The notes beneath the pieces are model-generated. The model was not told the DNA's origin and did no database searches. It saw nothing but the letters and a program-made list of their open reading frames with translations. DNA of 64,000 bases from Opitutaceae bacterium (GTDB lineage: Bacteria; Verrucomicrobiota; Verrucomicrobiia; Opitutales; Opitutaceae), in assembly GCA_015075305.1 (NCBI GenBank), contig JABTUS010000001.1, forward strand, positions 806,001 to 870,000. The letters run 5' to 3'. Shown here piece after piece: positions 1 to 64,000 of this stretch (position 1 is its first letter; each line of letters begins with the position of its first letter). The position numbers were made by a program, and so were the translations under genes.

Positions 1-2
1 AC

Positions 3-346
3 GTGACCGAGCGGGTTGCGGCAACGATGGCGCCACGGGCGGAGATGCCGGAAGAGCTCGCCAATCACGAACTGTACGCCGGCGATGGTCATTGGCACGG
101 TGCCGCCACGCATGATGCGAAGATCGATGATCGGCGCTGGGCGGTCGGCCATGTTTACGCTCTGAACCTGGTGCACCCGCGCCCTGCATCACCTTGATCT
201 GACTCAGGGCGTGCGAGCACGACATGTCTGTGCTCAAACGGCTCGGCGCGGACATGCTTCGAATGGGTGCGAAGAAGCGTCAGCGCGTCATCTGGGTGTG
301 GGACCGTGCTGGCATAGACTTCGAGCTCTGGCAAAACTGGAAAGCC
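3..346 (+). pseudogene. IS4-family transposase, N-terminal/middle fragment (copy A)
   Basis: Two frames carry the fragment. One (3-197) encodes residues corresponding to the region around 'AKIDDRRWAVGHVYALN'. The next (from 224) encodes 'MSVLKRLGADM...VIWVWDRAGIDFELWQNWK', which the other copies show to be central transposase sequence. The gene starts outside the window and is cut after the codons for NWK by the transposon at 347. Its continuation is at 3872. It is non-functional. Confidence 0.8.
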
Positions 347-496
347 CTGTCCCGCGTCACGGAGTTTCCTGAAGACGGGAGTGGATTTGGTCAGGGTGGG
401 AGCGACAGTGGTCTGAAGGATCGGGTTTGGAGCGTGGCGGGGGTTGGGGTGAAGAGAGTGGCGTAAGAGGGAGAGGAGGGATTAAGAGGTTGGGGA

Positions 497-1086
497 ATGC
501 AGCGGATCCACCCCACGGCGCTGAGTCCTGAGCAATACATCGAGACGGAGGCCCATCGGCAGGTGCGTGGTGAAGGATTGTGTCCGCGGTGTGGAAAGGG
601 TCGGTTGCAACGGCATGGATTTTACAGTCGTGGCGTGACAGGGGTGGCGGGGCAGGAGCTGCGGGTGCTGGTGGCACGATTCATCTGCGCAGCGTGCAGG
701 GGTACGGTGAGCTACCTGCCGGGATTCGCGTTGTCGTACCGGCTGGTGCAGGTTTCGACGTTTGAAGCGTTTCTCGAGGGGGAGTTCTGGCGAAGGGAAG
801 TGCAGCGGTGGCTGTCGGTGCTGGAGGACTATCGTCGGCGGATGCCTTGGCTACGCGACGGAGCTTTGGCGGCGGGTGGGATGCGGCTTGGGCCGCACCT
901 CCGGCGAGCAGCAGGGCGATGTGGCCCTGGCTGAAAGCGGCGTGCGGTGGATTGACCTCCGCCGCACGCCGACTGGTGGCCGAGTTCAGGACAACCCTGT
1001 TTCGGCAGTACCAGTGCCATCAGCCAGCGGGGTGTGGTGAACACTACGGCTGGCCCGAGAGACCGGGTCTGAACGTGAAGGGGTAG
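497..1086 (+). pseudogene. Transposon gene 1: zinc-finger accessory protein, frameshifted
   Basis: The first frame, starting with ATG at 497, encodes two CxxC pairs: CPRCGKG near residue 30 and CAAC near residue 67, with 'RHGFYSR' between them. This is the layout of small zinc-ribbon proteins that accompany transposases. After about residue 125 (around 880) the frame ends early at 934. A second frame continues plausible sequence (WPWLKAACGGLTSAARRLVA) to a stop at 1086, so one indel is likely. It sits first in the transposon, about 60 bp before the transposase gene. A role in target or end binding is an inference. No precise family is assigned. Confidence 0.55.
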
Positions 1087-1145
1087 CAGCCCACACAACG
1101 AAAATATCGCGATCGTGAACCGGAGCGGTGAAACGCTTTCAGGGT

Positions 1146-2417
1146 ATGAAAATCACTCCTTCGGAAGAGGAATCACGGGAAGCGAGGGCGCTGGCGCGCT
1201 TCGCCGCCGTTCAGGCGGTGATGCAGGCGGTCCGGAACGGACCGCCGTTGATGCAAGCGGCGCAACAGGCCGCGCAGCAGGCCTGGGACGGGCAACTGTG
1301 TTCTGGCCGCGACGATCGAGGACTGGTACTACGACTACACAGGCACGGCCAGTTTGCCGCGCTGCACAGTCAAAGGCGTTGTGACTGGGGAAAATCGAAG
1401 GCGATGGATCGGCCGCGGTGGAGGCGTTGTGCAGACTGAGGCGGGAGCATCCGGGCCTGACACTCAAAGCCCTGGCGGAGGAGTTGGTGCGGCAGGGGAT
1501 CCTGGAGCGCGGCAGTGTGAGCGAAAGCACGCTGCGGAGGCGGCTGGTGGAGGCGGGATTGGACCGGCGCAGCGTGCGGGCCGGTTCGGGTCTTAGCGGG
1601 GGGCCGACGAAGGCCTTCGAACTGCCGCTGCCGAATCTATTGGATGGCCGACTGCATGCACGGGCCGACGCTGAGGACCGGGGGGAATGCAGGGGCGCAG
1701 CGCACGTATTTGTTCGCGCTGCTCGACGACTGCTCGCGGCTGTGCGTGCACGGGCAGTTTTACGAGCACGAACGCCTGGAGGGTTTCCTGGATGCGCTGC
1801 GGCGGGCGCTCCAGACCCGCGGGCTGCCGGAGAAACTCTACACGGACAATGGAGCGGCGTTCCGCAGCCAGCATCTGGCGGTCGTGTGTGCGAACCTCGG
1901 CATCCGCCTGATCCACGCGAAGCCGTACCACAGCTGGTCGAAGGGCAAGATCGAGCGGTTCTTTTCCACGGTGCAGACCCAGTTCCTCCCGCCGCTGGTG
2001 TTCACGCCGGTGCACTCCATCGACGAATTGAACCGGCGGTTCTGGCAGTGGCTGGAGAGCGGGTACCATCAACACGTGCACTCGGCCCTGGCCGGCGAGG
2101 CACCGGCGCAGCGCTTCGCACGGCTGGGCACGGCGTTGAGGCTGCTGGATGCGAACGCGCCACTCGACCGCTTGTTCTTCATGCGGGTGGAGCGGCGGGT
2201 GCGCAAGGATGCGACCTTCTCGCTGGAAGCGGGCCTTTGGGAGGTGGCGGCGCATCTGCGCGGGCAGCTCATCACGGTGCGTTTCGATCCGGTGAGCCTG
2301 GCCCGGGTGGAGGTCTGGCTGGGCGAGCGGTTCATCGGGCTGGCGGTGCGCTGTGACAAGCACCGCAACGCGAAAATCCCCTTCGTGACCAACGACTATG
2401 AGCGCGAAACCCACTGA
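1146..2417 (+). pseudogene. Transposon gene 2: integrase-core (rve, DDE) transposase, frameshifted
   Basis: The clean C-terminal frame (1644-2417) encodes the catalytic core. The first acidic residue is in MADCMHGPTL, the second in LYTDNGAAFRS and the glutamate in KGKIERFF. This D,D,E spacing is typical of rve transposases (IS481, Tn552/TniA, MuA). Residues after the core (around RKDATFSLEAGLWEVAAHL) resemble the Mu-type C-terminal beta barrel. Upstream, 1418-1620 in another frame encodes a helix-turn-helix-like region (HPGLTLKALAEELVRQGI...STLRRRLVEAG). The start is uncertain: ATG at 1146, or GTG at 1128. At least two or three indels break the gene. Its stop at 2415-2417 overlaps the start of the ATPase gene. 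Confidence 0.75.
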
Positions 2418-3239
2418 AGCCCCGGCGCTGGACCCGCGCTCAAGACGCTGTGGGGTGCCAGCCGATGGCTGGATGGCTGACGGCGGGTGGTCCTTGCCCA
2501 CCCCGCCTGGCAGGAGGCGTACCGACGACTCGACCAACTGGCCGTTGTGCGCGCCAGCGGTGTCCTTCACGGGCCCAATGGCGTGGGGAAAAGCACCCTG
2601 TTGCACCGCTGGAGCGAACGGTTGAGCCCCAAGCAGTATCGCTTCGTGCGGATGACGCACGGCTCGCTGGCCCACTCCGATCTGCTGCGTCACCTGGTGA
2701 AACTCGGTGGCCGGGAGCCGAAGTACCGCAAGGGCGACAACGTCGGCCTGCTGAGCGAACTGTGGCAGGAGTGGGCTCCGGTGTGGCCGGTGCTCGTCAT
2801 CGAGGAGGCGCAGGATCTGTCCGTGGCCGCACTGGAGGAACTGCGCCTGCTCACCTGCGCCCGCACCGACGCGGCCCCGCCGTTCTCCCTGATCCTCTGC
2901 GGGGACGAGGATCTGCTCGGTCGCCTGGAACTGAATGTGAACCGCGCCCTGGTGTCGCGGCTGGGCTTCTGCCTTCATCTGGCCCCCTGGCCCGCGGAGA
3001 GTTTTTCCGAGTACCTGCACGAGCGCCTGGCCGAGGTCGGCATCCACTCCAGCCCCTTTGAGCCGGCCGCCGAAACCCTGCTGCTGCAATCGGGACAGGG
3101 GCTGCCGCGCACGCTCAACGCCCTTTTGCAGCGCGCCATGGAGCAGGCAGCCCTGGCGAACCGGCGCGTTGTCACCACCGCGGATGTCCAGTTCGCCCTC
3201 GATGCGCTGCCGTGGCTGGCGCGAATCCGTCCGTCGTGA
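2398..3239 (+). CDS. Transposon gene 3: AAA ATPase (ExeA/TniB-like)
   Basis: This is the ATPase partner expected next to a DDE transposase in Tn7/IS21-like elements, where it selects or licenses target DNA. Walker A is GPNGVGKST (about 2571-2597) and Walker B is VLVIEEAQDL (about 2788-2817). An ATPase lid (SGQGLPRTLNALLQRAM) follows near the C-terminus. The uninterrupted frame runs from GTG at 2487. The natural start is probably ATG at 2398, which overlaps the transposase stop, but two compensating frame changes between 2430 and 2490 would then be needed. The gene may therefore be slightly damaged at its N-terminus. The fourth gene follows after 6 bp. Confidence 0.75.
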
Positions 3240-3245
3240 GGCACC

Positions 3246-3730
3246 ATGCAACCGGCCGACCCCACGTCCGTCGTGCCTGCCCTGCTCGAGGAAATCCGCC
3301 GCCGCTTCTATGCCCAAGCCGAAGCGCGCACCTTCCATCGCGACCGGCGCATGCTGCTTTACGCGCTGAGCTGGCCGGCGACCTGGCTGGAGCACCGCGC
3401 GCTCACGTGCCTCTCGCCCGCTACACCACGCTGATCACCGACCGCCTCGACGACATCGCCGCGCACGGTGATCCCGCCCGTTACGGCCCATACTTTCCGG
3501 CGTATCTGCTCAAATGCGTCCAGGATTGGTTCCAGCATCACGGCGACGAACTCGACGCTGAACTCAAACACATCCGAAACGCCCTCGATCAAATCCTCGC
3601 CTCACCCTCGCTCGCCCTGACGGTCCGGCGGGACGCCCACCACCTCGCATTGCTCGCGGCCGCTCATCGGCTGCTCCACCAGCGCAGCCAACGCCAGCCC
3701 GCCGCCGACCGCCAGCTGTCGCTGTTTTGA
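3246..3730 (+). pseudogene. Transposon gene 4: small protein of unknown function, frameshifted
   Basis: The ATG at 3246 opens a frame encoding 'MQPADPTSVVPALLEEIRRR...' that is lost near 3395. The adjacent frame then encodes a coherent C-terminal part (TTLITDRLDDIAAH...QWFQHHGDELD-type helices, ending LSLF) to 3730. One indel rejoins the two. The protein is predicted mostly helical and basic. It lies last in the transposon, 6 bp after the ATPase gene, so it is probably a conserved passenger or accessory transposition protein. I do not recognise the family. Confidence 0.5.
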
Positions 3731-3871
3731 TCTCCGCCGCGATCAACGTGGCGTCACACCGCGTCGCTTTTCCATCACGTCACGCTCCACCCGGAGCACC
3801 CGCAAACAGCTCTACTCCCGTGCCGCATTTATCACGAAAAAACGTTCCTGAAACACCGTGACGCGGAACAG

Positions 3872-4380
3872 AAAGCCACCCGCGGCATCTACTTCATCTC
3901 GAGAACCAAGGACAACATGACTTTCACCACGGTGTCTCAAGTGGCTCCTGATCCGGACCGCCCGATCGACCCGAATATCCTCTCGGACGAGCGCTGCTTG
4001 AGCAGCCAAGGCACCGAGGTCCCGCCTGATTCGATATCGCGATCCGGTGGGCGCAACGGTGTACGAGTTCGTCACCACCGCATTCCACCTGCCCGCCGAC
4101 ATCATTGCCTGGCTGTATAAAGCGCGATGGAACATCGAGAAGGTCTTCGATCAGCTCAAAACAAGTTCGACGAGGTCAAGGCTTGGGCAACCAGCGATAC
4201 GGCGAAATCCATCCAGCGAAGTTCTTTGCCTGGCTCACAACTTGCTCGAGCTGTTTGAGGTGCACTTGGAAAACGACTATCGGATTCGCAACCGAAGCCG
4301 GCCTGCAACGTCGTGAAAAAAGGCTCGCCGAACACACTGCCGTTGCCCGGAAAAGGGTACGCCGTCCCAGCCCCAGACCG
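3872..4380 (+). pseudogene. IS4-family transposase, C-terminal fragment (copy A)
   Basis: Continuation of the transposase cut at 346. It reads TRGIYFISRTKDN (3877 onward), then QVAPDPDRPIDPNILSDERC, then in another frame VYEFVTTAFHLPADIIAWLYKARWNIEKVFDQLK, which contains the YREK catalytic signature with its glutamate. At least two frameshifts occur, near 4020 and 4160. It is non-functional. Confidence 0.8.
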
Positions 4381-4524
4381 CCTTTATTCCAGCCTCTACA
4401 ATGCAGCATAAACCCATCCGATGGCTTCGCTCCTACTGGTTCTCCAGCACCCCTCTATCGCAGATCCTGCCTGTCCTGGCCCGCTCCTACGCACATTCCT
4501 AGCCTCCCACATTGGACACCCTTG

Positions 4525-4694
4525 AGGAAGGAGCCGAGGTCGGATACAATCCCGGCAAACCAGGTCGGCGCAGTTTTCATCCGCTACTCGGTGTGGTGGC
4601 GCGCACTCGGTTGTGCCCGGCTTATCGTTTTCGCTCAGGTGACACAGTGACCGCGACGCAGTGGGAAGAGCGGCTTCGACAGATTCCGCGCTAA
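4525..4694 (+). pseudogene. IS1380-type transposase, internal/C-terminal fragment
   Basis: Directly abutting the right end of IS4 copy A, the frame encodes EEGAEVGYNPGKPGRRSFHP followed by LLGVVARTRLCPAYRFRSGD and TVTATQWEE. The 'GYNPxKPGRxSxHPL...xRSG' block is typical of IS1380-family transposases just after the second catalytic aspartate. The matching N-terminal half of the same type of enzyme, ending IIMDWD, is at 31419-31882 and also abuts an IS4 end. The fragment stops at 4694 without a catalytic C-terminus. Confidence 0.65.
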
Positions 4695-4711
4695 TCATCC
4701 AGTCGATGTCT

Positions 4712-5338
4712 CTACCACTCGAAGATCTCCAAGTGGCCGATGCCGAAGGCAGCTCCTGCCGGATTTTGGTTCTTTAGGATGACTGTGTAATCTCCCGCAG
4801 CCAGCGAGAAGTTCACGAAGCCCGCTTCCTTGTTGTCGATCGTCCAGCCGCCATAGCGGGTTTGCAGCGTCGCCTTGGATGTGGCGTCGATATCGTCACA
4901 CGAGGCGACTAGTCCGGCCGAACCGTGTACCTCCACTCGGGGATCGGCCAGTAGTCCGGAAAGTCCAAATGCGGAGAGACTGGGGCCGCTACCCCGAATA
5001 CCGATCGACATTGCACGGTCGAGTCGGAATCCAAGTATCAACACTTGATCGCCGACTTGCACATTGCCCCGCCCGTTAAAATGTTGGATGCGCGAATCAC
5101 TGATCTCGTCGGAAACTACTATGCGTATATGTCCGATGCGACCATAACTTGATTGGTCCGTCAATAGGGCGGAGTAGCTCAAATCTGGGTCGAGATCTGC
5201 GGTGATTCCCGGTTCGTTGCTTTGAAGTGTTTGCCCGTAGTTTAGCGATTGTACATAATACTCGCTATTGCGCAAGATACGCACGTTAGTCATCGATACA
5301 GTATCACCACTTGGCGTGTGCGAATATGTTCCCCACGA
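4712..5338 (-). pseudogene. Surface/exported protein, C-terminal fragment truncated by IS4 copy B
   Basis: About 205 residues of a larger protein whose 5' part is missing, because the frame runs straight into the right end of IS4 copy B at 5339. The C-terminal half (RAMSIGIRGSGPSLSAFGLS, LLADPRVEVHGSAGLV, then a closing FSLAAGDYTVILKNQNP...GHLEIFEW) matches the all-beta C-terminal domain common in large exported Verrucomicrobiota proteins. In those proteins 'IRGxGPSLxAFGVxG' and 'GxxxGxALxEVYE' motifs recur. The role is unknown, presumably cell surface. The natural stop (TGA-side at 4712) is retained. Confidence 0.6.
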
Positions 5339-6655
5339 CAAGGGTGTCCAATGTGGGAGGCTAGGAATGTGCGTAGGAGCGGGCCAGGACAGGCAGGATC
5401 TGCGATAGAGGGGCGCTGGAGAACCAGTAGGAGCGAAGCCATCGGATGAGTTTTATACTGCATTGTAGAGGCTGGAATAGCTTGGTTAGCAGGGCTGAGA
5501 CGGCGTACCCTTTTTCCGGGCAACGGCAGTGTGTTGGCGAGCCTTTTCACGACGTTGCAGGCCGGCTTCGCTGCGAATCCGATAGTCGTTTTCCAAGTGC
5601 ACCTCAAACAGCTCGGCAAGTTGTGAGCCAGGCAAAGGAACTTCGCTTGGATGGATTTCGCCGTATCGCTGGTTGCCCAAGCCTTGGACTCGTCGAACTT
5701 GTTTTTGAGCTGATCGAAGACCTTCTCGATGTTCCATCGCGCTTTTATACAGCCAGGCAATGATGTCGGCGGGCAGGTGGAATGCGGTGGTGACGAACTC
5801 GTACACCGTTGCGCCCACCGGATCGCGATATCGAATCAGGCGGACCTCGGTGCCTTGGCTGCTCAAGCAGCGCTCGTCCGAGAGGATATTCGGGTCCGAT
5901 CTGGGCGGTCCGGATCAGGGAGCTACTTGAGACACCGTGGTGAAAGTCATGTTGTCCTTGGTTCTCGAGATGAAGTAGATGCCGCGGGTGGCTTTCCAGT
6001 TTGCCAGAGCTCGAAGTCTATGCCAGCACGGTCCCACACCCAGATGACGCGCTGACGCTTCTTCGCACCCATTCGAAGCTATGTCCGCGCTGAGCCGTTT
6101 GAGCACAGACATGTCGTGCTCCTTTTCGCCCTGGAGTCAGATCAAGGTGATGCAGGGCGCGGGTGCGCAGGTTCAGAGCGTAAACATGGCCGACCGCCCA
6201 GCGCCGATCATCGATCTTCGCATCATGCGTGGCGGCACCGTGCCAATGACCATCGCCGGGCGTACAGTTCGTGATTGGCGAGCTCTTCCGGCATCTCCGC
6301 CCGTGGCGCCATCGTTGCCGCAACCCGCTCGGTCACGTCGGAGAGCATCTGCAGGCGCCCGCATGCTCTTGAGTTGCTCGAAAAGCTGCTCCGCTGCGGG
6401 CACGATTCAATGTGCACGCCAATCTGCTGAAGGAATCCTCGACCACTGCGTGGATCGCAAATCACCAGGGTCGCGCCGAGTTCAAGAAAACTCGGCGTCC
6501 GTGACCGCCCGGCAGTCCCGCTGATGCAGCGACGCAGCCAGGGCATTGCTCAGGGGCGCGAAAACGTCTTCCTCAATACAGGATCAGAAATGTGCTCCAT
6601 ATGGGGCCCCAACCTGACCCTCAATGCATCTTCAAGCATAAGTTTAAACAATTTT
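5339..6655 (-). mobile_element. IS4-family element copy B, missing its left-end 150 bp
   Basis: It begins with the right-end sequence CAAGGGTGTCC at 5339 and runs through a frameshifted transposase gene to TTTAAACAATTTT at 6655. There it stops abruptly against the right end of copy C. The missing left end, starting CAATTTT, is found at 31264-31418 beyond copy D. The two pieces add up to one full element (about 1,465 bp), so B is the older copy that received another IS. Confidence 0.8.
5360..6560 (-). pseudogene. IS4-family transposase (copy B), multiply frameshifted
   Basis: Transposase pieces appear in shifting frames. The N-terminal MPWLRRCISGTAGRSR lies near 6546, then the AKIDDRRWAVGHVYALN region (6018-6323), then QVAPDPDRPI-equivalent sequence. 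A C-terminal VYEFVTTAFHLPADIIAWLYK is near 5866-5740. At least five indels occur relative to a consensus of the copies. No functional enzyme is possible. Confidence 0.8.
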
Positions 6656-8055
6656 CAAGGGTGTCCAATGTGGGAGGCTAGGAATGTGCGTAGGAGCGGG
6701 CCAGACAGGCAGGATCTGCGATAGAGGGCGCTGGAGAACCAGTAGAGCGAAGCCATCGGATGAGTTTTATACTGCATTGTAGAGGCTGGAATAGCTTGGT
6801 TAGCAGGGCTGAGACGGCGTACCCTTTTCCGGGCAACGGCAGTGTGTTCGGCGAGCCTTTTTCACGACGTTGCAGGCCGGCTTCGTTGCAAATCCGATAG
6901 TCGTTTTCCAAGTGCACCTCAAACAGCTCGAGCAAGTTGTGAGCCAGGCAAAGGAACTTCCGCTTGGATGGATTTCGCCGTATCGCTGGTTGCCCAAGCC
7001 TTGACCTCGTCGAACTTGTTTTGAGCTGATCGAAGACCTTCTCGATGTTCCATCGCGCTTTATACAGCCAGGCAATGATGTCGGCGGGCAGGTGGAATGC
7101 GGTGGTGACGAACTCGTACACCGTTGCGCCCACCGGATCGCGATATCGAATCAGGCGGACCTCGGTGCCTTGGCTGCTCAAGCAGCGCTCGTCCGAGAGG
7201 ATATTCGGGTCGATCGGGCGGTCCGGATCAGGAGCTACTTGAGACACCGTGGTGAAAGTCATGTTGTCCTTGGTTCTCGAGATGAAGTAGATGCCGCGGG
7301 TGGCTTTCCAGTTTTGCCAGAGCTCGAAGTCTATGCCAGCACGGTCCCACACCCAGATGACGCTGACGCTTCTTCGCACCCATTCGAAGCATGTCCGCGC
7401 CGAGCCGTTTGAGCACAGACATGTCGTGCTCCTTTTGCCCTGAGTCAGATCAAGGTGATGCAGGGCGCGGGTGCGCAGGTTCAGAGCGTAAGCCGATCGC
7501 CCCAGCGCCGATCATCGATCTTCGCATCATGCGTGGCGGCACCGTGCCACGACCATCGCCGGCGTACAGTTCGGGATTGGCGAGCTCGAGCATCTCCGCC
7601 CCGCCATCGTTGCCGCAACCCGCTCGGTCACGTCGGAGAGCATCTGCAGGCGCCGCATGAAACAGATCGAAAAGCTGCTCCGCTGCGGGCACGATTCGCG
7701 CCAATCTGCGGAACGCCTTCGTTCTGCGTGGATCGCAAATCACTCGGGTCGCGCCGAGTTCAAGAAACTCGGCGTCCGTGACCGCCGGCAGTCCGCTGAT
7801 GCGGCGACGCAGCCAGGGCATTGAAGCCGCGCGAAAACGTCTTCCTCGATCACAGGATCGGAATCGTCCATGCAGCCCCAACCTGACCCCGCGGCATCTT
7901 CAAGCGGTAAGTTTAAACAATTTCCGGGCGTCTTCCTGCCCTACAACGGATTACCACCGCCATCAAGATACAGGCCGCTTGAAGAGCCCTTTCCAATTGC
8001 AAACAAAGAAATTGTTATTCCGCAATCGTTCTATAAAGTGGTTTGGACGCCCTTG
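6656..8055 (-). mobile_element. IS4-family element copy C, full length with both ends
   Basis: The right end is CAAGGGTGTCCAA at 6656 and the left end, read on the complement, is CAAGGGCGTCCAAACC ending at 8055. These are 13-bp inverted repeats with one mismatch. The length is 1,400 bp. On one side it abuts AACAATTTT of copy B. On the other it abuts TGATAATA (8056-8063), which is also the sequence next to copy D's right end (29801-29808). Confidence 0.85.
6678..7881 (-). pseudogene. IS4-family transposase (copy C)
   Basis: This is the best preserved copy. The C-terminal 233 residues (6678-7379) are in one frame and contain VIWVWDRAGIDFELWQNWK, RGIYFISRTKDN and the YREK signature (YKARWNIEKVFDQLK). 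The N-terminal part (MPWLRRRISGLPAVTDAEFL...ELGATRVICDPRRTKAF) lies in another frame, 7450-7881. At least two frame breaks separate them. The family and orientation are clear. The enzyme would be inactive unless the breaks are sequencing errors. Confidence 0.8.
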
Positions 8056-8217
8056 TGATAATATTATGCCGGTTTAGAATGTAAAGGGGACATCATTAAC
8101 AGGGTGGTAAAATTCTATATTGGATTCTAATTTCATGGATGGAATGAGGGAGCGATTGCGTGCATCAGAGCGACGGCAAGGAGGAGCGCAAGCCGTGACG
8201 CAAAGTCCCGCAATCCC
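8056..8217. other. Intergenic spacer beside IS4 copy C
   Basis: AT-richer than its surroundings. It begins TGATAATATTATGCC, the first eight bases of which repeat the flank at 29801-29808. No coding or RNA feature is seen. Confidence 0.5.
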
Positions 8218-9326
8218 TCAGGTGGTCTGACCCAGTGCGAGCATGGTGGGAAGTGTGATTGCGCGATGACTGCCGTCCGCAAGAATCTTGCCCGCCTCAA
8301 GCCCGATGCGTTCGTAGTCAATGACAAGCGTTGTGATATTTCGATCGGTCACAATATTCGTGCCCATGGCTGAAATAATCCCGGCCGCCCCGGGCAGGCG
8401 ATATGGCGTCGGCAATATTGCCGCGCAGAATTGCGGCAATATTGTCCTCAAGACAAAATTCCAACACGCCTGCTTGTAGCTTGCAGACGGCGAACGAACT
8501 CCGCGCGTTCAGCCGGGGTCGACACCGCATACATTCGATTCTTCAATGGGACGCCCCACATGGACGCCGCTCGCAGGCGCAGCCGCGCGCATCAGGTCAA
8601 CCGGTGCAGCGCCGCTGAAAGGAACGGCGATCCAAATTTCCTCATAGCCGCGCGCGAAGAGATGGCCGACGGCAAGCACCGCGCTTGATTCAAAATCGAT
8701 CGAAACGCTTGCAAGTCCGGGAAGGCGCGTTTTTCGACATACAATCACCGCGTTGGTCAATTGGGCCGAAAACTCCTCCAGTACATCATCCAGCCAGACG
8801 TCGTCGAGAAGGATGCCTCCAAACTGGTCCTCGTAATCCCGAAAAAATTCCGCGATCGCTTCATGCTGCGCCGTGGCTCCTGCATGCAAGGGCGGATGCT
8901 CCGTGTCCGCGTGGCGCACCGTGCTTTCGTTGTGAACAAAGAGCATCGCTGCCCGATTGCGCCCGAACGCCTGGCTGAATCCACTCATGATCCCTTGGTA
9001 GATGCGGCTCCAGTGCCGAAGTTTGCGAAGCAAACACGCGTAGGGCTTGCGGCGCTCGAACATATGGCGGCTCTCAAGCGGGTAATAGCGCCCGTTCGCA
9101 CGGCGCCAGAGAACCTTCTCGGCATCCAGCTTCTTCAAAAGTCTGCATGCACTTGCATTTGAAACCCCATACCGGTCGCCGAGTTCGCGCGTTGTTGGCA
9201 ACGGGTCTTTGCATCCCATGATTTCTTCAGAGCAAGACGCCTGAGCGCAGCTTCGAGTTCGGTGACACCCTTGCCCGGACGCAAGAGTGCTGAGTTTGAT
9301 GTAACAAGCTGCTTGTTTGACGGCAT
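8218..9326 (-). pseudogene. GntR-type HTH regulator with LacI-type ligand domain, frameshifted
   Basis: The N-terminal winged helix (PLPTTRELGDRYGVSNASAC, then RLLKKLDAEKVLWRRANGRYY) is GntR-like. It is followed by a periplasmic-binding-protein-like effector domain, in which GILLDDVWLDDVLEEF, SVSIDFESSAVLAVGHLFAR and later VIDYERIGLEAGKIL are LacI-family features. This architecture belongs to GntR/LacI sugar-responsive repressors. The reading changes frame near 9215, 8500 and 8440, so the gene is broken as given. The ATG at 9326 is preferred over a further-upstream TTG because the TTG would overlap the divergent aldolase gene. It lies divergent to the NanA-like aldolase with a palindromic site between them and is probably the local repressor. 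Confidence 0.65.
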
Positions 9327-9368
9327 AATTTTGAGCGACTCGGATCTCCTTCGTAATATCGCCTGAAG

Positions 9369-9384
9369 TTTGTTACGCAACAAA
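9369..9384. promoter_or_regulatory. Palindromic operator candidate TTTGTTACGCAACAAA
   Basis: A near-perfect 16-bp palindrome in the 73-bp divergent spacer between the regulator (starts 9326) and the NanA-like gene (starts 9400). The core TGTTACGCAACA recurs at 19943-19954 and, as TGTTGCGTAACA, at 20100-20111. Both of those copies are in front of TonB receptor genes. Confidence 0.65.
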
Positions 9385-9399
9385 TCATATCGCTCGTCA

Positions 9400-10314
9400 A
9401 TGGACAATTGTAAACGCTACCCACCAGCCATTCTGGCCACCTGCCCCATTCCGTGGAAAGAAGATCATGAACTTGACGAGCCGCTCTTCAGGCGCGTCGT
9501 GGCACAACTCGCGCAAAACTTCACAAGACATGTCTATCTCTTCGGAACTGCAGGTGAAGGCTATGCAGTCTCCGATCGGCAGTTCGAATCTATCGTTGGA
9601 TCTTTTCGGAGCGCGTTATCCATGGATGCCCGACCGATGATTGGAATCATCAGCCTGTCGCTCGGAACAATCGTGGACCGCATTGCCCCTGGGTCGCGAA
9701 CTGGGGTTTCGTGAGTTTCAGCTTTCCCTTCCCAGCTGGGGTGCACTGACGGATTCTGAGACCGATCGCTTCTTTGCGGAAACCTGCGGTCGCTTTCCCG
9801 ACTGTCGATTTCTGCACTACAACCTAAAGCGAGCAAAGCGCGTCCTTGACGGCGACGCCTATGCACGCCTTTCAAAGGCCCATCCAAATTTGGTGGCGGT
9901 CAAGATGGGCGGCGAGGATCCCGCCGCGTTTGCCGACATTCTTACAAAGGCGCCCGCACTTCAGTGCTTTTTCACGGAATTTGGCTTTGCGGCGATGCGG
10001 GATGCCCACGAATGCGGCCTGCTTGCCGCACTTTCGGCGTGCTGCCACAAGAAAGGCCTGGCCTTTCACGCAGCGCGCGGTGCTGAGCTAAGCATGCGGG
10101 CGGAGGAGTTTCGTATGGTTCACCGCGCATTGAAGGGTGCGATCGACCCATGGCCACCCACATGGACGGCGTCTACGACAAGCTCCTCATCAAGCTGGAA
10201 TTTCCGGAATTTCCCCTTCGCCTGCTGGCTCCTTACGCTTTTGCGGGTGAAGACGCATTCCTCCGCTTTGTTCAGAATCTACCCGCCGGCTGGCTGACTC
10301 CAAGGAAAACATGA
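9400..10314 (+). pseudogene. DHDPS/N-acetylneuraminate-lyase family aldolase, frameshifted
   Basis: Class I aldolase/lyase of the DapA/NanA superfamily. GTAGEGYAVS near residue 50 corresponds to the family's GTTGE substrate-binding motif. HYN in CRFLHYNLKRAK holds the catalytic tyrosine. NLVAVKMGGEDP holds the Schiff-base lysine. The frame breaks near 9670 and again near 10150. The last part (MDGVYDKLLIKLEFPEFPLR...GWLTPRKT) ends with a TGA overlapping the next gene's ATG (ATGA at 10311-10314), so the two were translated together. Neighbours (NanM-like kelch protein, transporter, BNR protein) favour a NanA-like role over lysine biosynthesis, but substrate identity is inferred. Confidence 0.65.
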
Positions 10315-11291
10315 TTCGGTTCAGCATAATGTTGGTCGCGGGCTTGGCTGCCACCGCAGCCCTCGCTTCCGATTCGATCTGGTCGCCTGTTGCATCGCTG
10401 CCCGAAGGTCTGGCCGGATCCGCCTGCGGCGTCATCAGTTCCCGCTTGGTCCTTGTGGGAGGATCCCGCTGGGAGGATGAACGAAAGATCACTCTTCGCG
10501 AAGTGCAGAGCTATGACCCGCTGACCAATCGATGGGAACAGCTGGACGCCAGCCCACAGGCGTTTGCCCACGGTCCTTTCTGCACATGGCGAAACCGGAT
10601 TCTGGCATGGACGGCCGACTCGGTTCTCACCATCGCAATGGATGCCCCTGGGCCGGGTTCAAGCACGGTCCCTTCCGCACCCTGTCGTTTATTCCGGAAG
10701 CACACTGCTTCATGACAGCTTCTACATTCTAGGCGGCTGCCCGGATGCGCTATCCACAAGCAAATCCACATCGCAGTTCTTCAGCATGGATCTGGTTTCG
10801 GGCTCAATTGAGATCCTGCCCGAATTTCCCGGAGGTCCAGCCATTCACATCGGACTTGCGGCGTCTGCGGGGCGCCTTTGGGCGTTTACCGGTGGGGTCT
10901 GGGACAAGGCATCATCTCAAATGCTCAACACGGATGCAGCGTGGGTTTATGATCCATTGACAAGGAAATGGAGCTCCGTGGCTCCGGTCCCCTATAAGGC
11001 ACGCGGTGTCGCGGTCCTCGCTCTCGATGACAGGCATATCCTGCTGGCTGGCGGCTACCGCAACGAGGACGGCGGCGCGCACCTCACGGACGCCTGCCTG
11101 ATCTACGATCTGGAAACAAACCAATACCATTCTTTGGGCCGGCTGCCGATCGCCGTCATGCTCGCCAGTTTGGCTCGCGTTGATGACTGGATCTATGTCC
11201 TTGGGGAGAGAATGGTCCCCGTCGTCGGTCGGCAAACGTCTATCGCGCTCCACTGCGGGCTCTCCTGCAGCATGAAGACTCAAGATCATGA
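10311..11291 (+). pseudogene. Kelch-repeat protein, N-acetylneuraminate mutarotase (NanM)-like, frameshifted
   Basis: Starts with a signal peptide (MIRFSIMLVAGLAATAALA). Kelch blades follow: SRLVLVGGSRW, QSYDPLTNRWEQL, LWAFTGGVWDKAS, AAWVYDPLTRKWSS, HILLAGGYRNEDGG and LIYDLETNQYHSLGRLP. This layout, exported and about 325 residues, fits cyclically permuted mutarotases such as NanM, which speed anomer conversion of released sialic acid in the periplasm. Frame breaks near 10680 and near 11215 are needed to reach the natural end (SANVYRAPLRALLQHEDSRS, stop 11289-11291). It overlaps the aldolase by 4 bp and converges on the transporter gene 16 bp downstream. Confidence 0.65.
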
Positions 11292-11307
11292 GATATCGTG
11301 CGGGCGA

Positions 11308-12631
11308 CTATGAGGAGGCCGATGCGACGCTGGCTGACTCATTCTCCCTTGCCCTATGAATGTCCTCAGCGCCAGTGAAGTGGTAGGCCAGCAGCAGAGC
11401 GATTCCCGCGATTACGAACAACACTGCAACGGACGCAAATATTGCCTGTAGTCCAAGCGCGCCTTTGAGGACTCCTGCAAGAAATACTCCGCAGCCACCA
11501 ATACCCGTGGCGCATGCGTTCATGAGTCCTATCGCCGTTGCCCGCAGATGTTCGGGTACAATTTCGCATAGAATAGGCTTGTCATTGGCCTGACCGATGC
11601 CGCGAAACAGTGCAAAAAGTGAAATTGCGATCGCAATGGTAGCGAAGCCGGGGTGAGCCAGGAAAAGAAGGAGTGGTGGTGCTGCTGCGAAATAACAAAA
11701 GGCAAATACGAGCAATCGCCGTTCCGTGCGGGCGCGAAGCCAGCCGGTCTGAGATCCAACCACCGATCACGATCCTGAGAGGAGACTGCATGTTTGAAGC
11801 ATGAATGTTCCCGCAAAACCCGCCTCACCGAGCGACATGTTGAACGAATCGCGGAAAAAAAGCGGGAGCCAGCTGAGAAAAACCCAAATGCCGATGCCCG
11901 AAAGTACAGCCTCAAAGAGCAGGAGGTGGTAGGTTCGGACGCGCAAAAGCTGCCGCAGTGCCGGCCACAACTGTGGACGATGGAAAGCTGGCACTGGCAG
12001 GCATCGGTCCGACTCCTCCAATCGTGGCCGCTCCCGGCAGGAACCGCTTTGCAAGCATGGCCAGCACGAGGCCCATTGCACCAAACACCAAGAATGATGC
12101 GCGCCAGCCCCAGTGTTCTGCGAGAAATCCAGCTGCCGCTCCACCGATCACAACTCCTCCATTAACGCCGATTGAAATCAAACTCATCGCACGTGCCCGG
12201 GTCGACAGGGCATGGAACTGCGCAATCAGCGCGTATGCTGCCGGAAGAAAGAGACATTCTGAAACTCCCAGGGCGACGCGCAGGACCAGCAGGGAATTGA
12301 ACCCCGGAACCAATCCTGTGAGCGCCGTGACAACACTCCAAGCCACGAGACTGAACGTGACCACAGCTGAGCGAGAGAGCCTGTCAGCAAGGACACCGGC
12401 AATCGGTGAAAAGACCGCATAGGACCAAAGAAAGAATGAGCCTAGCAAGCCCAGCGCGACGTCGGACAGGCCGAGTTCGCTCCGCAAAGCGGGCAAAACA
12501 GTGGACATGGCCGTGCGGTCCGCATAGTTGACAGCCGAAGCAAGGGCTAGGAACACAACCATCCCCCAACGGTCGCTCTTCTCGGGCGTCTGGCATCCGG
12601 CCGCAGGCAATGGAAGCGGGTTGGATGTCAT
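11308..12631 (-). pseudogene. MFS transporter, frameshifted
   Basis: Major facilitator with about 12 predicted membrane helices. The N-half (11912-12631) has NYADRTAMSTVLPALRSELG followed by the loop GVLADRLSR between helices 2 and 3, typical of the anion:cation symporter group that includes hexuronate and sialic-acid carriers. The C-half (LFRGIGQANDKPILCEIVPE, then HLRATAIGLMNAC) is at 11308-11763. The middle passes through two frame changes near 11950 and 11760. It is the last gene of the minus-strand run that begins with the TonB receptor and starts 3 bp after the oxidoreductase stop. It presumably imports the small product into the cytoplasm. Confidence 0.7.
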
Positions 12632-12634
12632 CGT

Positions 12635-14581
12635 TCACACGTCCCGGCCTGTTCCCGCGGCGTAAGCCCGCACCTCCATGATGCGGGCGTGATCAATGCC
12701 ATTGGTGGAGACAACCACGATGCGCAATGCAACGGCAGGGACAGGCGTGGGAAGCAGGTGCACACGCCTCCGAAGATAATTTCCGTCCACGACAACCAGT
12801 GCAGCGCCACGATGCTCCGTCATCGCATTCGATCCGGTAGTCGCGCACCGTTTCCGCCTGCGGACGGCCCCATTGCATTGCCGCGGTGTATCCATCCGCC
12901 TGTGACAAAGTAAGGTGTCGGTGCTGTCCCGTATCAAACACGAGCTGAATCTCCTGAATCAGGACGACCGATTCCCATCGTATTTCGAGCCAGGCGGGCA
13001 AGCCGCATCCTGATTCGCTCATCCACCGGTGTGTCCCCGGGAAAGAACGTCTGGCGGTGCCTGAGTCACCACGTTGCTGCCTTGGGTGCCTTCAAGCACA
13101 CTGTTCCACAAATTCTCCGAGCGTGCGCTTGGGATCTCCCGTTCGCGCCCGTGCACAGCGCGGGTTTGGCCGCTTCGAACCTGATGCGCTTCAGCACCCA
13201 TCTGCTCACTTGATGCCGTGATGCTCGCGGCTGCGCGCACGAGATCGAGTTCATCCTCATTCCGGATGCCAATCAGGTAACAGTCGTCGCGCAACAAGCG
13301 CTGCTGAACCTCCCTTACCAGATCCGGCCGGCCTGAGAGCGCCGCCGGTGTCAGTCCGGACCGAATCGCAAAGGCCGCCGCCGTACCCACACCCTGCCCG
13401 ACGACCGCGCAGGTAGCCATGACCCGCGTGGAGGCAAAGGCAATGTGGGTCGCGGAAATATTGCGTCCGGCAAACATCAGATTGCATGGCCCCTCGGAAA
13501 TGCAGGCGCGCAGGGGAATGTCGTAGAGAAACGGAGGTGATGCTGCTCACAGGGAGCGAGGTCGGTGCATCAATGCCTTCCGGTGGATGCGTGTCGATCG
13601 GCCAACCGCCGTAGGCAATGGCGTCGGGAAACGGCCTCGACTCAAACAAATCGGCCTCCGTCAGCACATGGAGGCCGGTGAACCGCCGGCTTTCTCGCTT
13701 GCCGGGCAGAAAACCAATCCACTCAAGCGCCCAGTTGGAAGCATCGAGGCCAGACTCGTTCTTAACGTGGTTCCATACCCCAAAGCAATCGCGAGCAGCT
13801 CGTCGCGTATGCGTTCATTGTCCTTGATCGTATCAAGGCATCCGCCCCACTCCACCCACCAATAGCCGTACTCCAATCCCAGATCGGAACCGCTGCGACC
13901 AAATGGACGAAGCGTGAAGTGTTCGGGGCGAAACCGACGCACCCAAGGCGGCGCAATGAAGGGCATCGGACGGTCGTGCCTCCGCGCCTGAAACAGAATT
14001 GAGGATCCAAGGGTCCTTCGATCCGCGCGCTCGACGGCCAGTGATTCACCAAACTCCTCACGGGATTCCCGCCCGTGCCGAAACGGTGCCCTGGCTTCGA
14101 GTCCGAGACGACCGTCTCCGGTGCAATCGACAAAAATCCCTGCGGTGATGCGGATCCGATCCTCGGTCGATGCTCTTGTCGCGAGCACCGAACGCACGAC
14201 TCCGTCCGAGACCTCCGCTCCGTCAACCGTCGTGTTCAGCAAGACGCGCAGGTTGGGCTCGCGCCTGCATTTGTCGTAGAGAGCGAGATCGAGCATCGCG
14301 GCGGATCGCTGCGGGTTGTGAACCGACTGCTCCAGGCGAATTTCCTCGATGATGCCCCCCTCGCGCAATTCGGTCTCGAGGGCAGCGCCTCCCTTCAATC
14401 CCGTCGCACCCACCATGTGCATGCGCACCTCGCTTGAGGCGTTGCCGCCGAGCACCGGGCGATCCTGACAAAGGATCACACGCACGCCCAGGCGCGCGGC
14501 GGACAGGGCGCAGGCGACACCTGCAGGACCACCACCGGCTACGAGGAGATCACAGTCAAGAACCTGAGTGGGTTCCGTCAA
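12635..14581 (-). pseudogene. FAD-dependent oxidoreductase (FAD_oxidored type), frameshifted
   Basis: The N-terminal Rossmann fold has DLLVAGGGPAGVACALSAAR (GxGxxG-type) and the conserved RPVLGGNASSEVRMHM motif. A second block is AGIFVDCTGDGRLG. This family is common in Verrucomicrobiota and Planctomycetes beside sugar-catabolic genes. The C-terminus (12635-13022) is a discoidin-like module with LHRHLTLSQADGY-type sequence, whose pieces appear in different frames. At least four indels are implied (near 13670, 13260, 13020 and 12840). The likely start is TTG at 14581, where TTGA overlaps the stop of the BNR gene. Its role in the pathway is unknown. Confidence 0.65.
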
Positions 14582-15748
14582 CGGACCTCCTCCCAAAGAA
14601 ATTCGAACTCCATGATCTGCGGGGCAGTCGGTCGACACCCTTGTAGTCGACAATGCGGAAGAGCGTGCGCCCGCTGCGTTCGAGAAAATAGGGTACGGGG
14701 TAGTATCCGTCGGTCACGTTCGCGCGCTCCGCATTGTCGAGAATTACCGCCTTCTCAACTGTGAGCGCAACGGGATCCAAGCGAAAGAGGCAGAGTTTCA
14801 TGGCCGCAGGAAATGTCGGCCCGCCGCCCGATGGCGTGGCACTGCTGACCAAAGTCACGTGTTCGGTCCAGTTGCGGCCCATTAGATAGTAACGCCCATC
14901 ACGCATGAAGAGTCGTGGTCGCCCGACATAGCCCGTTATGTAATCATGGGTTCCCGTAAGATCCACTGGCGTCGCAGCCAGTCATTGGTCGTGAAGTGGA
15001 GCCGCGCGCGATTGTCGTAGCCCCGGGTGGCCACGAGAAAGCCGTCAGCGTAGCGGACAAAGGAGCTCTCGTTGATCGGGAGATCACCAAACTCACGCGA
15101 TAGATTCCTGACAAATTTCCAATTCCCGGCCGCTGTCCTCTGAGCGCAGAATCGCCACCTGGCCAGCCTTCGGGCGCGGAGCATGCACGGAGTAGCCCCC
15201 CGCAAGATTGCTGAAACTCATGGCCAGCATCCAGGTGGTCGTGCCTTCCACCACGAATTCGAAGGGGTACCCGTACCCACACCATCAATCAAGCCGACCC
15301 GTGCAAGCGGACCGTAGGTCTTTCCTCCGTCCGATGAGCGCGCGTAGCGCATACCGATGCGGGTGGTTTCGGTCTGCTTTTCCTGTGCGTCAATGTAACT
15401 GCCAATATCCCCGTTTGGAAAACGCACCCATTCGCCCATCTGCATTATCATTCCGTCCAGCCGCGCAGTGACTGGGCCGGGAGTCACCGCATCGGTCAGC
15501 TTGTCGATCCTAACCGTATCGATCTCTGCGCCGGGATCTCCACCATGAGCCTGCCCGCGCTTGAAGGAGACAAGCACCTCATCGCCAAGATCAACCAGAT
15601 CCGGAAACGCGAGATAGTGTCGCGGCTCATTCGCAACTGACGCCACGATCACCCGAGTCTGATGGTGTTGGGCTGTGGCGAGGTCAACGCCAGCCACAAG
15701 CTGTGGCGCTGCCAAGGCATACAGAATGGCGAAGTGTGTTGAGTTCAT
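14578..15748 (-). pseudogene. Exported BNR-repeat/sialidase-like protein, frameshifted
   Basis: The ATG at 15748 overlaps the stop of the preceding aldolase gene (ATGA). A short signal peptide (MNSTHFAILYALAAPQLVAG) leads into a beta-propeller. An Asp-box (SSDGGKTYG, S-x-D-x-G-x-T-Y) is near residue 140 and a second propeller face (YVGRPRLFMRDGRYYLMGRN) follows. These features place it in the sialidase-like BNR superfamily. Catalytic residues cannot be confirmed because the frame changes near 15270, 14950 and 14640. The natural end appears to be IMEFEFLWEEVR with TGA at 14578-14580. Confidence 0.6.
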
Positions 15749-16511
15749 TGCTTACAAGCGGTCGCCAACGCTTGATTAAGGCCAGCCATCACACCCCGAT
15801 AGTCGCTGAAAACATTAAAGAATGAATATCCGAGAGAGCACGGTATTTTTCGACCTGCTCCGCGGCACACGGGATGCCTGCAACCTTGCCGTGGCGTCGG
15901 CATACAGCACCAACCTCACGAATCACCGCGAACACCTCCGGGGAGTCGATGGAGCCGAATTTGCCAAGGCCGAGCGATAGATCACCCGGGCCAATAAAGA
16001 GAACATCAACATTCGGAATAGACGCGATCTCCTCAAGATGCGGCACCACCTCCTGCTCTTCAATCTGAACCACAAGCATCGTTTCCCGGTTGGAATGCGC
16101 AAAATATTCCGCCGGTTTTGCGCGACCAAATGCTGAATCTGGATGAATCGCATCACAACCCCGTTTGCCTTGGGGAGGAAACTTGATCATGTTGACGCAA
16201 TTCCGAACTTCATCAGGATCCAGCACTCGAGGGATCATCACTCCGGAAGCGCCACTCTCAAGGACTGAAATCACGTCTGTATAACTCGACGGTTTCAACC
16301 GTATGATTGCATCCGCTCCTCCCAGGCGACAGGCTTGAATCAGGCCGTGCAGCGTATCAGGGGATATTCGTTTGTGCTCCAGACAGATCCAAATTCCGTC
16401 GAGTCCAGCCGAAGCCATTAGCTCAACGAGTTCGGGATCCTGAAAACACGCCTTTGCGGTGAATACTGCTTCACCACGAGCCATCTTTCGTTTGCACCGT
16501 GAACTTATCAT
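15745..16511 (-). pseudogene. HpcH/HpaI-family aldolase, one frameshift near C-terminus
   Basis: A class II pyruvate aldolase fold. Visible motifs are the catalytic histidine in GIWICLEHKRIS, the metal-binding glutamate in MLVVQIEEQEVV and aspartate in VLFIGPGDLSLGLG, and the SGASGVMIPRV loop. It would cleave 2-keto-3-deoxy acids or related compounds to pyruvate plus an aldehyde. The frame is intact to about residue 230. A single indel near 15825 restores the expected end (SFFNVFSDYRGVMAGLNQAL) with a stop overlapping the BNR start. It is the third gene of the minus-strand run. Confidence 0.7.
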
Positions 16512-16686
16512 GGAAAAGTTTGAGAGGCATGATCAGACTTGCGCATCGATAAGCGCAATTGACACGCGCCCGCATGCCTCCTTCAGAAGCTTTCGATTTG
16601 AAAGCATATCTGACGAATGGATTGTATTAGATGGGCCCTCATGCCATCTTGATTTTACTGCATGGAACGGAACGAGACAATTGCAT

Positions 16687-17653
16687 TTATGGTTTGGCTG
16701 CAATAGCCTCATGAAACCATATACGAAGATTGTGGCGGGCTGGAATATCATACAGAACCCAGCGATCGGTATGATTACGAATGGGCACAAGTTGAAACCG
16801 AAAGTTGAGAGGGATCGTCCTGTACCTGCCAGATAGTTTATTGTATCAACTATCGTGTAGGTTTCTGGTGTGACATCATAGACTTCATGACTGACAAAGA
16901 CCCGGCGGTTGCCCAATCGTTCGAGCCGTTCGCGCGCAGCTGCACGATCACTGCCGGCATACGGCCATGCCCGGGCTCCGTCGTAATGACTGGCCGCAAA
17001 AAAGCCCCGCCAGATCCCGGCAATCTCTTCATCGTGGAGACCTATGAAGTTGCAGGCAATGGCTCCACGAGAAAAGCCACAGAGAAATACTGCCGTCGGA
17101 TCGCCTCCATACTTCGAGCAAATGTACGCCACAGCCTCCTTGCAGAACGCTACGGTCACATCAACATTGCCCCACCATTGGAGCGCATTTTCATGCTTCG
17201 TCTCATCAACAAATGGAAGACAGATCCAAATGCTTCCCTTGCCGCCAGAAATGCCGAAACCGAGATTACAGTCCTCCACTCGCCCGGTGCAAATGTCGCC
17301 GTGCTTGCTGCGATAATTTCCATTCCCCGGATATTCGACAATGACCGGGAAGGTGTGCCCGTGCTTCCAGTCAATCGGCAGATACAGAGAGAAGTATACC
17401 GAAGTCCCTCGCCACTTGGGAAGCGTAGTTCGGACCCGACGCCCTGCAGCAGGTTCATCCTCGCTTATCTCAGGGCTCTCCAAATCCGGATGGAGCGAAG
17501 ATATGTCAGGATAGCCGATATTGATTTTGCCGGCAGGAATAGCGCCCCCTTGGGCCGAAGGCGTGGCCACAATGCAAGACCCTCATCCAGCATGACGACA
17601 AAGGCCATGGATACCGCGAGCAGCCAACGGCAATTCGCAATCGGACTTGCTGT
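16687..17653 (-). pseudogene. Exported alpha/beta hydrolase/esterase, frameshifted at both ends
   Basis: The core frame encodes an alpha/beta hydrolase with an FPVIVEYPGNGNY strand and the nucleophile elbow VFLCGFSRGAIACN (G-F-S-R-G). Upstream, in another frame, is a hydrophobic leader (CRWLLAVSMAFVVMLDEGLAL) that looks like a signal peptide, so the start is about 17650 and an indel lies near 17565. A second indel near 16830 gives the natural end (WVLYDIPARHNLRIWFHEAI, stop 16687). A sialate- or acyl-ester-hydrolase role would suit the locus but is inferred. It follows the TonB receptor gene by about 45 bp. Confidence 0.55.
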
Positions 17654-17697
17654 CGTATTTGGCAAGTGCCACCTATTGCTGATGCAGGAAGGAGCTC

Positions 17698-19832
17698 TTA
17701 GAATAGGCATGCGACACGCAGCTTAATAAGTCTCTCCGGGCCCGTAAGGAATAGGTTGCGGTTAATTCCGCGGGCCAGATACCACTTGTCGCTAAGATTG
17801 AGACATTCAAGCTGACCTGATACCGACGCCACGAATACTGTGCAAAGGCGTCCATGGTGGTTACAGCGGGAAACATCACCTCATTGCCCACTTCGCCGGG
17901 AACCTTCCCTTTTCGATTTGCACCGAGTCCAACAACAAATCCCTTTAAGGCGCCGTTTTGGAACTTGTAGCGTGTCCAAAGAGCACCGGTGTATTCCGGT
18001 GCATTGCGCGGCAAAAGTTTCGTAGGCAACGAAATATCCATCTTGGCTCCACTGGAGCATGAGATCCCATCCAGGCAACATGTTAAGAATCAGATCAGCC
18101 TCGGCACCCTTGGTTATTTGTTGCGCCAACTGAACTCGGTATCCAGCGGATGCCATGTCTGGATCTGGGTGAAGACCAATAATTTGTTTAAGGCGGAGAT
18201 CAAATATGGACACGGTAGCTGTAATGCGACCTTCGTGAAGCGCTGTCTTCAATCCAATTTCATTTACAACACCTGTAGACGGCTTGAACGTTGATCCATC
18301 CGGATTTGCGCCAAAATTGGCGGTGAAAGTCTCAGAATAATTATAGAACAACGAGAAATCCTGCCGTGGTTTCCAAACAACACCGCCTTTGTAGGTCCAG
18401 TTGTCCCCACTGTTTCGCGCTCCTTGAAACCGGTCAACAAGCTGTCCGCATGTGAACGATACTTGTCAAATCGCGCACCGGCGACAAACTGCAACTTGTC
18501 CCCAGCCAGCCGGATGTGGTCGTGAAATGAAAGACTCTGATTTTCACACCCTGCTGTTTGTCTTGGATGTCAGGCGTGGATTTACTGGCGTCAAGTAGTT
18601 GTAAGTCGGAGTATAGATATCGAGCGCAGGAGGAGCATTGTGCGTGACAACGCTCGCTTCATTGTTGAGTTCAAAGTGCTGCCCGATAAACAGAAGCTTG
18701 TGATTAGTTGGCCCAATATTGAAATTATATATTGACTCCAAGGCAACGGTCTTGTCGCTGTCATAGTTAGTGGCAAAGCGCGACGTGCGATTCATCAGTC
18801 GATTATTAATCTGCATTCCCGCGGCAAATATATCATACACGTCATGATCCCAAAAGTTCATATAGCCAGCAAGGCGCAACGACCATTCGGGTACGGGCTG
18901 TGCCTCAATAGAGGCAAAACAGCTCTTTTGTCATTTTCGTTATATGCCCATGGATCCGTAAATGTGAAGTCGCGGGGAAGAAGGCCGAATGTAGTGGCAG
19001 CCCCACGCCCAAAGGGCTGAAGTTCTGCATTGTCACTCCAGTGCTTGAATCCCTTTTCGTGAAGGAATTCCCGGTAAGTTTCACCTGGACATTCTTCCAA
19101 GGACGCCAAGCAATCATGGGATCCACATTCCAACGTCTGAACCACGAAAAGCGGGTATTCACTCCATTGTTGAGATCCTCATCCCGGACGACACCGATGA
19201 TTCGGTAGGCGAAATGCTTGTTGAGCGGAGCGGTATAATCAACCTCTGCTTTCTTTTGCGAATGATTACCATAGGTTAGCGCGAGCTCCCCAGCGGGCTT
19301 CCATTGCGGTGACTTTCGCACGCGGTTAAGTACTCCGCCAGTTGCATGCGAGCCATACACAATTGCGGATGGGCCTTTCAGGACCAAGCCGTTCGAACAG
19401 GAATGGCTCCGCACCAGCCTGACTTTGATTTTGGTTGTCGGCAAATCCATCTGTATACTGACTTCGCACGACATAGCCGCGAATCATCACACTATCGCCC
19501 ACGTTTGATTCAATCGCCACGCCACTGATGTATTTCAAAACATCATACAGTTCGCTGGCCATCGCATCGCGCAAGAACTCTTGATTGATGACGGCTACCG
19601 CCTGTGGTGTGTCGATAAGGGCTGTATTGGTGCGGGTGACGCCTATTGCGTTCGTGGTTGCGTACCCTACATCCTTCTCTGCTGAGACAGTAAACTCGGA
19701 AAGCCGGATAACCTCTTCATCGGGTGAGGCTGCAGCTTGTGCAAAGATGGACGGAGGCAGGACTAAATAGCAGCAACCAAACATGCCAAGCAAACGAAGG
19801 AAGTGGCAACACTGTGGATATGGAATATTCAT
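17698..19832 (-). pseudogene. TonB-dependent outer-membrane receptor 1, frameshifted
   Basis: Starts at ATG 19832 with a leader containing LLGMFGCCYLVLPPSIFAQA, then a plug domain (IDTPQAVAVINQEFLRDAMA, ELYDVLKYISGV, then VMIRGYVVRSQYTDGF and VLKGPSAIVYGSHATGG). The barrel ends with the classic terminal strand: after an indel near 17760 it reads RLIKLRVACLF with TAA at 17698. At least six frame shifts occur (near 19400, 19140, 18870, 18540, 18300 and 17880). The plug resembles FhuA/FecA-like receptors. It heads the minus-strand run of catabolic genes and has an operator palindrome 111 bp upstream of its start. Confidence 0.7.
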
Positions 19833-19942
19833 GTGGGATAGGAATGTTGAAGCCGACCTTGGAGATTCCGACTTCGAGGAAGGCAGGGCGAGTCAATGCA
19901 AGGGTCAACTGAGGTAAGAAGTTATCGTGACCGAGAAATCGG

Positions 19943-19954
19943 TGTTACGCAACA
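19943..19954. promoter_or_regulatory. Operator candidate TGTTACGCAACA upstream of TonB receptor 1
   Basis: Exact 12-bp copy of the palindrome core at 9371-9382, in the divergent spacer between the two TonB receptor genes, 111 bp before the start of receptor 1. Confidence 0.6.
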
Positions 19955-20099
19955 ACTGAGTTAAATTACGAAGTTCCATCAGACCCGGAATGTCAATAGA
20001 ATTGGGAGCTCAAATGGGCACAAAGATTGGGCGAAAGCAGATGAAAACTTTTTTTCGGAAATCCACGAAGTAGTGGAATTCTTGCCTAGAGCTTATCGG

Positions 20100-20111
20100 T
20101 GTTGCGTAACA
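20100..20111. promoter_or_regulatory. Operator candidate TGTTGCGTAACA upstream of TonB receptor 2
   Basis: Reverse complement of the sites at 9371 and 19943, so it is the same site in the other orientation. It lies about 145 bp before the start of receptor 2. Two such sites in a 423-bp divergent spacer suggest one repressor controls both transcripts. Confidence 0.6.
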
Positions 20112-20255
20112 TGGAATCCATGATTCATCGAGCGAGCCCAGCAAATCTTATTCAAACACGCCGGCGAGTTTCCATGCATTTTGGTCATCGACGAAATATG
20201 TCCGTTTTGGTCAATTCCGGGCATGTTCCCGAGTACTCAACCCAACACCACACCT

Positions 20256-23200
20256 ATGCGAGCGCTCAAACTGATCACCTGTCTGGGTGCATGCGTGGCG
20301 CTTGCCGTCACACTGCCCGCCCAGCAAACGCCGCAGCAACCGGCCGATCAAGCCATTCAACTGGAGGCCTTCACCGTGACTGGCTCCAACGTGAAACGCC
20401 TGGAATCAGAAAACGTCCTGCCTGTCACCCAGTTCACCACCGGATGAAATCGACCTGCGGGACGCCTCGCAGACATCGGACCTCCTGATGGCCCTGCCCC
20501 GTGTCACCGGACTTCCCGGCAACGAAACGGCGACACTGGGCGCCACCGCCCGCGGCGACAACGCCACCGTGTCGCTGCGCGGCATCCCTCCAGCAACACG
20601 CTGATCCTGCTCAACGGCCGGCGCCTGCCGCCCCACCCCATCAGCCAGGGTGAAGCCGGAGTGCCCACACCTCAACGAATGTGAATGTGCTCCCCAATCG
20701 CGGACTTGACCGCATCGAGGTCCTCCGCGACGGCGCATCGTCGATCTATGGCACCGACGCGGTCGCCGGTGTCATCAACACCATCACGCAACGCAACTTT
20801 GCCGGGACCGAACTCGTCCTCCGCTATGGAGAAACGGAGGACGGCGATGGACGCGAGGTGCGCGCGACGCTCACGCATGGCCTCAAGTTCCACAACGGAC
20901 GCGGACGCGCCATGGTCGTCCTTGATCTCTATGACAGGGATCCGATCTACGCGCGGGATCGCGCCTTTTCCGCAGAGGCCGATCATTCCGCACGAGCGCC
21001 AGCTCCCGGAATGTGTCCACGGACACCACCTTCAACGCCCGCTCTGCCACAAGCGAGTTCGGCAACTTCATCATGGGCACGCTCACCGACGGCGTGTTCA
21101 AGACAGGGCGCACGGCCGGCATTCCCTCGTCGCTCGCCGCAACCAGCGGGCAGTTCTACCTGGTACCGACCGCAACCGGCGTGGGTTTCCAGACTTCCAG
21201 CCCTTCCCGCGCAGGAATCACCAGCACGTATTATTGGAACAACAACACCTATCGCGTGATTCAACCGCAAAGCACGCGCGGCAATCTGTATCTGAATGGT
21301 GAATACGACCTGGGCTCAAATCTCACCGCGTTTGCCGAGTGGAGCCAGTACCAGGCGCGCTCCGTCACCATTCGCGAACCCGACGGCATCACCCAGTCCA
21401 CCGATGGCGACATCATCGTTCCCGCGACAAATCCCTTCAATCCGTTCGGCACGCGGTTCTGGAGTCCAACAGGAGCTCCAAACGCCGATGGCACGCCGCG
21501 CCTCACGGGCACGCCCGCGGCGGTGCGCATCACCAACAAGCGCCTGACCGATCTCGCGGACCGCACCGCCGAAATCAACACCTCGGTCTATCGCGGCGTG
21601 GCGGGAATTCGCGGACGGTTCTTCGACTGGACCTGGGAGGCCGCCGGCCTCTGGAGCGCCGCACGTGTGAAGGACGACGAAATGGGACCGAGCCGGAAGA
21701 GCCTGCTCAAGGATGCAATCAACCAAACCGACCCCGCACGCGCCTTCAATCCGTTCACGCGAAGTTTTGCCATCCAGAACAACACGCTCGTCGTCACGGG
21801 CCCCTACATCAATCCCGAGTCCGTTCAGAATACGTTCCGTTCGCACTTTATCCGGGAGGGCCTGACTGAACTGAGAAGCATTGACCTGCGGGCAGCCGGC
21901 AACGTCACTGAAATCTGGGCGGGCAATGTCATCGGTGCCGCGCTCGGTGCCGAATATCGTTACGAATCCTTTGCAGACACCCGACCCCCGTTCGCCGGTC
22001 TCAATCCCCCGGATTCCGGACTGGATCCGACCGCAAATGACTTCCTGGGTTTCTCGCCCAATTCCGACACGCATGGCAAACGGCAGGTCGCCGCCGCCTA
22101 CGTGGAGGGGCTTTTCCCGCTCGTCGGCAAGGGCAACCGCCTCCCGCTTGTGGAGTCCTTCGAGATTTCAGCCTCAGCCCGGTATGAAAGCTACACGGAC
22201 TTCGGCGACACAACGAAACCCAAGTACGGCTTCAGTTGGAGGCCACTCCTCCGTTCTTGTGCGCGGTTCCTACAACGAGGGCTTCCACGCGCCCAACCCG
22301 CGCAGCTTTTCACGGGCACGCTCATCCGGACCGCAACCAACTCCACCGACTCCTACCGCAGCATCGTGACGGGACAACCCACCGACGGCGCCTCGAACCG
22401 GCGCAGCATCGCGGCGGGTAATCCGGACCTCGATCCAGAGGAATCGCGTGGAAAGTCCGCAGGCATTGTCATTGATGTGCCAAAGATGCGCGGCCTTTCC
22501 GTCGGCATTGACTACTGGGAAATCCGGCAGCGCAACGTGATCGCCTCCTCCGGTTCAATCGCGGACGACACAGCGGCACTCCAAGCCGCCACGCAGGCGG
22601 CCCTTGCCGCGGGCCAGAGCATCAACCAGATCGACCTCGGTTCCGGCACTCCAGGCTACAAGGGCGATGGCGCGATCGTCCGCCTGCCCGTGACCCAGGC
22701 GGACCGCGACGCATTCGCCGCCTACAATGCCGGCCGCCCGCCCCGAGCCAGCGGGCTGTTGTCGGCGCGATCGAATACATTCGCACCACGTACTTCAATC
22801 GTTCGCAGGAATTCGTGAACGGGTTCGACTTTGACGTCACCTACCGCCTGCCCCGGATGGATGTTGGTCGTATTGTCCTGAACACCAACTGGACCTATCT
22901 CAACGACTTTCACACCTACGTGAGCAACGGCGCGCCGCGCACGGAATTGCGCTGGACCAATTCGACCAATGTGGGTGGCGCGACCCCAAAATGGCGGGGA
23001 AGCGCGACGGTCACCGAAGCGCAACAACTGGAGCGCGGGCCTGTCCGCCTACTACATCGGCAACTATTCCGACGTGGGCGCAACGACCTCCCTGGCGACC
23101 TATGAATCCCTGGGCTCCAAGCTACATCAAGCCGGTGTTCAACAACGGCGCCAACAGCTACCGGTTCATCGTTGATGACTCGATCAGCTTCAACGCCAAC

Positions 23201-23384
23201 ATCTCCTATCGATTCATGAGGAACGACTCCTGGCTGAACGACACGACAGTCCGGCTGGGAGTCGTCAATCTGACGGACGAAACACCGCCGCTGACATCGG
23301 ATTCGCGGGGATATGAGACCGGCGTCTACAATCTGATGGCCCGCGGGCGCACCCTATTCGCTCCAGATTACCAAGCGGTTCTGA
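20256..23384 (+). pseudogene. TonB-dependent outer-membrane receptor 2, frameshifted
   Basis: Start at ATG 20256 (MRALKLITCLGACVALAVTL, a signal peptide) is preferred to 20223. The mature protein begins with IQLEAFTVTGSNVKRLESEN. Plug motifs follow: NRGLDRIEVLRDGASSIYGT and DAVAGVINTITQRNF. The barrel is mostly readable in 21013-22818 and ends, after a last indel near 23356, with RTLSLQITKRF and TGA at 23382-23384. Frame breaks occur near 20440, 20600, 20680, 20990, 22240, 22745, 23010 and 23120. The type matches the 'IYGTDAVAGVIN' receptors abundant in Opitutaceae. It is divergent from receptor 1 and followed by a terminator. Confidence 0.7.
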
Positions 23385-23408
23385 CCGAAGACGCATCGCA
23401 CAAGCTTC

Positions 23409-23436
23409 AAGCCGGCTCCCCCCGGGGCCGGCTTTT
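23409..23436. terminator. Rho-independent terminator candidate
   Basis: AAGCCGGC (23409-23416) pairs with GCCGGCTT (from 23427), closing a C/G-rich loop, and is followed by TTTTC. It stands 25 bp after the end of receptor 2 and just before the convergent ggt gene, so it may serve both directions. Confidence 0.6.
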
Positions 23437-23468
23437 CATTTGGGAAGGAAAAGAGTTTCCGCCCAGCG

Positions 23469-25154
23469 TCAGTTGCCTCCGACGGCTGCATTGGTGCGCC
23501 GCGGGTCCGCATAACCCACGCGCATGCCGTCGGGTTTGATCGCGATGGCGTTGATGCCTCCAAATTGCCGGCCCGTTCCCGGCTCCTCGGGAAGATTCAC
23601 CTGCCAGCCCTCGGCCTGAAGGCCGCGCACCACAACCGGATCGAGTGACTTCTCAGCCTCAACGGCGTCTCGTTTTGATTTGTCAAAGGGGCTGTACCAA
23701 TGGATGCGTGTATCGCCTATCGCGTCCTCGATCGACCGGTGAAACACCAGGTTGTCGATCAACACCCGGAGGATTGCGGTCGGAATGCGTGACGAACCGG
23801 GTATGCCGAGGGCAAGCACCGGCTTGCCGCCGCTCAGAACGATCGTGGGCGCAATCGTGCTGCGCGGACGACGGCCGGGAGCGAGGGCATTCGGACTGTG
23901 CGCATCATTGTAGGCAAAATTGCTCATGGAGTCGTTCATCACGACACCGGCAGCGGCGACACCCGCGCCAAAATGAAGGCTCTGATCGACTGCGTCGCGC
24001 AAACGATGTTTCCATCCGCATCGGCGACGACGAAATGCGTCGTGCACGCCAGCAGCGAATCCACCTCCGAAACACCCGCCACCTTGCGTTTCCTGCCGAG
24101 CACGCGCTCGCGCAAGGCGGCAATTTCCCCGGGACTCACCATGCGGTCGAAAGCCGCCTGGGATTCGACTGTGTCACCAATTTCACGCTGCACCATCGCA
24201 TGCGCCTCCTCCAGAATCGTCCGACCGGTCGATGTTGGCCGCCGTGCGAAGCGGCGGGGTCAGTTTCTCCGCTTCGAGTCCCTTGAGAATTATCATGAAA
24301 AGCGACGCTCCCGTGGTGGGTGGAGGTCCGCCAAGTAGGTGATATCCCCTGAAATCGATGGCTATGGGTTTGGTTACGCGCGCGGCATAACTTTCCAGAT
24401 CCTCATGCGTCAAAAGCCCCCCGCCCTTTCTCGACGCTTCGACCAGCGCCGCCGCCACCGTCCCCCGGTAAAGCCATCGGCACCGTCGCGGGCGAGGTGC
24501 TCCATGGTGCGGGCAAGATCATGATTCGGAAGGCGGGAGCCGATCTGCGGGAGATCTCCATTCGGCAGAAACAGCCTCGCCAGCGTACCGTCCCCGCCGC
24601 GCAGCTTGTCCAGCCGCTCTTCGAATAGCAGCCGCGATTTCGGCAGGACGGTGAAACCCGCGTCTGCCAGTGCAATCGCAGGTGCGACCGTTTGCGCCCA
24701 AGGGAGTTTTCCCCAGCGTGAATGCGCGGTGAAGAGGCCCGCGGCAAGACCTGGAGTGCAAACCGACGACCATCCGTCGAAGCGGGATTTTTCCGGACGG
24801 CGGCGATACTTGTCGGGCACCAGCGAACGACTTGCCTGGTCCATGGCATCGACAGCGTGCGTCTCGCCTGTGCGCCCATCGAAATACAGCAGCATGAGTT
24901 TGCCCCCAAGACCTGATCCATAGGGCTCCGCGACTCCAAGCGTGGAGCGAAACGGCAACAGCCGCGTCGATCGCATTCCCACCCGCGCGGAGAATGCCGT
25001 CACCCGCTGCCGCCGCCTCCGGGTGGCCGGCCACCACCATCGTGCGGCTTGCAGAGACAGGTTTGACAAGGACCGGCACCTCGCCGCGCACAAAGACGGC
25101 GGCGATGCCGGAAAGAACGATAAGCCGGAGGGAATGGCGCGGGAGTTTCATCAT
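23469..25154 (-). pseudogene. ggt: Gamma-glutamyltransferase, frameshifted
   Basis: Periplasmic Ntn-hydrolase that removes gamma-glutamyl groups from glutathione and similar peptides. The start is at 25154 with a leader (LRLIVLSGIAAVFVRGEVPV). MVVAGHPEAAAAGDGILRAG and GNAIDAAVAVS follow, then GVAEPYGSGLGGKLMLLYFD. The autoprocessing site with the new N-terminal threonine is in ACTTHFVVADADGN, and the C-terminal SRIPTAILRVLIDNLVF is at 23469-24047. Length fits the family (about 560 residues). Frame breaks are near 25020, 24450, 24220, 24010 and 23960. It is not obviously linked to the catabolic cluster. Confidence 0.75.
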
Positions 25155-25184
25155 GATCGCAACAGGTGTTGCCGGATGCTGCCG

Positions 25185-25801
25185 CTACGCGCGGCGGTGC
25201 GCAATGAGCGACTGATAGGAGGGCGCGCGCGACTGAAAGACGGTCGTGAATTCAAAGGGCCATGCCTTCACATCCGGGGCGAGGCTCCAGCGCGGATGCG
25301 ATTCGATCACGGACCTCGCCTCCTCGAAATAGGGAGCGTAGTCCGTGCGAAAGTGCAACGGTGCACCCGGGAGGGAATGCGATGCCAGGCTTTCGAGAAA
25401 CTCAGGCTGGACAAGCCGGTTCTTCCAGTGACGGCGCTTGGGCTGTGGATCGGGAAACAGGACAAAAATCGAAGCAATTGCCACGGAATCCGGCAGGACT
25501 GCGAGGAGGTCATCCGCGGATGCGTGCAGGAACGCGAGGTTGCCCAGCCGCGCCCTGTCCTTCTTGCGGGTGCCACGGCGAACCCGATCGCTCATGAGGT
25601 CCACACCGAGGCAGAACCTGTCCGGATGCGCCGCGGCATAGGCTTCAAGAAAATGCCCATGACCGCAGCCGATTTCGAGGGTGATGCGGCGATGCCCGGC
25701 AACCAGCGGAAGCAATGCCGCGCGCACCTCCGCGCGACGCTGCTCGTTCAGCCGCCGGTAGTCGGGAGGACGACTTCCTCCATGTCGCTGCGTCCTTTCA
25801 T
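25185..25801 (-). pseudogene. trmB: tRNA (guanine-N7-)-methyltransferase, one frameshift near N-terminus
   Basis: Methylates G46 of tRNA using S-adenosylmethionine. ITLEIGCGHGHFLEAYA is the SAM-binding motif I, IFVLFPDPQPKRRHWKNRL is the TrmB signature, and FRTDYAPYFEEA follows. The continuous frame runs 25185-25727. A single indel near 25765 extends it upstream to ATG at 25801 (MKGRSDMEEVVLPDYRRLNE), whose ATGA overlaps the stop of rumA. Co-transcription with rumA is therefore likely. Confidence 0.8.
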
Positions 25802-27094
25802 GGTTTCATGAGCGTGACCACGCATTCGAGATGCCGCGTCTGCGGAAACAGATCGAACGGCTGGACGCGTTTCAGCGCGTAACCCGCGGCGATGAACTCC
25901 TTCAGATCGCGCATCTGCGTGGCGGGATCGCAGGACACATAGACCACCGCCCGCGGACTGTAGTTGAAAAGTTGTGACAGGAACGTTGCGTCGCACCCCT
26001 TTCTCGGCGGATCGATGACCACGACGGTGTCCGCCGGCGGGAACGCGAGTCCGTCAAAGATCCGTGCGGCATCACCGGCGATGAACCGGACATTGGCAAT
26101 GCCGTTGGACACCGCGTTCCCGCGTGCAAAAGCGACGCTGCTTTCACTGACCTCCACGCCCGTAACCTGCGCGAACGCGGATGCGCTCGCGAGGGCAAAC
26201 AGACCGCTTCCGCAGTAGCCGTCCACCAGGTGGCTCGCCCCGCAGTCAGCGGCCTGTTCGCGCACGTACCGGGTAAACTCGGGGAGAATGAAGGGATTGT
26301 TCTGGAAAAAAATCACGGGCGAGAAAACGGAGCCTGAGGCTGCCGACGGTTTCTGACGATGACGGCGTCGAAGTCGGTTGTCACCTCGCCGGAAGCCTCC
26401 CGCAGCAGGAGAGTCGCCCCGCGCTGGTAGCCACCCGCCGCCGCTCTTGCGCGCACCTCCGCCCGAAGCGCATGCAGCCGGTCGTTGATGGCGTCGGTCG
26501 CGATCAGGCACCGTGGCACGTCAACAATGTCGAAGCGTGTCCCCTGCCTCAGGAATCCAATCGGCAGCGCCCTGTCCTCCGGTCGGCGGCGGCATCGCCC
26601 GGGACTTCCGGGACCTGTCGCGGGTGGCGAAATGCGGGGTGATCTTGGAGCGGTAGCCCCACTGCCGGGGCGAGGCGATGGTGGGTCAACCGGAAAGTCG
26701 ATCCCCGCCATGTGGCGCAGCAGCTCCTCCACCTGGCGCCGCTTCCAGGCGAGCTGTGCGTTGTATTCAAGGTGTTGATACTGACATCCGCCGCACCTGC
26801 CGAAGAGCGGACACTGCGCCGCGACGCGATCGGGTGACGGTTTGAGGACCTCGAGCAGATCAGCCTCTGAAAAATTCCTGTGATTGCGAAAACCCGGGCC
26901 CGCACCCGTTCGCCCGGAAGCGTAAAAGGCACCATGACCACCCAGTTGTCCAGCCGTCCCTGAGGGTGGTCGATCGAGACGCGCCCCAGCCCTGACCCCA
27001 GGTTCGTCAACGTGGCTATCTCCAGCTCGATCTCCTGGTGGTAGGAAAACGGATGGTCATTCGGCTTCCGGTTCTTCTTTCGCACGCAGTCCAC
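25798..27094 (-). pseudogene. RumA/TrmA-family RNA (uracil-5-)-methyltransferase, frameshifted
   Basis: An N-terminal TRAM-like segment (YHQEIELEIATLTNLGSGLG) is followed by an iron-sulfur cysteine set (CPLFGRCGGCQYQHL) in one frame. The SAM-binding DGYCGSGLFALASAS, VVVIDPPRKGCD and the catalytic cysteine in VVYVSCDPATQMRDL lie in the last frame (25798-26300). The order and length match 23S rRNA m5U methyltransferases of the RlmCD/RlmD type. Frame breaks lie near 26900, 26700, 26560 and 26310. Its stop overlaps the trmB start. Confidence 0.75.
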
Positions 27095-27160
27095 GTTCTA
27101 GCGAAGAAAGCGCTCCAGCAATGGTTAAAAGCCCATGTCATCGTTGCGCTGTACCGCGAT

Positions 27161-27197
27161 GCGCGTCCCCTGGTCACGACGGGAGCGTGCCCCTCCA
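27161..27197. repeat. Dispersed intergenic repeat, unit 1
   Basis: Contains GGTCACGACGGGAGCGTGCC. It is repeated with few differences at 27311-27346 and in shorter form at 49672-49696. Confidence 0.55.
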
Positions 27198-27258
27198 GTT
27201 GGGAAGAGTTCAACTCTCCTCTGCCTGACTTCCGACCTCTGAACTCTGACCTCTGGCT

Positions 27259-27309
27259 TCTCCGCGTGCTCCGCGTCTCCGCGTGAGACTCTTCCGGTGG
27301 CGTTCCGCA
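27259..27309. repeat. 'CTCCGCGT' intergenic repeat
   Basis: Iterated CTCCGCGT words followed by GTGAGACTCTTCCGGTGGCG. A similar block occurs at 36259-36317 (GTGAAACCATTCCGGCGGCG). Confidence 0.5.
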
Positions 27310-27310
27310 A

Positions 27311-27346
27311 CGCGCGTCCCCAGGTCACGACGGGCGTGCCCCTCCA
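27311..27346. repeat. Dispersed intergenic repeat, unit 2
   Basis: Contains GGTCACGACGGGCGTGCCCC, a near copy of unit 1 150 bp upstream. Both lie in the 470-bp gap between rumA and the SpoU methyltransferase gene. Nothing else is recognised in that gap. Confidence 0.55.
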
Positions 27347-27563
27347 TTTGCAAAGTTCTCCCCGTCGCTCTGCCTTCGCGTCTTCGTGTCTTCGCGCGAA
27401 ACAATCTGACTTCCGTCCTCTTCTTTCTGCACTTGGCCTGAAGTCAGGAGCTGACTGCGGGCTGGAAGCCCGAGCCACACCGCGACCCCGCTTTCCTCGC
27501 TCCCCATCCGGATTCGGTCCGTGGTTCCCCTTCCGATGCCGTTTGCGCCATTGCATCGGATCG

Positions 27564-28409
27564 ATGCCTGGTCAGCGTAAGTCTTTCTGTGAACTTCCGC
27601 CCGAAAAGATCACCAGCCTCCAGAACCCGCGGATCAAACAGCTCGTCAAGCTGCGTGACAGGCGGCCTCGCGACGAGGCCGGGGTCTTTCTGGTCGAGGG
27701 ATTCCGCGAAATCCGCCGTGCGCTGGACAAAAAGGTCGCGCTGTCGGAAGTATACTTTCCCCCGATTGGTTCATGGGGGAAAATGAACGCAGCCTTCTTG
27801 AAAGCGCGCGCGGCTGGGGCGCGTTTGTTTGAGCTGAGCAGGGAGGCCTTTGCAAAGGTCGCCTATCGCGAACGTCCCGACGGCCTGCTCGCGGTCGCAC
27901 CGCAATGGAAACGCTCGCTCAACGATCTGCATCTTCCCAAGGAACCGTTCCTGCTCGTCGTCGAGGCGATCGAAAAGCCCGGCAATCTCGGAACGATCCT
28001 GCGCAGCGCGGACGCCGCCGGGTGCGATGCCGTCATTGTGTGCGACCCGGTGACCGACCTCTTCAATCCAAACGTCGTCAGGGCGTCGACGGGCGTCATC
28101 TTTTCCGTGCCGTGCCTCATTTCAACAAGCGCGGAGGTGCATGCCTGGCTGAAGCAGCATGGCATTCGGACGGTCGCCACCACACCGGCGGCCGAGGCGC
28201 TCTACTCGGACAGCGATCTCGCGGTCCGCTTGCAGTGGTGATGGGAAGCGAGCAATATGGCCTGAGCGAATTCTGGCTGCGCGAGGCGGATCTGCCCGTT
28301 CGCATACCGATGGCCGGCCAGTGCGGACTCCCTCAACGTGGCAATGGCGACGATCATCACGCTGTTCGAGGCGGTCCGTCAGCGCGGGCCGCGCTCCGGT
28401 TTGAGCTGA
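27564..28409 (+). pseudogene. SpoU/TrmH-family RNA 2'-O-methyltransferase, frameshifted near C-terminus
   Basis: The N-terminal substrate-binding region (KITSLQNPRIKQLVKLRDRR, DEAGVFLVEGFREI) precedes a SpoU domain. Motif 1 is EKPGNLGTILRSADAAG and motif 2 is VMGSEQYGLSEFWL. Motif 3, DSLNVAMATIITLFEAV, is reached after indels near 28240 and 28322. The protein would be about 280 residues and modify ribose in rRNA or tRNA in the cytoplasm. It starts at ATG 27564 and ends at 28409, overlapping the convergent dehydratase by 31 bp. Confidence 0.75.
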
Positions 28410-29641
28410 AAGCCCGCCCGGCGCAGCGCCCGCCTGAGTGCGACGACGTGCTGGTGGTCACGCGTCTCCACCGTGCAACTGCACGTGACGGCACTGACAT
28501 CGGGCCCGCTGAATGCCCGGTCATGGGCAATGTCCTTGATGCTCGCGCCAGCCTCGGCGATCACCCGCGCCAGCGCGGCCAGGCCGCCCGGGCGGTCGCT
28601 GATCACGGCGCTGAACCGTGCGATCCGACCATCAGCGACGAGCCCGAGTTCGATGACGCGGCTAAGGACCGCGGGGTCGATGTTTCCTCCGCAGATCGTG
28701 AGGGCGACGCGTTTTCCAGCCAGTTCGGGAAGTTTACCCGCAAGAAAAGCCGCGAGAGGCGCCGCGGCTGCGCCTTCAACGACGGTTTTTTCAAGTTCGG
28801 CCATGCGCAGAATGGCGAGGGCAATGGCATCCTCACGCACACTGACCACCTTGTCGACGCGTGACCGTGCGAGTTCGAAGGCGCGTGCACCGACTTTCAA
28901 AACCGCCAGGCCGTCGGCGAGTGTTGACTTTCTCGGAATCGCGACGGGCTGACCCGCCTTGAGAGCGGCGGCAAAGCTACAGGTGGCGATGCTTTCGACG
29001 CCGATGACCTGAACTTTGGGCTTCAGCGCTTTCACCGCCACGGCAATACCCGCGATCAGACCCGCGCCGCCGATCGGGCACACGATGGCGTCGAGATTGG
29101 GAACCTGCCGGAGAATCTCCAGGCCGGCTGTCCCCTGCCCTGCGATGATGGCCGGATCGTCGAAGCCATGTATGTAACGTGCGCCGTCTTTTGCGACGAT
29201 CGCATCAGCTGCGGCACGAGCTTCGGCGAAGTCCCGGCCTGCGATGATCACACGTGCGCCGAGTCGTTCGCAGGTGGTCCGCTTGATGAGCGGAGCGTAT
29301 TCCGGCATCACGACTGTCACGCGGATGCCAAGCAGCCGACCGTGATAGGCCAGCCTGAGCGCATGATTGCCCGCGCTTGCAGCCACAACGCCCCGTTTTC
29401 TGGCGGAGGAAGGGAGCATCGCCAGCGCATTGCGCGCGCCGCGTTCCTTGAATGACCCGGTGCGCTGAAGGTTGTCGAGCTTGCAGAAAATGCGCGCACC
29501 AGTGACCTCGCTCAACGCGATCGATTCCGGGCAGGGAGAAGCAATCACAGCACCCTTGATGCGCCTGGCAGCGGCACGGATGGCGCTCAAGGACACCTGC
29601 GAAGCGGAACTGCTGGACTCGCGGTCGGGGGCTTGAGTCAT
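28379..29641 (-). CDS. Threonine dehydratase (threonine ammonia-lyase) with C-terminal ACT domain
   Basis: PLP-dependent fold type II enzyme converting threonine to 2-oxobutanoate and ammonia. The PLP lysine is in RTGSFKERGARNAL. VVAASAGNHALRLAY and the glycine loop VCPIGGAGLIAGIAV bind cofactor. The last 75 residues (FSAVISDRPGGLAALARVIA, then an EAGASIKDIAHDRAF motif) form an ACT-like regulatory domain. This 420-residue, one-ACT layout matches the catabolic/short IlvA-TdcB type. It is intact, unlike its neighbours. The start ATG at 29641 lies about 170 bp from IS4 copy D. Confidence 0.85.
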   Translation of the reverse strand: MTQAPDRESSSSASQVSLSAIRAAARRIKGAVIASPCPESIALSEVTGARIFCKLDNLQRTGSFKERGARNALAMLPSSARKRGVVAASAGNHALRLAYHGRLLGIRVTVVMPEYAPLIKRTTCERLGARVIIAGRDFAEARAAADAIVAKDGARYIHGFDDPAIIAGQGTAGLEILRQVPNLDAIVCPIGGAGLIAGIAVAVKALKPKVQVIGVESIATCSFAAALKAGQPVAIPRKSTLADGLAVLKVGARAFELARSRVDKVVSVREDAIALAILRMAELEKTVVEGAAAAPLAAFLAGKLPELAGKRVALTICGGNIDPAVLSRVIELGLVADGRIARFSAVISDRPGGLAALARVIAEAGASIKDIAHDRAFSGPDVSAVTCSCTVETRDHQHVVALRRALRRAGFQLKPERGPR

Positions 29642-29808
29642 GGGTTCAGTAGCTGACAGGCCTGCACCGAAACTCCAATGGATATTTTTGCACAGACGCC
29701 GACTTGAAGAAGCCGGTGAAGGGCCAGGCGAAGGCCGGTTTTATATAACGCATGCGACCCATCGAGAGTGAAGCAGGCTTCCTGAAGCTTCCGCGGCAGT
29801 TGATAATA
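29642..29808. other. Short spacer between threonine dehydratase and IS4 copy D
   Basis: A minus-strand frame reads through it from the IS, but it has no recognised domain and no start of its own, so no gene is called. The last eight bases, TGATAATA (29801-29808), repeat the flank of copy C at 8056-8063. This spacer probably holds the dehydratase promoter. Confidence 0.5.
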
Positions 29809-31263
29809 CAAGGGTGTCCAATGTGGGAGGCTAGGAATGTGCGTAGGAGCGGGCCAGGACAGGCAGGATCTGCGATAGAGGGGCGCTGGAGAACCAGTAG
29901 GAGCGAAGCCATCGGATGAGTTTTATACTGCATTGTAGAGGCTGGAATAGCTTGGTTAGCAGGGCTGAGACGGCGTACCCTTTTTTCCTGGCAACGGCAG
30001 TGTGTTCGGCGAGCCTTTTTCACGACGTTGCAGGCCGGCTTGCTGCAAATCCGATAGTCGTTTTCCAGCGCACCTCAAACAGCCTGAGCAAGTTGTGAGC
30101 CAGGCAAAGGAACTTCGCTTGGATGGATTTCGCCGTATCGCTGGCTGCCCAAGCCTTGACCCGTCGAACTTGTTTTTGAGCTGATCGAAGACCTTCTCGA
30201 TGTTCCATCGCGCTTTATACAGCCAGGCAATGATGTCGGCGGGCAGGTGGAATGCGGTGGTGACGAACTCGTACACCGTTGCGCCCACCGGATCGCGATA
30301 TCGAATCAGGCGGACCTCGGTGCCTTGGGCCGCTCAAGCAGCGCTCGTCCGAGAGGATATCTGGTCGATCGGGCGGTCCGGATCAGGAGCTACTTGAGAC
30401 ACCGTGGTGAAAGCCGCGTTGTCCTTTGGTTCGAGATGAAGTAGATGCCGCGGTGGCTTTCCAGTTTTGCCAGAGCTCGAAGTCTATGCCAGCACGGTCC
30501 CACACCCAGATGACGCGCTGACGCTTCTTCGCACCCATTCGAGCTACGTCCGCGCTGAGCCGTTTGAGCACAGACATGTCGTGCCCTTTTGCCCTGAGTC
30601 AGATCTGGTGGATGCAGGGCGCGGGTGCGCAGGTTCAGAGCGTAAACATGGCTGACCGCCCAGCGCCGATCATCGATCTTCGCATCATGCGTGGCGGCAC
30701 CGTGCCAATGACCATCGCCGGCGTACAGTTCGTGATTGGCGAGCTCTTCCGGCATCTCCGCCCGTGGCGCCATCGTTGCCGCAACCCGCCTCGGTCACGT
30801 CGGAGAGCATCTGCAGGCGCCGCATGCTCTTGAGTTGCTCGAAAAGCTGTCCGCTGCGGGCACGATTCAATGTGCACGCCAATCTGCTGAAGGAATCCTC
30901 GACCACTGCGTGGATCGCAAATCACTCCCTGGTCGCGCTGAGTTCAAGAACTCGGCGTCCGTGACCGCCCGGCAGTCCTGCTGATGCAGCGACGCAGCCA
31001 GGGCATTGCTCAAGGGCGCGAAAACGTCTTCCTCAATACAGGATCAGAAATGTGCTCCATATGGGGCCCCAACCTGACCCTCAATGCATCTTCAAGCATA
31101 AGTTTAAACAATTTTCCGGGCGTCTTCCTGCCTCTACAACGAGATTACCCACCGCCACTCAATCCCCGATACAGGCCACTCTGAAGCCCTTTCCAATCGC
31201 GCATTGTTGCTCCCAAGTTTCGCTATTCCGCAATCGTTCTTTAAAGTGGTTTGGACGCCCTTG
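29809..31263 (-). mobile_element. IS4-family element copy D, full length with both ends
   Basis: Right end CAAGGGTGTCCAA at 29809; left end GGTTTGGACGCCCTTG at 31263. Length is 1,455 bp. It has the same orientation as copies B and C. Immediately after its left end comes CAATTTTCC..., a 155-bp remnant of another IS copy (31264-31418). Confidence 0.85.
29830..31000 (-). pseudogene. IS4-family transposase (copy D), frameshifted
   Basis: Encodes the AKIDDRRWAVSHVYALN block, VIWVWDRAGIDFELWQNWK and, in a further frame, VYEFVTTAFHLPADIIAWLYK plus ARWNIEKVFDQLKNK with the YREK signature. At least four frame changes relative to copy C. Inactive as given. Confidence 0.8.
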
Positions 31264-31418
31264 CAATTTTCCGGGCGTCTTCCTGCCTCTACAACGAGAT
31301 TACCCACCGCCACTCAATCCCCGATACAGGCCACTCTGAAGCCCTTTCCAATCGCGCATTGTTGCTCCCAAGTTTCGCTATTCCGCAATCGTTCTTTAAA
31401 GTGGTTTGGACGCCCTTG
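31264..31418 (-). mobile_element. 155-bp left-end remnant of an IS4 copy (second half of copy B)
   Basis: Base-for-base identical to the last 155 bp of copy D (31109-31263), so the region reads as a perfect tandem duplication. It starts exactly at the CAATTTT where copy B stops at 6655. B plus this piece minus the shared 7 bp gives one element of about 1,465 bp. Confidence 0.75.
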
Positions 31419-31882
31419 TCCCAATCCATGATGATCTGCTCGGGCAATGCGCCCCACATCGGTTTGACATTGCGCGCGATCCACTCAGCTCCGAGATGCG
31501 GTTCGATTGATTTGAAGAATCGACGCACCGTATCATCACTGACCACCGCATCCATCCCGAACAGTTCGGGAATCGTCGGATCTTCCCGCAGTCGCTCCAC
31601 GTGCGAGAAACGCCTGCCATCCGTCAAAGCCGTCAGCATGAACGATTGGATCACATCGTATACCGGCGCTGCATTCGGACTGGTGCGTTCGATCGGACAG
31701 GTTGCCGCAAGGTTCTCGGCGATGCCTATATGTTTGGTATACGCCGCCCAAGGCACCAGCCCCCCGTACGGTGTCAACGCATCTTCGGTCACAGAAAGCC
31801 GCACTCGACCGCCAGCGGTCGGAAACGTAAACTCTCCTTCACTCGCAAGGTGAATGCTCTCCGTCTTGTTCAGTTCGTTCAT
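31419..31882 (-). pseudogene. IS1380-type transposase, N-terminal half
   Basis: Starts at ATG 31882 (MNELNKTESIHLASEGEFTF). SFMLTALTDGRRFSHVERLR, LFGMDAVVSDDTVRRFFKSI and PEQIIMDWD follow, the last holding the second catalytic aspartate region of IS1380-family enzymes. The coding sequence is cut right after IIMDWD by the IS4 left end. The complementary downstream part is seen at 4525-4694 next to copy A. Confidence 0.7.
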
Positions 31883-31957
31883 AACTCAGAATCGCAGCAT
31901 TTTCCGTGACAATCTTCCGGCCTCAACTGAGGAATTTAGGATTATCACAGTTTGCGC

Positions 31958-32170
31958 ATGACACGGTTGCAGGAACTCAAGAAAGAGGCGCTGAGTCTTA
32001 CGGATGCGGAGCGGGCAATTCTGGCATCGGATATCCTGCAGACGCTGCCTGCAGTGCTTTCCGACGAAGACGAGGGAGTCGCGGAAGCCATGCGCCGCGA
32101 CGCCGAATTGGACGTCGATTCGACTGCCGCTATTGACTGGCCGAGGTTGAAGAAGGAGTTGGGCCGTTGA
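31958..32170 (+). CDS. Antitoxin-like small protein (addiction-module type)
   Basis: 70 residues starting MTRLQELKKEALSLTDAERA, with acidic middle and basic C-terminus (DWPRLKKELGR). The 'LTxxERaxLaxxiLxxLp' helix is typical of short antitoxins paired with RelE/ParE toxins. The next frame, starting 4 bp later at 32174, encodes MALIFHRLVQIDY, the opening of a ParE-like toxin. The antitoxin gene is complete, but the toxin has been cut by an ISL3 element. Confidence 0.6.
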   Translation: MTRLQELKKEALSLTDAERAILASDILQTLPAVLSDEDEGVAEAMRRDAELDVDSTAAIDWPRLKKELGR

Positions 32171-32173
32171 TCG

Positions 32174-32224
32174 ATGGCGCTGATTTTCCATCGCCTCGTT
32201 CAGATTGACTACAGCATAGCGTAA
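32174..32224 (+). pseudogene. RelE/ParE-like toxin, 5' remnant
   Basis: ATG at 32174, 3 bp after the antitoxin stop, encodes MALIFHRLVQIDYSIA and then stops. The first 13 residues look like the start of a ParE-type toxin. The rest is replaced by the left edge of a degenerate ISL3 element at about 32229. The toxin is therefore inactive. Confidence 0.5.
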
Positions 32225-32228
32225 AACT

Positions 32229-33479
32229 GGTTCTTCACGGAATCGTGTGGGTAGCGCCTGAGGGAAGAAGGGGCGCGAGGTCGAGCTTGCCGCAGAAAAA
32301 GAGGATGCGGGCGCGGTAGTTTTCGAAGCGGCGAAAGCCGCGGGCATCGGCCTTGATGGCTTGGATCTTGGAGTTGAAGCCCTCGGTGAGGGCATTGGTG
32401 ATCGGGTGCTGGAAGTACGTCAGAAGATTCACCAGATGGCTTTTGAGGGTGCGGGCCACGGCCATCACCTTCGGCAAACGGCTGCGCATGACGGTGCGGC
32501 ACCACTGGGAGAAGAAGCGTTCGCCGCTGGCCGTCGTCCGGTTGGCTCCAGAACTCCACCATCTGCCCTTGTACAACCAGCCTGGAGGTCTTCAGGTTCA
32601 TTTCCAGCAGCTCGGCGAAGCTGGCCTGATGCTTCTCCGGCACGGTGCCATGCAGCCAAAGATACCGAGTCTGCTTGAGGTCTCGTCGCCCTTTCGGCCA
32701 GCTTGGCCGCCTCCTGCCGGCGGGTCTGGTCGACCGCCCGTTGAGGTGCTTGGAGACATGGAAACGGTCATGGACGATCGCAGCCTGCGGAGCGGCGATC
32801 CGTGGTGGCAGCTGCAAAGTTCGCCCCTACGTCCATGGCGGCGGCCCCACTTTCAACCGCTGCGCTTCCGCAGGCACTTCCATTAGGGCAATCGCCTCGC
32901 TCGGTGTCCTGTCCAAGCACCACGTCCAGCACCCGCGACTGGCCGAGGTCGGTCATCAGCGAAACGTAACTTTGGCCTCGCAGAAAACTCTTCATCGAGG
33001 CTTGACTCGACGGAGTCCCTCCGTGCCCGTCGAGCCAGGCCCTGCCCACGGCCCGCTCGATCAGCCGTTGATCGCCTGTCCCAATGCAGCCGCAGCAAAT
33101 CTGCGGCCTGCGTCAGCGACCGACAGGCCGCGATCACGGCCACCGCAAAGGCTTCCAAAGTGGAACGTGAGCGCGAGCCCGGCTCTGCCCACGGCACCGT
33201 CACCGTCTTCACCCGTGTGCCGGGCAGGCGCACCGCGGTACCCCCGCACCGCAGTTCCAGAAGGTATTGCATCACACCAGGTGCCGCCACGTTTGTCCGG
33301 TGCCGGACCATCCGAAGGGAGCGCCTGAATCGCACGGGCCAAGGGGGCTGCCCGCGCCTCCAGGGCATCGATGGCGACGAGCGCGGAGAGCGCCACAAAC
33401 AATCCGTTCTGCGGCCAATCCGCATGACCGATCAGCAATCGCAGAGGGGAATCGATTTATTCTACCCGATTCGCGGACC
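32229..33479 (-). mobile_element. Degenerate ISL3-family insertion sequence
   Basis: The left edge GGTTCTTCACGGAATCGTG (32229) and the complement of the right edge near 33479 (GGTCCGCGAATCGGGTAG) are recognisable but imperfect inverted ends. The interior encodes an ISL3-type transposase in broken frames. No target duplication could be identified with confidence. Confidence 0.6.
32240..33350 (-). pseudogene. ISL3-family transposase, multiply frameshifted
   Basis: N-terminal pieces include RVKTVTVPWAEPGSRSRSTL, ACRSLTQAADLLRLHWD and SFLRGQSYVSLMTDLGQSR. The middle has AAIVHDRFHVSKHLN and RYLWLHG. The C-terminus has HPITNALTEGFNSKIQAIKA and FRRFENYRARILFFCG, the most diagnostic ISL3 block. These occur in at least four different frames on the minus strand, so the gene is long dead or heavily mis-sequenced. 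Confidence 0.75.
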
Positions 33480-33511
33480 AAGGGCGGCCCCCCTTCGCCA
33501 TGATCAAATGG

Positions 33512-33585
33512 TCGGGCCGGCGAGATTCGAACTCGCGACCTCTTGCACCCCATGCAAGCGCGCTACCAGGCTACGCTACGGCCCG
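33512..33585 (-). tRNA. tRNA-Pro (anticodon GGG)
   Basis: Read on the complement: the acceptor stem CGGGCCG pairs with CGGCCCG, the anticodon arm is CTTGC-ATGGGGT-GCAAG giving anticodon GGG, and the T-arm GTTCGAATC is present. 74 nt; the 3' A is followed by CC. A first-base C in the acceptor is usual for bacterial tRNA-Pro. Confidence 0.9.
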
Positions 33586-33769
33586 AACAAGAGAACGGTC
33601 AGAGAGCCCGATGCCTCCTCTCAACGCAAGCGCGTTTTTTCCGTTCCCAAATCCCGGAAACATGCCATCCGTGAAGCGCCAGATCGCCCAAGGCACCCCC
33701 GTCTCAAGAGCCGCGGAAGTTATTGCCTGCATTGAACAAACAAAGCTCGTGCGTGTCTAACGTGGCATC

Positions 33770-34231
33770 ATGACAATCCTGACCCCAATCGACTTCTCCG
33801 GCGCCAGCGATGATGTCGTCAAGGCGGCATCCGAGCTGGCTGGCATCCTTGGCGCAAAAATCGTGCTGCTCCACGTCGTGCAGCCTCCGGTCGTCACCAG
33901 CGACTTCGGAGTCGGGCTCGAAAACGTGCAGGAACTCATGGTCATCAGCGAAAAGGCTGCCACCAAGAATCTCGATCGTCAGACGGCGCGACTTGCGAAA
34001 AAGGGACTTCAGGTGGAGGGCATTGTCACCACGGGCTCCCCCATCGCGTCGATCATCAAGGAAGCCGACCGAGTTGGCGCCAGGTACATAGTCATGGGCT
34101 CGCACGGCCACACCGCATTCTACGACCTGCTCGTCGGCAGCACCACCCAGGGCGTGCTCAAGCGGGCGAAGTGCCCGGTCGTGGTGCTTCCCACTCAGCG
34201 GAGTTCCCGGAAGAAGGCCAGGAAGAAGTAG
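33770..34231 (+). CDS. Universal stress protein (UspA family)
   Basis: 153 residues. MTILTPIDFSGASDDVVKAA opens the Rossmann-like Usp fold, and GSHGHTAFYDLLVGSTTQGV contains the ATP-binding G-x2-G-x9-G-S/T motif. A lysine/arginine-rich tail ends the protein. It is a cytoplasmic nucleotide-binding protein of the stress-survival type; the actual role is unknown. It is intact and monocistronic by spacing, about 185 bp after the tRNA. Confidence 0.85.
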   Translation: MTILTPIDFSGASDDVVKAASELAGILGAKIVLLHVVQPPVVTSDFGVGLENVQELMVISEKAATKNLDRQTARLAKKGLQVEGIVTTGSPIASIIKEADRVGARYIVMGSHGHTAFYDLLVGSTTQGVLKRAKCPVVVLPTQRSSRKKARKK

Positions 34232-34244
34232 CGCCACTTCCCCA

Positions 34245-34604
34245 TCAGGGAGCGTGCGCACATCCCATAGTCTGCACCAAACCGCGAAATCTGCGGTTTC
34301 TTCCAGATTGCGCTGGATGAACGCGGTCCCTCTCGAACGGGTATTGGAATCGCTGGTTGTAGTCGGCATGAGTGCCAATCCATTCCCAGACAAATTCATG
34401 GCCAACGAATCGTCCAATGGCGCGGTAGTGATCTCCAACCCGAACCGACCAGTTGGGCTTGCCGATGGGCTTGAAATGGAGCGAAGGATGAAACGCATTG
34501 TCCTGCCAAAGCTGGTAGTTCTTGCGAGCGGTAGCCTGGGCTTTGCCAGGCAGTGCACGGTAAAGCCGCCAGAACTCCATCGTGCCGCGGCTCGCGATTT
34601 TCAC
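34245..34604 (-). CDS. RelE/ParE-like toxin
   Basis: GTG at 34604 shares its first base with the antitoxin's stop (TAGTG). Conserved pieces are FWRLYRALPGKAQATARKNY, HFKPIGKPNWSVRVGDHYRA and FVWEWIGTHADYNQ. The 'VRVGxxYRAiG...W.GtHadY' pattern is that of RelE/ParE ribonuclease/gyrase-type toxins. The family normally ends a few residues after HADY. Here the frame runs on for about 30 residues (FERDRVHPAQSGRNRRF...), suggesting either an extended C-terminus or a missed stop through an indel. It follows its antitoxin in the same transcript. Confidence 0.7.
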   Translation of the reverse strand: MKIASRGTMEFWRLYRALPGKAQATARKNYQLWQDNAFHPSLHFKPIGKPNWSVRVGDHYRAIGRFVGHEFVWEWIGTHADYNQRFQYPFERDRVHPAQSGRNRRFRGLVQTMGCAHAP

Positions 34605-34828
34605 TACGGTTCCGTCAGCCCGTCGAGCGGCTGCGCCTGTCCGGTGCGATATTCGTTGGCCGTGCTCTCATTCAAGGCGGTGAATTTGCCAGCCTTGGCG
34701 TCGGCCTTCATCTGGCGATCCCATGCATCATCGGTCCAGCCACAAAGCTCCGCGACAAGCGCGGCGCGTTCCTCCGTGGGAAGCCGCTCGATGGCCTGCT
34801 TGATTTCCTGCACGGTGCTCACGGGCAA
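34604..34828 (-). CDS. Antitoxin of RelE/ParE-type toxin-antitoxin pair
   Basis: 74 residues, beginning MPVSTVQEIKQAIERLPTEE, with a short hydrophobic helix (AALVAELCGW) and an acidic-to-polar tail ending LDGLTEP. The 'iEkLp.eERa.L' opening is typical of small addiction-module antitoxins. The adjacent, overlapping toxin gene supports the assignment. Confidence 0.65.
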   Translation of the reverse strand: MPVSTVQEIKQAIERLPTEERAALVAELCGWTDDAWDRQMKADAKAGKFTALNESTANEYRTGQAQPLDGLTEP

Positions 34829-34924
34829 AAGAATGCGTTTTCAGGGTGCGCTGGCAAATCCGATTTGATGGGCAGCGGCGTCGAGCACACTTGCCGCAAC
34901 CAGGCAATTCCACCAGCCTGCGCC

Positions 34925-36235
34925 ATGCTGCCTTTTGACGATGCCGTTCTCCAGTCGCGGCGGAGCCGTATTCAGAAAGATATTACACCCGCGCTGGGCG
35001 ACTCCATCCTCCTGGTTTACGCGGGCAATCCCATCCCGCTTCCCGAAAACACAGACCAGACCTACCCGTTTCGCTCCCACGCGGAGTATTTTTTCCTCAC
35101 CACCCTGGAGTGTCCCGGCGGCGTGGTGGCCTTCGATCCCAATCCCAAGAGCGTTCCGCAATGGCGGTCATTCGTGCCGGCGCTCACCGAGAACGAGCGC
35201 ATATGGGAGGGGCGCACCCAGGCTCCCGGTGAACCGCTCGATGCACTGACAGTCTGGCTGAAACAACAGCCGCGTTCAGTCGTCCGGCTCGGCTCACCGC
35301 CTCCCACGATGGACATTTCCGACCGGGATGATCGGACGAAACGCGTCCGCGAACAATTCCGCCACGCACGCCGTCCGAAGGACGCGTTGGAGCTGGAGCT
35401 GCTGCGTCGCGCGGCCGCCTGCACCGCGGGGGGATTCGAAATCATGCGGACTCGATTGGGCCCCGCGTTTCGCCCCGCCTCCGAACGCTCCCTGCAGATC
35501 GAACTGGAGACCGGCTTCTTCGAAGCGGGCGCACGCCGGACTGGCTATGGTTCGATTGTCGGCAGCGGTCCGAATGCCGCGGTGCTGCATTTTGATCCAA
35601 GCGATCGCCGGGTGAACAAGGGGGAGTTTGTTCTCATCGATGCCGGGGCCGAAATCGATCGCTACGTTTGCGACGTCACGCGCACCTACGTCGCCGGCGG
35701 CAAACCGACGCCCTTTCAAAGGGATCTGCACGCCCTGGTTCTGTCGGTCGAGGAGGCCGCCATCAATCGCTGCCGAAGCGGTGCCGAGTGGAAGGAAATC
35801 CATTTCCAGGCAGCCATAGAGATCAGCGCCGGACTGGTCGATCTCGGCCTGTTCCGCGGCAGTCCCGAGTCGCTCGTTGAACGCAGCGCCCACACGCTCT
35901 TTTTCCCCCACGGCCTCGGCCATCTCGTCGGTCTCGGCGTGCGCGACGCGAGCGGCACGCTCCCGGGCAGACCGAAGGATGCACGCGCCGCTTTGCAGAC
36001 GCTCCGGACGGACCTTCCGCTGATGCCCGGCTACGTGATCACCGTGGAGCCCGGCGTCTATTTCATCCCGACGCTGCTCAACGATCCGGTGCGACGCGAA
36101 CGCTTTCGCGACTGCGTGGCCTGGGATCGCGTCGAGCCGCTGCTCTCGATCGGAGGCGTGCGCATCGAGGACAATGTCCTCATCACAAAGGGCGCCCCCG
36201 AGGTGCTGACCGCCGCAATCCCCAAGGTGCTCTGA
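34925..36235 (+). CDS. Xaa-Pro aminopeptidase (aminopeptidase P, M24B)
   Basis: Cleaves the N-terminal residue from peptides with proline in position two. The ATG at 34925 gives the conserved AMP_N opening (MLPFDDAVLQSRRSRIQKDI...SILLVYAGNPIPLPENTDQT). Metal ligands of the pita-bread domain are visible: aspartates in VLIDAGAEID and YVCDVTRTY, the histidine in FFPHGLGHLVG, and glutamates in ITVEPGVYF and VRIEDNVLI. The length of 436 residues is normal. It is cytoplasmic, with no signal peptide. Confidence 0.9.
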   Translation: MLPFDDAVLQSRRSRIQKDITPALGDSILLVYAGNPIPLPENTDQTYPFRSHAEYFFLTTLECPGGVVAFDPNPKSVPQWRSFVPALTENERIWEGRTQAPGEPLDALTVWLKQQPRSVVRLGSPPPTMDISDRDDRTKRVREQFRHARRPKDALELELLRRAAACTAGGFEIMRTRLGPAFRPASERSLQIELETGFFEAGARRTGYGSIVGSGPNAAVLHFDPSDRRVNKGEFVLIDAGAEIDRYVCDVTRTYVAGGKPTPFQRDLHALVLSVEEAAINRCRSGAEWKEIHFQAAIEISAGLVDLGLFRGSPESLVERSAHTLFFPHGLGHLVGLGVRDASGTLPGRPKDARAALQTLRTDLPLMPGYVITVEPGVYFIPTLLNDPVRRERFRDCVAWDRVEPLLSIGGVRIEDNVLITKGAPEVLTAAIPKVL

Positions 36236-36258
36236 ATCGCCCAGCCGCACTGATTTCT

Positions 36259-36317
36259 CTCCGCGTGCTCTGAGGCTCCGCGTGAAACCATTCCGGCGGC
36301 GTTTCGCCGCCACTGCA
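36259..36317. repeat. 'CTCCGCGT' intergenic repeat, second copy
   Basis: CTCCGCGTGCTCTGAGGCTC, then CGCGTGAAACCATTCCGGCG, matches 27259-27309 with a few changes. It lies between the aminopeptidase gene and tRNA-Leu. Confidence 0.5.
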
Positions 36318-36367
36318 TTCACGACTTGCCAGCCCCGGCTATTTCGCTTCGCATGGTACTTCCGACA

Positions 36368-36455
36368 GCCCGGATGGCGGAATTGGCAGACGCAACGGAC
36401 TCAAAATCCGTCGCCCTCTAAAGGCGTGTGGGTTCGATCCCCTCTCCGGGCACCA
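36368..36455 (+). tRNA. tRNA-Leu (anticodon CAA)
   Basis: Acceptor GCCCGGA pairs with TCCGGGC and CCA is encoded (36453-36455). The anticodon arm ACGGA-CTCAAAA-TCCGT gives CAA. A long variable arm (class II) precedes the T-arm GTTCGATCC. Confidence 0.92.
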
Positions 36456-36535
36456 ACTGTGGAAACAACCTCGGAATAGCACGCCTGCGAGTTGCAGGGT
36501 CGACATCGGTCCGCGATTAAGACATCGACGATCGC

Positions 36536-37216
36536 ATGAAACCTGCGTTTCCCACCGATCTTCAGAACACGATTCAGTCCCGCGGTGTTGTCGCCGTGCT
36601 CGTCATCGACGAGATCAAACACGCCGTGCCCGTCGCGCGGGCATTGCTCCGCGGCGGCATCGCCTCAATGGAGCTCACCCTGCGCACGCCCGCCGCATTG
36701 GAATGCATTCGCGCGATCCGCCAGGAGGTCCCGGAGATGCTCGCTGGCGTCGGCACGGTTATTGAACCGCGCCAGGTTGACGAAGTCGTGCGCGCAGGCG
36801 GCGCATTCGCAGTCGCGCCCGGATGCAATCCCCGCGTCATCGCCGCCGCCGTCGCAGCCGGCCTGCCTTTCGCCCCAGGCATCGCGACCGCGACCGACAT
36901 TGAGAGCGCGCTCGAGTCCGGCTGCCGGCTGCTGAAGTTTTTCCCCGCCGAAACTTCAGGCGGACTCCGTCACCTGGATTCGATTGCGGCTCCATACGCG
37001 CACCTCAAACTGCGCTACATCCCTCTTGGCGGACTGAACGCGAACAACATGCGCGTCTACCTTGAAAACCGCCACGTCGCCGCTCTCGGCGGATCCTGGC
37101 TCGCCTCGCGCGACCTCATCGCCGCCGAGCGTTGGGACGACATCGCCGCCAATGCCCGCGCCGCCGCCGACGCTGTGAAGAGTGTGCGCACCGTCGCCAC
37201 CGCCGGAAGCAAATAG
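36536..37216 (+). CDS. eda: KDPG/KHG aldolase (2-dehydro-3-deoxy-phosphogluconate aldolase)
   Basis: Class I aldolase of the Entner-Doudoroff pathway giving pyruvate and glyceraldehyde 3-phosphate. Visible residues are the catalytic glutamate in IASMELTLRTP, the Schiff-base lysine in CRLLKFFPAETSGG and the phosphate-binding glycines in YIPLGGLNANNM. AGVGTVIEPRQVDEVVRAGG is family-typical. 226 residues, slightly longer than E. coli Eda (213). It may act on sugar acids from the polysaccharide-degrading genes nearby, an inference from context. Confidence 0.88.
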   Translation: MKPAFPTDLQNTIQSRGVVAVLVIDEIKHAVPVARALLRGGIASMELTLRTPAALECIRAIRQEVPEMLAGVGTVIEPRQVDEVVRAGGAFAVAPGCNPRVIAAAVAAGLPFAPGIATATDIESALESGCRLLKFFPAETSGGLRHLDSIAAPYAHLKLRYIPLGGLNANNMRVYLENRHVAALGGSWLASRDLIAAERWDDIAANARAAADAVKSVRTVATAGSK

Positions 37217-37342
37217 TCCCGGACCGCGTGCTTTGAACACGCCCTCCAGAAGCAAGAACCGCCAACCGGGATCAGCCGGCGAAGCGGACAGTGCAACGTG
37301 CGATCAAACGGCATTCATCCGGTCAGAACCGTCACACAACTC

Positions 37343-39958
37343 ATGACCCTTCCTTTCCTCCGCCAGCTTCAAGTGCTCCACGCATTCCTCGCAGCCGCCG
37401 TGTCCCTCGCATCGGCGCACAGCCTCCTCGCCGGATCCAGCGATCGAAAAGTGGATCTTCGCTTCGGAATTCCCACGTGGCACCAGCCTCTCGGCATCCC
37501 AGCCGACTGGCACAAGCCCATGGCGAACGAGCGTGGCGCGTTGCTCTACGACTTCGGCCCTGGCCCCTACGTGCAGGGTGCAACCGTGGTCGAAGCAACT
37601 GCCGAGGGACCCGCGTTCTCACTGGATCGGCAGACTTTCGAGGAGAGTCCCCGGCTCCCGATTCTGCGCACACGCCTGACACAGGGAAGCGATGTACTTT
37701 CAGTCACTACCCTTGCCCTCCCTCCATCCCAGCCCTCGCCATCGAACGGACGCAGCAATGGCCATGAGCGACTCGACGGCATCGCGGGAGCAATCGACTG
37801 GGCAAATCCGCCCGAGGAGGTATCCCCGCAATTCCGCAACGTAGCCTGGGGAGTCAACCGACCCATTCGTTATCGCATCCGGGTGACCGAGGGCGATTCG
37901 AAGAAGGTCATGCTCGGTTTTTGCGAAAGCTACAAACGCATCCTCAATCAGCGCATCGCGGAAATGCGTGTTGAGGGTTCACCGTCACAGATTGTCGATC
38001 TGGCTCTCAATGCCCCCACCAACCAGCCTCAGGTTTTCCTCTTCAACGCTCACGACGCCAACAATGATGGCTGGATCGACATCGCAGTGGTGGCGCCACA
38101 GGGACACGACCCCAACACGACTCTTGCCACGATCGCAGTATACGCCGCCGGCACCTCGTTGAACCGCCAGGAACTGCTGGAGGGATCCTTGTCCGCCAGC
38201 GATCGGGCGGAACTCCGGATCGCATGCGGCACCGAAATGCGCTCGCAGGATCCGCGTGTCGACCTGATCCACGCAGCCTATTCCCCCGGTTCGCGGCCTG
38301 TCGTCGCTATTCGCACGAGACGCCTTCTTCAGTTCAATGAGAACGGTCTCGTGACAAACGGAGGGAGAATTTTCCTCGACACAACACCCCACGCCACCGG
38401 GTTCACCCGCAGCGCACAGGGGTGGAATCTGGAATTTCCACAAGGCACGCGGGAAGTGCTGGTCCGCGTGTTTTCAGGAAATGCCTCGCCGGATGATGTC
38501 CGCCCTGCACCCACGAGTCTGAAGGATGCGCTGCGCATCAGCCGCGAGAGATGGTCCAAACTGAACATCCCCCATGGTCGCATCACGGTCGCCGACCCCT
38601 CGATTCAGGCGATGGTCGACGCCTCAATTCGCACGGTTTATCAGGCCCAGGAAACAGTCAATGGCCAGACGCAGTTCAATTCGAGCTTCACCCTCTATCG
38701 CGGACTCTGGGCTGGGGACGCCGTCTATATTGCCACGCTTGCCGCGCAACTCGGCGACTCAACCTCGGCACGGCAGACGTTCGACGCCCTGCTCAGCCAT
38801 CAGCGGCCCGATGGAATTATCGACGAACTTCACCCTCAGCAGATCTATCGCACGACCGCCGAGGTCATCTGGGCCATCGAGCACGACGCACAGATTTCCG
38901 GCAACTGGGACTACGCGCGCTCAAAGTGGCGTCAGATCATGCTGGGAATTCAAGGTATTCGCGCACTGCGCGATTCGACTCTGGCCCATCCCGATTCTCC
39001 TTTCGCCGGTCTCTTCCCACCGGGTTTCAGCGATGGCGGAATCCTCGACATCGGCGCCGAATACTCCTCGGTCTACTGCACCATCACCGGCCTGAAGGCG
39101 GCCGGACGAATGGCGCGGAAACTCGGCTTTGACAGCGACGCCGCATCCATTGAATCACTGGCAGAGGAGTTCCGCTCTTCCTTCGACCTCCACCGCCGGC
39201 GGGATCAGCGTCGCGACAGCCACGGCAACCTCTACCTGCCGGTGCGCGTGGGTTTCAAAGGCAACGATCCCATCCCGCAGCTCACGCAATGGGCATTCAT
39301 GGATGCCAGCATCAACGGTGGCGGCTGGCTGCCGTCGAATCACGAATTGGTGACCGGAACTTTCGCCCTGCTGGAATCGGTGGAGCAACAGGGCCTGCCG
39401 GTCAGCATGGGCTGGATGCCCGGTGGCAACTGGGCGGGCATGGGTCTCTTCTATGGCATCGAAGCCCTGATCCTGGGAAGGGATGTCAAGGCCGCGGATG
39501 TCCTCTATGCCGCCGCCAATCATGCATCACCACTCGGCACCTGGGTCGAGGAACAATCCCTTGTCGGCAAGCCCCTCAAGCTCGCCGGCGACCAGCCTCA
39601 TTGCTTCGCCGCCGCAGCGATGCCGCTGCTGGTCGGCTCCATGCTGGCCTACGAGCACAACGGGGCCATCCATCTTCTCGGAAGTGTTCCCGAGGAATGG
39701 CTTCGTGCGGAAGCAGTCAACAGCCTCAAGCAATGGAAAACCGCAGGTGGTTCCATTTCCCTCCGCTTGGCGGTGAATGAAGACGGATCGGTGATGTCTC
39801 TCCGTGTCGACCCCATCGAAAACGCCCGCCCCTCCGGATCCGTGATCCTGCACACCGCCAGCCTCACTCGCGCCGGTTTCAAGATCGCCGGTCTTGCCGC
39901 CGACGGGCTCATCTCAATTCCAGCAGGTCAGCCCTTTGAACTTTCCGCGAAGCGCTAG
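37343..39958 (+). CDS. Secreted six-hairpin glycosidase-like protein
   Basis: 871 residues. ATG at 37343 gives a clean signal peptide (LQVLHAFLAAAVSLASAHSL), so it is preferred to GTG 37298. The N-terminal half is predicted beta-rich. The C-terminal half is an alpha/alpha barrel of the six-hairpin glycosidase type. YRGLWAGDAVYIATLAAQLG, DALLSHQRPDGIIDELHPQQ, TAEVIWAIEHDAQISGNWDY and an acidic NWAGMGLFYGIEALILG segment resemble GH78/GH95/GH63-type barrels. The specific substrate cannot be assigned. The first plausible acid is the aspartate after GLWAG. It probably acts in the periplasm on oligosaccharides. Confidence 0.6.
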   Translation: MTLPFLRQLQVLHAFLAAAVSLASAHSLLAGSSDRKVDLRFGIPTWHQPLGIPADWHKPMANERGALLYDFGPGPYVQGATVVEATAEGPAFSLDRQTFEESPRLPILRTRLTQGSDVLSVTTLALPPSQPSPSNGRSNGHERLDGIAGAIDWANPPEEVSPQFRNVAWGVNRPIRYRIRVTEGDSKKVMLGFCESYKRILNQRIAEMRVEGSPSQIVDLALNAPTNQPQVFLFNAHDANNDGWIDIAVVAPQGHDPNTTLATIAVYAAGTSLNRQELLEGSLSASDRAELRIACGTEMRSQDPRVDLIHAAYSPGSRPVVAIRTRRLLQFNENGLVTNGGRIFLDTTPHATGFTRSAQGWNLEFPQGTREVLVRVFSGNASPDDVRPAPTSLKDALRISRERWSKLNIPHGRITVADPSIQAMVDASIRTVYQAQETVNGQTQFNSSFTLYRGLWAGDAVYIATLAAQLGDSTSARQTFDALLSHQRPDGIIDELHPQQIYRTTAEVIWAIEHDAQISGNWDYARSKWRQIMLGIQGIRALRDSTLAHPDSPFAGLFPPGFSDGGILDIGAEYSSVYCTITGLKAAGRMARKLGFDSDAASIESLAEEFRSSFDLHRRRDQRRDSHGNLYLPVRVGFKGNDPIPQLTQWAFMDASINGGGWLPSNHELVTGTFALLESVEQQGLPVSMGWMPGGNWAGMGLFYGIEALILGRDVKAADVLYAAANHASPLGTWVEEQSLVGKPLKLAGDQPHCFAAAAMPLLVGSMLAYEHNGAIHLLGSVPEEWLRAEAVNSLKQWKTAGGSISLRLAVNEDGSVMSLRVDPIENARPSGSVILHTASLTRAGFKIAGLAADGLISIPAGQPFELSAKR

Positions 39959-40029
39959 CCGGCACTTCGCGGCAAATGCACGCCGCCCTCGACGCCAGCG
40001 AGCCAAATGGTTCGGCATGGAGGAATGGG

Positions 40030-40833
40030 CTAGCGCTCGTTGATTCTGTCGTAACTCTTGAAGAAGGCCACAACCGCCTTCAGTGCGCCATCGGGATACC
40101 GGTGCCCGCCGGGATGCATCCAGGTCACCACCGGCGCGCCAACCTTTGAACGATGGATCTCCGCTTCCTTTCCTCCCTTTGGCCAGGGAGTGCCGTCCTG
40201 CGAACACTGGTTGGTTCGAAGATCGAATGCGATCATTCGCTCCTGCCACTCAAACTTGACCAGCTCATCGGTCCTCCCCGCGATGTGCAGGATCGGACGC
40301 GGCTCTGTCGGAAATCGCGCTCCTTTTCCCAGCAATCCCGACGATGGCGCAAAAGCCGCGAAATCGGAGGGTCGTTCCGCCCATAGCAGATACGTGAACG
40401 CCCCGCCATTGGAGTGCCCGGTTGCGAACACGCGATGCGAGTCGACCGGATATTCCTTCATTATCGTCGCCATCATGGCATCCACAAATTTCAAGTCCCG
40501 ATCCCCCTGATCGCCCGCCGTCTTCTGCCAGCCCGCCCGCCTGCCCTCCGGATCGGTGATGGCCCCCGGCGTCGGCAGGCCCTGCGGATACACGACGATG
40601 GACTCCGGCCAGAGCTTGTTCACGCCCATGGAGAGCATCGCATGACGCATGGTGCCGCCATGCCCGTGAAAAACAAACACCAGCGGATGGCTGCCGTCCC
40701 CCTTCGAATCAGGAAGGGCGATCAGCGCCTCCCGCTCAGCACCATCGACAACCCACGTTCTCTCCACAGTCCTGGCATGGGTCGCGCCCACGGCGAGCAG
40801 GAGCGCGACGACAATGAATTGAAGCTGTTTCAT
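40030..40833 (-). CDS. Exported polyhydroxybutyrate-depolymerase/feruloyl-esterase-like hydrolase (LpqC type)
   Basis: ATG at 40833 starts a signal peptide (MKQLQFIVVALLLAVGATHA). HPLVFVFHGHGGTMRHAML is the oxyanion strand, RVFATGHSNGGAFTYLLWA the nucleophile elbow, IAGRTDELVKFEWQ carries the acid, and WMHPGGHRYPDG the catalytic histidine. This is the esterase-PHB family, which includes acetyl-xylan and feruloyl esterases. 267 residues, as usual. Its divergent neighbour is rapA. A carbohydrate de-esterifying role fits the region but is inferred. Confidence 0.75.
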   Translation of the reverse strand: MKQLQFIVVALLLAVGATHARTVERTWVVDGAEREALIALPDSKGDGSHPLVFVFHGHGGTMRHAMLSMGVNKLWPESIVVYPQGLPTPGAITDPEGRRAGWQKTAGDQGDRDLKFVDAMMATIMKEYPVDSHRVFATGHSNGGAFTYLLWAERPSDFAAFAPSSGLLGKGARFPTEPRPILHIAGRTDELVKFEWQERMIAFDLRTNQCSQDGTPWPKGGKEAEIHRSKVGAPVVTWMHPGGHRYPDGALKAVVAFFKSYDRINER

Positions 40834-41002
40834 GCCTGATACAACGCCAGTCACCCGGGTCCGGTTACCATGGATCAGAGAAATACGTCACCGGGCAATC
40901 CGGGCTTCAAGTCCACATTGCCGCGAAGCAATGACAGGTGGTTCCGATTTGCGGGAAGAGAAATCGCTTTTCTCGCCACGGTTCCTCGCACCTCATGCAG
41001 GC

Positions 41003-43855
41003 ATGACATTGTCGGTTGCAGGACAACGGTGCCTGAGCGAACGGGAACCCGAACTGGGCCTTGGCCTGGTCGAGGAGATCGACCGCGCGCGCATCACCAT
41101 TCTTTTTCCAGCGACCGGGGAGAAGCGCATCTACGCCCGTGGCACCGCGGTTCTCAAACGCGTGCAGTTCCGCATCGGCGACCGGCTCACCGATCGCGAA
41201 GGAAAATCCCTGACTGTCGATCGAATCGAGGAGGCCGGCGGCCTGATGACCTACTTCGAGTCCGGCCGATCGGTCCGTGAGGATTCGATTTCCGACAAAA
41301 CCACCGTCGATCTGCCCCAGGAGCGGCTCATGGCCGGACAGGTCGACGAGGAGGACATATTCAGCCTGCGCTACCGAGCACTCCAATTCCAGGCCCGCCT
41401 TCGTCAATCCGAGGTGCGGGGGTTCCTGGGCGGTCGCGTCGAGCTCATCCCCCACCAGATGTACATCCTGCGCGAGGTCACGTCGCGCCAGTACCCGAGG
41501 GTGCTCCTTGCGGACGAGGTGGGACTGGGCAAGACGATCGAGGCCTGCCTCATCATCCAGCGGCTCCTCGCCGTTGGGAAGGCCCGGCGCGTGCTCATTC
41601 TTGTACCAGAAAGTCTGATACACCAGTGGTTCGTCGAGCTTCTGCGCCGCTTCAACCTCTGGTTCGGCCTCTACGACGAGGCGCGCTGCGCGGCCGATGA
41701 AGCCGCCGAGCCGGGAAAAAACCCGTTTCTCTCATCCCAGCTCGCACTCGCAAGCACAACCTTCGTCTCCGAAAGCGAATCGCGCCGGGCACAGCTGATC
41801 GCCGCAGGCTGGGACATGGTTGTCGTGGACGAGGCCCATCACCTGACGTGGACCCCCGAAGCCGCGAGCGCCGAGTACCGGCTGGTCGAGGAACTGGCAT
41901 CGAAGTCGCCCGGCCTGCTTCTGCTGACCGCCACGCCGACGCAGTTGGGACCAACCGGCCATTTCGCGCGCCTGCGCCTGCTCGATCCTTCGCGCTACCC
42001 GGAATATGCCGCCTATCTCGAGGAGACAAAGCGTTTTCAAACCGTGGCCGGAGTCGCGGAGAAAATCGTTGAATCCCAGCCCCTCGAACCCGGCGACATC
42101 GCCTCCCTGAAGTCCATCTTCAGCCGCGACCCCCAGCGTCTCGATGAGCATCTCGCAGCCCTGAATCAGAAGCGCCGCGGAGCCCGGGAAAACCTGCTTC
42201 GCACCCTACTCGACCAGCACGGCACGGGTCGAGTGATGTTCCGAAACAGCCGCGCCAATATCGCCGGTTTTCCCCGCCGGCGTCTCTGCCCGGCGGTTCT
42301 CCCGGCTGCATCGCAGGCACAGCTCGAACGCGGCGCGCGCGAAATGGAGGCGGAGGAAACGGGGAGCGCGGGCCATGTCCGCTACGCCCTCAAGGACGAC
42401 CCCAGGGTCGAGTGGCTGGTCAATTTCCTTCAGGAGATCCGTCCCTCCAAGACCCTCCTCATCTGCCGGTCCCAGCGCAAGGTGCTCGCTCTGGAGACCG
42501 CCATCAAGGAGCGCTCCAATGTCAGCGTCGGGCTCTTCCACGAGGGACTTCCGCTGGTGAATCGCGACCGCCAGGCCGCCTGGTTCGCCGAGCCCGATGG
42601 CGCCCAGTTGCTTATCTGCTCGGAGATCGGCAGCGAGGGACGCAACTTCCAGTTCTCGCACCATTTGGTCCTCTGGGATCTGCCTCTCAACCCGGGATTG
42701 ATCGAGCAGCGGATCGGCCGCCTCGACCGCATCGGCCAGACGGAGGAGATTCGCATACATGTCCCCGTGCTCAGCGGCGGCGCAGACGAACTTGTGCTGG
42801 ACTGGTATCATCGCGGCCTGAATGCCATTGAGCATCCGCTGCACGGCGGCAACGACGTGCAGGAGGCTTTTCGCGACCGTCTGCTCACGCTTGCCGTCGC
42901 ACAAGGCGAGGGGCATGCCTCGGCCTCCCACGCCGCGCGTGAGGCCATGATAACCGAGACGATTGCTTTCCGCGAGGCGCTCGCCCTGAAGCTCAGGAAC
43001 GGCCGCGACCGCCTGCTCGAACTCAACTCCTTCAACCCCGAGTCCGCCGCAAGGGTCATCACCCGCGTCCGGGAGGCCGAGGCGGACCCTGGCCTGCGCG
43101 CCTTTCTAGTCGAACTGCTCGACCACTTCGGCGTGCGCATCAAGGAGCATGAGGAGGGCGACATCTTCCTTGATCCCAGCCACGCCTACGTCGAGGGGTT
43201 CCCATCCCTACCGGCGGAAGGCCTGCTGGCCACATTCTCCCGCAAACGCGCCCTGGCGCGCGAGGACATCGGATTCCTGACCGCCGATCACCCGCTCGTG
43301 TTCGATTCGATCGACCTCCTTCTGGCGTCGAAGTCAGGCACCACCGCGTTCAGCAAGATCATCTCACCGAAGCCAAACCTGCTGCTCGAGGCCATTTTCG
43401 TCCTCGAACCCGTCGCCGAATCGCGCTGGCACGCCGACCAGTTTCTTGCCCCCTGCCCGGTCCGTGTCGTTGTCGACCTGCAGCGTCGCGATGTATCCGA
43501 GGCGTGGACACACGAGAAACTCGCAAAGGAAACGGAGGACGGCTCCATTGCGCGCTTTCTTGAGAAGGGAGGTTTTGAGCCCGCGTTGCTGAAGCGGCTG
43601 ACAGATGCCGCGGAAAGACTCGCGCTGGCGCGCACGCGCAGGCTCAAGCAGGACGCCGCAGCCGCCGCTTCCGAGATGCTGACCGAGGAGCGGCAGCGGC
43701 TTCTCGATCTGAGGAAGGTCAACGACCATGTCCGCCCCGAGGAGATCGCAACGACAGAGGAGCGGCTGGCCGCGACACTCGCGGCCATCGAGGGCGCCCG
43801 CCTGCGCATCGACAGCCTGCGCCTCATCCTCGAGGGTCCTCAACTTGACGACTGA
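41003..43855 (+). CDS. rapA: RapA-like SNF2 ATPase, RNA polymerase-associated
   Basis: ATP-driven DNA translocase that recycles RNA polymerase. The opening MTLSVAGQRCLSEREPELGL aligns with the N-terminal Tudor-like region of E. coli RapA, so ATG 41003 is preferred to 40832. Walker A is LLADEVGLGKTIEA, followed by LVPESLIHQWFVELLRRFNL, the DEAH box VVVDEAHHL, LLTATPTQLG, and motif VI LIEQRIGRLDRIGQTEE. About 950 residues against 968 in E. coli. The last 170 residues are charged and helical. It is intact and cytoplasmic. Confidence 0.9.
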   Translation: MTLSVAGQRCLSEREPELGLGLVEEIDRARITILFPATGEKRIYARGTAVLKRVQFRIGDRLTDREGKSLTVDRIEEAGGLMTYFESGRSVREDSISDKTTVDLPQERLMAGQVDEEDIFSLRYRALQFQARLRQSEVRGFLGGRVELIPHQMYILREVTSRQYPRVLLADEVGLGKTIEACLIIQRLLAVGKARRVLILVPESLIHQWFVELLRRFNLWFGLYDEARCAADEAAEPGKNPFLSSQLALASTTFVSESESRRAQLIAAGWDMVVVDEAHHLTWTPEAASAEYRLVEELASKSPGLLLLTATPTQLGPTGHFARLRLLDPSRYPEYAAYLEETKRFQTVAGVAEKIVESQPLEPGDIASLKSIFSRDPQRLDEHLAALNQKRRGARENLLRTLLDQHGTGRVMFRNSRANIAGFPRRRLCPAVLPAASQAQLERGAREMEAEETGSAGHVRYALKDDPRVEWLVNFLQEIRPSKTLLICRSQRKVLALETAIKERSNVSVGLFHEGLPLVNRDRQAAWFAEPDGAQLLICSEIGSEGRNFQFSHHLVLWDLPLNPGLIEQRIGRLDRIGQTEEIRIHVPVLSGGADELVLDWYHRGLNAIEHPLHGGNDVQEAFRDRLLTLAVAQGEGHASASHAAREAMITETIAFREALALKLRNGRDRLLELNSFNPESAARVITRVREAEADPGLRAFLVELLDHFGVRIKEHEEGDIFLDPSHAYVEGFPSLPAEGLLATFSRKRALAREDIGFLTADHPLVFDSIDLLLASKSGTTAFSKIISPKPNLLLEAIFVLEPVAESRWHADQFLAPCPVRVVVDLQRRDVSEAWTHEKLAKETEDGSIARFLEKGGFEPALLKRLTDAAERLALARTRRLKQDAAAAASEMLTEERQRLLDLRKVNDHVRPEEIATTEERLAATLAAIEGARLRIDSLRLILEGPQLDD

Positions 43856-43879
43856 ACCTGATTCTGCATTCGGCAGGCA

Positions 43880-44119
43880 TCACGCCTGCGAAGCCTTTGA
43901 GGCATAGAACGGAACCAGTTGCTTCAGGTGTCCCTGAATGATCGAAGCGACCGTCTCCCCGGGCGTCACGCCCTTGTGCAACTCGAAAACCGCGACAAGC
44001 AGGGCAAGTTCGATGTCCACTTTCTTGGGGGAAACCGTCCTCATTTCGGCCAGCAATTCCAGCGCCTTCTTCTCGGCCTTCTTGTAGTCCCTGAAGTTTT
44101 CGTCACGCGCGTTTTGCAT
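43880..44119 (-). CDS. Small hypothetical protein
   Basis: 79 residues, MQNARDENFRDYKKAEKKAL..., helical and charged, with VDIELALLVAVFELHKGVTP in the middle. Convergent to rapA, 24 bp away. No family recognised. Codon use resembles the neighbours, so it is probably a real gene. Confidence 0.5.
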   Translation of the reverse strand: MQNARDENFRDYKKAEKKALELLAEMRTVSPKKVDIELALLVAVFELHKGVTPGETVASIIQGHLKQLVPFYASKASQA

Positions 44120-44427
44120 GAGCGCTACGCTCGACGCACCCGCCCCGCGGTCAAGAGCGCAGATTTGGCTGGTTCAGCCTGACAGGCCTGCCGTCCGCCG
44201 CACTCCGCCAACCCGGGTGCGGATCTGCAAGCCCGGGAAACCCGTGGCAGGGATGCACCGATCGACCTGCAATTCACCCTAGTCCCCGCGCAATCTCCAC
44301 CCAAAGTCACCGCATTTCCACGTATCCGGGAATTTGGGCTTCAAATCACCCGTCAATCGTCGATAATCCGGCATCGGAAATGGAGAGCGCCCTCGGCAGT
44401 CTTTTCCAGCTCACTGTTCCGGCGCAG
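44120..44427. other. Intergenic region with nothing recognised
   Basis: About 300 bp between the small protein and the glucanase gene. It presumably contains both promoters. No RNA gene, repeat or clear hairpin is seen. Confidence 0.5.
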
Positions 44428-45753
44428 ATGAGACGCGGCCTCACGCTCATCGCTCTTGTCGCCGGTTCTTTCACGATGGACCCATCCCTGCAGGCCACAC
44501 CCGATCGGGCGGCACCCTTTGCCCTCACCCCTGCCGACATCGCGTTTCTCGACGAGCTTCAGCGTTCCGCCCTGCGATTCTTCATCGACCAGACCGATGC
44601 GGTGACGGGCCTTACGCGCGATCGTTGCCCCGCGGACGGCACCGCGGGAAACGACCCGTCGAGCATCGCCGCAGTCGGATTCGCCCTTTCAGCCTGGTGC
44701 ATTGCCGACCAGCATGGCTGGCTTCCCCCGGGAGACGCTCTACGCCGTGCGAGGACAACGCTGCGATTCGCCGCGGACTCGCTCGAGCACGAGCACGGCT
44801 GGTTCTATCATTTTGTCGACATCCACACCGGCAAACGCGCCTGGGCGAGCGAAGCGTCAACCATCGACACCGCCATCCTGCTGAAAGGCGCCCTGCTCGC
44901 CCGTGAATATTTTCACGACGCTCAACTCACCGCCGATGTGAACCACATCTATTCTCGGATCGACTGGAAGTGGGCCATGAACGGCGGCACCACGCTGACC
45001 CACGGCTGGTGGCCGGAGACGGGTTTCATCCCCTATCGCTGGGACAGCTATTCCGAAATGCTCGGACTCTACCTTCTCGGCATCGGAGCCAGTGACTCGC
45101 CGCTGCCCCCTGATGTCTGGCACGCCTGGAACCGCGGGCCCGTCGTGCATGTGGGTCAGCGCACGTTCATCCAGTGCGCGCCCCTGTTCACCCACCAGTA
45201 CGCGCACGGCTGGTTCAATTTCAGAAACCGCCGCGATCTGTATGCGGACTACTGGCAGAACTCCGTCAATGCCACGCTCGCGCAGCGCGACTGGTGTGCC
45301 GCGCAGAAGGAGCGGTTCCCCTACTGGTCGCACAACATCTGGGGGCTCACGGCATCCGACAGCGCGCGCGGTTACATCGCCTGGGGAACACCTGTGGACG
45401 GCAGCCACGATCCGAGCGACGGCACGATTGTCCCGTGCGCACCGGGCGGCTCGCTTCCGTTCGCTCCCCGCGAATGCCTTGATGCGCTCATGCACATGCG
45501 CGCGCTCGGCGGCAAGGCCGTGTGGAAACGCTACGGCTTCGTCGACGCCTTCAACCCCCAGACCGGCTGGACCTCCTCCGTCGTGATTGGCATCGATGTG
45601 GGCATCACCCTCGTCATGGCGGAAAACCTCCGCACCGGCCTCGTCTGGAACACGTTCATGCGCGCCCCCGAAGTGCAGCGCGGACTCCGCCTTGCCGGCT
45701 TCCACGAAACCTCCCGCACCCAAGGCTCCATGGCCTCAACCGGCACGCCATAG
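44428..45753 (+). CDS. GH144-like glucanase / glucoamylase-like (DUF/PF10091-type) exported protein
   Basis: ATG 44428 (MRRGLTLIALVAGSFTM, a short leader) is preferred to 44380. The mature domain is an alpha/alpha barrel. ELQRSALRFFIDQTDAVTGL, then SIAAVGFALSAWCIADQHGW, HEHGWFYHFVDIHTGKRAW, and WWPETGFIPYRWDSYSEMLG match glycoamylase-like/GH144 endo-beta-1,2-glucanases. HNIWGLTASDSARGYIAWG near the end is also family-typical. 441 residues is a normal length. It probably acts in the periplasm on glucans. The exact linkage is inferred from family only. Confidence 0.75.
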   Translation: MRRGLTLIALVAGSFTMDPSLQATPDRAAPFALTPADIAFLDELQRSALRFFIDQTDAVTGLTRDRCPADGTAGNDPSSIAAVGFALSAWCIADQHGWLPPGDALRRARTTLRFAADSLEHEHGWFYHFVDIHTGKRAWASEASTIDTAILLKGALLAREYFHDAQLTADVNHIYSRIDWKWAMNGGTTLTHGWWPETGFIPYRWDSYSEMLGLYLLGIGASDSPLPPDVWHAWNRGPVVHVGQRTFIQCAPLFTHQYAHGWFNFRNRRDLYADYWQNSVNATLAQRDWCAAQKERFPYWSHNIWGLTASDSARGYIAWGTPVDGSHDPSDGTIVPCAPGGSLPFAPRECLDALMHMRALGGKAVWKRYGFVDAFNPQTGWTSSVVIGIDVGITLVMAENLRTGLVWNTFMRAPEVQRGLRLAGFHETSRTQGSMASTGTP

Positions 45754-45793
45754 CGAGTTGAGTACCGAACGGGACAACAAAGTGCAACCCATG

Positions 45794-46040
45794 TCCGAAT
45801 CTAACCACCTCGCTGACCTGCATGACCGGTTCAATCGCCGTATAGTTGGGAATATCGGTCGTCAATTCTGCAGCATGAGATGCAAAGGCCGCCTGAAAAG
45901 CGGGCATGGAATCAAAGGTCAAATGGCAGAGTGCGACAAATGCAGCCGGTGCATCGGGTGCGACGCCGGCGAGACCGTGCTCGATTGAATTGGACTTCAG
46001 CCCATTGCCCAATCGGCGCCGGACAAGCGGGATCTGTGTG
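45794..46040 (-). pseudogene. EthD-like protein remnant
   Basis: The minus strand encodes FVALCHLTFDSMPAFQAAFA, then SHAAELTTDIPNYTAIEPVM and QVSEVV. This is the C-terminal half of EthD-type dimeric alpha-beta-barrel proteins, which normally have about 100 residues and a His-x-Pro-Leu-Val motif near the start. The upstream part is only partly readable (PLVRRRLGNGLKSNSIEHG) without a clear start, and the natural stop after SEVV is lost. It lies in the gap between the glucanase and the first sulfatase. Confidence 0.5.
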
Positions 46041-46197
46041 GTCCTGTCGCCAGCCTCCTAAATCCGGTTTTCATCCCGATCCATCCGTGGTCAACACTTC
46101 GGGAATCTGTGGATTTTCAATCGTCTGGAACGCCGGTCAGGACCTGACCATACCGTTTGACGATGAGCGCTCAAAGCGGTTTGCTGACCGCCCCACC

Positions 46198-48114
46198 ATG
46201 TCACCATTGGCATCCCTACCTCGACTGTTCGTCGCGTCACTCGTTTTCCTGACTGTCGCGAAGATTGCTTCATCCGCCGCGGAAAGGCCAAACATCATTT
46301 GGATCACGAACGAGGACATGAGTCCCAACCTTGGGTGCTACGGCGATCGCACTGCACACTCGCCAAATATCGACGCGTTTGCGAGGACCGCAGTGCGCTA
46401 CACCCGGGCGTTTTCTGCGGCTCCCGTTTGCTCGCCGTCGCGAGCAACGCTCATCACCGGTGTTTGCGCCAACTCGCTCGGCAACCCCCACCTGCGCTGC
46501 GAGTTCTCGCTGCCCGGGGGATTCGAGAGCTATGCCTGGCAACTTCGCCAGGCCGGGTACTACACGACGAACAACGTGAAGACCGACTACAATCTCAGGG
46601 ACGAGGCCGCCTATGTGCACAAATGGTGGAACGAATGCAGCGACCAGGCGCACTGGCGCAACCGCGCGCCCGGGCAGCCGTTCATGGCGGTCTTCAACAT
46701 CATGGACACGCACCAGTCGCGCACAAGCGCCTGGCCGGAGAAGCAGTTTGAGCGTGAGATCGGCAGCCAGCTCGCTCCAGGGGAGCGGGCCAATCCCGCC
46801 ACCGTCAATGTGCCGCTGTTCTATCCCGACACGCCCGCCTCAAGAAAGGCGATGGCGCGCTACTACGACTGCATCGCGGTCATGGATCACAAGGTCGGCG
46901 CGATCCTGCGGGAACTCGAGGCCGACGGACTCGCCGACGACACGATTGTGTTCTACTACTCCGATCACGGCATGGGAATGCCGCGCGGCAAACGGCTGCT
47001 GCACGACTCTGGCATGCATGTGCCGCTGCTCATCCATTTTCCAAAAAAGTGGGCGAAGTTCGCATCCGGAACTCCGGGTGGCACGGTCGATCGGCTGGTC
47101 TACTTTGTGGATTTCGCGCCGACACTGCTGAGTCTGGCCGGCGTGCCCATTCCCGGACACTTTCAGGGAACCGCATTTCTCGGACCCAAGGCGGGGCCCG
47201 CGCGACAGTATGTCTTTGGCGCGCGCGACAGAGTCGACGAAGCCTTCGACACCGCGCGTTCGGTGCGCGACGCGCGCTGGCTCTATATCCGGAACTTCCG
47301 CCCGCACCTTTCCTGGGCTCCTCCCGAGTCCTACTCCGACACAAGTCCCTTCCGCGTTGAACTGCTCGCCGAGGCCGCCGCCGGCCGCCTGGGCAAGGGT
47401 CCTACTGCATGGCTCGCCCCGACGCGGCCGCTGGAGGAACTCTACGACACCCAGGCCGATCCGTATCAGCTCAACAATCTCGCTGCCGATCCGAATCAGC
47501 GCGCGATCGTGTCCCGGATGCGCGGCGCGCTGCATGACTGGCTGATCGAGATTCGCGACGCGACGTTTGTCTCCGAAGAGGAGGTGATGGCTCATGCAGG
47601 AGGAGGTTCACCCTACACCTGGGTGCGCCAGGGCGATGACTACCCGCTCGAGCGCATACTGGAGGTCGCCGGGAAGGTCGGCGACCCAAAGGCGGTCGCC
47701 GCCCAGCGCAAATGGATTGGAGACAAGAACAGCGTCGTGCGCTACTGGGCGGCGGTCGGATTCTCCGCGAACAAGGACGGTGCACGGGCGGCTGAGAGCC
47801 AGCTGCTGCCGCTGCTCAAGGATCCCTCGGCCGCGGTGCGCATCGAGGCGGCGAGCGCACTGCTTGCGACCAAGGATGAGAAGGCCGCGGTCCAGACCCT
47901 CGTGCATGAAACCCTTGGCACCGATCTGAACGCGGCGCTGCATGCTGCGCGCACGCTGGAGCTTGCCGGCGAGCCGGCCCGTCCGTTCCTGTCACAGCTT
48001 CGCCCGCGTTATGAAGTGGCGAAGTCCCGGTGGCAGAAGGTCTATCTCGAGTACTACATTTCCATGGCGCTTGGATCGCTGATCACCCATCTCGACTCCA
48101 CCCCGAACCATTAG
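46198..48114 (+). CDS. Exported sulfatase (type I, S1 family) with C-terminal HEAT-like region
   Basis: 638 residues. ATG at 46198 gives a signal peptide (LFVASLVFLTVAKIASSA). The calcium/active-site strand is IIWITNEDMSPNLGCYGDR. The sulfatase signature C-x-P-S-R is in APVCSPSRATLITG; this cysteine would need maturation to formylglycine. FYYSDHGMGMPRGKRLLHDS holds the second metal residues. After about residue 450, repeated helices (AVRIEASALLAT-like) form a HEAT-type extension. It is followed 10 bp later by a second sulfatase. The substrate is unknown. Confidence 0.88.
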   Translation: MSPLASLPRLFVASLVFLTVAKIASSAAERPNIIWITNEDMSPNLGCYGDRTAHSPNIDAFARTAVRYTRAFSAAPVCSPSRATLITGVCANSLGNPHLRCEFSLPGGFESYAWQLRQAGYYTTNNVKTDYNLRDEAAYVHKWWNECSDQAHWRNRAPGQPFMAVFNIMDTHQSRTSAWPEKQFEREIGSQLAPGERANPATVNVPLFYPDTPASRKAMARYYDCIAVMDHKVGAILRELEADGLADDTIVFYYSDHGMGMPRGKRLLHDSGMHVPLLIHFPKKWAKFASGTPGGTVDRLVYFVDFAPTLLSLAGVPIPGHFQGTAFLGPKAGPARQYVFGARDRVDEAFDTARSVRDARWLYIRNFRPHLSWAPPESYSDTSPFRVELLAEAAAGRLGKGPTAWLAPTRPLEELYDTQADPYQLNNLAADPNQRAIVSRMRGALHDWLIEIRDATFVSEEEVMAHAGGGSPYTWVRQGDDYPLERILEVAGKVGDPKAVAAQRKWIGDKNSVVRYWAAVGFSANKDGARAAESQLLPLLKDPSAAVRIEAASALLATKDEKAAVQTLVHETLGTDLNAALHAARTLELAGEPARPFLSQLRPRYEVAKSRWQKVYLEYYISMALGSLITHLDSTPNH

Positions 48115-48124
48115 CCGCCGCATC

Positions 48125-49660
48125 ATGATGAGCATCCGTTTCGCCGCCTTTTTTCTCTTCTCCGCAGTTCTTGCATCAGCCGCGGGCTCCCGGCCCAACA
48201 TCCTCTTCATCTTTTCCGATGACCACGGATCGCAGGCAATCAGCGCCTACGGCGAGAAGCGCCACCTGATAAACACACCGAACATCGATCGCATCGCCAG
48301 CGAAGGCATCCGCTTCGATCGCTGTCTCGTCACCAATTCACTCTGCGGGCCGAGCCGGGCCACCGTGCTGACGGGAAAATACAGCCACCTCAACGGATTT
48401 TACAACAACACCAACAGCCGGTTCGACGGCAGCCAGCCCACCTTCCCCAAGCTGCTTCGCGCGGCCGGTTATCAGACGGCGCTCTTTGGCAAATGGCATC
48501 TTGTTTCAGATCCCACGGGGTTTGACTTTTGGGAGATCCTTCCCGACCAGGGCCAGTACTACAATCCGCCGATGATCCGCAATGGGAAGAAAGTCACGCT
48601 GCCGGGCTACGTGACGGACATCATCGCCGACGAGTCGATCGCCTGGCTCAAGGGTCGGGACAAGACGAAGCCGTTTCTTCTCATGGTTCAGAACAAGGCG
48701 CCCCATGGCGAATGGGCGCCGGCGCTGCGCGATCTCGATTGGGACCACGGGCGCGTGTATCCGGAACCGGATACACGCTTTGACGCCTATGACAACGACC
48801 GCGGGCTTGCCTGGCGCGATCAGGACATGAACCTCGCAAAGACGTTCAGCGAACGCCTGGCCAAGCTGATCACCCCTCCCTACCTGAACGCGGAACAGCG
48901 CGCGGTCTGGGACGCCTATTTCGGTCCGCGCAGCGCAGCCTTCCGCAAGGCGAATCCCACCGGCCGGGATCTGGTGCGCTGGAGGTACCAGAGCTACATG
49001 CATGACTACCTGGGCACGGTGAAGGGGATCGATGACAATGTCGGGCGCCTGCTGGCCGCCTTGGAGAAGGAAGGCCTGGCCGACAACACAATCGTCGTTT
49101 ATGCGAGCGACCAGGGTTTTTTCCTCGGCGAACACGGCTGGTACGACAAACGCTGGGTGCTGGAGGAATCCGTGCGCACGCCGCTTGTGCTCCGCTGGCC
49201 CGGCACGGTCAAGCCCGGCAGCACCAATGGGGATATGGTCTCCTTGCTGGATGTCGCCCAGACATTCCTCGAAGCGGCCGGGGTGCCGGCGCCATCGGAC
49301 ATGCAGGGCCGCAGCTTTGTGCCGCTGTTGCGAGGCGAACACCCCGCAGACTGGCGCAAATCGTTCTACTATCATTTCTACGAGTTCCCGAAACCGAACC
49401 GAGTGCGACCGCATGAAGCCATCATCACTCAGCGTTACAAACTCGCCCACTACCATGGCGACGTCGACGACTGGGAACTCTACGATCTCCAGCGCAACCC
49501 TGAGGAAACCAGGAACTATTTTCATGATCCCGAGTACCGGCAGGTGATCCAAGACCTGCGGACCGAACTCGATCGCCTGCGGCTTGTTTACCACGTGCCG
49601 AAAACCGCCCCACGATCCGCGTACGGCAACGAGGCTTTCCCGGGAGAGAAGCGCAGGTAG
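48125..49660 (+). CDS. Exported sulfatase (type I, S1 family)
   Basis: 511 residues with leader MMSIRFAAFFLFSAVLASAA. NILFIFSDDHGSQAISAYGE carries the calcium-binding aspartates. The signature is SLCGPSRATVLTGKYSH (C-x-P-S-R). GKWHLVSDPTGFDFW, VYASDQGFFLGEHGWYDKRW and YDLQRNPEETRNYF are typical of choline-sulfatase/heparan-like S1 enzymes. Only 10 bp separate it from the upstream sulfatase, so they are probably one transcript acting on one sulfated glycan. Confidence 0.9.
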   Translation: MMSIRFAAFFLFSAVLASAAGSRPNILFIFSDDHGSQAISAYGEKRHLINTPNIDRIASEGIRFDRCLVTNSLCGPSRATVLTGKYSHLNGFYNNTNSRFDGSQPTFPKLLRAAGYQTALFGKWHLVSDPTGFDFWEILPDQGQYYNPPMIRNGKKVTLPGYVTDIIADESIAWLKGRDKTKPFLLMVQNKAPHGEWAPALRDLDWDHGRVYPEPDTRFDAYDNDRGLAWRDQDMNLAKTFSERLAKLITPPYLNAEQRAVWDAYFGPRSAAFRKANPTGRDLVRWRYQSYMHDYLGTVKGIDDNVGRLLAALEKEGLADNTIVVYASDQGFFLGEHGWYDKRWVLEESVRTPLVLRWPGTVKPGSTNGDMVSLLDVAQTFLEAAGVPAPSDMQGRSFVPLLRGEHPADWRKSFYYHFYEFPKPNRVRPHEAIITQRYKLAHYHGDVDDWELYDLQRNPEETRNYFHDPEYRQVIQDLRTELDRLRLVYHVPKTAPRSAYGNEAFPGEKRR

Positions 49661-49671
49661 ACCGACGATCC

Positions 49672-49696
49672 GGGCACGACGGAGCGTGCCTCTCCA
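49672..49696. repeat. Dispersed intergenic repeat, unit 3
   Basis: GGCACGACGGAGCGTGCCTC resembles the repeats at 27161-27197 and 27311-27346. It sits between the sulfatase and the sigma factor gene. Confidence 0.45.
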
Positions 49697-49834
49697 GATC
49701 GATGAGATGATTGGTCGCCGACCGCTGGTCTCTGAAACCTGATCCATATCCGGCTCCATCGATGCGCAAACTCGAAGGCATTTCATCTCGCCTGCTCCTC
49801 GGGGCTGAGGCAGAAACACGTACTGATCCTCCCT

Positions 49835-50374
49835 GTGCCACCGCAAGATCCAGAAGAGGCTGAATGGTTTGCCGCTGAACTCCGGCCGCACGAGCCAATG
49901 CTGCGCGCCTGGCTCCGATCGCATTTCCGCGCGGCTGATCAGATCGATGATGTGATCCAGGAGGCCTATCTGCGTGTTCTCCGGGCACGCGCGCAGGGGG
50001 AGGTGCGCGCGCCCAAGGCCTTTCTTTTCGTCACGGCGCGCAACCTCATGCTCATGCACCTTCGGCACTGCGAGGTCACCCGAATAGATCCTTTAACGGA
50101 ACGGGACTTCGAGGGCATCTTGGATGACAGGGCCGACGTCGCCGCCGAGGTGGCTCGCTCCCAGGAACTCGAAATGCTCACCCAAGCCATCCAATCACTC
50201 CCGACGCGCTGCCGCCAGATCCTCACGCTGCGGAAGATTTATGGGCTTTCGCAGAAGGAGGTCGCTGCGGAGCTCGGCATTTCCGAGCATACCGTCGAAG
50301 CGCAGGGCACGATCGCGCTGCGCAAACTCGGCGAGTTTTTCGCCGGCCGCGGCATCGCCCCCCCACCCCGATGA
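49835..50374 (+). CDS. ECF-type RNA polymerase sigma factor
   Basis: 179 residues from GTG 49835. Region 2 is in AADQIDDVIQEAYLRVLRAR, with FLFVTARNLMLMHLR. Region 4 is CRQILTLRKIYGLSQKEVAA, then ELGISEHTVEAQ. This matches FecI-like ECF sigmas. The stop overlaps the next ATG (ATGA at 50371). The gene order sigma, FecR, STN-type receptor marks a cell-surface signalling system in which substrate binding at the receptor releases the sigma factor. Confidence 0.88.
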   Translation: MPPQDPEEAEWFAAELRPHEPMLRAWLRSHFRAADQIDDVIQEAYLRVLRARAQGEVRAPKAFLFVTARNLMLMHLRHCEVTRIDPLTERDFEGILDDRADVAAEVARSQELEMLTQAIQSLPTRCRQILTLRKIYGLSQKEVAAELGISEHTVEAQGTIALRKLGEFFAGRGIAPPPR

Positions 50375-51402
50375 ACGACGCGCGAAAACACTCATCCACG
50401 AATGCGATCGAGGATCAGGCCGCCGCCTGGGTGCTCCGGGAGGATCGCGGTCTCTCCGCGGTGGAGCAGGACGAACTTCTGCACTGGCTCTCGCTCGATT
50501 CGCGCCACGGCGAGTCGCTTTCAAGGCAGCGCCAGAACTGGCGTCGCCTGGATCTGCTCGGCCAGTGGAAGCCCGAGCACAGTCTTCGGCCCAATCGTGA
50601 CCTGCTGGCACCGCATGAATCCATGCGAATCACGCCTACACGATTCCCTGGGAGAAACGCGATTTTCGCGCTGGCTGCCTCAGTGACAATTGTGTTCGCC
50701 GGGTTTGCGCTTTGGCTGCGTTTGAAGCCAGACGGAGCCGCTGGCAATCCTTCAACAATCGCGGCCATTGAGACGCGCTCACTGCCGGACGGCTCCCATG
50801 TTGAACTCAATCGAGGCGCGGTGCTCACCGCAATGTACACGGCAACTGAGCGAAACGTGCGGCTCGAGCACGGCGAGGCGCATTTCAGCGTCAAAAAGGA
50901 TGCAGCGCGGCCCTTCATTGTTTCCGCAGGCGGCGTGAACGTGCGTGCAATCGGGACGGCCTTCAATGTCCGCCTCGGGGGGCGGGCGGTGGAAGTCCTG
51001 GTGACCGAAGGCCGCGTGCGCGTCGATCAACGCGAAGGCCCATCCGGCGAAAGGATGGTTGTCGTCCCGGAGCTTGAGCGGGGTGAGCGCACAGTCGTCC
51101 CGCTTGAGCCTGCGGCGGCACCGCAGGTCGCCGTCGTGACGCCTGAGGAAATGGACCAGTTTCTTGCCTGGCAACCCCGCATGCTGGAATTCACATCGGC
51201 ACCACTCCGCAGCGTGGTTGCTGAATTCAACCGCCGCAACACGCCTATTCACCTGCTGGTCATGGATTCCGATCTGGCCGAGATCGAGGTGAGCGCCTCA
51301 CTGCGCTCGGACAATGTGGAGGGCTTTCTCCGGCTGCTCGAAGCGGGCTTCGGCGTGCGGGTGCAGCGGCAGGGAGAGATAATTCGCCTGAACCGACCCT
51401 GA
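50371..51402 (+). CDS. FecR-like transmembrane anti-sigma/sensor protein
   Basis: 343 residues. The N-terminal DUF4880-like part (IEDQAAAWVLREDRGLSAVE, QDELLHWLSLDSRH) is cytoplasmic. One membrane helix (IFALAASVTIVFAGFALWLR) is near residue 100. The FecR domain is AAIETRSLPDGSHVELNRGA, VRLEHGEAHFSVKKDAARPF and VRAIGTAFNVRL. The last 70 residues (LEFTSAPLRSVVAEFNRRN..EGFLRLLEAGFGVRVQ) form an STN-like fold. It translates with the sigma factor (4-bp overlap). Confidence 0.88.
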   Translation: MNDARKHSSTNAIEDQAAAWVLREDRGLSAVEQDELLHWLSLDSRHGESLSRQRQNWRRLDLLGQWKPEHSLRPNRDLLAPHESMRITPTRFPGRNAIFALAASVTIVFAGFALWLRLKPDGAAGNPSTIAAIETRSLPDGSHVELNRGAVLTAMYTATERNVRLEHGEAHFSVKKDAARPFIVSAGGVNVRAIGTAFNVRLGGRAVEVLVTEGRVRVDQREGPSGERMVVVPELERGERTVVPLEPAAAPQVAVVTPEEMDQFLAWQPRMLEFTSAPLRSVVAEFNRRNTPIHLLVMDSDLAEIEVSASLRSDNVEGFLRLLEAGFGVRVQRQGEIIRLNRP

Positions 51403-51507
51403 CGCCGCCGAATGGACAAACCAAGCACCGGGTCAACTTTCAGGAAATCGGTCAGGAAGCGTTAGCGGAAATCCGGGCAGACGGCATCTCGGGTGTTAGA
51501 CCCAGCC

Positions 51508-54500
51508 ATGAGATCCCTTCCCCTTGCCTTGCTCCATCGCGCAAGATCATTGCGCGCCGCCTTCCTCATTGCCTCGCTGACAATCTACGCAGACGCGTTT
51601 GCCGCATCCCAGGGAAAGATCACTTTTGATCTGCCGGCAGGCGAGGCAAGCCAGACACTCAAACAGTTCGCGCAGCAGGCCCAGCGGGAGATTCTGTTTC
51701 CCGTCCAGCCCGTGGGCGGTGTGCAGACCAACGACGTCCACGGGGAGTTCAGCGTAGGCGAGGCGCTCGACCGGCTGCTCAGTGGCACGGAGCTGACGGC
51801 GCTAGTGGACACCAAGACGGGTGCGATTGTCATCAAGCGCGTGTCGAGCCCAAACGCCCCAAGCCGCCCCGCTGAGCGCGAGGCGGCGCAAGGTGCGGAG
51901 ACTCGTCCATCACGGGGTGCCGCCGGCACGAACGAGTTGCGCGTCGTAAAACTCGAAAAACTCGAGGTCACAGGCACACGACTGCATGGACTCCTTGCCG
52001 GAGCGACGGCGCAGCCCGTGCTGTCCCTGAACAGCCGCGACATTGACCGGACCGGCGCGCAGTCACTCGGAGACCTCTTCCGCTATATTCCCCAAGTGTC
52101 CAGTTTCACGCTCGGTCAGTCGGTGACCCGCCCCAGCGGCTTTGCTCAAGCGGTTGGCGGCCCTCCGATTCCGAACTACAACGCCTTGAACAATGGTGCA
52201 TCCGGTCGCGTAACCGCCACATTGCGAGGTACTGCCGGTGACGGCACACTGCTGCTTGTCGACGGCGTACGTGTGCCAAAGAACAACCAGGCCAGCGGCG
52301 GGGATGGATACGACCTGAATGGCATTCCCCTGGCAGCCATCGACCGCGTCGAGGTTCTCCTCGATGGCGCCAGTTCCATCTATGGTGCGGACGCCATCGG
52401 CGGGGTCATCAACATCATCCTGAAGAAGAACTATCGGGGAAGCGAGCTGCGCCTGGGTTATGAGAACACCTTCGACCGCGACGCCGGTGTGCGCACGGCA
52501 AGCATCACCCACGGTTTCGGCAGCGGCAGGCTGCGCGGCCTCGCAACCCTCTCCTACGAGGACTCCAACAGCATGGCGTTGCGCGATCGTGCCCTCACAG
52601 CGAGTTCTGACCGAAGGCCTTTCGGAGGGCAGGATCTGCGCGGAACCATTGTTGGTGGAGCCGGACGGGTGTCGCGCACCGGGACCGTTCCACTGCCGGG
52701 CTTGACCGCCACATCTGCCGCTGTGCCCTCCGGAACTTCCGGCACAGGTTTGACGGTGGCAAACTATGCCAGCTCCGGCCCCATACCCGAGCCCGGTGAT
52801 CTGGCGCAGTTTCAAGACTACAGCTCCGAGTACACCCGCAAGAGCGCCGTGATCAAACTGAGTTATGACTTCGCGAAATACCTGGAAGCCTACACCCATG
52901 TGCGCGCGGGACAGAACCGCAATGAACTCGCCCCCCAGCCCATTCAGGCGAGCCTTACCATTCCCGCTGGCTACCCCGGAAATCCGTTTGGCATACCGAT
53001 CCTACTTTCGAAGTACCTCTACGACATCGCGCCCGTGCGGACATCAATCAATGATTCGTTCCTGGCGACACTGGGCGTGCGAGGTCAGCTTCCGCGGGAC
53101 TGGCACTATGATGCCTCCATCAGCTTTGTCCGTGGGCACACCAGAGCTGATGCATCCGCCGGACCGTCAATCACAGCCGCGTTGTTCAATGCGGCTGTTG
53201 CCGCGGGACAGACTCCGAATCTCTTCTACGACAGCACGCGCATTCCGAATCCGAACGCCCCCGGAGTGATCGAATCCCTCACGACCCCGGCGCGCGACGA
53301 GGAGGTCACGGAGGATTGGATTTACTCGGCCCAGCTCGATGGCCCGGTCTTCACATTGCCCGCCGGCAAGATCGTCGTCGCCGGAGGTGTTGAATTTCGT
53401 GAGGAATACACGGACTTCCCCCTGCGCTCCGCCACCGACAATGTTTCGGCGCGAGCTTCAAACCAGGAGGTGAGGGCCTTCTTCAGTGAGGTAAACGTGC
53501 CTGTTTTTGCTCCAGCACAGAAGCTGCCTCTCCTCGACCAACTGAACCTCTCGGGATCGTTCCGGCGCGAAGCGTACACTTCCGGCGGAAGCTCCTCGAA
53601 TCCCCGGGGGGGCGTGGCCTTTCGTCCCATTAAATGGCTCCTGCTGCGAGGCAGCTACGGCACGGGCTTCAAGGTGCCAACCCTGCTGCAGACCAACCAG
53701 CCGGTTCTCTCCAGTACATTTCGCTTTTCAGGCAGCGTTGATCCCCTCCGTGGCAACGAGCCTCAAACCTCCTTCATAACCCGCACCACGGGAGGCAATC
53801 CCAACCTTCGTCCGGAGAAGTCCGAAAACACCAGCTTCGGTTTCGTCCTGGAGGCGCCGATGGTCAAGGGGTTGTCCTTCTCCGTTGACTGGTTCGACAA
53901 CAAGTTCATCGACCGCATCACGCTACCCGCATTTGAACAAATGCTCCAGCACTTCCCGGAGCGCGTGACCCGCGGCCCCAACCGACCCGGAGACCAGGCA
54001 GGCTGGCCCGGCCCGGTGACGGCCATAGACTACCGCAATGTAAACCTCGCTTACAGCGAGGTGAGCGGCTGTGACGTGAGTGCGAAGTACGACCGCACAA
54101 CTCCGCTGGGAGAGGTGCTCGTCAATCTCACCGTCACAAAATATGCGAAGAATGTTTTCGTCGCGGCGCCCAACGCTCCTCCTTCCTCCAATGTGAACAC
54201 GGACAGCCTGCCAGTTCAGGTGAGCGGCGCAGCGTTCCTGAACCGTGGCGCCTGGGGAACCGGCGCACTCGCCACCTATCGCGCTGCCAGTCGCTTCCTG
54301 CCCACCGTCACCGCCACGCCCTCCGCGATTCGCTGGGACTGGCAGTTCAGCTACGACTTCGACAAATCGGCCTGGCTGAAGACGCACGGGGCCGGATGGC
54401 TCGGGAGAGCTCTCAAAGGCGTCAAGGCCAGCCTGACTGTCTTCAACGTATTCAACACGGAGCCGCCGCTCGACTACCTCTATCTGCCGGACAACACCAC

Positions 54501-54552
54501 GCTCGACGCGCGCCTGCGTCGCTACGGCCTCTCACTGCGCAAACAATTCTGA
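51508..54552 (+). CDS. TonB-dependent receptor with N-terminal STN signalling domain
   Basis: 1,014 residues from ATG 51508. After a leader (LRAAFLIASLTIYADAFA) comes a secretin/TonB STN domain (ITFDLPAGEASQTLKQFAQQ, FSVGEALDRLLSGTEL). The plug has SRDIDRTGAQSLGDLFRYIP, LLLVDGVRVPKNNQ and VEVLLDGASSIYGADAIGG. The barrel ends ARLRRYGLSLRKQF with a terminal phenylalanine. The STN domain talks to the FecR protein encoded just upstream. The gene is complete, in contrast with the two receptors at 17.7-23.4 kb. The transported ligand is unknown. Confidence 0.9.
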   Translation: MRSLPLALLHRARSLRAAFLIASLTIYADAFAASQGKITFDLPAGEASQTLKQFAQQAQREILFPVQPVGGVQTNDVHGEFSVGEALDRLLSGTELTALVDTKTGAIVIKRVSSPNAPSRPAEREAAQGAETRPSRGAAGTNELRVVKLEKLEVTGTRLHGLLAGATAQPVLSLNSRDIDRTGAQSLGDLFRYIPQVSSFTLGQSVTRPSGFAQAVGGPPIPNYNALNNGASGRVTATLRGTAGDGTLLLVDGVRVPKNNQASGGDGYDLNGIPLAAIDRVEVLLDGASSIYGADAIGGVINIILKKNYRGSELRLGYENTFDRDAGVRTASITHGFGSGRLRGLATLSYEDSNSMALRDRALTASSDRRPFGGQDLRGTIVGGAGRVSRTGTVPLPGLTATSAAVPSGTSGTGLTVANYASSGPIPEPGDLAQFQDYSSEYTRKSAVIKLSYDFAKYLEAYTHVRAGQNRNELAPQPIQASLTIPAGYPGNPFGIPILLSKYLYDIAPVRTSINDSFLATLGVRGQLPRDWHYDASISFVRGHTRADASAGPSITAALFNAAVAAGQTPNLFYDSTRIPNPNAPGVIESLTTPARDEEVTEDWIYSAQLDGPVFTLPAGKIVVAGGVEFREEYTDFPLRSATDNVSARASNQEVRAFFSEVNVPVFAPAQKLPLLDQLNLSGSFRREAYTSGGSSSNPRGGVAFRPIKWLLLRGSYGTGFKVPTLLQTNQPVLSSTFRFSGSVDPLRGNEPQTSFITRTTGGNPNLRPEKSENTSFGFVLEAPMVKGLSFSVDWFDNKFIDRITLPAFEQMLQHFPERVTRGPNRPGDQAGWPGPVTAIDYRNVNLAYSEVSGCDVSAKYDRTTPLGEVLVNLTVTKYAKNVFVAAPNAPPSSNVNTDSLPVQVSGAAFLNRGAWGTGALATYRAASRFLPTVTATPSAIRWDWQFSYDFDKSAWLKTHGAGWLGRALKGVKASLTVFNVFNTEPPLDYLYLPDNTTLDARLRRYGLSLRKQF

Positions 54553-54562
54553 ATACAACGCC

Positions 54563-55798
54563 ATGAAATCCCTTGCCTGCTGTCTGCTCTGTCTGACCTT
54601 CGCATGCGTCAGTGCGGCCGTTGCCGCTGATGCCGCCGGAGAGCTTACTGCTCTCAAGGCACTGGTGTCCGAAAAACCCCCTGCCGGTTTTTCCAGCAAT
54701 TCGGCCCGGTTCCGCTGGAATCTCGAACGTGGCAACGCCATCGCAGCCGCCGCCGAAAACTTCATGACCAATCATCCCACCGACCCCCGTCGCTGGGAGG
54801 CTGCGGTCATCCTGCTCTCGCGGACCCGTGCATTCGTCAAGGCCATTGACGAGGCCAAGCTCGACCAGACCAGGCCTGGAACCGTGGTCATGGGTTCCAT
54901 CACCTACGACCATGAAGCCCAGGCGGACTGGCGCCGGCGTATGGAGGAGCTGGACACCCAGTGTGCTGCAGCCACTGACATGACAGCAGAAGTCCGCAAG
55001 GAATACGAACTGGGCGCAGTCATACGGCACATGACCTCAGCCGGAATGATCGGCGCGGGCGCCAGAGTGAGCCCCGGAAAGCCTGCGACCAAGGTGGACC
55101 CGGCCGAATCTGCCGCGCTTCTCGCAAAGCTGCACGCTGAACTCGACCATGTCATTGCCGCCTATCCGGATGACCCGCTCACGACCTCGGCTTTCGACCG
55201 CTTCGTCAACCTGTACCGACGCTCGGGCGCCTCGATCGAAAGGGTCAACGCGCTGCTGGAATCCTATGTCGACGCACCCAGCGAGGGCATCCGCAACATC
55301 GTCGAAGCAGGCCTGACTTTGCAGAAGGCTCAGATGCAGCCGCTCGACTGGAAATTCACCGCAGCCGACGGCCGCCAAGTCGATCTAACCCAGCTCCGCG
55401 GCAAGGTTGTACTGATCGATTTCTGGGCCACCTGGTGCAAACCCTGCATTGCCGAAATCCCGAACATCGTCGCCACCTATCAGAAGTTTCATGAGCGCGG
55501 ATTTGAGGTTGTTGGAATTTCCCTCGAGCAGGCCGGAGTGACGCCTGAGACTGGCGCTGATGCGGCCCAGATGAAGCTGGCGGCGGCGCGCCGCAAGCTT
55601 CTGGATTTCACGGCGAAGCACGGCATGCCGTGGCCCCAGTATTTTGACGGCAGTGGATGGAAAAATCCATACACTGCAAAATACGGCATTCGTGGAATCC
55701 CCCGAATGTTCCTGCTCGATCGTGAAGGCAAGGTTGTGACCATGGACGCCCGGGGACCGAAGCTCGAAACCGAGCTCAAGCGACTGTTGAACCGCTGA
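54563..55798 (+). CDS. Exported TlpA-like thioredoxin-fold protein 1
   Basis: 411 residues, leader MKSLACCLLCLTFACVSAAV. A long helical N-terminal region of about 260 residues precedes a TlpA/AhpC-type domain: KFTAADGRQVDLTQLRGKVV, then IDFWATWCKPCIAEIPNIVA with the CxxC pair, and YGIRGIPRMFLLDREGKVV with the cis-proline. It starts 11 bp after the receptor stop. Such proteins follow SusC-like receptors in many Verrucomicrobiota and Bacteroidota loci, but their role there is not established. Confidence 0.85.
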   Translation: MKSLACCLLCLTFACVSAAVAADAAGELTALKALVSEKPPAGFSSNSARFRWNLERGNAIAAAAENFMTNHPTDPRRWEAAVILLSRTRAFVKAIDEAKLDQTRPGTVVMGSITYDHEAQADWRRRMEELDTQCAAATDMTAEVRKEYELGAVIRHMTSAGMIGAGARVSPGKPATKVDPAESAALLAKLHAELDHVIAAYPDDPLTTSAFDRFVNLYRRSGASIERVNALLESYVDAPSEGIRNIVEAGLTLQKAQMQPLDWKFTAADGRQVDLTQLRGKVVLIDFWATWCKPCIAEIPNIVATYQKFHERGFEVVGISLEQAGVTPETGADAAQMKLAAARRKLLDFTAKHGMPWPQYFDGSGWKNPYTAKYGIRGIPRMFLLDREGKVVTMDARGPKLETELKRLLNR

Positions 55799-55803
55799 CC
55801 GCC

Positions 55804-56982
55804 GTGCACGCTCTACGCATTCTGGCCGCGGCAGCCATGCTCCTTTCCGCCAACCTCCGCGCTGAGACGGAGGCCGATCGCGACTTTGCAGCCTACAACG
55901 CCAGCAAACGCATCATGACTCCACCGGAGTACAAGGACATGACTGCGGGTGAGCGCGCCCTGTGGCGCGACAGGGAGATGGTTCGACTCGCAAAAGCGGG
56001 CCTCGCTCTTTTCGAAAAGCACCCCGACGACCCTCGGCGATGGGACTTGGTTGTATACCTTGGCTACCTCAAGCCGGGGTTCATCAAGTCGGTCGGGCCG
56101 GACTACGACACCATGAAGTCCAAGGCGTTTGTCTACGACGATGCGGCGAAGGCGGCGTGGGCAGCGAAGGAAACGGAACTTTGGAATGCGATGCGGGCAG
56201 CCTCGGATCGCACCCCGCTGGCGGACGAGGAACTCGCTTGGGGATCCTTCGCAACGGATTTCCGAGCCCAGGCGGCACGTGCAAAAAGGGGAGAAGCGGT
56301 GGATTGGGTGCCTTTTCGGAGGAGACTGGCCGCGCATGTCGAAAAATTTGTGAGCATGAATGAAACACTCACACGACGCGCTCGCGATTTTCTGAGTGCG
56401 CTGGCTGCCTTCGCTCCAGATGCCGCGGCGATTGAGTGGCGCAATCTGGCTGACCACTCGCCCAATGCCGCACTGCGCGCACTCGCCGCTGAGGAATCAA
56501 GCAGGATGGCCGCACTTGTCAGGCCGATTGAAATCAAGTTCACCGCGATTGACGGCCAGGTGGTGGATTTGAACGCGCTGCGCGGCAAGGTCGTCCTGGT
56601 CGACTTCTGGGCCACTTGGTGTGGGCCGTGCAAGGCAGAGATCCCCAACATCAAGGGAGTCTATGCCGAATACCACGACAAGGGCTTCGAGATCATCGGC
56701 ATCTCCCTGGAAAACGCATCGCTCAAACCCGAGGACACTGCTGAGCAAGCTGCGGCCAAACACGAGAAGGCCAGAAAGATCCTCGCTGATTTCACCGCGA
56801 AAGAGGGCATGTCCTGGCCACAATACTATGACGGCATGTACTGGAAAAATGCCATCTCCACACGTTTCAACATCACCGGCATTCCCGCCATGTTCCTCAT
56901 CAATCAAGAGGGAAGGGTCGTGTCCACAAATGCGCGTGGTCCGTCCCTCGAGGCTCAGGTGAAGCAATTGCTCAAGCTCTAG
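55804..56982 (+). CDS. Exported TlpA-like thioredoxin-fold protein 2 (paralog of the preceding gene)
   Basis: 392 residues from GTG 55804, 6 bp after the previous gene. Leader LRILAAAAMLLSANLRAETE. The C-terminal domain has KFTAIDGQVVDLNALRGKVV, LVDFWATWCGPCKAEIPNIK and FNITGIPAMFLINQEGRVV, near identical in layout to protein 1 but with WCGPC instead of WCKPC. The N-terminal helices are weakly similar. It is a tandem duplicate within the same transcript. Confidence 0.85.
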   Translation: MHALRILAAAAMLLSANLRAETEADRDFAAYNASKRIMTPPEYKDMTAGERALWRDREMVRLAKAGLALFEKHPDDPRRWDLVVYLGYLKPGFIKSVGPDYDTMKSKAFVYDDAAKAAWAAKETELWNAMRAASDRTPLADEELAWGSFATDFRAQAARAKRGEAVDWVPFRRRLAAHVEKFVSMNETLTRRARDFLSALAAFAPDAAAIEWRNLADHSPNAALRALAAEESSRMAALVRPIEIKFTAIDGQVVDLNALRGKVVLVDFWATWCGPCKAEIPNIKGVYAEYHDKGFEIIGISLENASLKPEDTAEQAAAKHEKARKILADFTAKEGMSWPQYYDGMYWKNAISTRFNITGIPAMFLINQEGRVVSTNARGPSLEAQVKQLLKL

Positions 56983-57178
56983 CACACACCAATCGGCTGA
57001 TTGGCTGCCTGCATTTCATCCCTCCACCCCCCGGACGGCTCGGAGTGAATTCCCCCCGGCGCTGTCTTCAACCGCGTCATCAGCAGCTCCTTCCCGCTTG
57101 TTGGTTGCAGAAAATAATTTCATACGATCGGCATTGTCATATTGTCAGATGACGTCGGTGGGTTACCGTGGACCGTGA
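56983..57178. other. Intergenic spacer before tatA
   Basis: AT-richer than the flanks around 57110-57140 (AATTTCATACGATCGGCATT), probably the tatA promoter. No other feature seen. Confidence 0.4.
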
Positions 57179-57718
57179 ATGGCGTCTATATCTGAGATGA
57201 CATCGTCCTGCTTTGCGTTGCTCGGAGATATTGGTGGGGCTGAATTGCTCCTGATCTTCGTCTTGGTGCTGGTGCTGTTTGGCGGAAAACGGCTCCCCGA
57301 GTTTGCCCGCGGCCTTGGGAAATCGATCAGGGAATTCAAGAAGGCAACAAGCAGTGTTGAGGAGGAATTGCGGCGGGTGATGGAGGAACCGCCACCTCCT
57401 CCGCGCAAGAAGGATCCGGCGTCGCTTCCCGCCTCATCCACACCCGCACTGCCGTCTCACGCCAGTGCGTCGGCTGGGGTGATCACCGATGAACACGCCT
57501 ATGATGACGATCCCTACTCCGCCGATCTGCATCATCCGGGTCCCGACGCCCCGAGCGTATCAGTGAATGACGACGCGAGCACCGTGCCACTCACGCCAGC
57601 AGAACCGGTTGCACCATCCCACTCCGAAACGGCATCCACCGATCCAGCAAAGCCCAAGGATGCCGCCAGCGCCTCGCCTGGCTCCGAGGCCACCGGGGGC
57701 GACTCAAAGGTAGCCTGA
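57179..57718 (+). CDS. tatA: Sec-independent translocase protein TatA/TatB-like, with long acidic/Pro-rich tail
   Basis: 179 residues. One membrane helix ([15 protein letters not shown]) followed by the amphipathic helix [20 protein letters not shown] and an FGG hinge are the TatA/B hallmarks. Beyond residue 60 a charged helix leads to PPPPPRKKD and then a 100-residue Ser/Ala/Pro/Asp-rich tail, longer than typical TatA. A TatB role is possible. No tatC is visible next to it. The stop overlaps the convergent nnr gene by 15 bp. Confidence 0.8.
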
Positions 57719-59221
57719 CGCGGGAGACCGCCTGATAGCGCCGCTGAGGCACCCAAGAATCTGCGTGGCGGTGACCGCTGTGGCTCCGTGAGCGCGAGCG
57801 AGCACATCCGCAGCACATCCCTGCCAGACGACACCCGTGGCGGCCGCCTCCAGGGGACTCTCAGGATTCTGCGCCAGCAGCGAACCAATGATGCCGGACA
57901 ACAGGTCGCCGCTGCCTCCGCGGGCTAGAACCGGACCGCCAAACGGCGAGCAATACTGAATCTCCCCCGAGGCAACCCGCGTGATGGGTCCCTTCAGCAC
58001 CACCACAGACTGATGACGCCGGACATAACTTTCCAGATCCAGGCCTTCTCCAATCCTGGCAAATTCTCCCGCATGTGGCGTCAGGATCTTCGCGCAGTCA
58101 CCCGCCGTCACGATATTCGGCTGGAGCGCATCCGCATCGATGAGCACGGGAAACCGGAATGTCCGCATCTCGGAGGCTATGCAGGCCAGTGTCTCGACCT
58201 CCCTGCCCAGGCCCGGTCCCACGACCAGGGCCGTCAATCGCTCAAGCCTCCTGCGCAGCACATGCGCACCCTCCATGGCCAGCCCACCCTCCGGCGTCTC
58301 CGGCCAGCCAACCCACATCGCCTCAGGCACAGCGGCCGCAAAGCTCGCCACCAGCGAATCCGGCACGAATGCGGTCAGAAGCCCGCAGCCGCCCTGCAGC
58401 GCAGCGCGCACCGTCATCAGCACCGCCCCCGGATACTGGAGCGAACCTCCCACCACGCCGAGATGACCGTAGCTTCGCTTGTCGGTCCTTGAGTCGCGCA
58501 ATCGCGTCAGCGGCGCAAGGGTTTCCTCCATCAGGACACGCGTGGCGGTTCCGCTGCCGGAGGGAACGTCCCACCCCAGATCCAGATGACGGATCCGACC
58601 GGCATTCGGGATTGTCAAGAGGGGGGTCTTCGTGATGCCGGTGGCGTAGGAGAAGTCCGCCCGAAACGCTTTAGTTTCGCCCAGGCCCGACGGCAGGTCC
58701 ACCGCAGCCCGAAGCCGGACATCGAGGGCATTGATCCGCTCCAGCCAGAGCGCCACACCCTCGGAAAGCGGGGGCCTGAATTGAAATCCAAAGACACCGT
58801 CAACCACCAGGTCGTAGCCCGGCGCCAGCCGTTCCGTCGAATGCACGATGGCACTACGATTGAATCCATTTCTCTGAAATGAGATCCATGCCCGCCGGGT
58901 CAGCGGACGAAGCGAGCGCTCGCCAAAGAGAAACACAACATCGGCATGCGCCCCTGGATTCTGAGCCAGCAGGAGATCCGCGGCAATCAAGGCATCCCCG
59001 CCATTGTGTCCCTTTCCCACCAGGATCAGAAACCGCGGCCTGCCGCCCCAACCGCCAATCTCTCCGGAGTCAGCGGCAATCGCATTCGCAAGAGACCGGC
59101 CGGCCTGCTGCATGGCCCGCCACTCGAGCGTTTCGTCGCCGCGGAAAAAGTTCGCCTCGAATTCCCCCGCCTCCTGGCAGGATAGAACCGGGCGCGACAC
59201 GATTCTCAGTCTGCGTTCCAT
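57704..59221 (-). CDS. nnr: Bifunctional NAD(P)H-hydrate epimerase / ADP-dependent dehydratase
   Basis: Repairs damaged NAD(P)HX. ATG at 59221 ([20 protein letters not shown]). The N-terminal YjeF epimerase domain has [20 protein letters not shown] and [11 protein letters not shown]. The C-terminal YjeF/ribokinase-like dehydratase has [53 protein letters not shown] and the [20 protein letters not shown] motif. About 505 residues, normal. Its start overlaps the upstream small membrane protein's stop, so it belongs to the pdxJ-acpS minus-strand run. Confidence 0.88.
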
Positions 59222-59680
59222 CAGCGTCGTGTGGCTGCCGCTGCCGGCGCGGTGAATTGCAGGGGGCACTGGATGCCAAGCCCCCGGTCAACCACCGGGC
59301 GTGTCAGGCGTGTCAAGCTGCGGAAATAGACATGGTCACCATGGCGGACCACCTCGAAAAACTCGGAAAAACCGCCCTGATCCACGTTCCACATGGCCAC
59401 CTGCGTGGTGTCGCCCTCCCAGATTGCGTTGCCGCCCCAGGCGTCCCAAACGGCCTCGATTGTCGCAAGCGATGCCTCCGGCTTCCGCGCAAGCGCCTGC
59501 ACCACGGCAGGCGGTGGCGGCAGTCCGGCGACTGGAACGGGCGGCGCACCCGGACGGATGTAGTCGCGCCGTAGCAGAAAAACAAATACAGCACCAATCA
59601 CGAAACCAAGGAGCACCCAGGACGGCACCTTCGACGGTGGCGCCGGTGGAGGTGCATTGTCGGGAATCACCGCGCTCATG
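59221..59680 (-). CDS. Small single-pass membrane protein of unknown function
   Basis: 153 residues from ATG 59680. A proline-rich start (DNAPPPAPPSKVPSW) is followed by one membrane helix (VLLGFVIGAVFVFLL). A 100-residue domain follows (VQALARKPEASLATIEAVWD, WGGNAIWEGDTTQVAMWN, VYFRSLTRLTRPVVDRG). It lies between acpS and nnr with a 1-bp overlap to nnr. No family recognised. Confidence 0.6.
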
Positions 59681-59689
59681 GCTGAATGG

Positions 59690-60097
59690 CTATCCGCGCA
59701 CAATCGCGGCCACAGCCAGCGCAGCAGTGTCCGTGTGCGACAACGAAACGAGCACCTGCGTGCCGCCGAAGCGTCGCAGCAGGTCCACGCCTCCTTCGTC
59801 GAGGCGGATGCGGGGATCGAGCCTCGTTCCGTGATAGACTGAGATGGATTTCCATCCCAGCTCGGCGCCAATGCCGGTTGAGAAGGCCTTGGAAACCGCC
59901 TCCTTTGCCGCAAAGCGGGCCGCGAGGTGCTTGTGGGGGTGCGCCATCTGCAGGCAGTACGCGCGCTCCTCGTCGGTGAACACCCTCGATAGAAAACGCT
60001 CTCCGTGCCGCTCGTGCGCGCTGCGGATCCGCGCCACATCCACGATGTCGGTTCCCAGACCCAGAAGAACGCCGCCGGAAGGAAGGTCGAATGTCAT
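59690..60097 (-). CDS. acpS: Holo-[acyl-carrier-protein] synthase
   Basis: Transfers 4'-phosphopantetheine from CoA to acyl carrier protein. ATG 60097 is chosen because VLLGLGTDIVDVARIRSAHE then sits at the family's usual position; it carries the metal-binding aspartate. FTDEERAYCLQMAHPHKHLA and RFAAKEAVSKAFSTGIG hold the catalytic glutamate/lysine. LVSLSHTDTAALAVAA ends the fold. 135 residues, typical. Directly downstream of pdxJ, the classic arrangement. Confidence 0.9.
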   Translation of the reverse strand: MTFDLPSGGVLLGLGTDIVDVARIRSAHERHGERFLSRVFTDEERAYCLQMAHPHKHLAARFAAKEAVSKAFSTGIGAELGWKSISVYHGTRLDPRIRLDEGGVDLLRRFGGTQVLVSLSHTDTAALAVAAIVRG

Positions 60098-60157
60098 GAT
60101 GACAGAGGCCTCAGAGCGTCCCACATGAGGCGGCGGATCTGCAATCGCCGTTCATGC

Positions 60158-60910
60158 TCATCGCGCATGCATGCGCCGTTTCATTTCACGCACCGCCTCG
60201 TCCACTCCGGTGAAAAGCGCCCGGCTGACAATGCTGTGTCCGATGTTGAATTCATGCACGTGGGGCAGCGTCCTGAATTCGGCCACATTGACATAGTTGA
60301 TGCCGTGTCCGGCGTTGACCACGAGGCCCAGCTGATGGGCATAGGCCGCCGCTTTGCGAAGGCGTTCGAATTCAGCAAGGCGCCGCTGTTTGGGCCCGGC
60401 ATAGGCCTCCGCGCACGCGCCGGTGTGAAGTTCGACCCACGGGGCGCGCAGCTCAGCCGCCACATCCAGCTGCTGTTCGTCTGGATCAATGAACAGGCTC
60501 GTTTCAATGCCGGCAGCAGACAGGGCTCGAATGGTTGAACCCACTCGATCCCGATTCGCGATGACATCCAGCCCGCCCTCGGTCGTCACTTCCTCGCGGT
60601 TTTCCGGAACCAGACACACGGAGTCGGGCCGCAGACCAAGTGCAAGATCCAGCATGGCTGGTGTGGACGCCATTTCCAGGTTCAACCGCGTCGCGAGCGC
60701 TTCTCTCATGCGTCGCACATCGGCCTCCTGCATGTGCCTTCGATCCTCACGAAGGTGCACGGTGATGCCGTCCGCTCCCGCTCTTTCACAGGCAATGGCA
60801 AATGCAACGGGATCCGGTTCGACGGCCCCGCCGGCGGACGCGCCCGCATTTCGGTAGCGCGCCTGCCGGACTGTCGCACAATGGTCAACGTTGACGCCCA
60901 GGAGTATCAT
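60158..60910 (-). CDS. pdxJ: Pyridoxine 5'-phosphate synthase
   Basis: Last step of de novo vitamin B6 synthesis. ATG 60910 starts MILLGVNVDHCATVRQARYR, the substrate-binding histidine motif. ADGITVHLREDRRHM carries catalytic residues; LVVNAGHGINYVNV and EFNIGHSIVSRALFTG are the phosphate-binding loops of the TIM barrel. 250 residues. It heads the run pdxJ-acpS-(153 aa)-nnr. Confidence 0.92.
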   Translation of the reverse strand: MILLGVNVDHCATVRQARYRNAGASAGGAVEPDPVAFAIACERAGADGITVHLREDRRHMQEADVRRMREALATRLNLEMASTPAMLDLALGLRPDSVCLVPENREEVTTEGGLDVIANRDRVGSTIRALSAAGIETSLFIDPDEQQLDVAAELRAPWVELHTGACAEAYAGPKQRRLAEFERLRKAAAYAHQLGLVVNAGHGINYVNVAEFRTLPHVHEFNIGHSIVSRALFTGVDEAVREMKRRMHAR

Positions 60911-61004
60911 GCTGTGAGCTTGCGCTAATTCCTTTGGCAAACAAAGGCTGAAGTAGGCGGGAGTTCACCTTCCTGAACACCAGCCGTCCAGCCTCAATCC
61001 CACC

Positions 61005-61721
61005 ATGCCCACCTCACCGCCCAAGCGCGAAAATCTGCTGCTGAACATCTTGTTCAATGTCGCGCTTCCCTCGATTCTCCTCACGTACCTGAGCAAGCCC
61101 GCTGTGATCGGGCCCGTCTCGGGATTGATTGTCGCCCTGTCCTTTCCGCTTGGGTATGGGATCTGGGATTTCATCCAGCGGCGGCAGACGAACTTTGTCT
61201 CGGTCATCGGTTTTGTGAGTGTCCTCCTGACGGGAGTGTTCGCATTGATCCAGGTCAATCGCTTCTGGTTCGCGGTCAAGGAGGCCGCCATTCCCACCGT
61301 CATCGGCGTGGCCATCCTTGCCTCACTGGGCTCCAGGCGCCCCCTTGTGCGGCAGCTTCTTTACAATGACCAGGTGATCGACGTGCCGCGCATCGATGCC
61401 GCGCTCCAGACGCGGGGAAACACCAAAGCGTTGGACCGGCACCTGCGCGAGGCCAGCCTTCTGCTCGCATCCAGCTTCGCCATCAGCGCCGTGCTCAATT
61501 TTGCGCTGGCCCGTTTTCTCATTCGCAGCGACACCGGAACCCCGGACTTCAATGCCGAGCTCGGAAAGATGAATGCATTGAGCTGGCCGGTGATCGTGGT
61601 GCCCTGCCTTGTCATCATGCTCGTCGCCCTCTGGCGCCTGATGAAGGCCATCTCGAACCTGACGGGCCTGTCGACCGAGGAGATTCTTCGCTCGCAGCCA
61701 AATGCTGCGGCCAAGGGATGA
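61005..61721 (+). CDS. VC0807-family integral membrane protein
   Basis: 238 residues with about six hydrophobic segments, among them NILFNVALPSILLTYLS, PVSGLIVALSFPLGYGIWDF, SVIGFVSVLLTGVFALIQVN and WPVIVVPCLVIMLVALWRLM. The 'LPxllytlls...xllPliygl' start resembles VC0807/septation-protein-A-like membrane proteins. The function is unknown. Convergent with gltA (7 bp apart). Confidence 0.7.
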   Translation: MPTSPPKRENLLLNILFNVALPSILLTYLSKPAVIGPVSGLIVALSFPLGYGIWDFIQRRQTNFVSVIGFVSVLLTGVFALIQVNRFWFAVKEAAIPTVIGVAILASLGSRRPLVRQLLYNDQVIDVPRIDAALQTRGNTKALDRHLREASLLLASSFAISAVLNFALARFLIRSDTGTPDFNAELGKMNALSWPVIVVPCLVIMLVALWRLMKAISNLTGLSTEEILRSQPNAAAKG

Positions 61722-61728
61722 CTCCGTG

Positions 61729-63036
61729 CTACTTGCGAAGATTTGAGGGGATGTAGTTCCGCTGTGACGGACCGGTGTATATCTGACGCGGCCGGTAGAT
61801 CTTCAGCTTGGGATTCCGCGCGACCTCCTGCCATTGGGCGATCCAGCCCGGCATGCGCCCCATGGCAAACATGACCGTGAACATCTCCTCGGGAATACCG
61901 AGCGCACGCATGATGAGTCCCGAATAGAAGTCGACGTTCGGGTAGAGCTTTCGCGCGATGAAATAATCGTCGCTCAGCGCAACCTCCTCGAGCTTCATCG
62001 CAATGTTCAGCAGGGGATCGTCCTTGATGCCCAGCGATGCGAGCGCCTTGTAGAAGCTCGTCTTGATGATCTTGGCGCGTGGATCGTAGTTCTTGTAGAC
62101 GCGGTGACCGAAGCCCATCAGTCGCTCGCCCTTGCCGGATTTCGCGGCGGCGATGAATTTCGTGCCGTCATCACCATCGGCATGAATGGCCTTGAGCATC
62201 TCAATCACGGCCATGTTCGCTCCACCGTGCAAAGGGCCCCAGAGGGCGTTCACTCCAGCGGAAATCGAGGCGAAAAGATTGGAGCCCGCGGAGGCAACCA
62301 TGCGCACCGTCGATGTTGAGCAGTTCTGCTCATGGTCCGCATGCAGGAGCAGGAAGAGATTGAGCGCTGAGGACACCTCGGGGGTTGCGACGTACTCGTG
62401 GGAAGGCTCCGAGAACATCAGATGGAGAAAGTTGTCGCAGTAGCTCAACGAGCGTTTCGGATGATTCAGCGGAAGACCGCGGCTGATGCGATAGGAAGAG
62501 GCTGCGAGCGTGCGGATCTTTGAGATTGCAATCGCAGATGCGTCCTCAAACTGCACCAGATCCTTCTGGTGGTTGTTGGTCGCGAGCTGCGGATGGTAGC
62601 ACCCGAGGACGTTCATCATCACGGACAGCACCGCCATGGGATGCGACTCCCTGGGGAATCCGCGCAGTTGCTGCGTCATTCCTTCATGCAGGGGAGCATG
62701 GCGTGTCAACAGGTCGGAAAACCGGGCGCGCTGCTCGGGGGTCGGCAGATCGCCATGGATGACCAGATAGGCCGTCTCGATGAAGTTGGACCTCTCCGCA
62801 AGTTGTTCGATGGGATAACCGCGATACCGAAGGATGCCCTGCTCACCGTCGATGTATGTGATCGCGCTCTGGCAGGAACCGGTGTTGCTGAATCCTTCGT
62901 CAAACGTGATGTACCCCGTCTCCGCGCGCAGCTTGGAAATGTCCACGGCCTTCTCAGCCTCGGTCCCAACAATCACCGGCAGGCTGAGCTCAGCATCGTC
63001 AATTTTCAGGGTAGCAGATTTCGCCATATTCGTCAT
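61729..63036 (-). CDS. gltA: Citrate synthase (type II)
   Basis: First enzyme of the TCA cycle. The start is ATG 63036 or ATG 63027 (MAKSATLKIDDAELSLPVIV). Conserved parts are ITYIDGEQGILRYRGYPIEQ, the catalytic histidines in LLLHADHEQNCSTSTVRMV and MGFGHRVYKNYDPRAKIIK, and GPLHGGANMAVIEML. 432-435 residues, as in hexameric type II citrate synthases. About 150 bp upstream is free for a promoter. Confidence 0.93.
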   Translation of the reverse strand: MTNMAKSATLKIDDAELSLPVIVGTEAEKAVDISKLRAETGYITFDEGFSNTGSCQSAITYIDGEQGILRYRGYPIEQLAERSNFIETAYLVIHGDLPTPEQRARFSDLLTRHAPLHEGMTQQLRGFPRESHPMAVLSVMMNVLGCYHPQLATNNHQKDLVQFEDASAIAISKIRTLAASSYRISRGLPLNHPKRSLSYCDNFLHLMFSEPSHEYVATPEVSSALNLFLLLHADHEQNCSTSTVRMVASAGSNLFASISAGVNALWGPLHGGANMAVIEMLKAIHADGDDGTKFIAAAKSGKGERLMGFGHRVYKNYDPRAKIIKTSFYKALASLGIKDDPLLNIAMKLEEVALSDDYFIARKLYPNVDFYSGLIMRALGIPEEMFTVMFAMGRMPGWIAQWQEVARNPKLKIYRPRQIYTGPSQRNYIPSNLRK

Positions 63037-63186
63037 TAGACAGCAAAAACCGTCCGGCTTGCAAAGGAAAGTTGCCGGACTTTCCAGGCAATGCGCCGCA
63101 ATTAGGGGGAATGGTCGCAACGGTTAGGAAATGTTTGCTCCCTTCGTCGTCAAACTGGCCGTTCGCCAGTTGACCCAAGTCTGCGC

Positions 63187-63819
63187 CTAGGCGGCCAGGT
63201 TGACAAAATTCCGGTAGATCTGCAGCCCCTTGCCCTGGCTCTTCTCGGGGTGAAACTGGGTCGCGAAAACGCTGCCACGGCTCACCGCGGCGCAAAAATC
63301 GCCACCGTAGTCACAAGCCGCCAGCGTCAGAGCGGGGTCATTCGGCACGCAGTGGTAGCTGTGAACGAAGTAGAACGCCTCCCCGTCAACGGCCAGATTC
63401 GCTGCCAGGGGCGCCTCTGGATGGAGGAAGCGGACGGTGTTCCAGCCCATGTGCGGAATCTTGAATTCTGGGGGGCGCCTGAATCGCACCACTTCGCCCG
63501 GAAAAATTCCCAGTCCCCGCACCCCGCCCTCCTCCGAACGTTCAAACAGCGCCTGCATGCCCAGGCAAACTCCGAGAAACGGTCGATCCTCCCGGATCCA
63601 GCCCGCGACGGAATCCGCCGCACCTGATGCACGGAGGGACGCCACACAGTCGCGCAGCGCGCCAACGCCTGGAAGCACAAGCCCTTCGGCTCCGCTCACT
63701 GATAGCTCCTGCGGCGTGCGCACAATCCTCACCAGACCGCCGGCAGCCTCCACCGCTTTTGTGACGCTGCGGAGGTTGCAGATTCCGGTGTCGATGACGG
63801 CAATAGTGGCGGCGGGCAT
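63187..63819 (-). CDS. hisH: Imidazole glycerol phosphate synthase, glutaminase subunit
   Basis: Supplies ammonia to HisF in histidine biosynthesis. ATG 63819 starts MPAATIAVIDTGICNLRSVT, the usual HisH opening. The catalytic cysteine is in RPFLGVCLGMQALFERSEEG; the histidine and glutamate are in VFATQFHPEKSQGKGL. HMGWNTV is also conserved. 210 residues. hisB lies just upstream in the same direction. Confidence 0.93.
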   Translation of the reverse strand: MPAATIAVIDTGICNLRSVTKAVEAAGGLVRIVRTPQELSVSGAEGLVLPGVGALRDCVASLRASGAADSVAGWIREDRPFLGVCLGMQALFERSEEGGVRGLGIFPGEVVRFRRPPEFKIPHMGWNTVRFLHPEAPLAANLAVDGEAFYFVHSYHCVPNDPALTLAACDYGGDFCAAVSRGSVFATQFHPEKSQGKGLQIYRNFVNLAA

Positions 63820-63871
63820 GCGGGACGTTTGCTCTGTCGAACCACCAGGCGCGTTCAGGCGCGATGCAGGC

Positions 63872-64000
63872 TTAAAGTTTTCCCTTTGTCGAAGGAAGCC
63901 GGCCCGCCATCCGAGGATCGATCTGCGTCGCCTCATCCATTGCGCGGGAAAGCCCCTTGAAAATCGCCTCGGCCACGTGATGGGGTTCCTCGCCGTACTC
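63872..64000 (-). CDS. hisB: Imidazoleglycerol-phosphate dehydratase, C-terminal end (gene continues beyond window)
   Basis: The minus strand from 64000 encodes [20 protein letters not shown] and continues [20 protein letters not shown] before a TAA at 63872-63874. HHVxEaxFKxxarAL...PSTKGxL is the universal C-terminus of HisB, carrying metal-binding histidines. It is followed after 52 bp by hisH, a histidine operon arrangement. Confidence 0.88.

Follow-up and report, generated by a model that had tools for sequence, protein, structure and literature searches.

A putative FecIR-type signalling unit followed by two TlpA-like proteins in an Opitutaceae genome, and the pairing of its receptor family with TlpA-fold proteins

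In this work, we analyzed a five-gene run in a 64,000-nucleotide stretch (the window) of an Opitutaceae genome and found that its TonB-dependent receptor belongs to a family whose members rarely occur without a TlpA-fold protein: among 65 evaluable receptors, 60 had such a protein downstream and two had one on the other strand, two had none and one lay at a contig end. Thus, the coupling of receptor and TlpA suggested by the initial annotation is real and extends well beyond the window. Given this near-constant pairing, orthologous receptors that regularly lack TlpA were not encountered, as far as TlpA as such is concerned. The explanation we favor, to which we would give an even chance, is an uptake operon under the control of cell-surface signalling that has its own disulfide reductases in the periplasm.

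All five genes described for this region were found as open reading frames on the + strand. An ECF sigma factor of 179 aa with a GTG start (49835..50374; Pfam Sigma70_r2, 7.5e-12; Sigma70_r4_2, 2.3e-14) is followed, with the reported 4-bp overlap (start at 50371, end at 50374), by a FecR-type anti-sigma regulator of 343 aa (50371..51402; FecR, 1.6e-18) that has one strongly hydrophobic segment at about residue 98. Next come a TonB-dependent receptor of 1019 aa with a GTG start and an N-terminal STN-like domain (51493..54552; Plug, 3.2e-18; barrel, 4.5e-25), TlpA1 (54563..55798) and TlpA2 (55804..56982). The Sigma70_r2, Sigma70_r4_2, FecR, Plug and TonB barrel matches passed their Pfam cut-offs; the STN match (receptor residues 74-111, E 7.2e-5) scored 22.9 bits versus a cut-off of 28.4, and the C-terminal model FecR_C reached only E 0.067 on the window FecR. 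Judged by domain content, the run appears to be the complete cell-surface signalling unit that had been proposed. The genes are separated by 90 bp (FecR-receptor), 10 bp (receptor-TlpA1) and 5 bp (TlpA1-TlpA2). Its description as almost gapless holds best for receptor-TlpA1-TlpA2, because the FecR-receptor gap, which measures 90-105 bp depending on whether the receptor starts at GTG 51493 or ATG 51508, contains a promoter-like motif. Immediately upstream, the same strand encodes two sulfatases and a PF10091 protein. A TatA gene (57179) lies just downstream; neither TlpA1 nor TlpA2 has a twin-arginine signal by eye, and TatA was therefore kept out of the unit.

The motif in this gap, GGAA-N14-CATC (51467..51488, + strand), differs by one mismatch from GGAA-N14-CGTC, which was present in 13 of 53 FecR-receptor gaps of the family, versus a mean of 0.26 and a maximum of 2 in 100 shuffles and none in antisense; the motif was chosen from the same 53 gaps, with a spacing scan as the control. 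An ECF-type motif thus stands ahead of about a quarter of the FecR-preceded receptors, the other 40 gaps being without it. If the window copy is a promoter, ATG 51508 would be the likelier receptor start. A scan of 49600-57200 for sigma-70 promoters and terminators gave nothing above shuffles and no promoter-like site on the + strand. Receptors with an STN region also associate with FecR, which was encoded upstream in 35 of the 37 receptor rows reaching this region versus 2 of the 22 rows not reaching it, where reaching means that the alignment extends into residues 1-60 of the window receptor rather than that a domain was matched. For the sub-threshold STN match of the window receptor, this association is indirect support. 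This count covered 59 of 73 rows, excluding five with the upstream side cut off, two partial matches and seven low-scoring rows; with the latter restored, the proportions were 38/41 and 2/25, and one restored row (G006:C20) contradicted the rule.

For the pairing analysis, receptors were selected by similarity alone (a score of 242 bits or more against the window receptor), and a TlpA-fold protein counted as downstream when it lay on the receptor strand and no more than 6 kb away. About five candidate receptors were scored per genome, and receptor counts therefore refer to the matches listed. At least 70 rows reached 242 bits and 67 were entered, the others being one receptor (G112:C373) and two further fragments of receptors that were in the tally; of the 67, two that straddled the edges of compared stretches, both with a TlpA nearby, were not counted, and two of the remaining 65 were partial matches. 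Addition of eight rows below 242 bits, seven of which had first been reached via the TlpA search, gave 66 downstream, three on the other strand, three with none and one truncated (n=73). In the same genome, TlpA neighbors accompanied the window receptor and each of its four best paralogs, and the other 18 places among the receptor matches listed had no TlpA match within 9 kb. Reverse pairing was weaker. Only nine of 20 TlpA1-found loci with a helical-TlpA gene (L009-L025, L064, L067, L081) showed a family receptor in the compared DNA, and the receptor was absent from the helical-TlpA loci L127, L131, L136 and L147 too. The pairing is one-sided, many helical-domain TlpA genes occurring without such a receptor.

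The partner itself varied, from a single helical-domain TlpA up to proteins with seven TlpA domains. Conservation of the five-gene order was not found and this order as such was rejected, since the nearest orthologous loci were each arranged otherwise: receptor-TlpA1 followed, at a contig end, by ECF-FecR (G055:C80), ECF-FecR-receptor-two-domain TlpA-TlpA1 (G105:C68), and a three-domain TlpA (G123:C48). Nor is the TlpA pair a fixed unit, as the TlpA1 relative retained at these loci stands alone or is joined by another type of partner, and the nearest relatives of TlpA2 sit in units with other receptors. Multi-domain partners clustered on the receptor tree (three changes versus 13.8 when shuffled, 0 of 500 shuffles being as low), whereas single TlpA partners without the helical domain were scattered (10 changes versus 13.8). 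In all 10 five-domain partners, CxxC was present in domains 1, 3 and 5 and absent from domains 2 and 4, an alternation that we take to recall the active and inactive domains of PDI. Tandem helical-TlpA genes recur elsewhere, two at L144 and three at L149.

The active sites of the two window proteins do differ, with WCKPC in TlpA1 and WCGPC in TlpA2. TlpA1 has a signal-peptide-like start, a TPR-like helical domain (approximately residues 23-258) and a ResA/TlpA-like domain, a layout that TlpA2 shares by alignment; in both, Redoxin/AhpC-TSA matches were confined to the C-terminal part. The large N-terminal helical domain noted previously was upheld for TlpA1 by a confident structure prediction (mean pLDDT 91.7 for the whole protein and 92.0 for this domain alone), in which about 235 residues are nearly all-helical. 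The C-terminal domain of TlpA1 superposes on ResA (2h1b_C; Z 17.7, rmsd 2.0, 134 aligned). CxxC was invariant across 28 aligned relatives, and the thioredoxin fold carries, besides CxxC, a conserved Pro near the active site, presumably the cis-Pro. NCBIfam scores stayed below the cut-offs for ResA (best subfamily, 75.3 and 80.7 bits versus 170) and TlpA (59.5 versus 230). Whole-model fold searches of TlpA1 were dominated by the thioredoxin fold. With the N-terminal domain alone, the best Foldseek match was BamD (E 0.031, not significant), and the VIA match to a TPR-CHAT chain (Z 10.5, rmsd 4.4, 171 aligned) was within the chance range for helical proteins; Pfam found no TPR in this domain. We would therefore call the predicted domain a TPR-like helical array, with no closer label.

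A source of reducing power is suggested by DsbD. The sole DsbD_TM match of this genome lies at a sibling locus of the window receptor family, and among the matches listed 18 of 48 genomes had a DsbD start no more than 10 kb from a family receptor, versus 0.56 expected, although these 18 genomes fall in nine genera and are not independent. Against such a link, a DsbD-led sample with one genome per genus showed flanking receptors, one of which was weak, in only 7 of 48. The linked DsbD proteins contain DsbD_N, DsbD_TM and thioredoxin domains, as in the known DsbD reductive pathway, and lie near multi-TlpA genes; their frequent position beside TonB-dependent receptors is the difference. Other neighbors were less informative. 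The 248 neighbor genes gave 176 representatives, of which 173 were scanned in sets of 87 and 86; HEAT_2 had three members and all others at most two among the first 25 of 132 and of 119 families, single-member families being only partly covered. Recurrent clusters, named from one representative each, comprised a small LuxR-type gene (11 loci), DsbD (11), CysK (8), aldo/keto-reductase-like genes (6), beta-eliminating-lyase-like genes (four genes at three loci) and M16 peptidases (3), and Cys/Met-metabolism-like and sulfite/nitrite-reductase-like genes occurred at two loci each. These hints of sulfur metabolism are too few to weigh. CysK as a sign of a sulfur ligand was downgraded: it also adjoins DsbD without receptor or TlpA at L249, and may therefore say nothing about the ligand. 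Where related receptors lack the STN region, a LuxR-type gene often faces them instead.

Several other explanations were considered. Iron chelates are the classical cargo of FecIR-controlled receptors (PMC9249621), and the ligand could be a metal or haem chelate from which the TlpA proteins, acting like Sco/TlpA-type reductants or metal chaperones, release the metal once it has been imported. Weak NCBIfam haem and B12 receptor matches (far under the cut-offs), a ChaN-type haem protein and a PepSY_TM-like protein (one each in the 173 representatives), and the CxxC-less domains of multi-TlpA proteins agree with this, but no metal or haem family among those listed had two or more representatives and SCO1/SenC scores of the TlpA proteins were under the Pfam cut-off, so that we regard it as unlikely. 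It seems more improbable still that the TlpA proteins serve general envelope redox housekeeping and are merely co-expressed with a stress or starvation receptor; the frequent absence of a receptor beside helical-TlpA relatives is in keeping with such a role and the DsbD linkage would also suit a general supply, whereas the near-constant pairing in this family, unlike the other listed receptors of the same genome, and the clustering of multi-domain partners argue for a dedicated one.

We give very little credence to an action of the TlpA proteins on the receptor or FecR, either as disulfide reduction or isomerisation in outer-membrane biogenesis or as a redox switch that acts on signalling. The gene order implies that they are expressed together with the receptor, and the type of partner is clustered on the receptor tree, but the window receptor contains a single Cys and its FecR none; the matched span contained no Cys in 58 of 86 receptors and one in 19 (0-1 in 77/86), and 39 of 59 FecR proteins had none. 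Receptor maturation, an option in the initial annotation, is thus disfavored, and since the receptors are nearly without Cys, the client of the TlpA proteins is probably found outside the receptor. Equally small is the probability we assign to a sulfated-glycan utilisation locus comprising the unit, the upstream sulfatases and the glycoamylase-like gene. The position of these genes and a sulfatase relative beside the unit at L190 speak for it; however, the compared loci contained no PF10091 homolog at 1e-10 and no sulfatase match above 33% (the best being that at L190), and Sulfatase was absent from the listed Pfam families common to two or more neighbor representatives. The proposal that the sulfatases provide the ligand was not supported by this comparison.

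Given the receptor-TlpA pairing, thiol/disulfide handling on the side of the ligand, as originally suggested, remains the best reading. In the uptake operon we propose, ligand on the STN receptor would send a signal via FecR to the ECF sigma factor. Using a promoter between FecR and the receptor gene, this factor would transcribe receptor-TlpA1-TlpA2. TonB-dependent transport through the receptor would bring the ligand into the periplasm, where the TlpA proteins would bind it, perhaps with the TPR-like helical domain as the gripping part, and reduce a disulfide within it with CxxC; DsbD from the sibling locus would re-reduce them. That the ligand, and not some other client, is reduced is what we infer. 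Its identity is a guess: disulfide-bonded peptide or protein fragments. In favor of this idea we count the M16 peptidases beside L153, L207 and L226, which are few and also stand beside the receptor-less helical-TlpA genes L127 and L147 (one genus), and an S41 peptidase at the Chitinophaga locus L079. More generally, and only tentatively, we suggest a class of receptors that works only with its own DsbD-fed periplasmic disulfide reductases, either TlpA with the helical domain or PDI-like multi-TlpA proteins in which active and inactive domains alternate, and that may be almost confined, among the genomes searched, to the family of the window receptor. If true, such reductive uptake would make chemical reduction a step of outer-membrane import and explain what many uncharacterised TlpA proteins do.

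To our knowledge, no such step is part of any described TonB-dependent import, which is usually presented as a receptor with a binding protein, hydrolase or SusD. We found no description of receptor-TlpA pairing in the open-access PMC literature, and passages of PMC5615132, PMC9249621 and PMC3422733 make no mention of it. The unit shares with FecI-FecR-FecA an ECF sigma factor, a FecR with one membrane segment, an STN-like receptor and an ECF-type motif before the receptor. It differs in what follows: a binding protein and an ABC transporter in the Fec system, thiol-disulfide proteins here. The window proteins resemble ResA/TlpA oxidoreductases in C-terminal fold and CxxC and differ from them by the TPR-like N-terminal domain of about 235 residues, the receptor linkage and relatives with 2-7 TlpA domains. 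Finally, the SusC/SusD-type loci L073 and L079 of Bacteroidota have two TlpA-type proteins, WCKPC then WCGPC, together with SusD, which is not found beside the window receptor, and a peptidase within the run; at L079, the order is Plug protein (the receptor), SusD, TlpA, S41 peptidase and TlpA, the second TlpA having DUF4369.

In the window, which spans positions 806001-870000 of contig C1, the five-gene run was present as the initial annotation had claimed: an ECF sigma factor (49835-50374), FecR (50371-51402), an STN-like TonB receptor (51493-54552, starting with GTG, or with ATG at 51508), TlpA1 (54563-55798) and TlpA2 (55804-56982), all on the + strand. The ECF and FecR genes overlapped by 4 bp, FecR was separated from the receptor by 90 bp (105 bp if counted to the ATG), and 10 bp and 5 bp lay between the receptor and TlpA1 and between TlpA1 and TlpA2, respectively. 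Both TlpA proteins had ~400 residues, with active sites WCKPC in TlpA1 and WCGPC in TlpA2, and Pfam accounted for the C-terminal redox domain only.

With the window receptor as sole query, 150 genomes from its taxonomic family were screened (~5 candidates scored in each); we retrieved the best-matching loci and located TlpA domains in them with profiles constructed in this analysis. Among 67 receptor rows scoring 242 bits or more, 65 could be evaluated, and 60 of these were followed within 6 kb by a TlpA-fold protein encoded on their own strand; the TlpA was on the opposite strand in two, a contig border cut one, and two evaluable receptors had no TlpA-fold partner (contig C41 of genome G031 and C88 of G042). 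Viewed from the receptor side, coupling to TlpA is close to a rule within this lineage. In the source genome itself (a 4.87-Mb draft), TlpA neighbours accompanied the window receptor as well as its four top-scoring paralogs (contig positions C1:546k, C2:279k, C11:148k and C9:123k), and no TlpA match lay within 9 kb of the other 18 receptor places among the matches listed. A phylum-wide sample had the receptor at E <= 1e-50 in 11 of 288 genomes, ten belonging to the window's taxonomic family and one elsewhere in its order; outside this group, a MAG labelled Gammaproteobacteria (locus L041) contained FecR, ECF, receptor and three-domain TlpA genes. One 49-kb contig (G031:C68, loci L152-L154) carried at least four receptors of the window family and many TlpA genes.

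The converse was weak: a window-type receptor was present at 9 of the 20 TlpA1-found loci bearing a gene for TlpA with the N-terminal helical domain (helical TlpA), contig ends restricting some stretches. A rule leading from helical TlpA to receptor does not hold, and the pairing is one-sided. Elsewhere, helical-TlpA genes adjoined an M16 peptidase gene (L127 and, assigned by clustering, L147) or a VWA/BatA-like gene (L136). L131:8386-10116 encoded a 576-aa protein in which FKBP isomerase and TPR domains are fused to TlpA, and lay a few kb from genes matching window 57.7-60.7 kb.

Partners were either one helical TlpA, a single TlpA domain without the helical part, or proteins with two, three, four, five or seven TlpA domains (multi-domain examples include L140:8746-11817, L118, L122, L206, L210 and L213). 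The loci held 71 distinct helical-domain TlpA proteins, with WCGPC in 48 and WCKPC in two. Five-domain proteins (~1000 residues) had CxxC in domains 1, 3 and 5 and none in 2 and 4 (10/10), and seven-domain proteins (~1300 residues) shared a single CxxC pattern (3/3). On a quick tree of 87 receptors built without bootstrap, a multi-domain partner required three changes versus 13.8 in shuffled labels (0 of 500 shuffles as low), helical TlpA 10 versus 24.2, and single TlpA 10 versus 13.8. The TlpA pair annotated initially was not conserved as a fixed unit, as relatives of TlpA1 (56-60%) were found at two of the nearest loci and the nearest of TlpA2 (51-55%) in other units. Tandem helical-TlpA genes recurred as two at L144, the second with 51% identity to TlpA2, and three at L149.

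FecR was upstream in 35 of 37 rows whose receptor reached the STN region versus 2 of 22 others (Fisher p 1.7e-11, with 14 rows excluded beforehand and related species not independent). A LuxR-type gene (GerE by Pfam for two, clustering for the rest) faced the receptor in 9 of these 22, and regulator type, FecR or divergent LuxR-type, changed once on the tree across the 61 receptors having either. In the FecR-receptor gaps, GGAA-N14-CGTC occurred in 13 of 53, whereas shuffles averaged 0.26 and the opposite strand had none; since the motif was picked from the same gaps, the real control is the scan of other spacings from 8 to 20, which gave 0-4 gaps. This enrichment, together with GGAA-N14-CATC at window 51467-51488, suggests a candidate ECF-type promoter ahead of receptor-TlpA1-TlpA2. 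No sigma-70-like site was found on the + strand within the five-gene run. A second motif around GTTACGG (GTTACG in 11/53 gaps versus 2.1 in shuffles) perhaps reflects another ECF specificity.

An AlphaFold2 model of TlpA1 (28 aligned sequences, mean pLDDT 91.7) predicted ~10 helices followed by a thioredoxin fold; this redox domain superposed on ResA (2h1b_C; Z 17.7, rmsd 2.0, 134 aligned). For the helical domain modelled alone (pLDDT 92.0), nothing significant emerged from Foldseek (best E 0.031, BamD), and its VIA similarity to TPR and 14-3-3 proteins was middling (best Z 10.5, rmsd 4.4, 171 aligned). We term this predicted domain TPR-like, kinship to TPR proteins not being implied.

In the best-fitting model, to which we give roughly an even chance, the receptor would import a ligand that the TlpA proteins, as putative reductases, would reduce with electrons fed by DsbD. 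The single DsbD (PF02683) match in the own genome (C2:271.9-272.5 kb) neighboured cysteine-synthase-like, five-domain TlpA and LuxR-type genes and a window-family receptor. Among the matches listed, 18 of 48 genomes had a DsbD gene starting within 10 kb of such a receptor (0.56 predicted from genome size and the number of receptors), whereas a DsbD-led sample (one genome per genus, 48 genera) had a receptor in the flank in seven, one weak, with contig ends cutting several flanks. Thus, DsbD linkage is frequent where the receptor is present, but not universal. Cysteine synthase also adjoined DsbD without a receptor (L249) and is therefore hardly informative on the ligand. At L275, L279 and L276 (genomes G007, G055 and G123, respectively), genes for multi-TlpA proteins, cysteine synthase and DsbD clustered, with a receptor ~5 kb away at L276 and none in the stretch at L275 or L279 (a 4.6-kb contig).

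Receptor maturation, proposed initially as one of two TlpA roles, was not borne out: the matched span had no Cys in 58 of 86 receptors and one in 19, 39 of 59 FecR proteins had none, and the window receptor and FecR had one and zero, respectively. Being nearly Cys-free, receptors and FecR are unlikely to offer their disulfides as clients, which leaves the ligand as the next candidate. A peptide is favoured, though thinly, because of M16 peptidases adjoining L153, L207 and L226 besides L127/L147 (one member per cluster scanned) and a Chitinophaga run of receptor, SusD, TlpA, S41 peptidase and TlpA (L079; L073 similar in part). A metal taken up via the receptor would also fit, consistent with one ChaN-type and one PepSY_TM-like neighbour of receptor loci. 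Upstream sulfatases, a possible ligand source envisaged initially, lost support, as neither they nor the PF10091 gene had a close counterpart in the fetched loci. The source genome has ~4 M16 genes; one M16 match (C8:220550-223428) lies ~2 kb from a weak receptor match on a contig without TlpA match. The five-gene unit combines known parts, FecIR signalling of the FecI-FecR-FecA type and ResA-like proteins; we found no description of a FecIR receptor with a ResA-like protein in open-access papers.

Elsewhere in the window, a TonB-receptor-like gene at 20256-23539 (+) was split over overlapping frames (20654-21259, 20935-22818, 22512-23105 and 22835-23539), reflecting either a decayed receptor or assembly frameshifts. 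An 886-aa ORF (37298-39958, +) had no Pfam match at 1e-3 and no homologs at 1e-10 among the fetched loci. The 17.7-20.6 kb region was without any ORF of 200 aa, and GC content at 16001-20000 was 0.505, versus 0.56-0.65 across the remaining 4-kb blocks.
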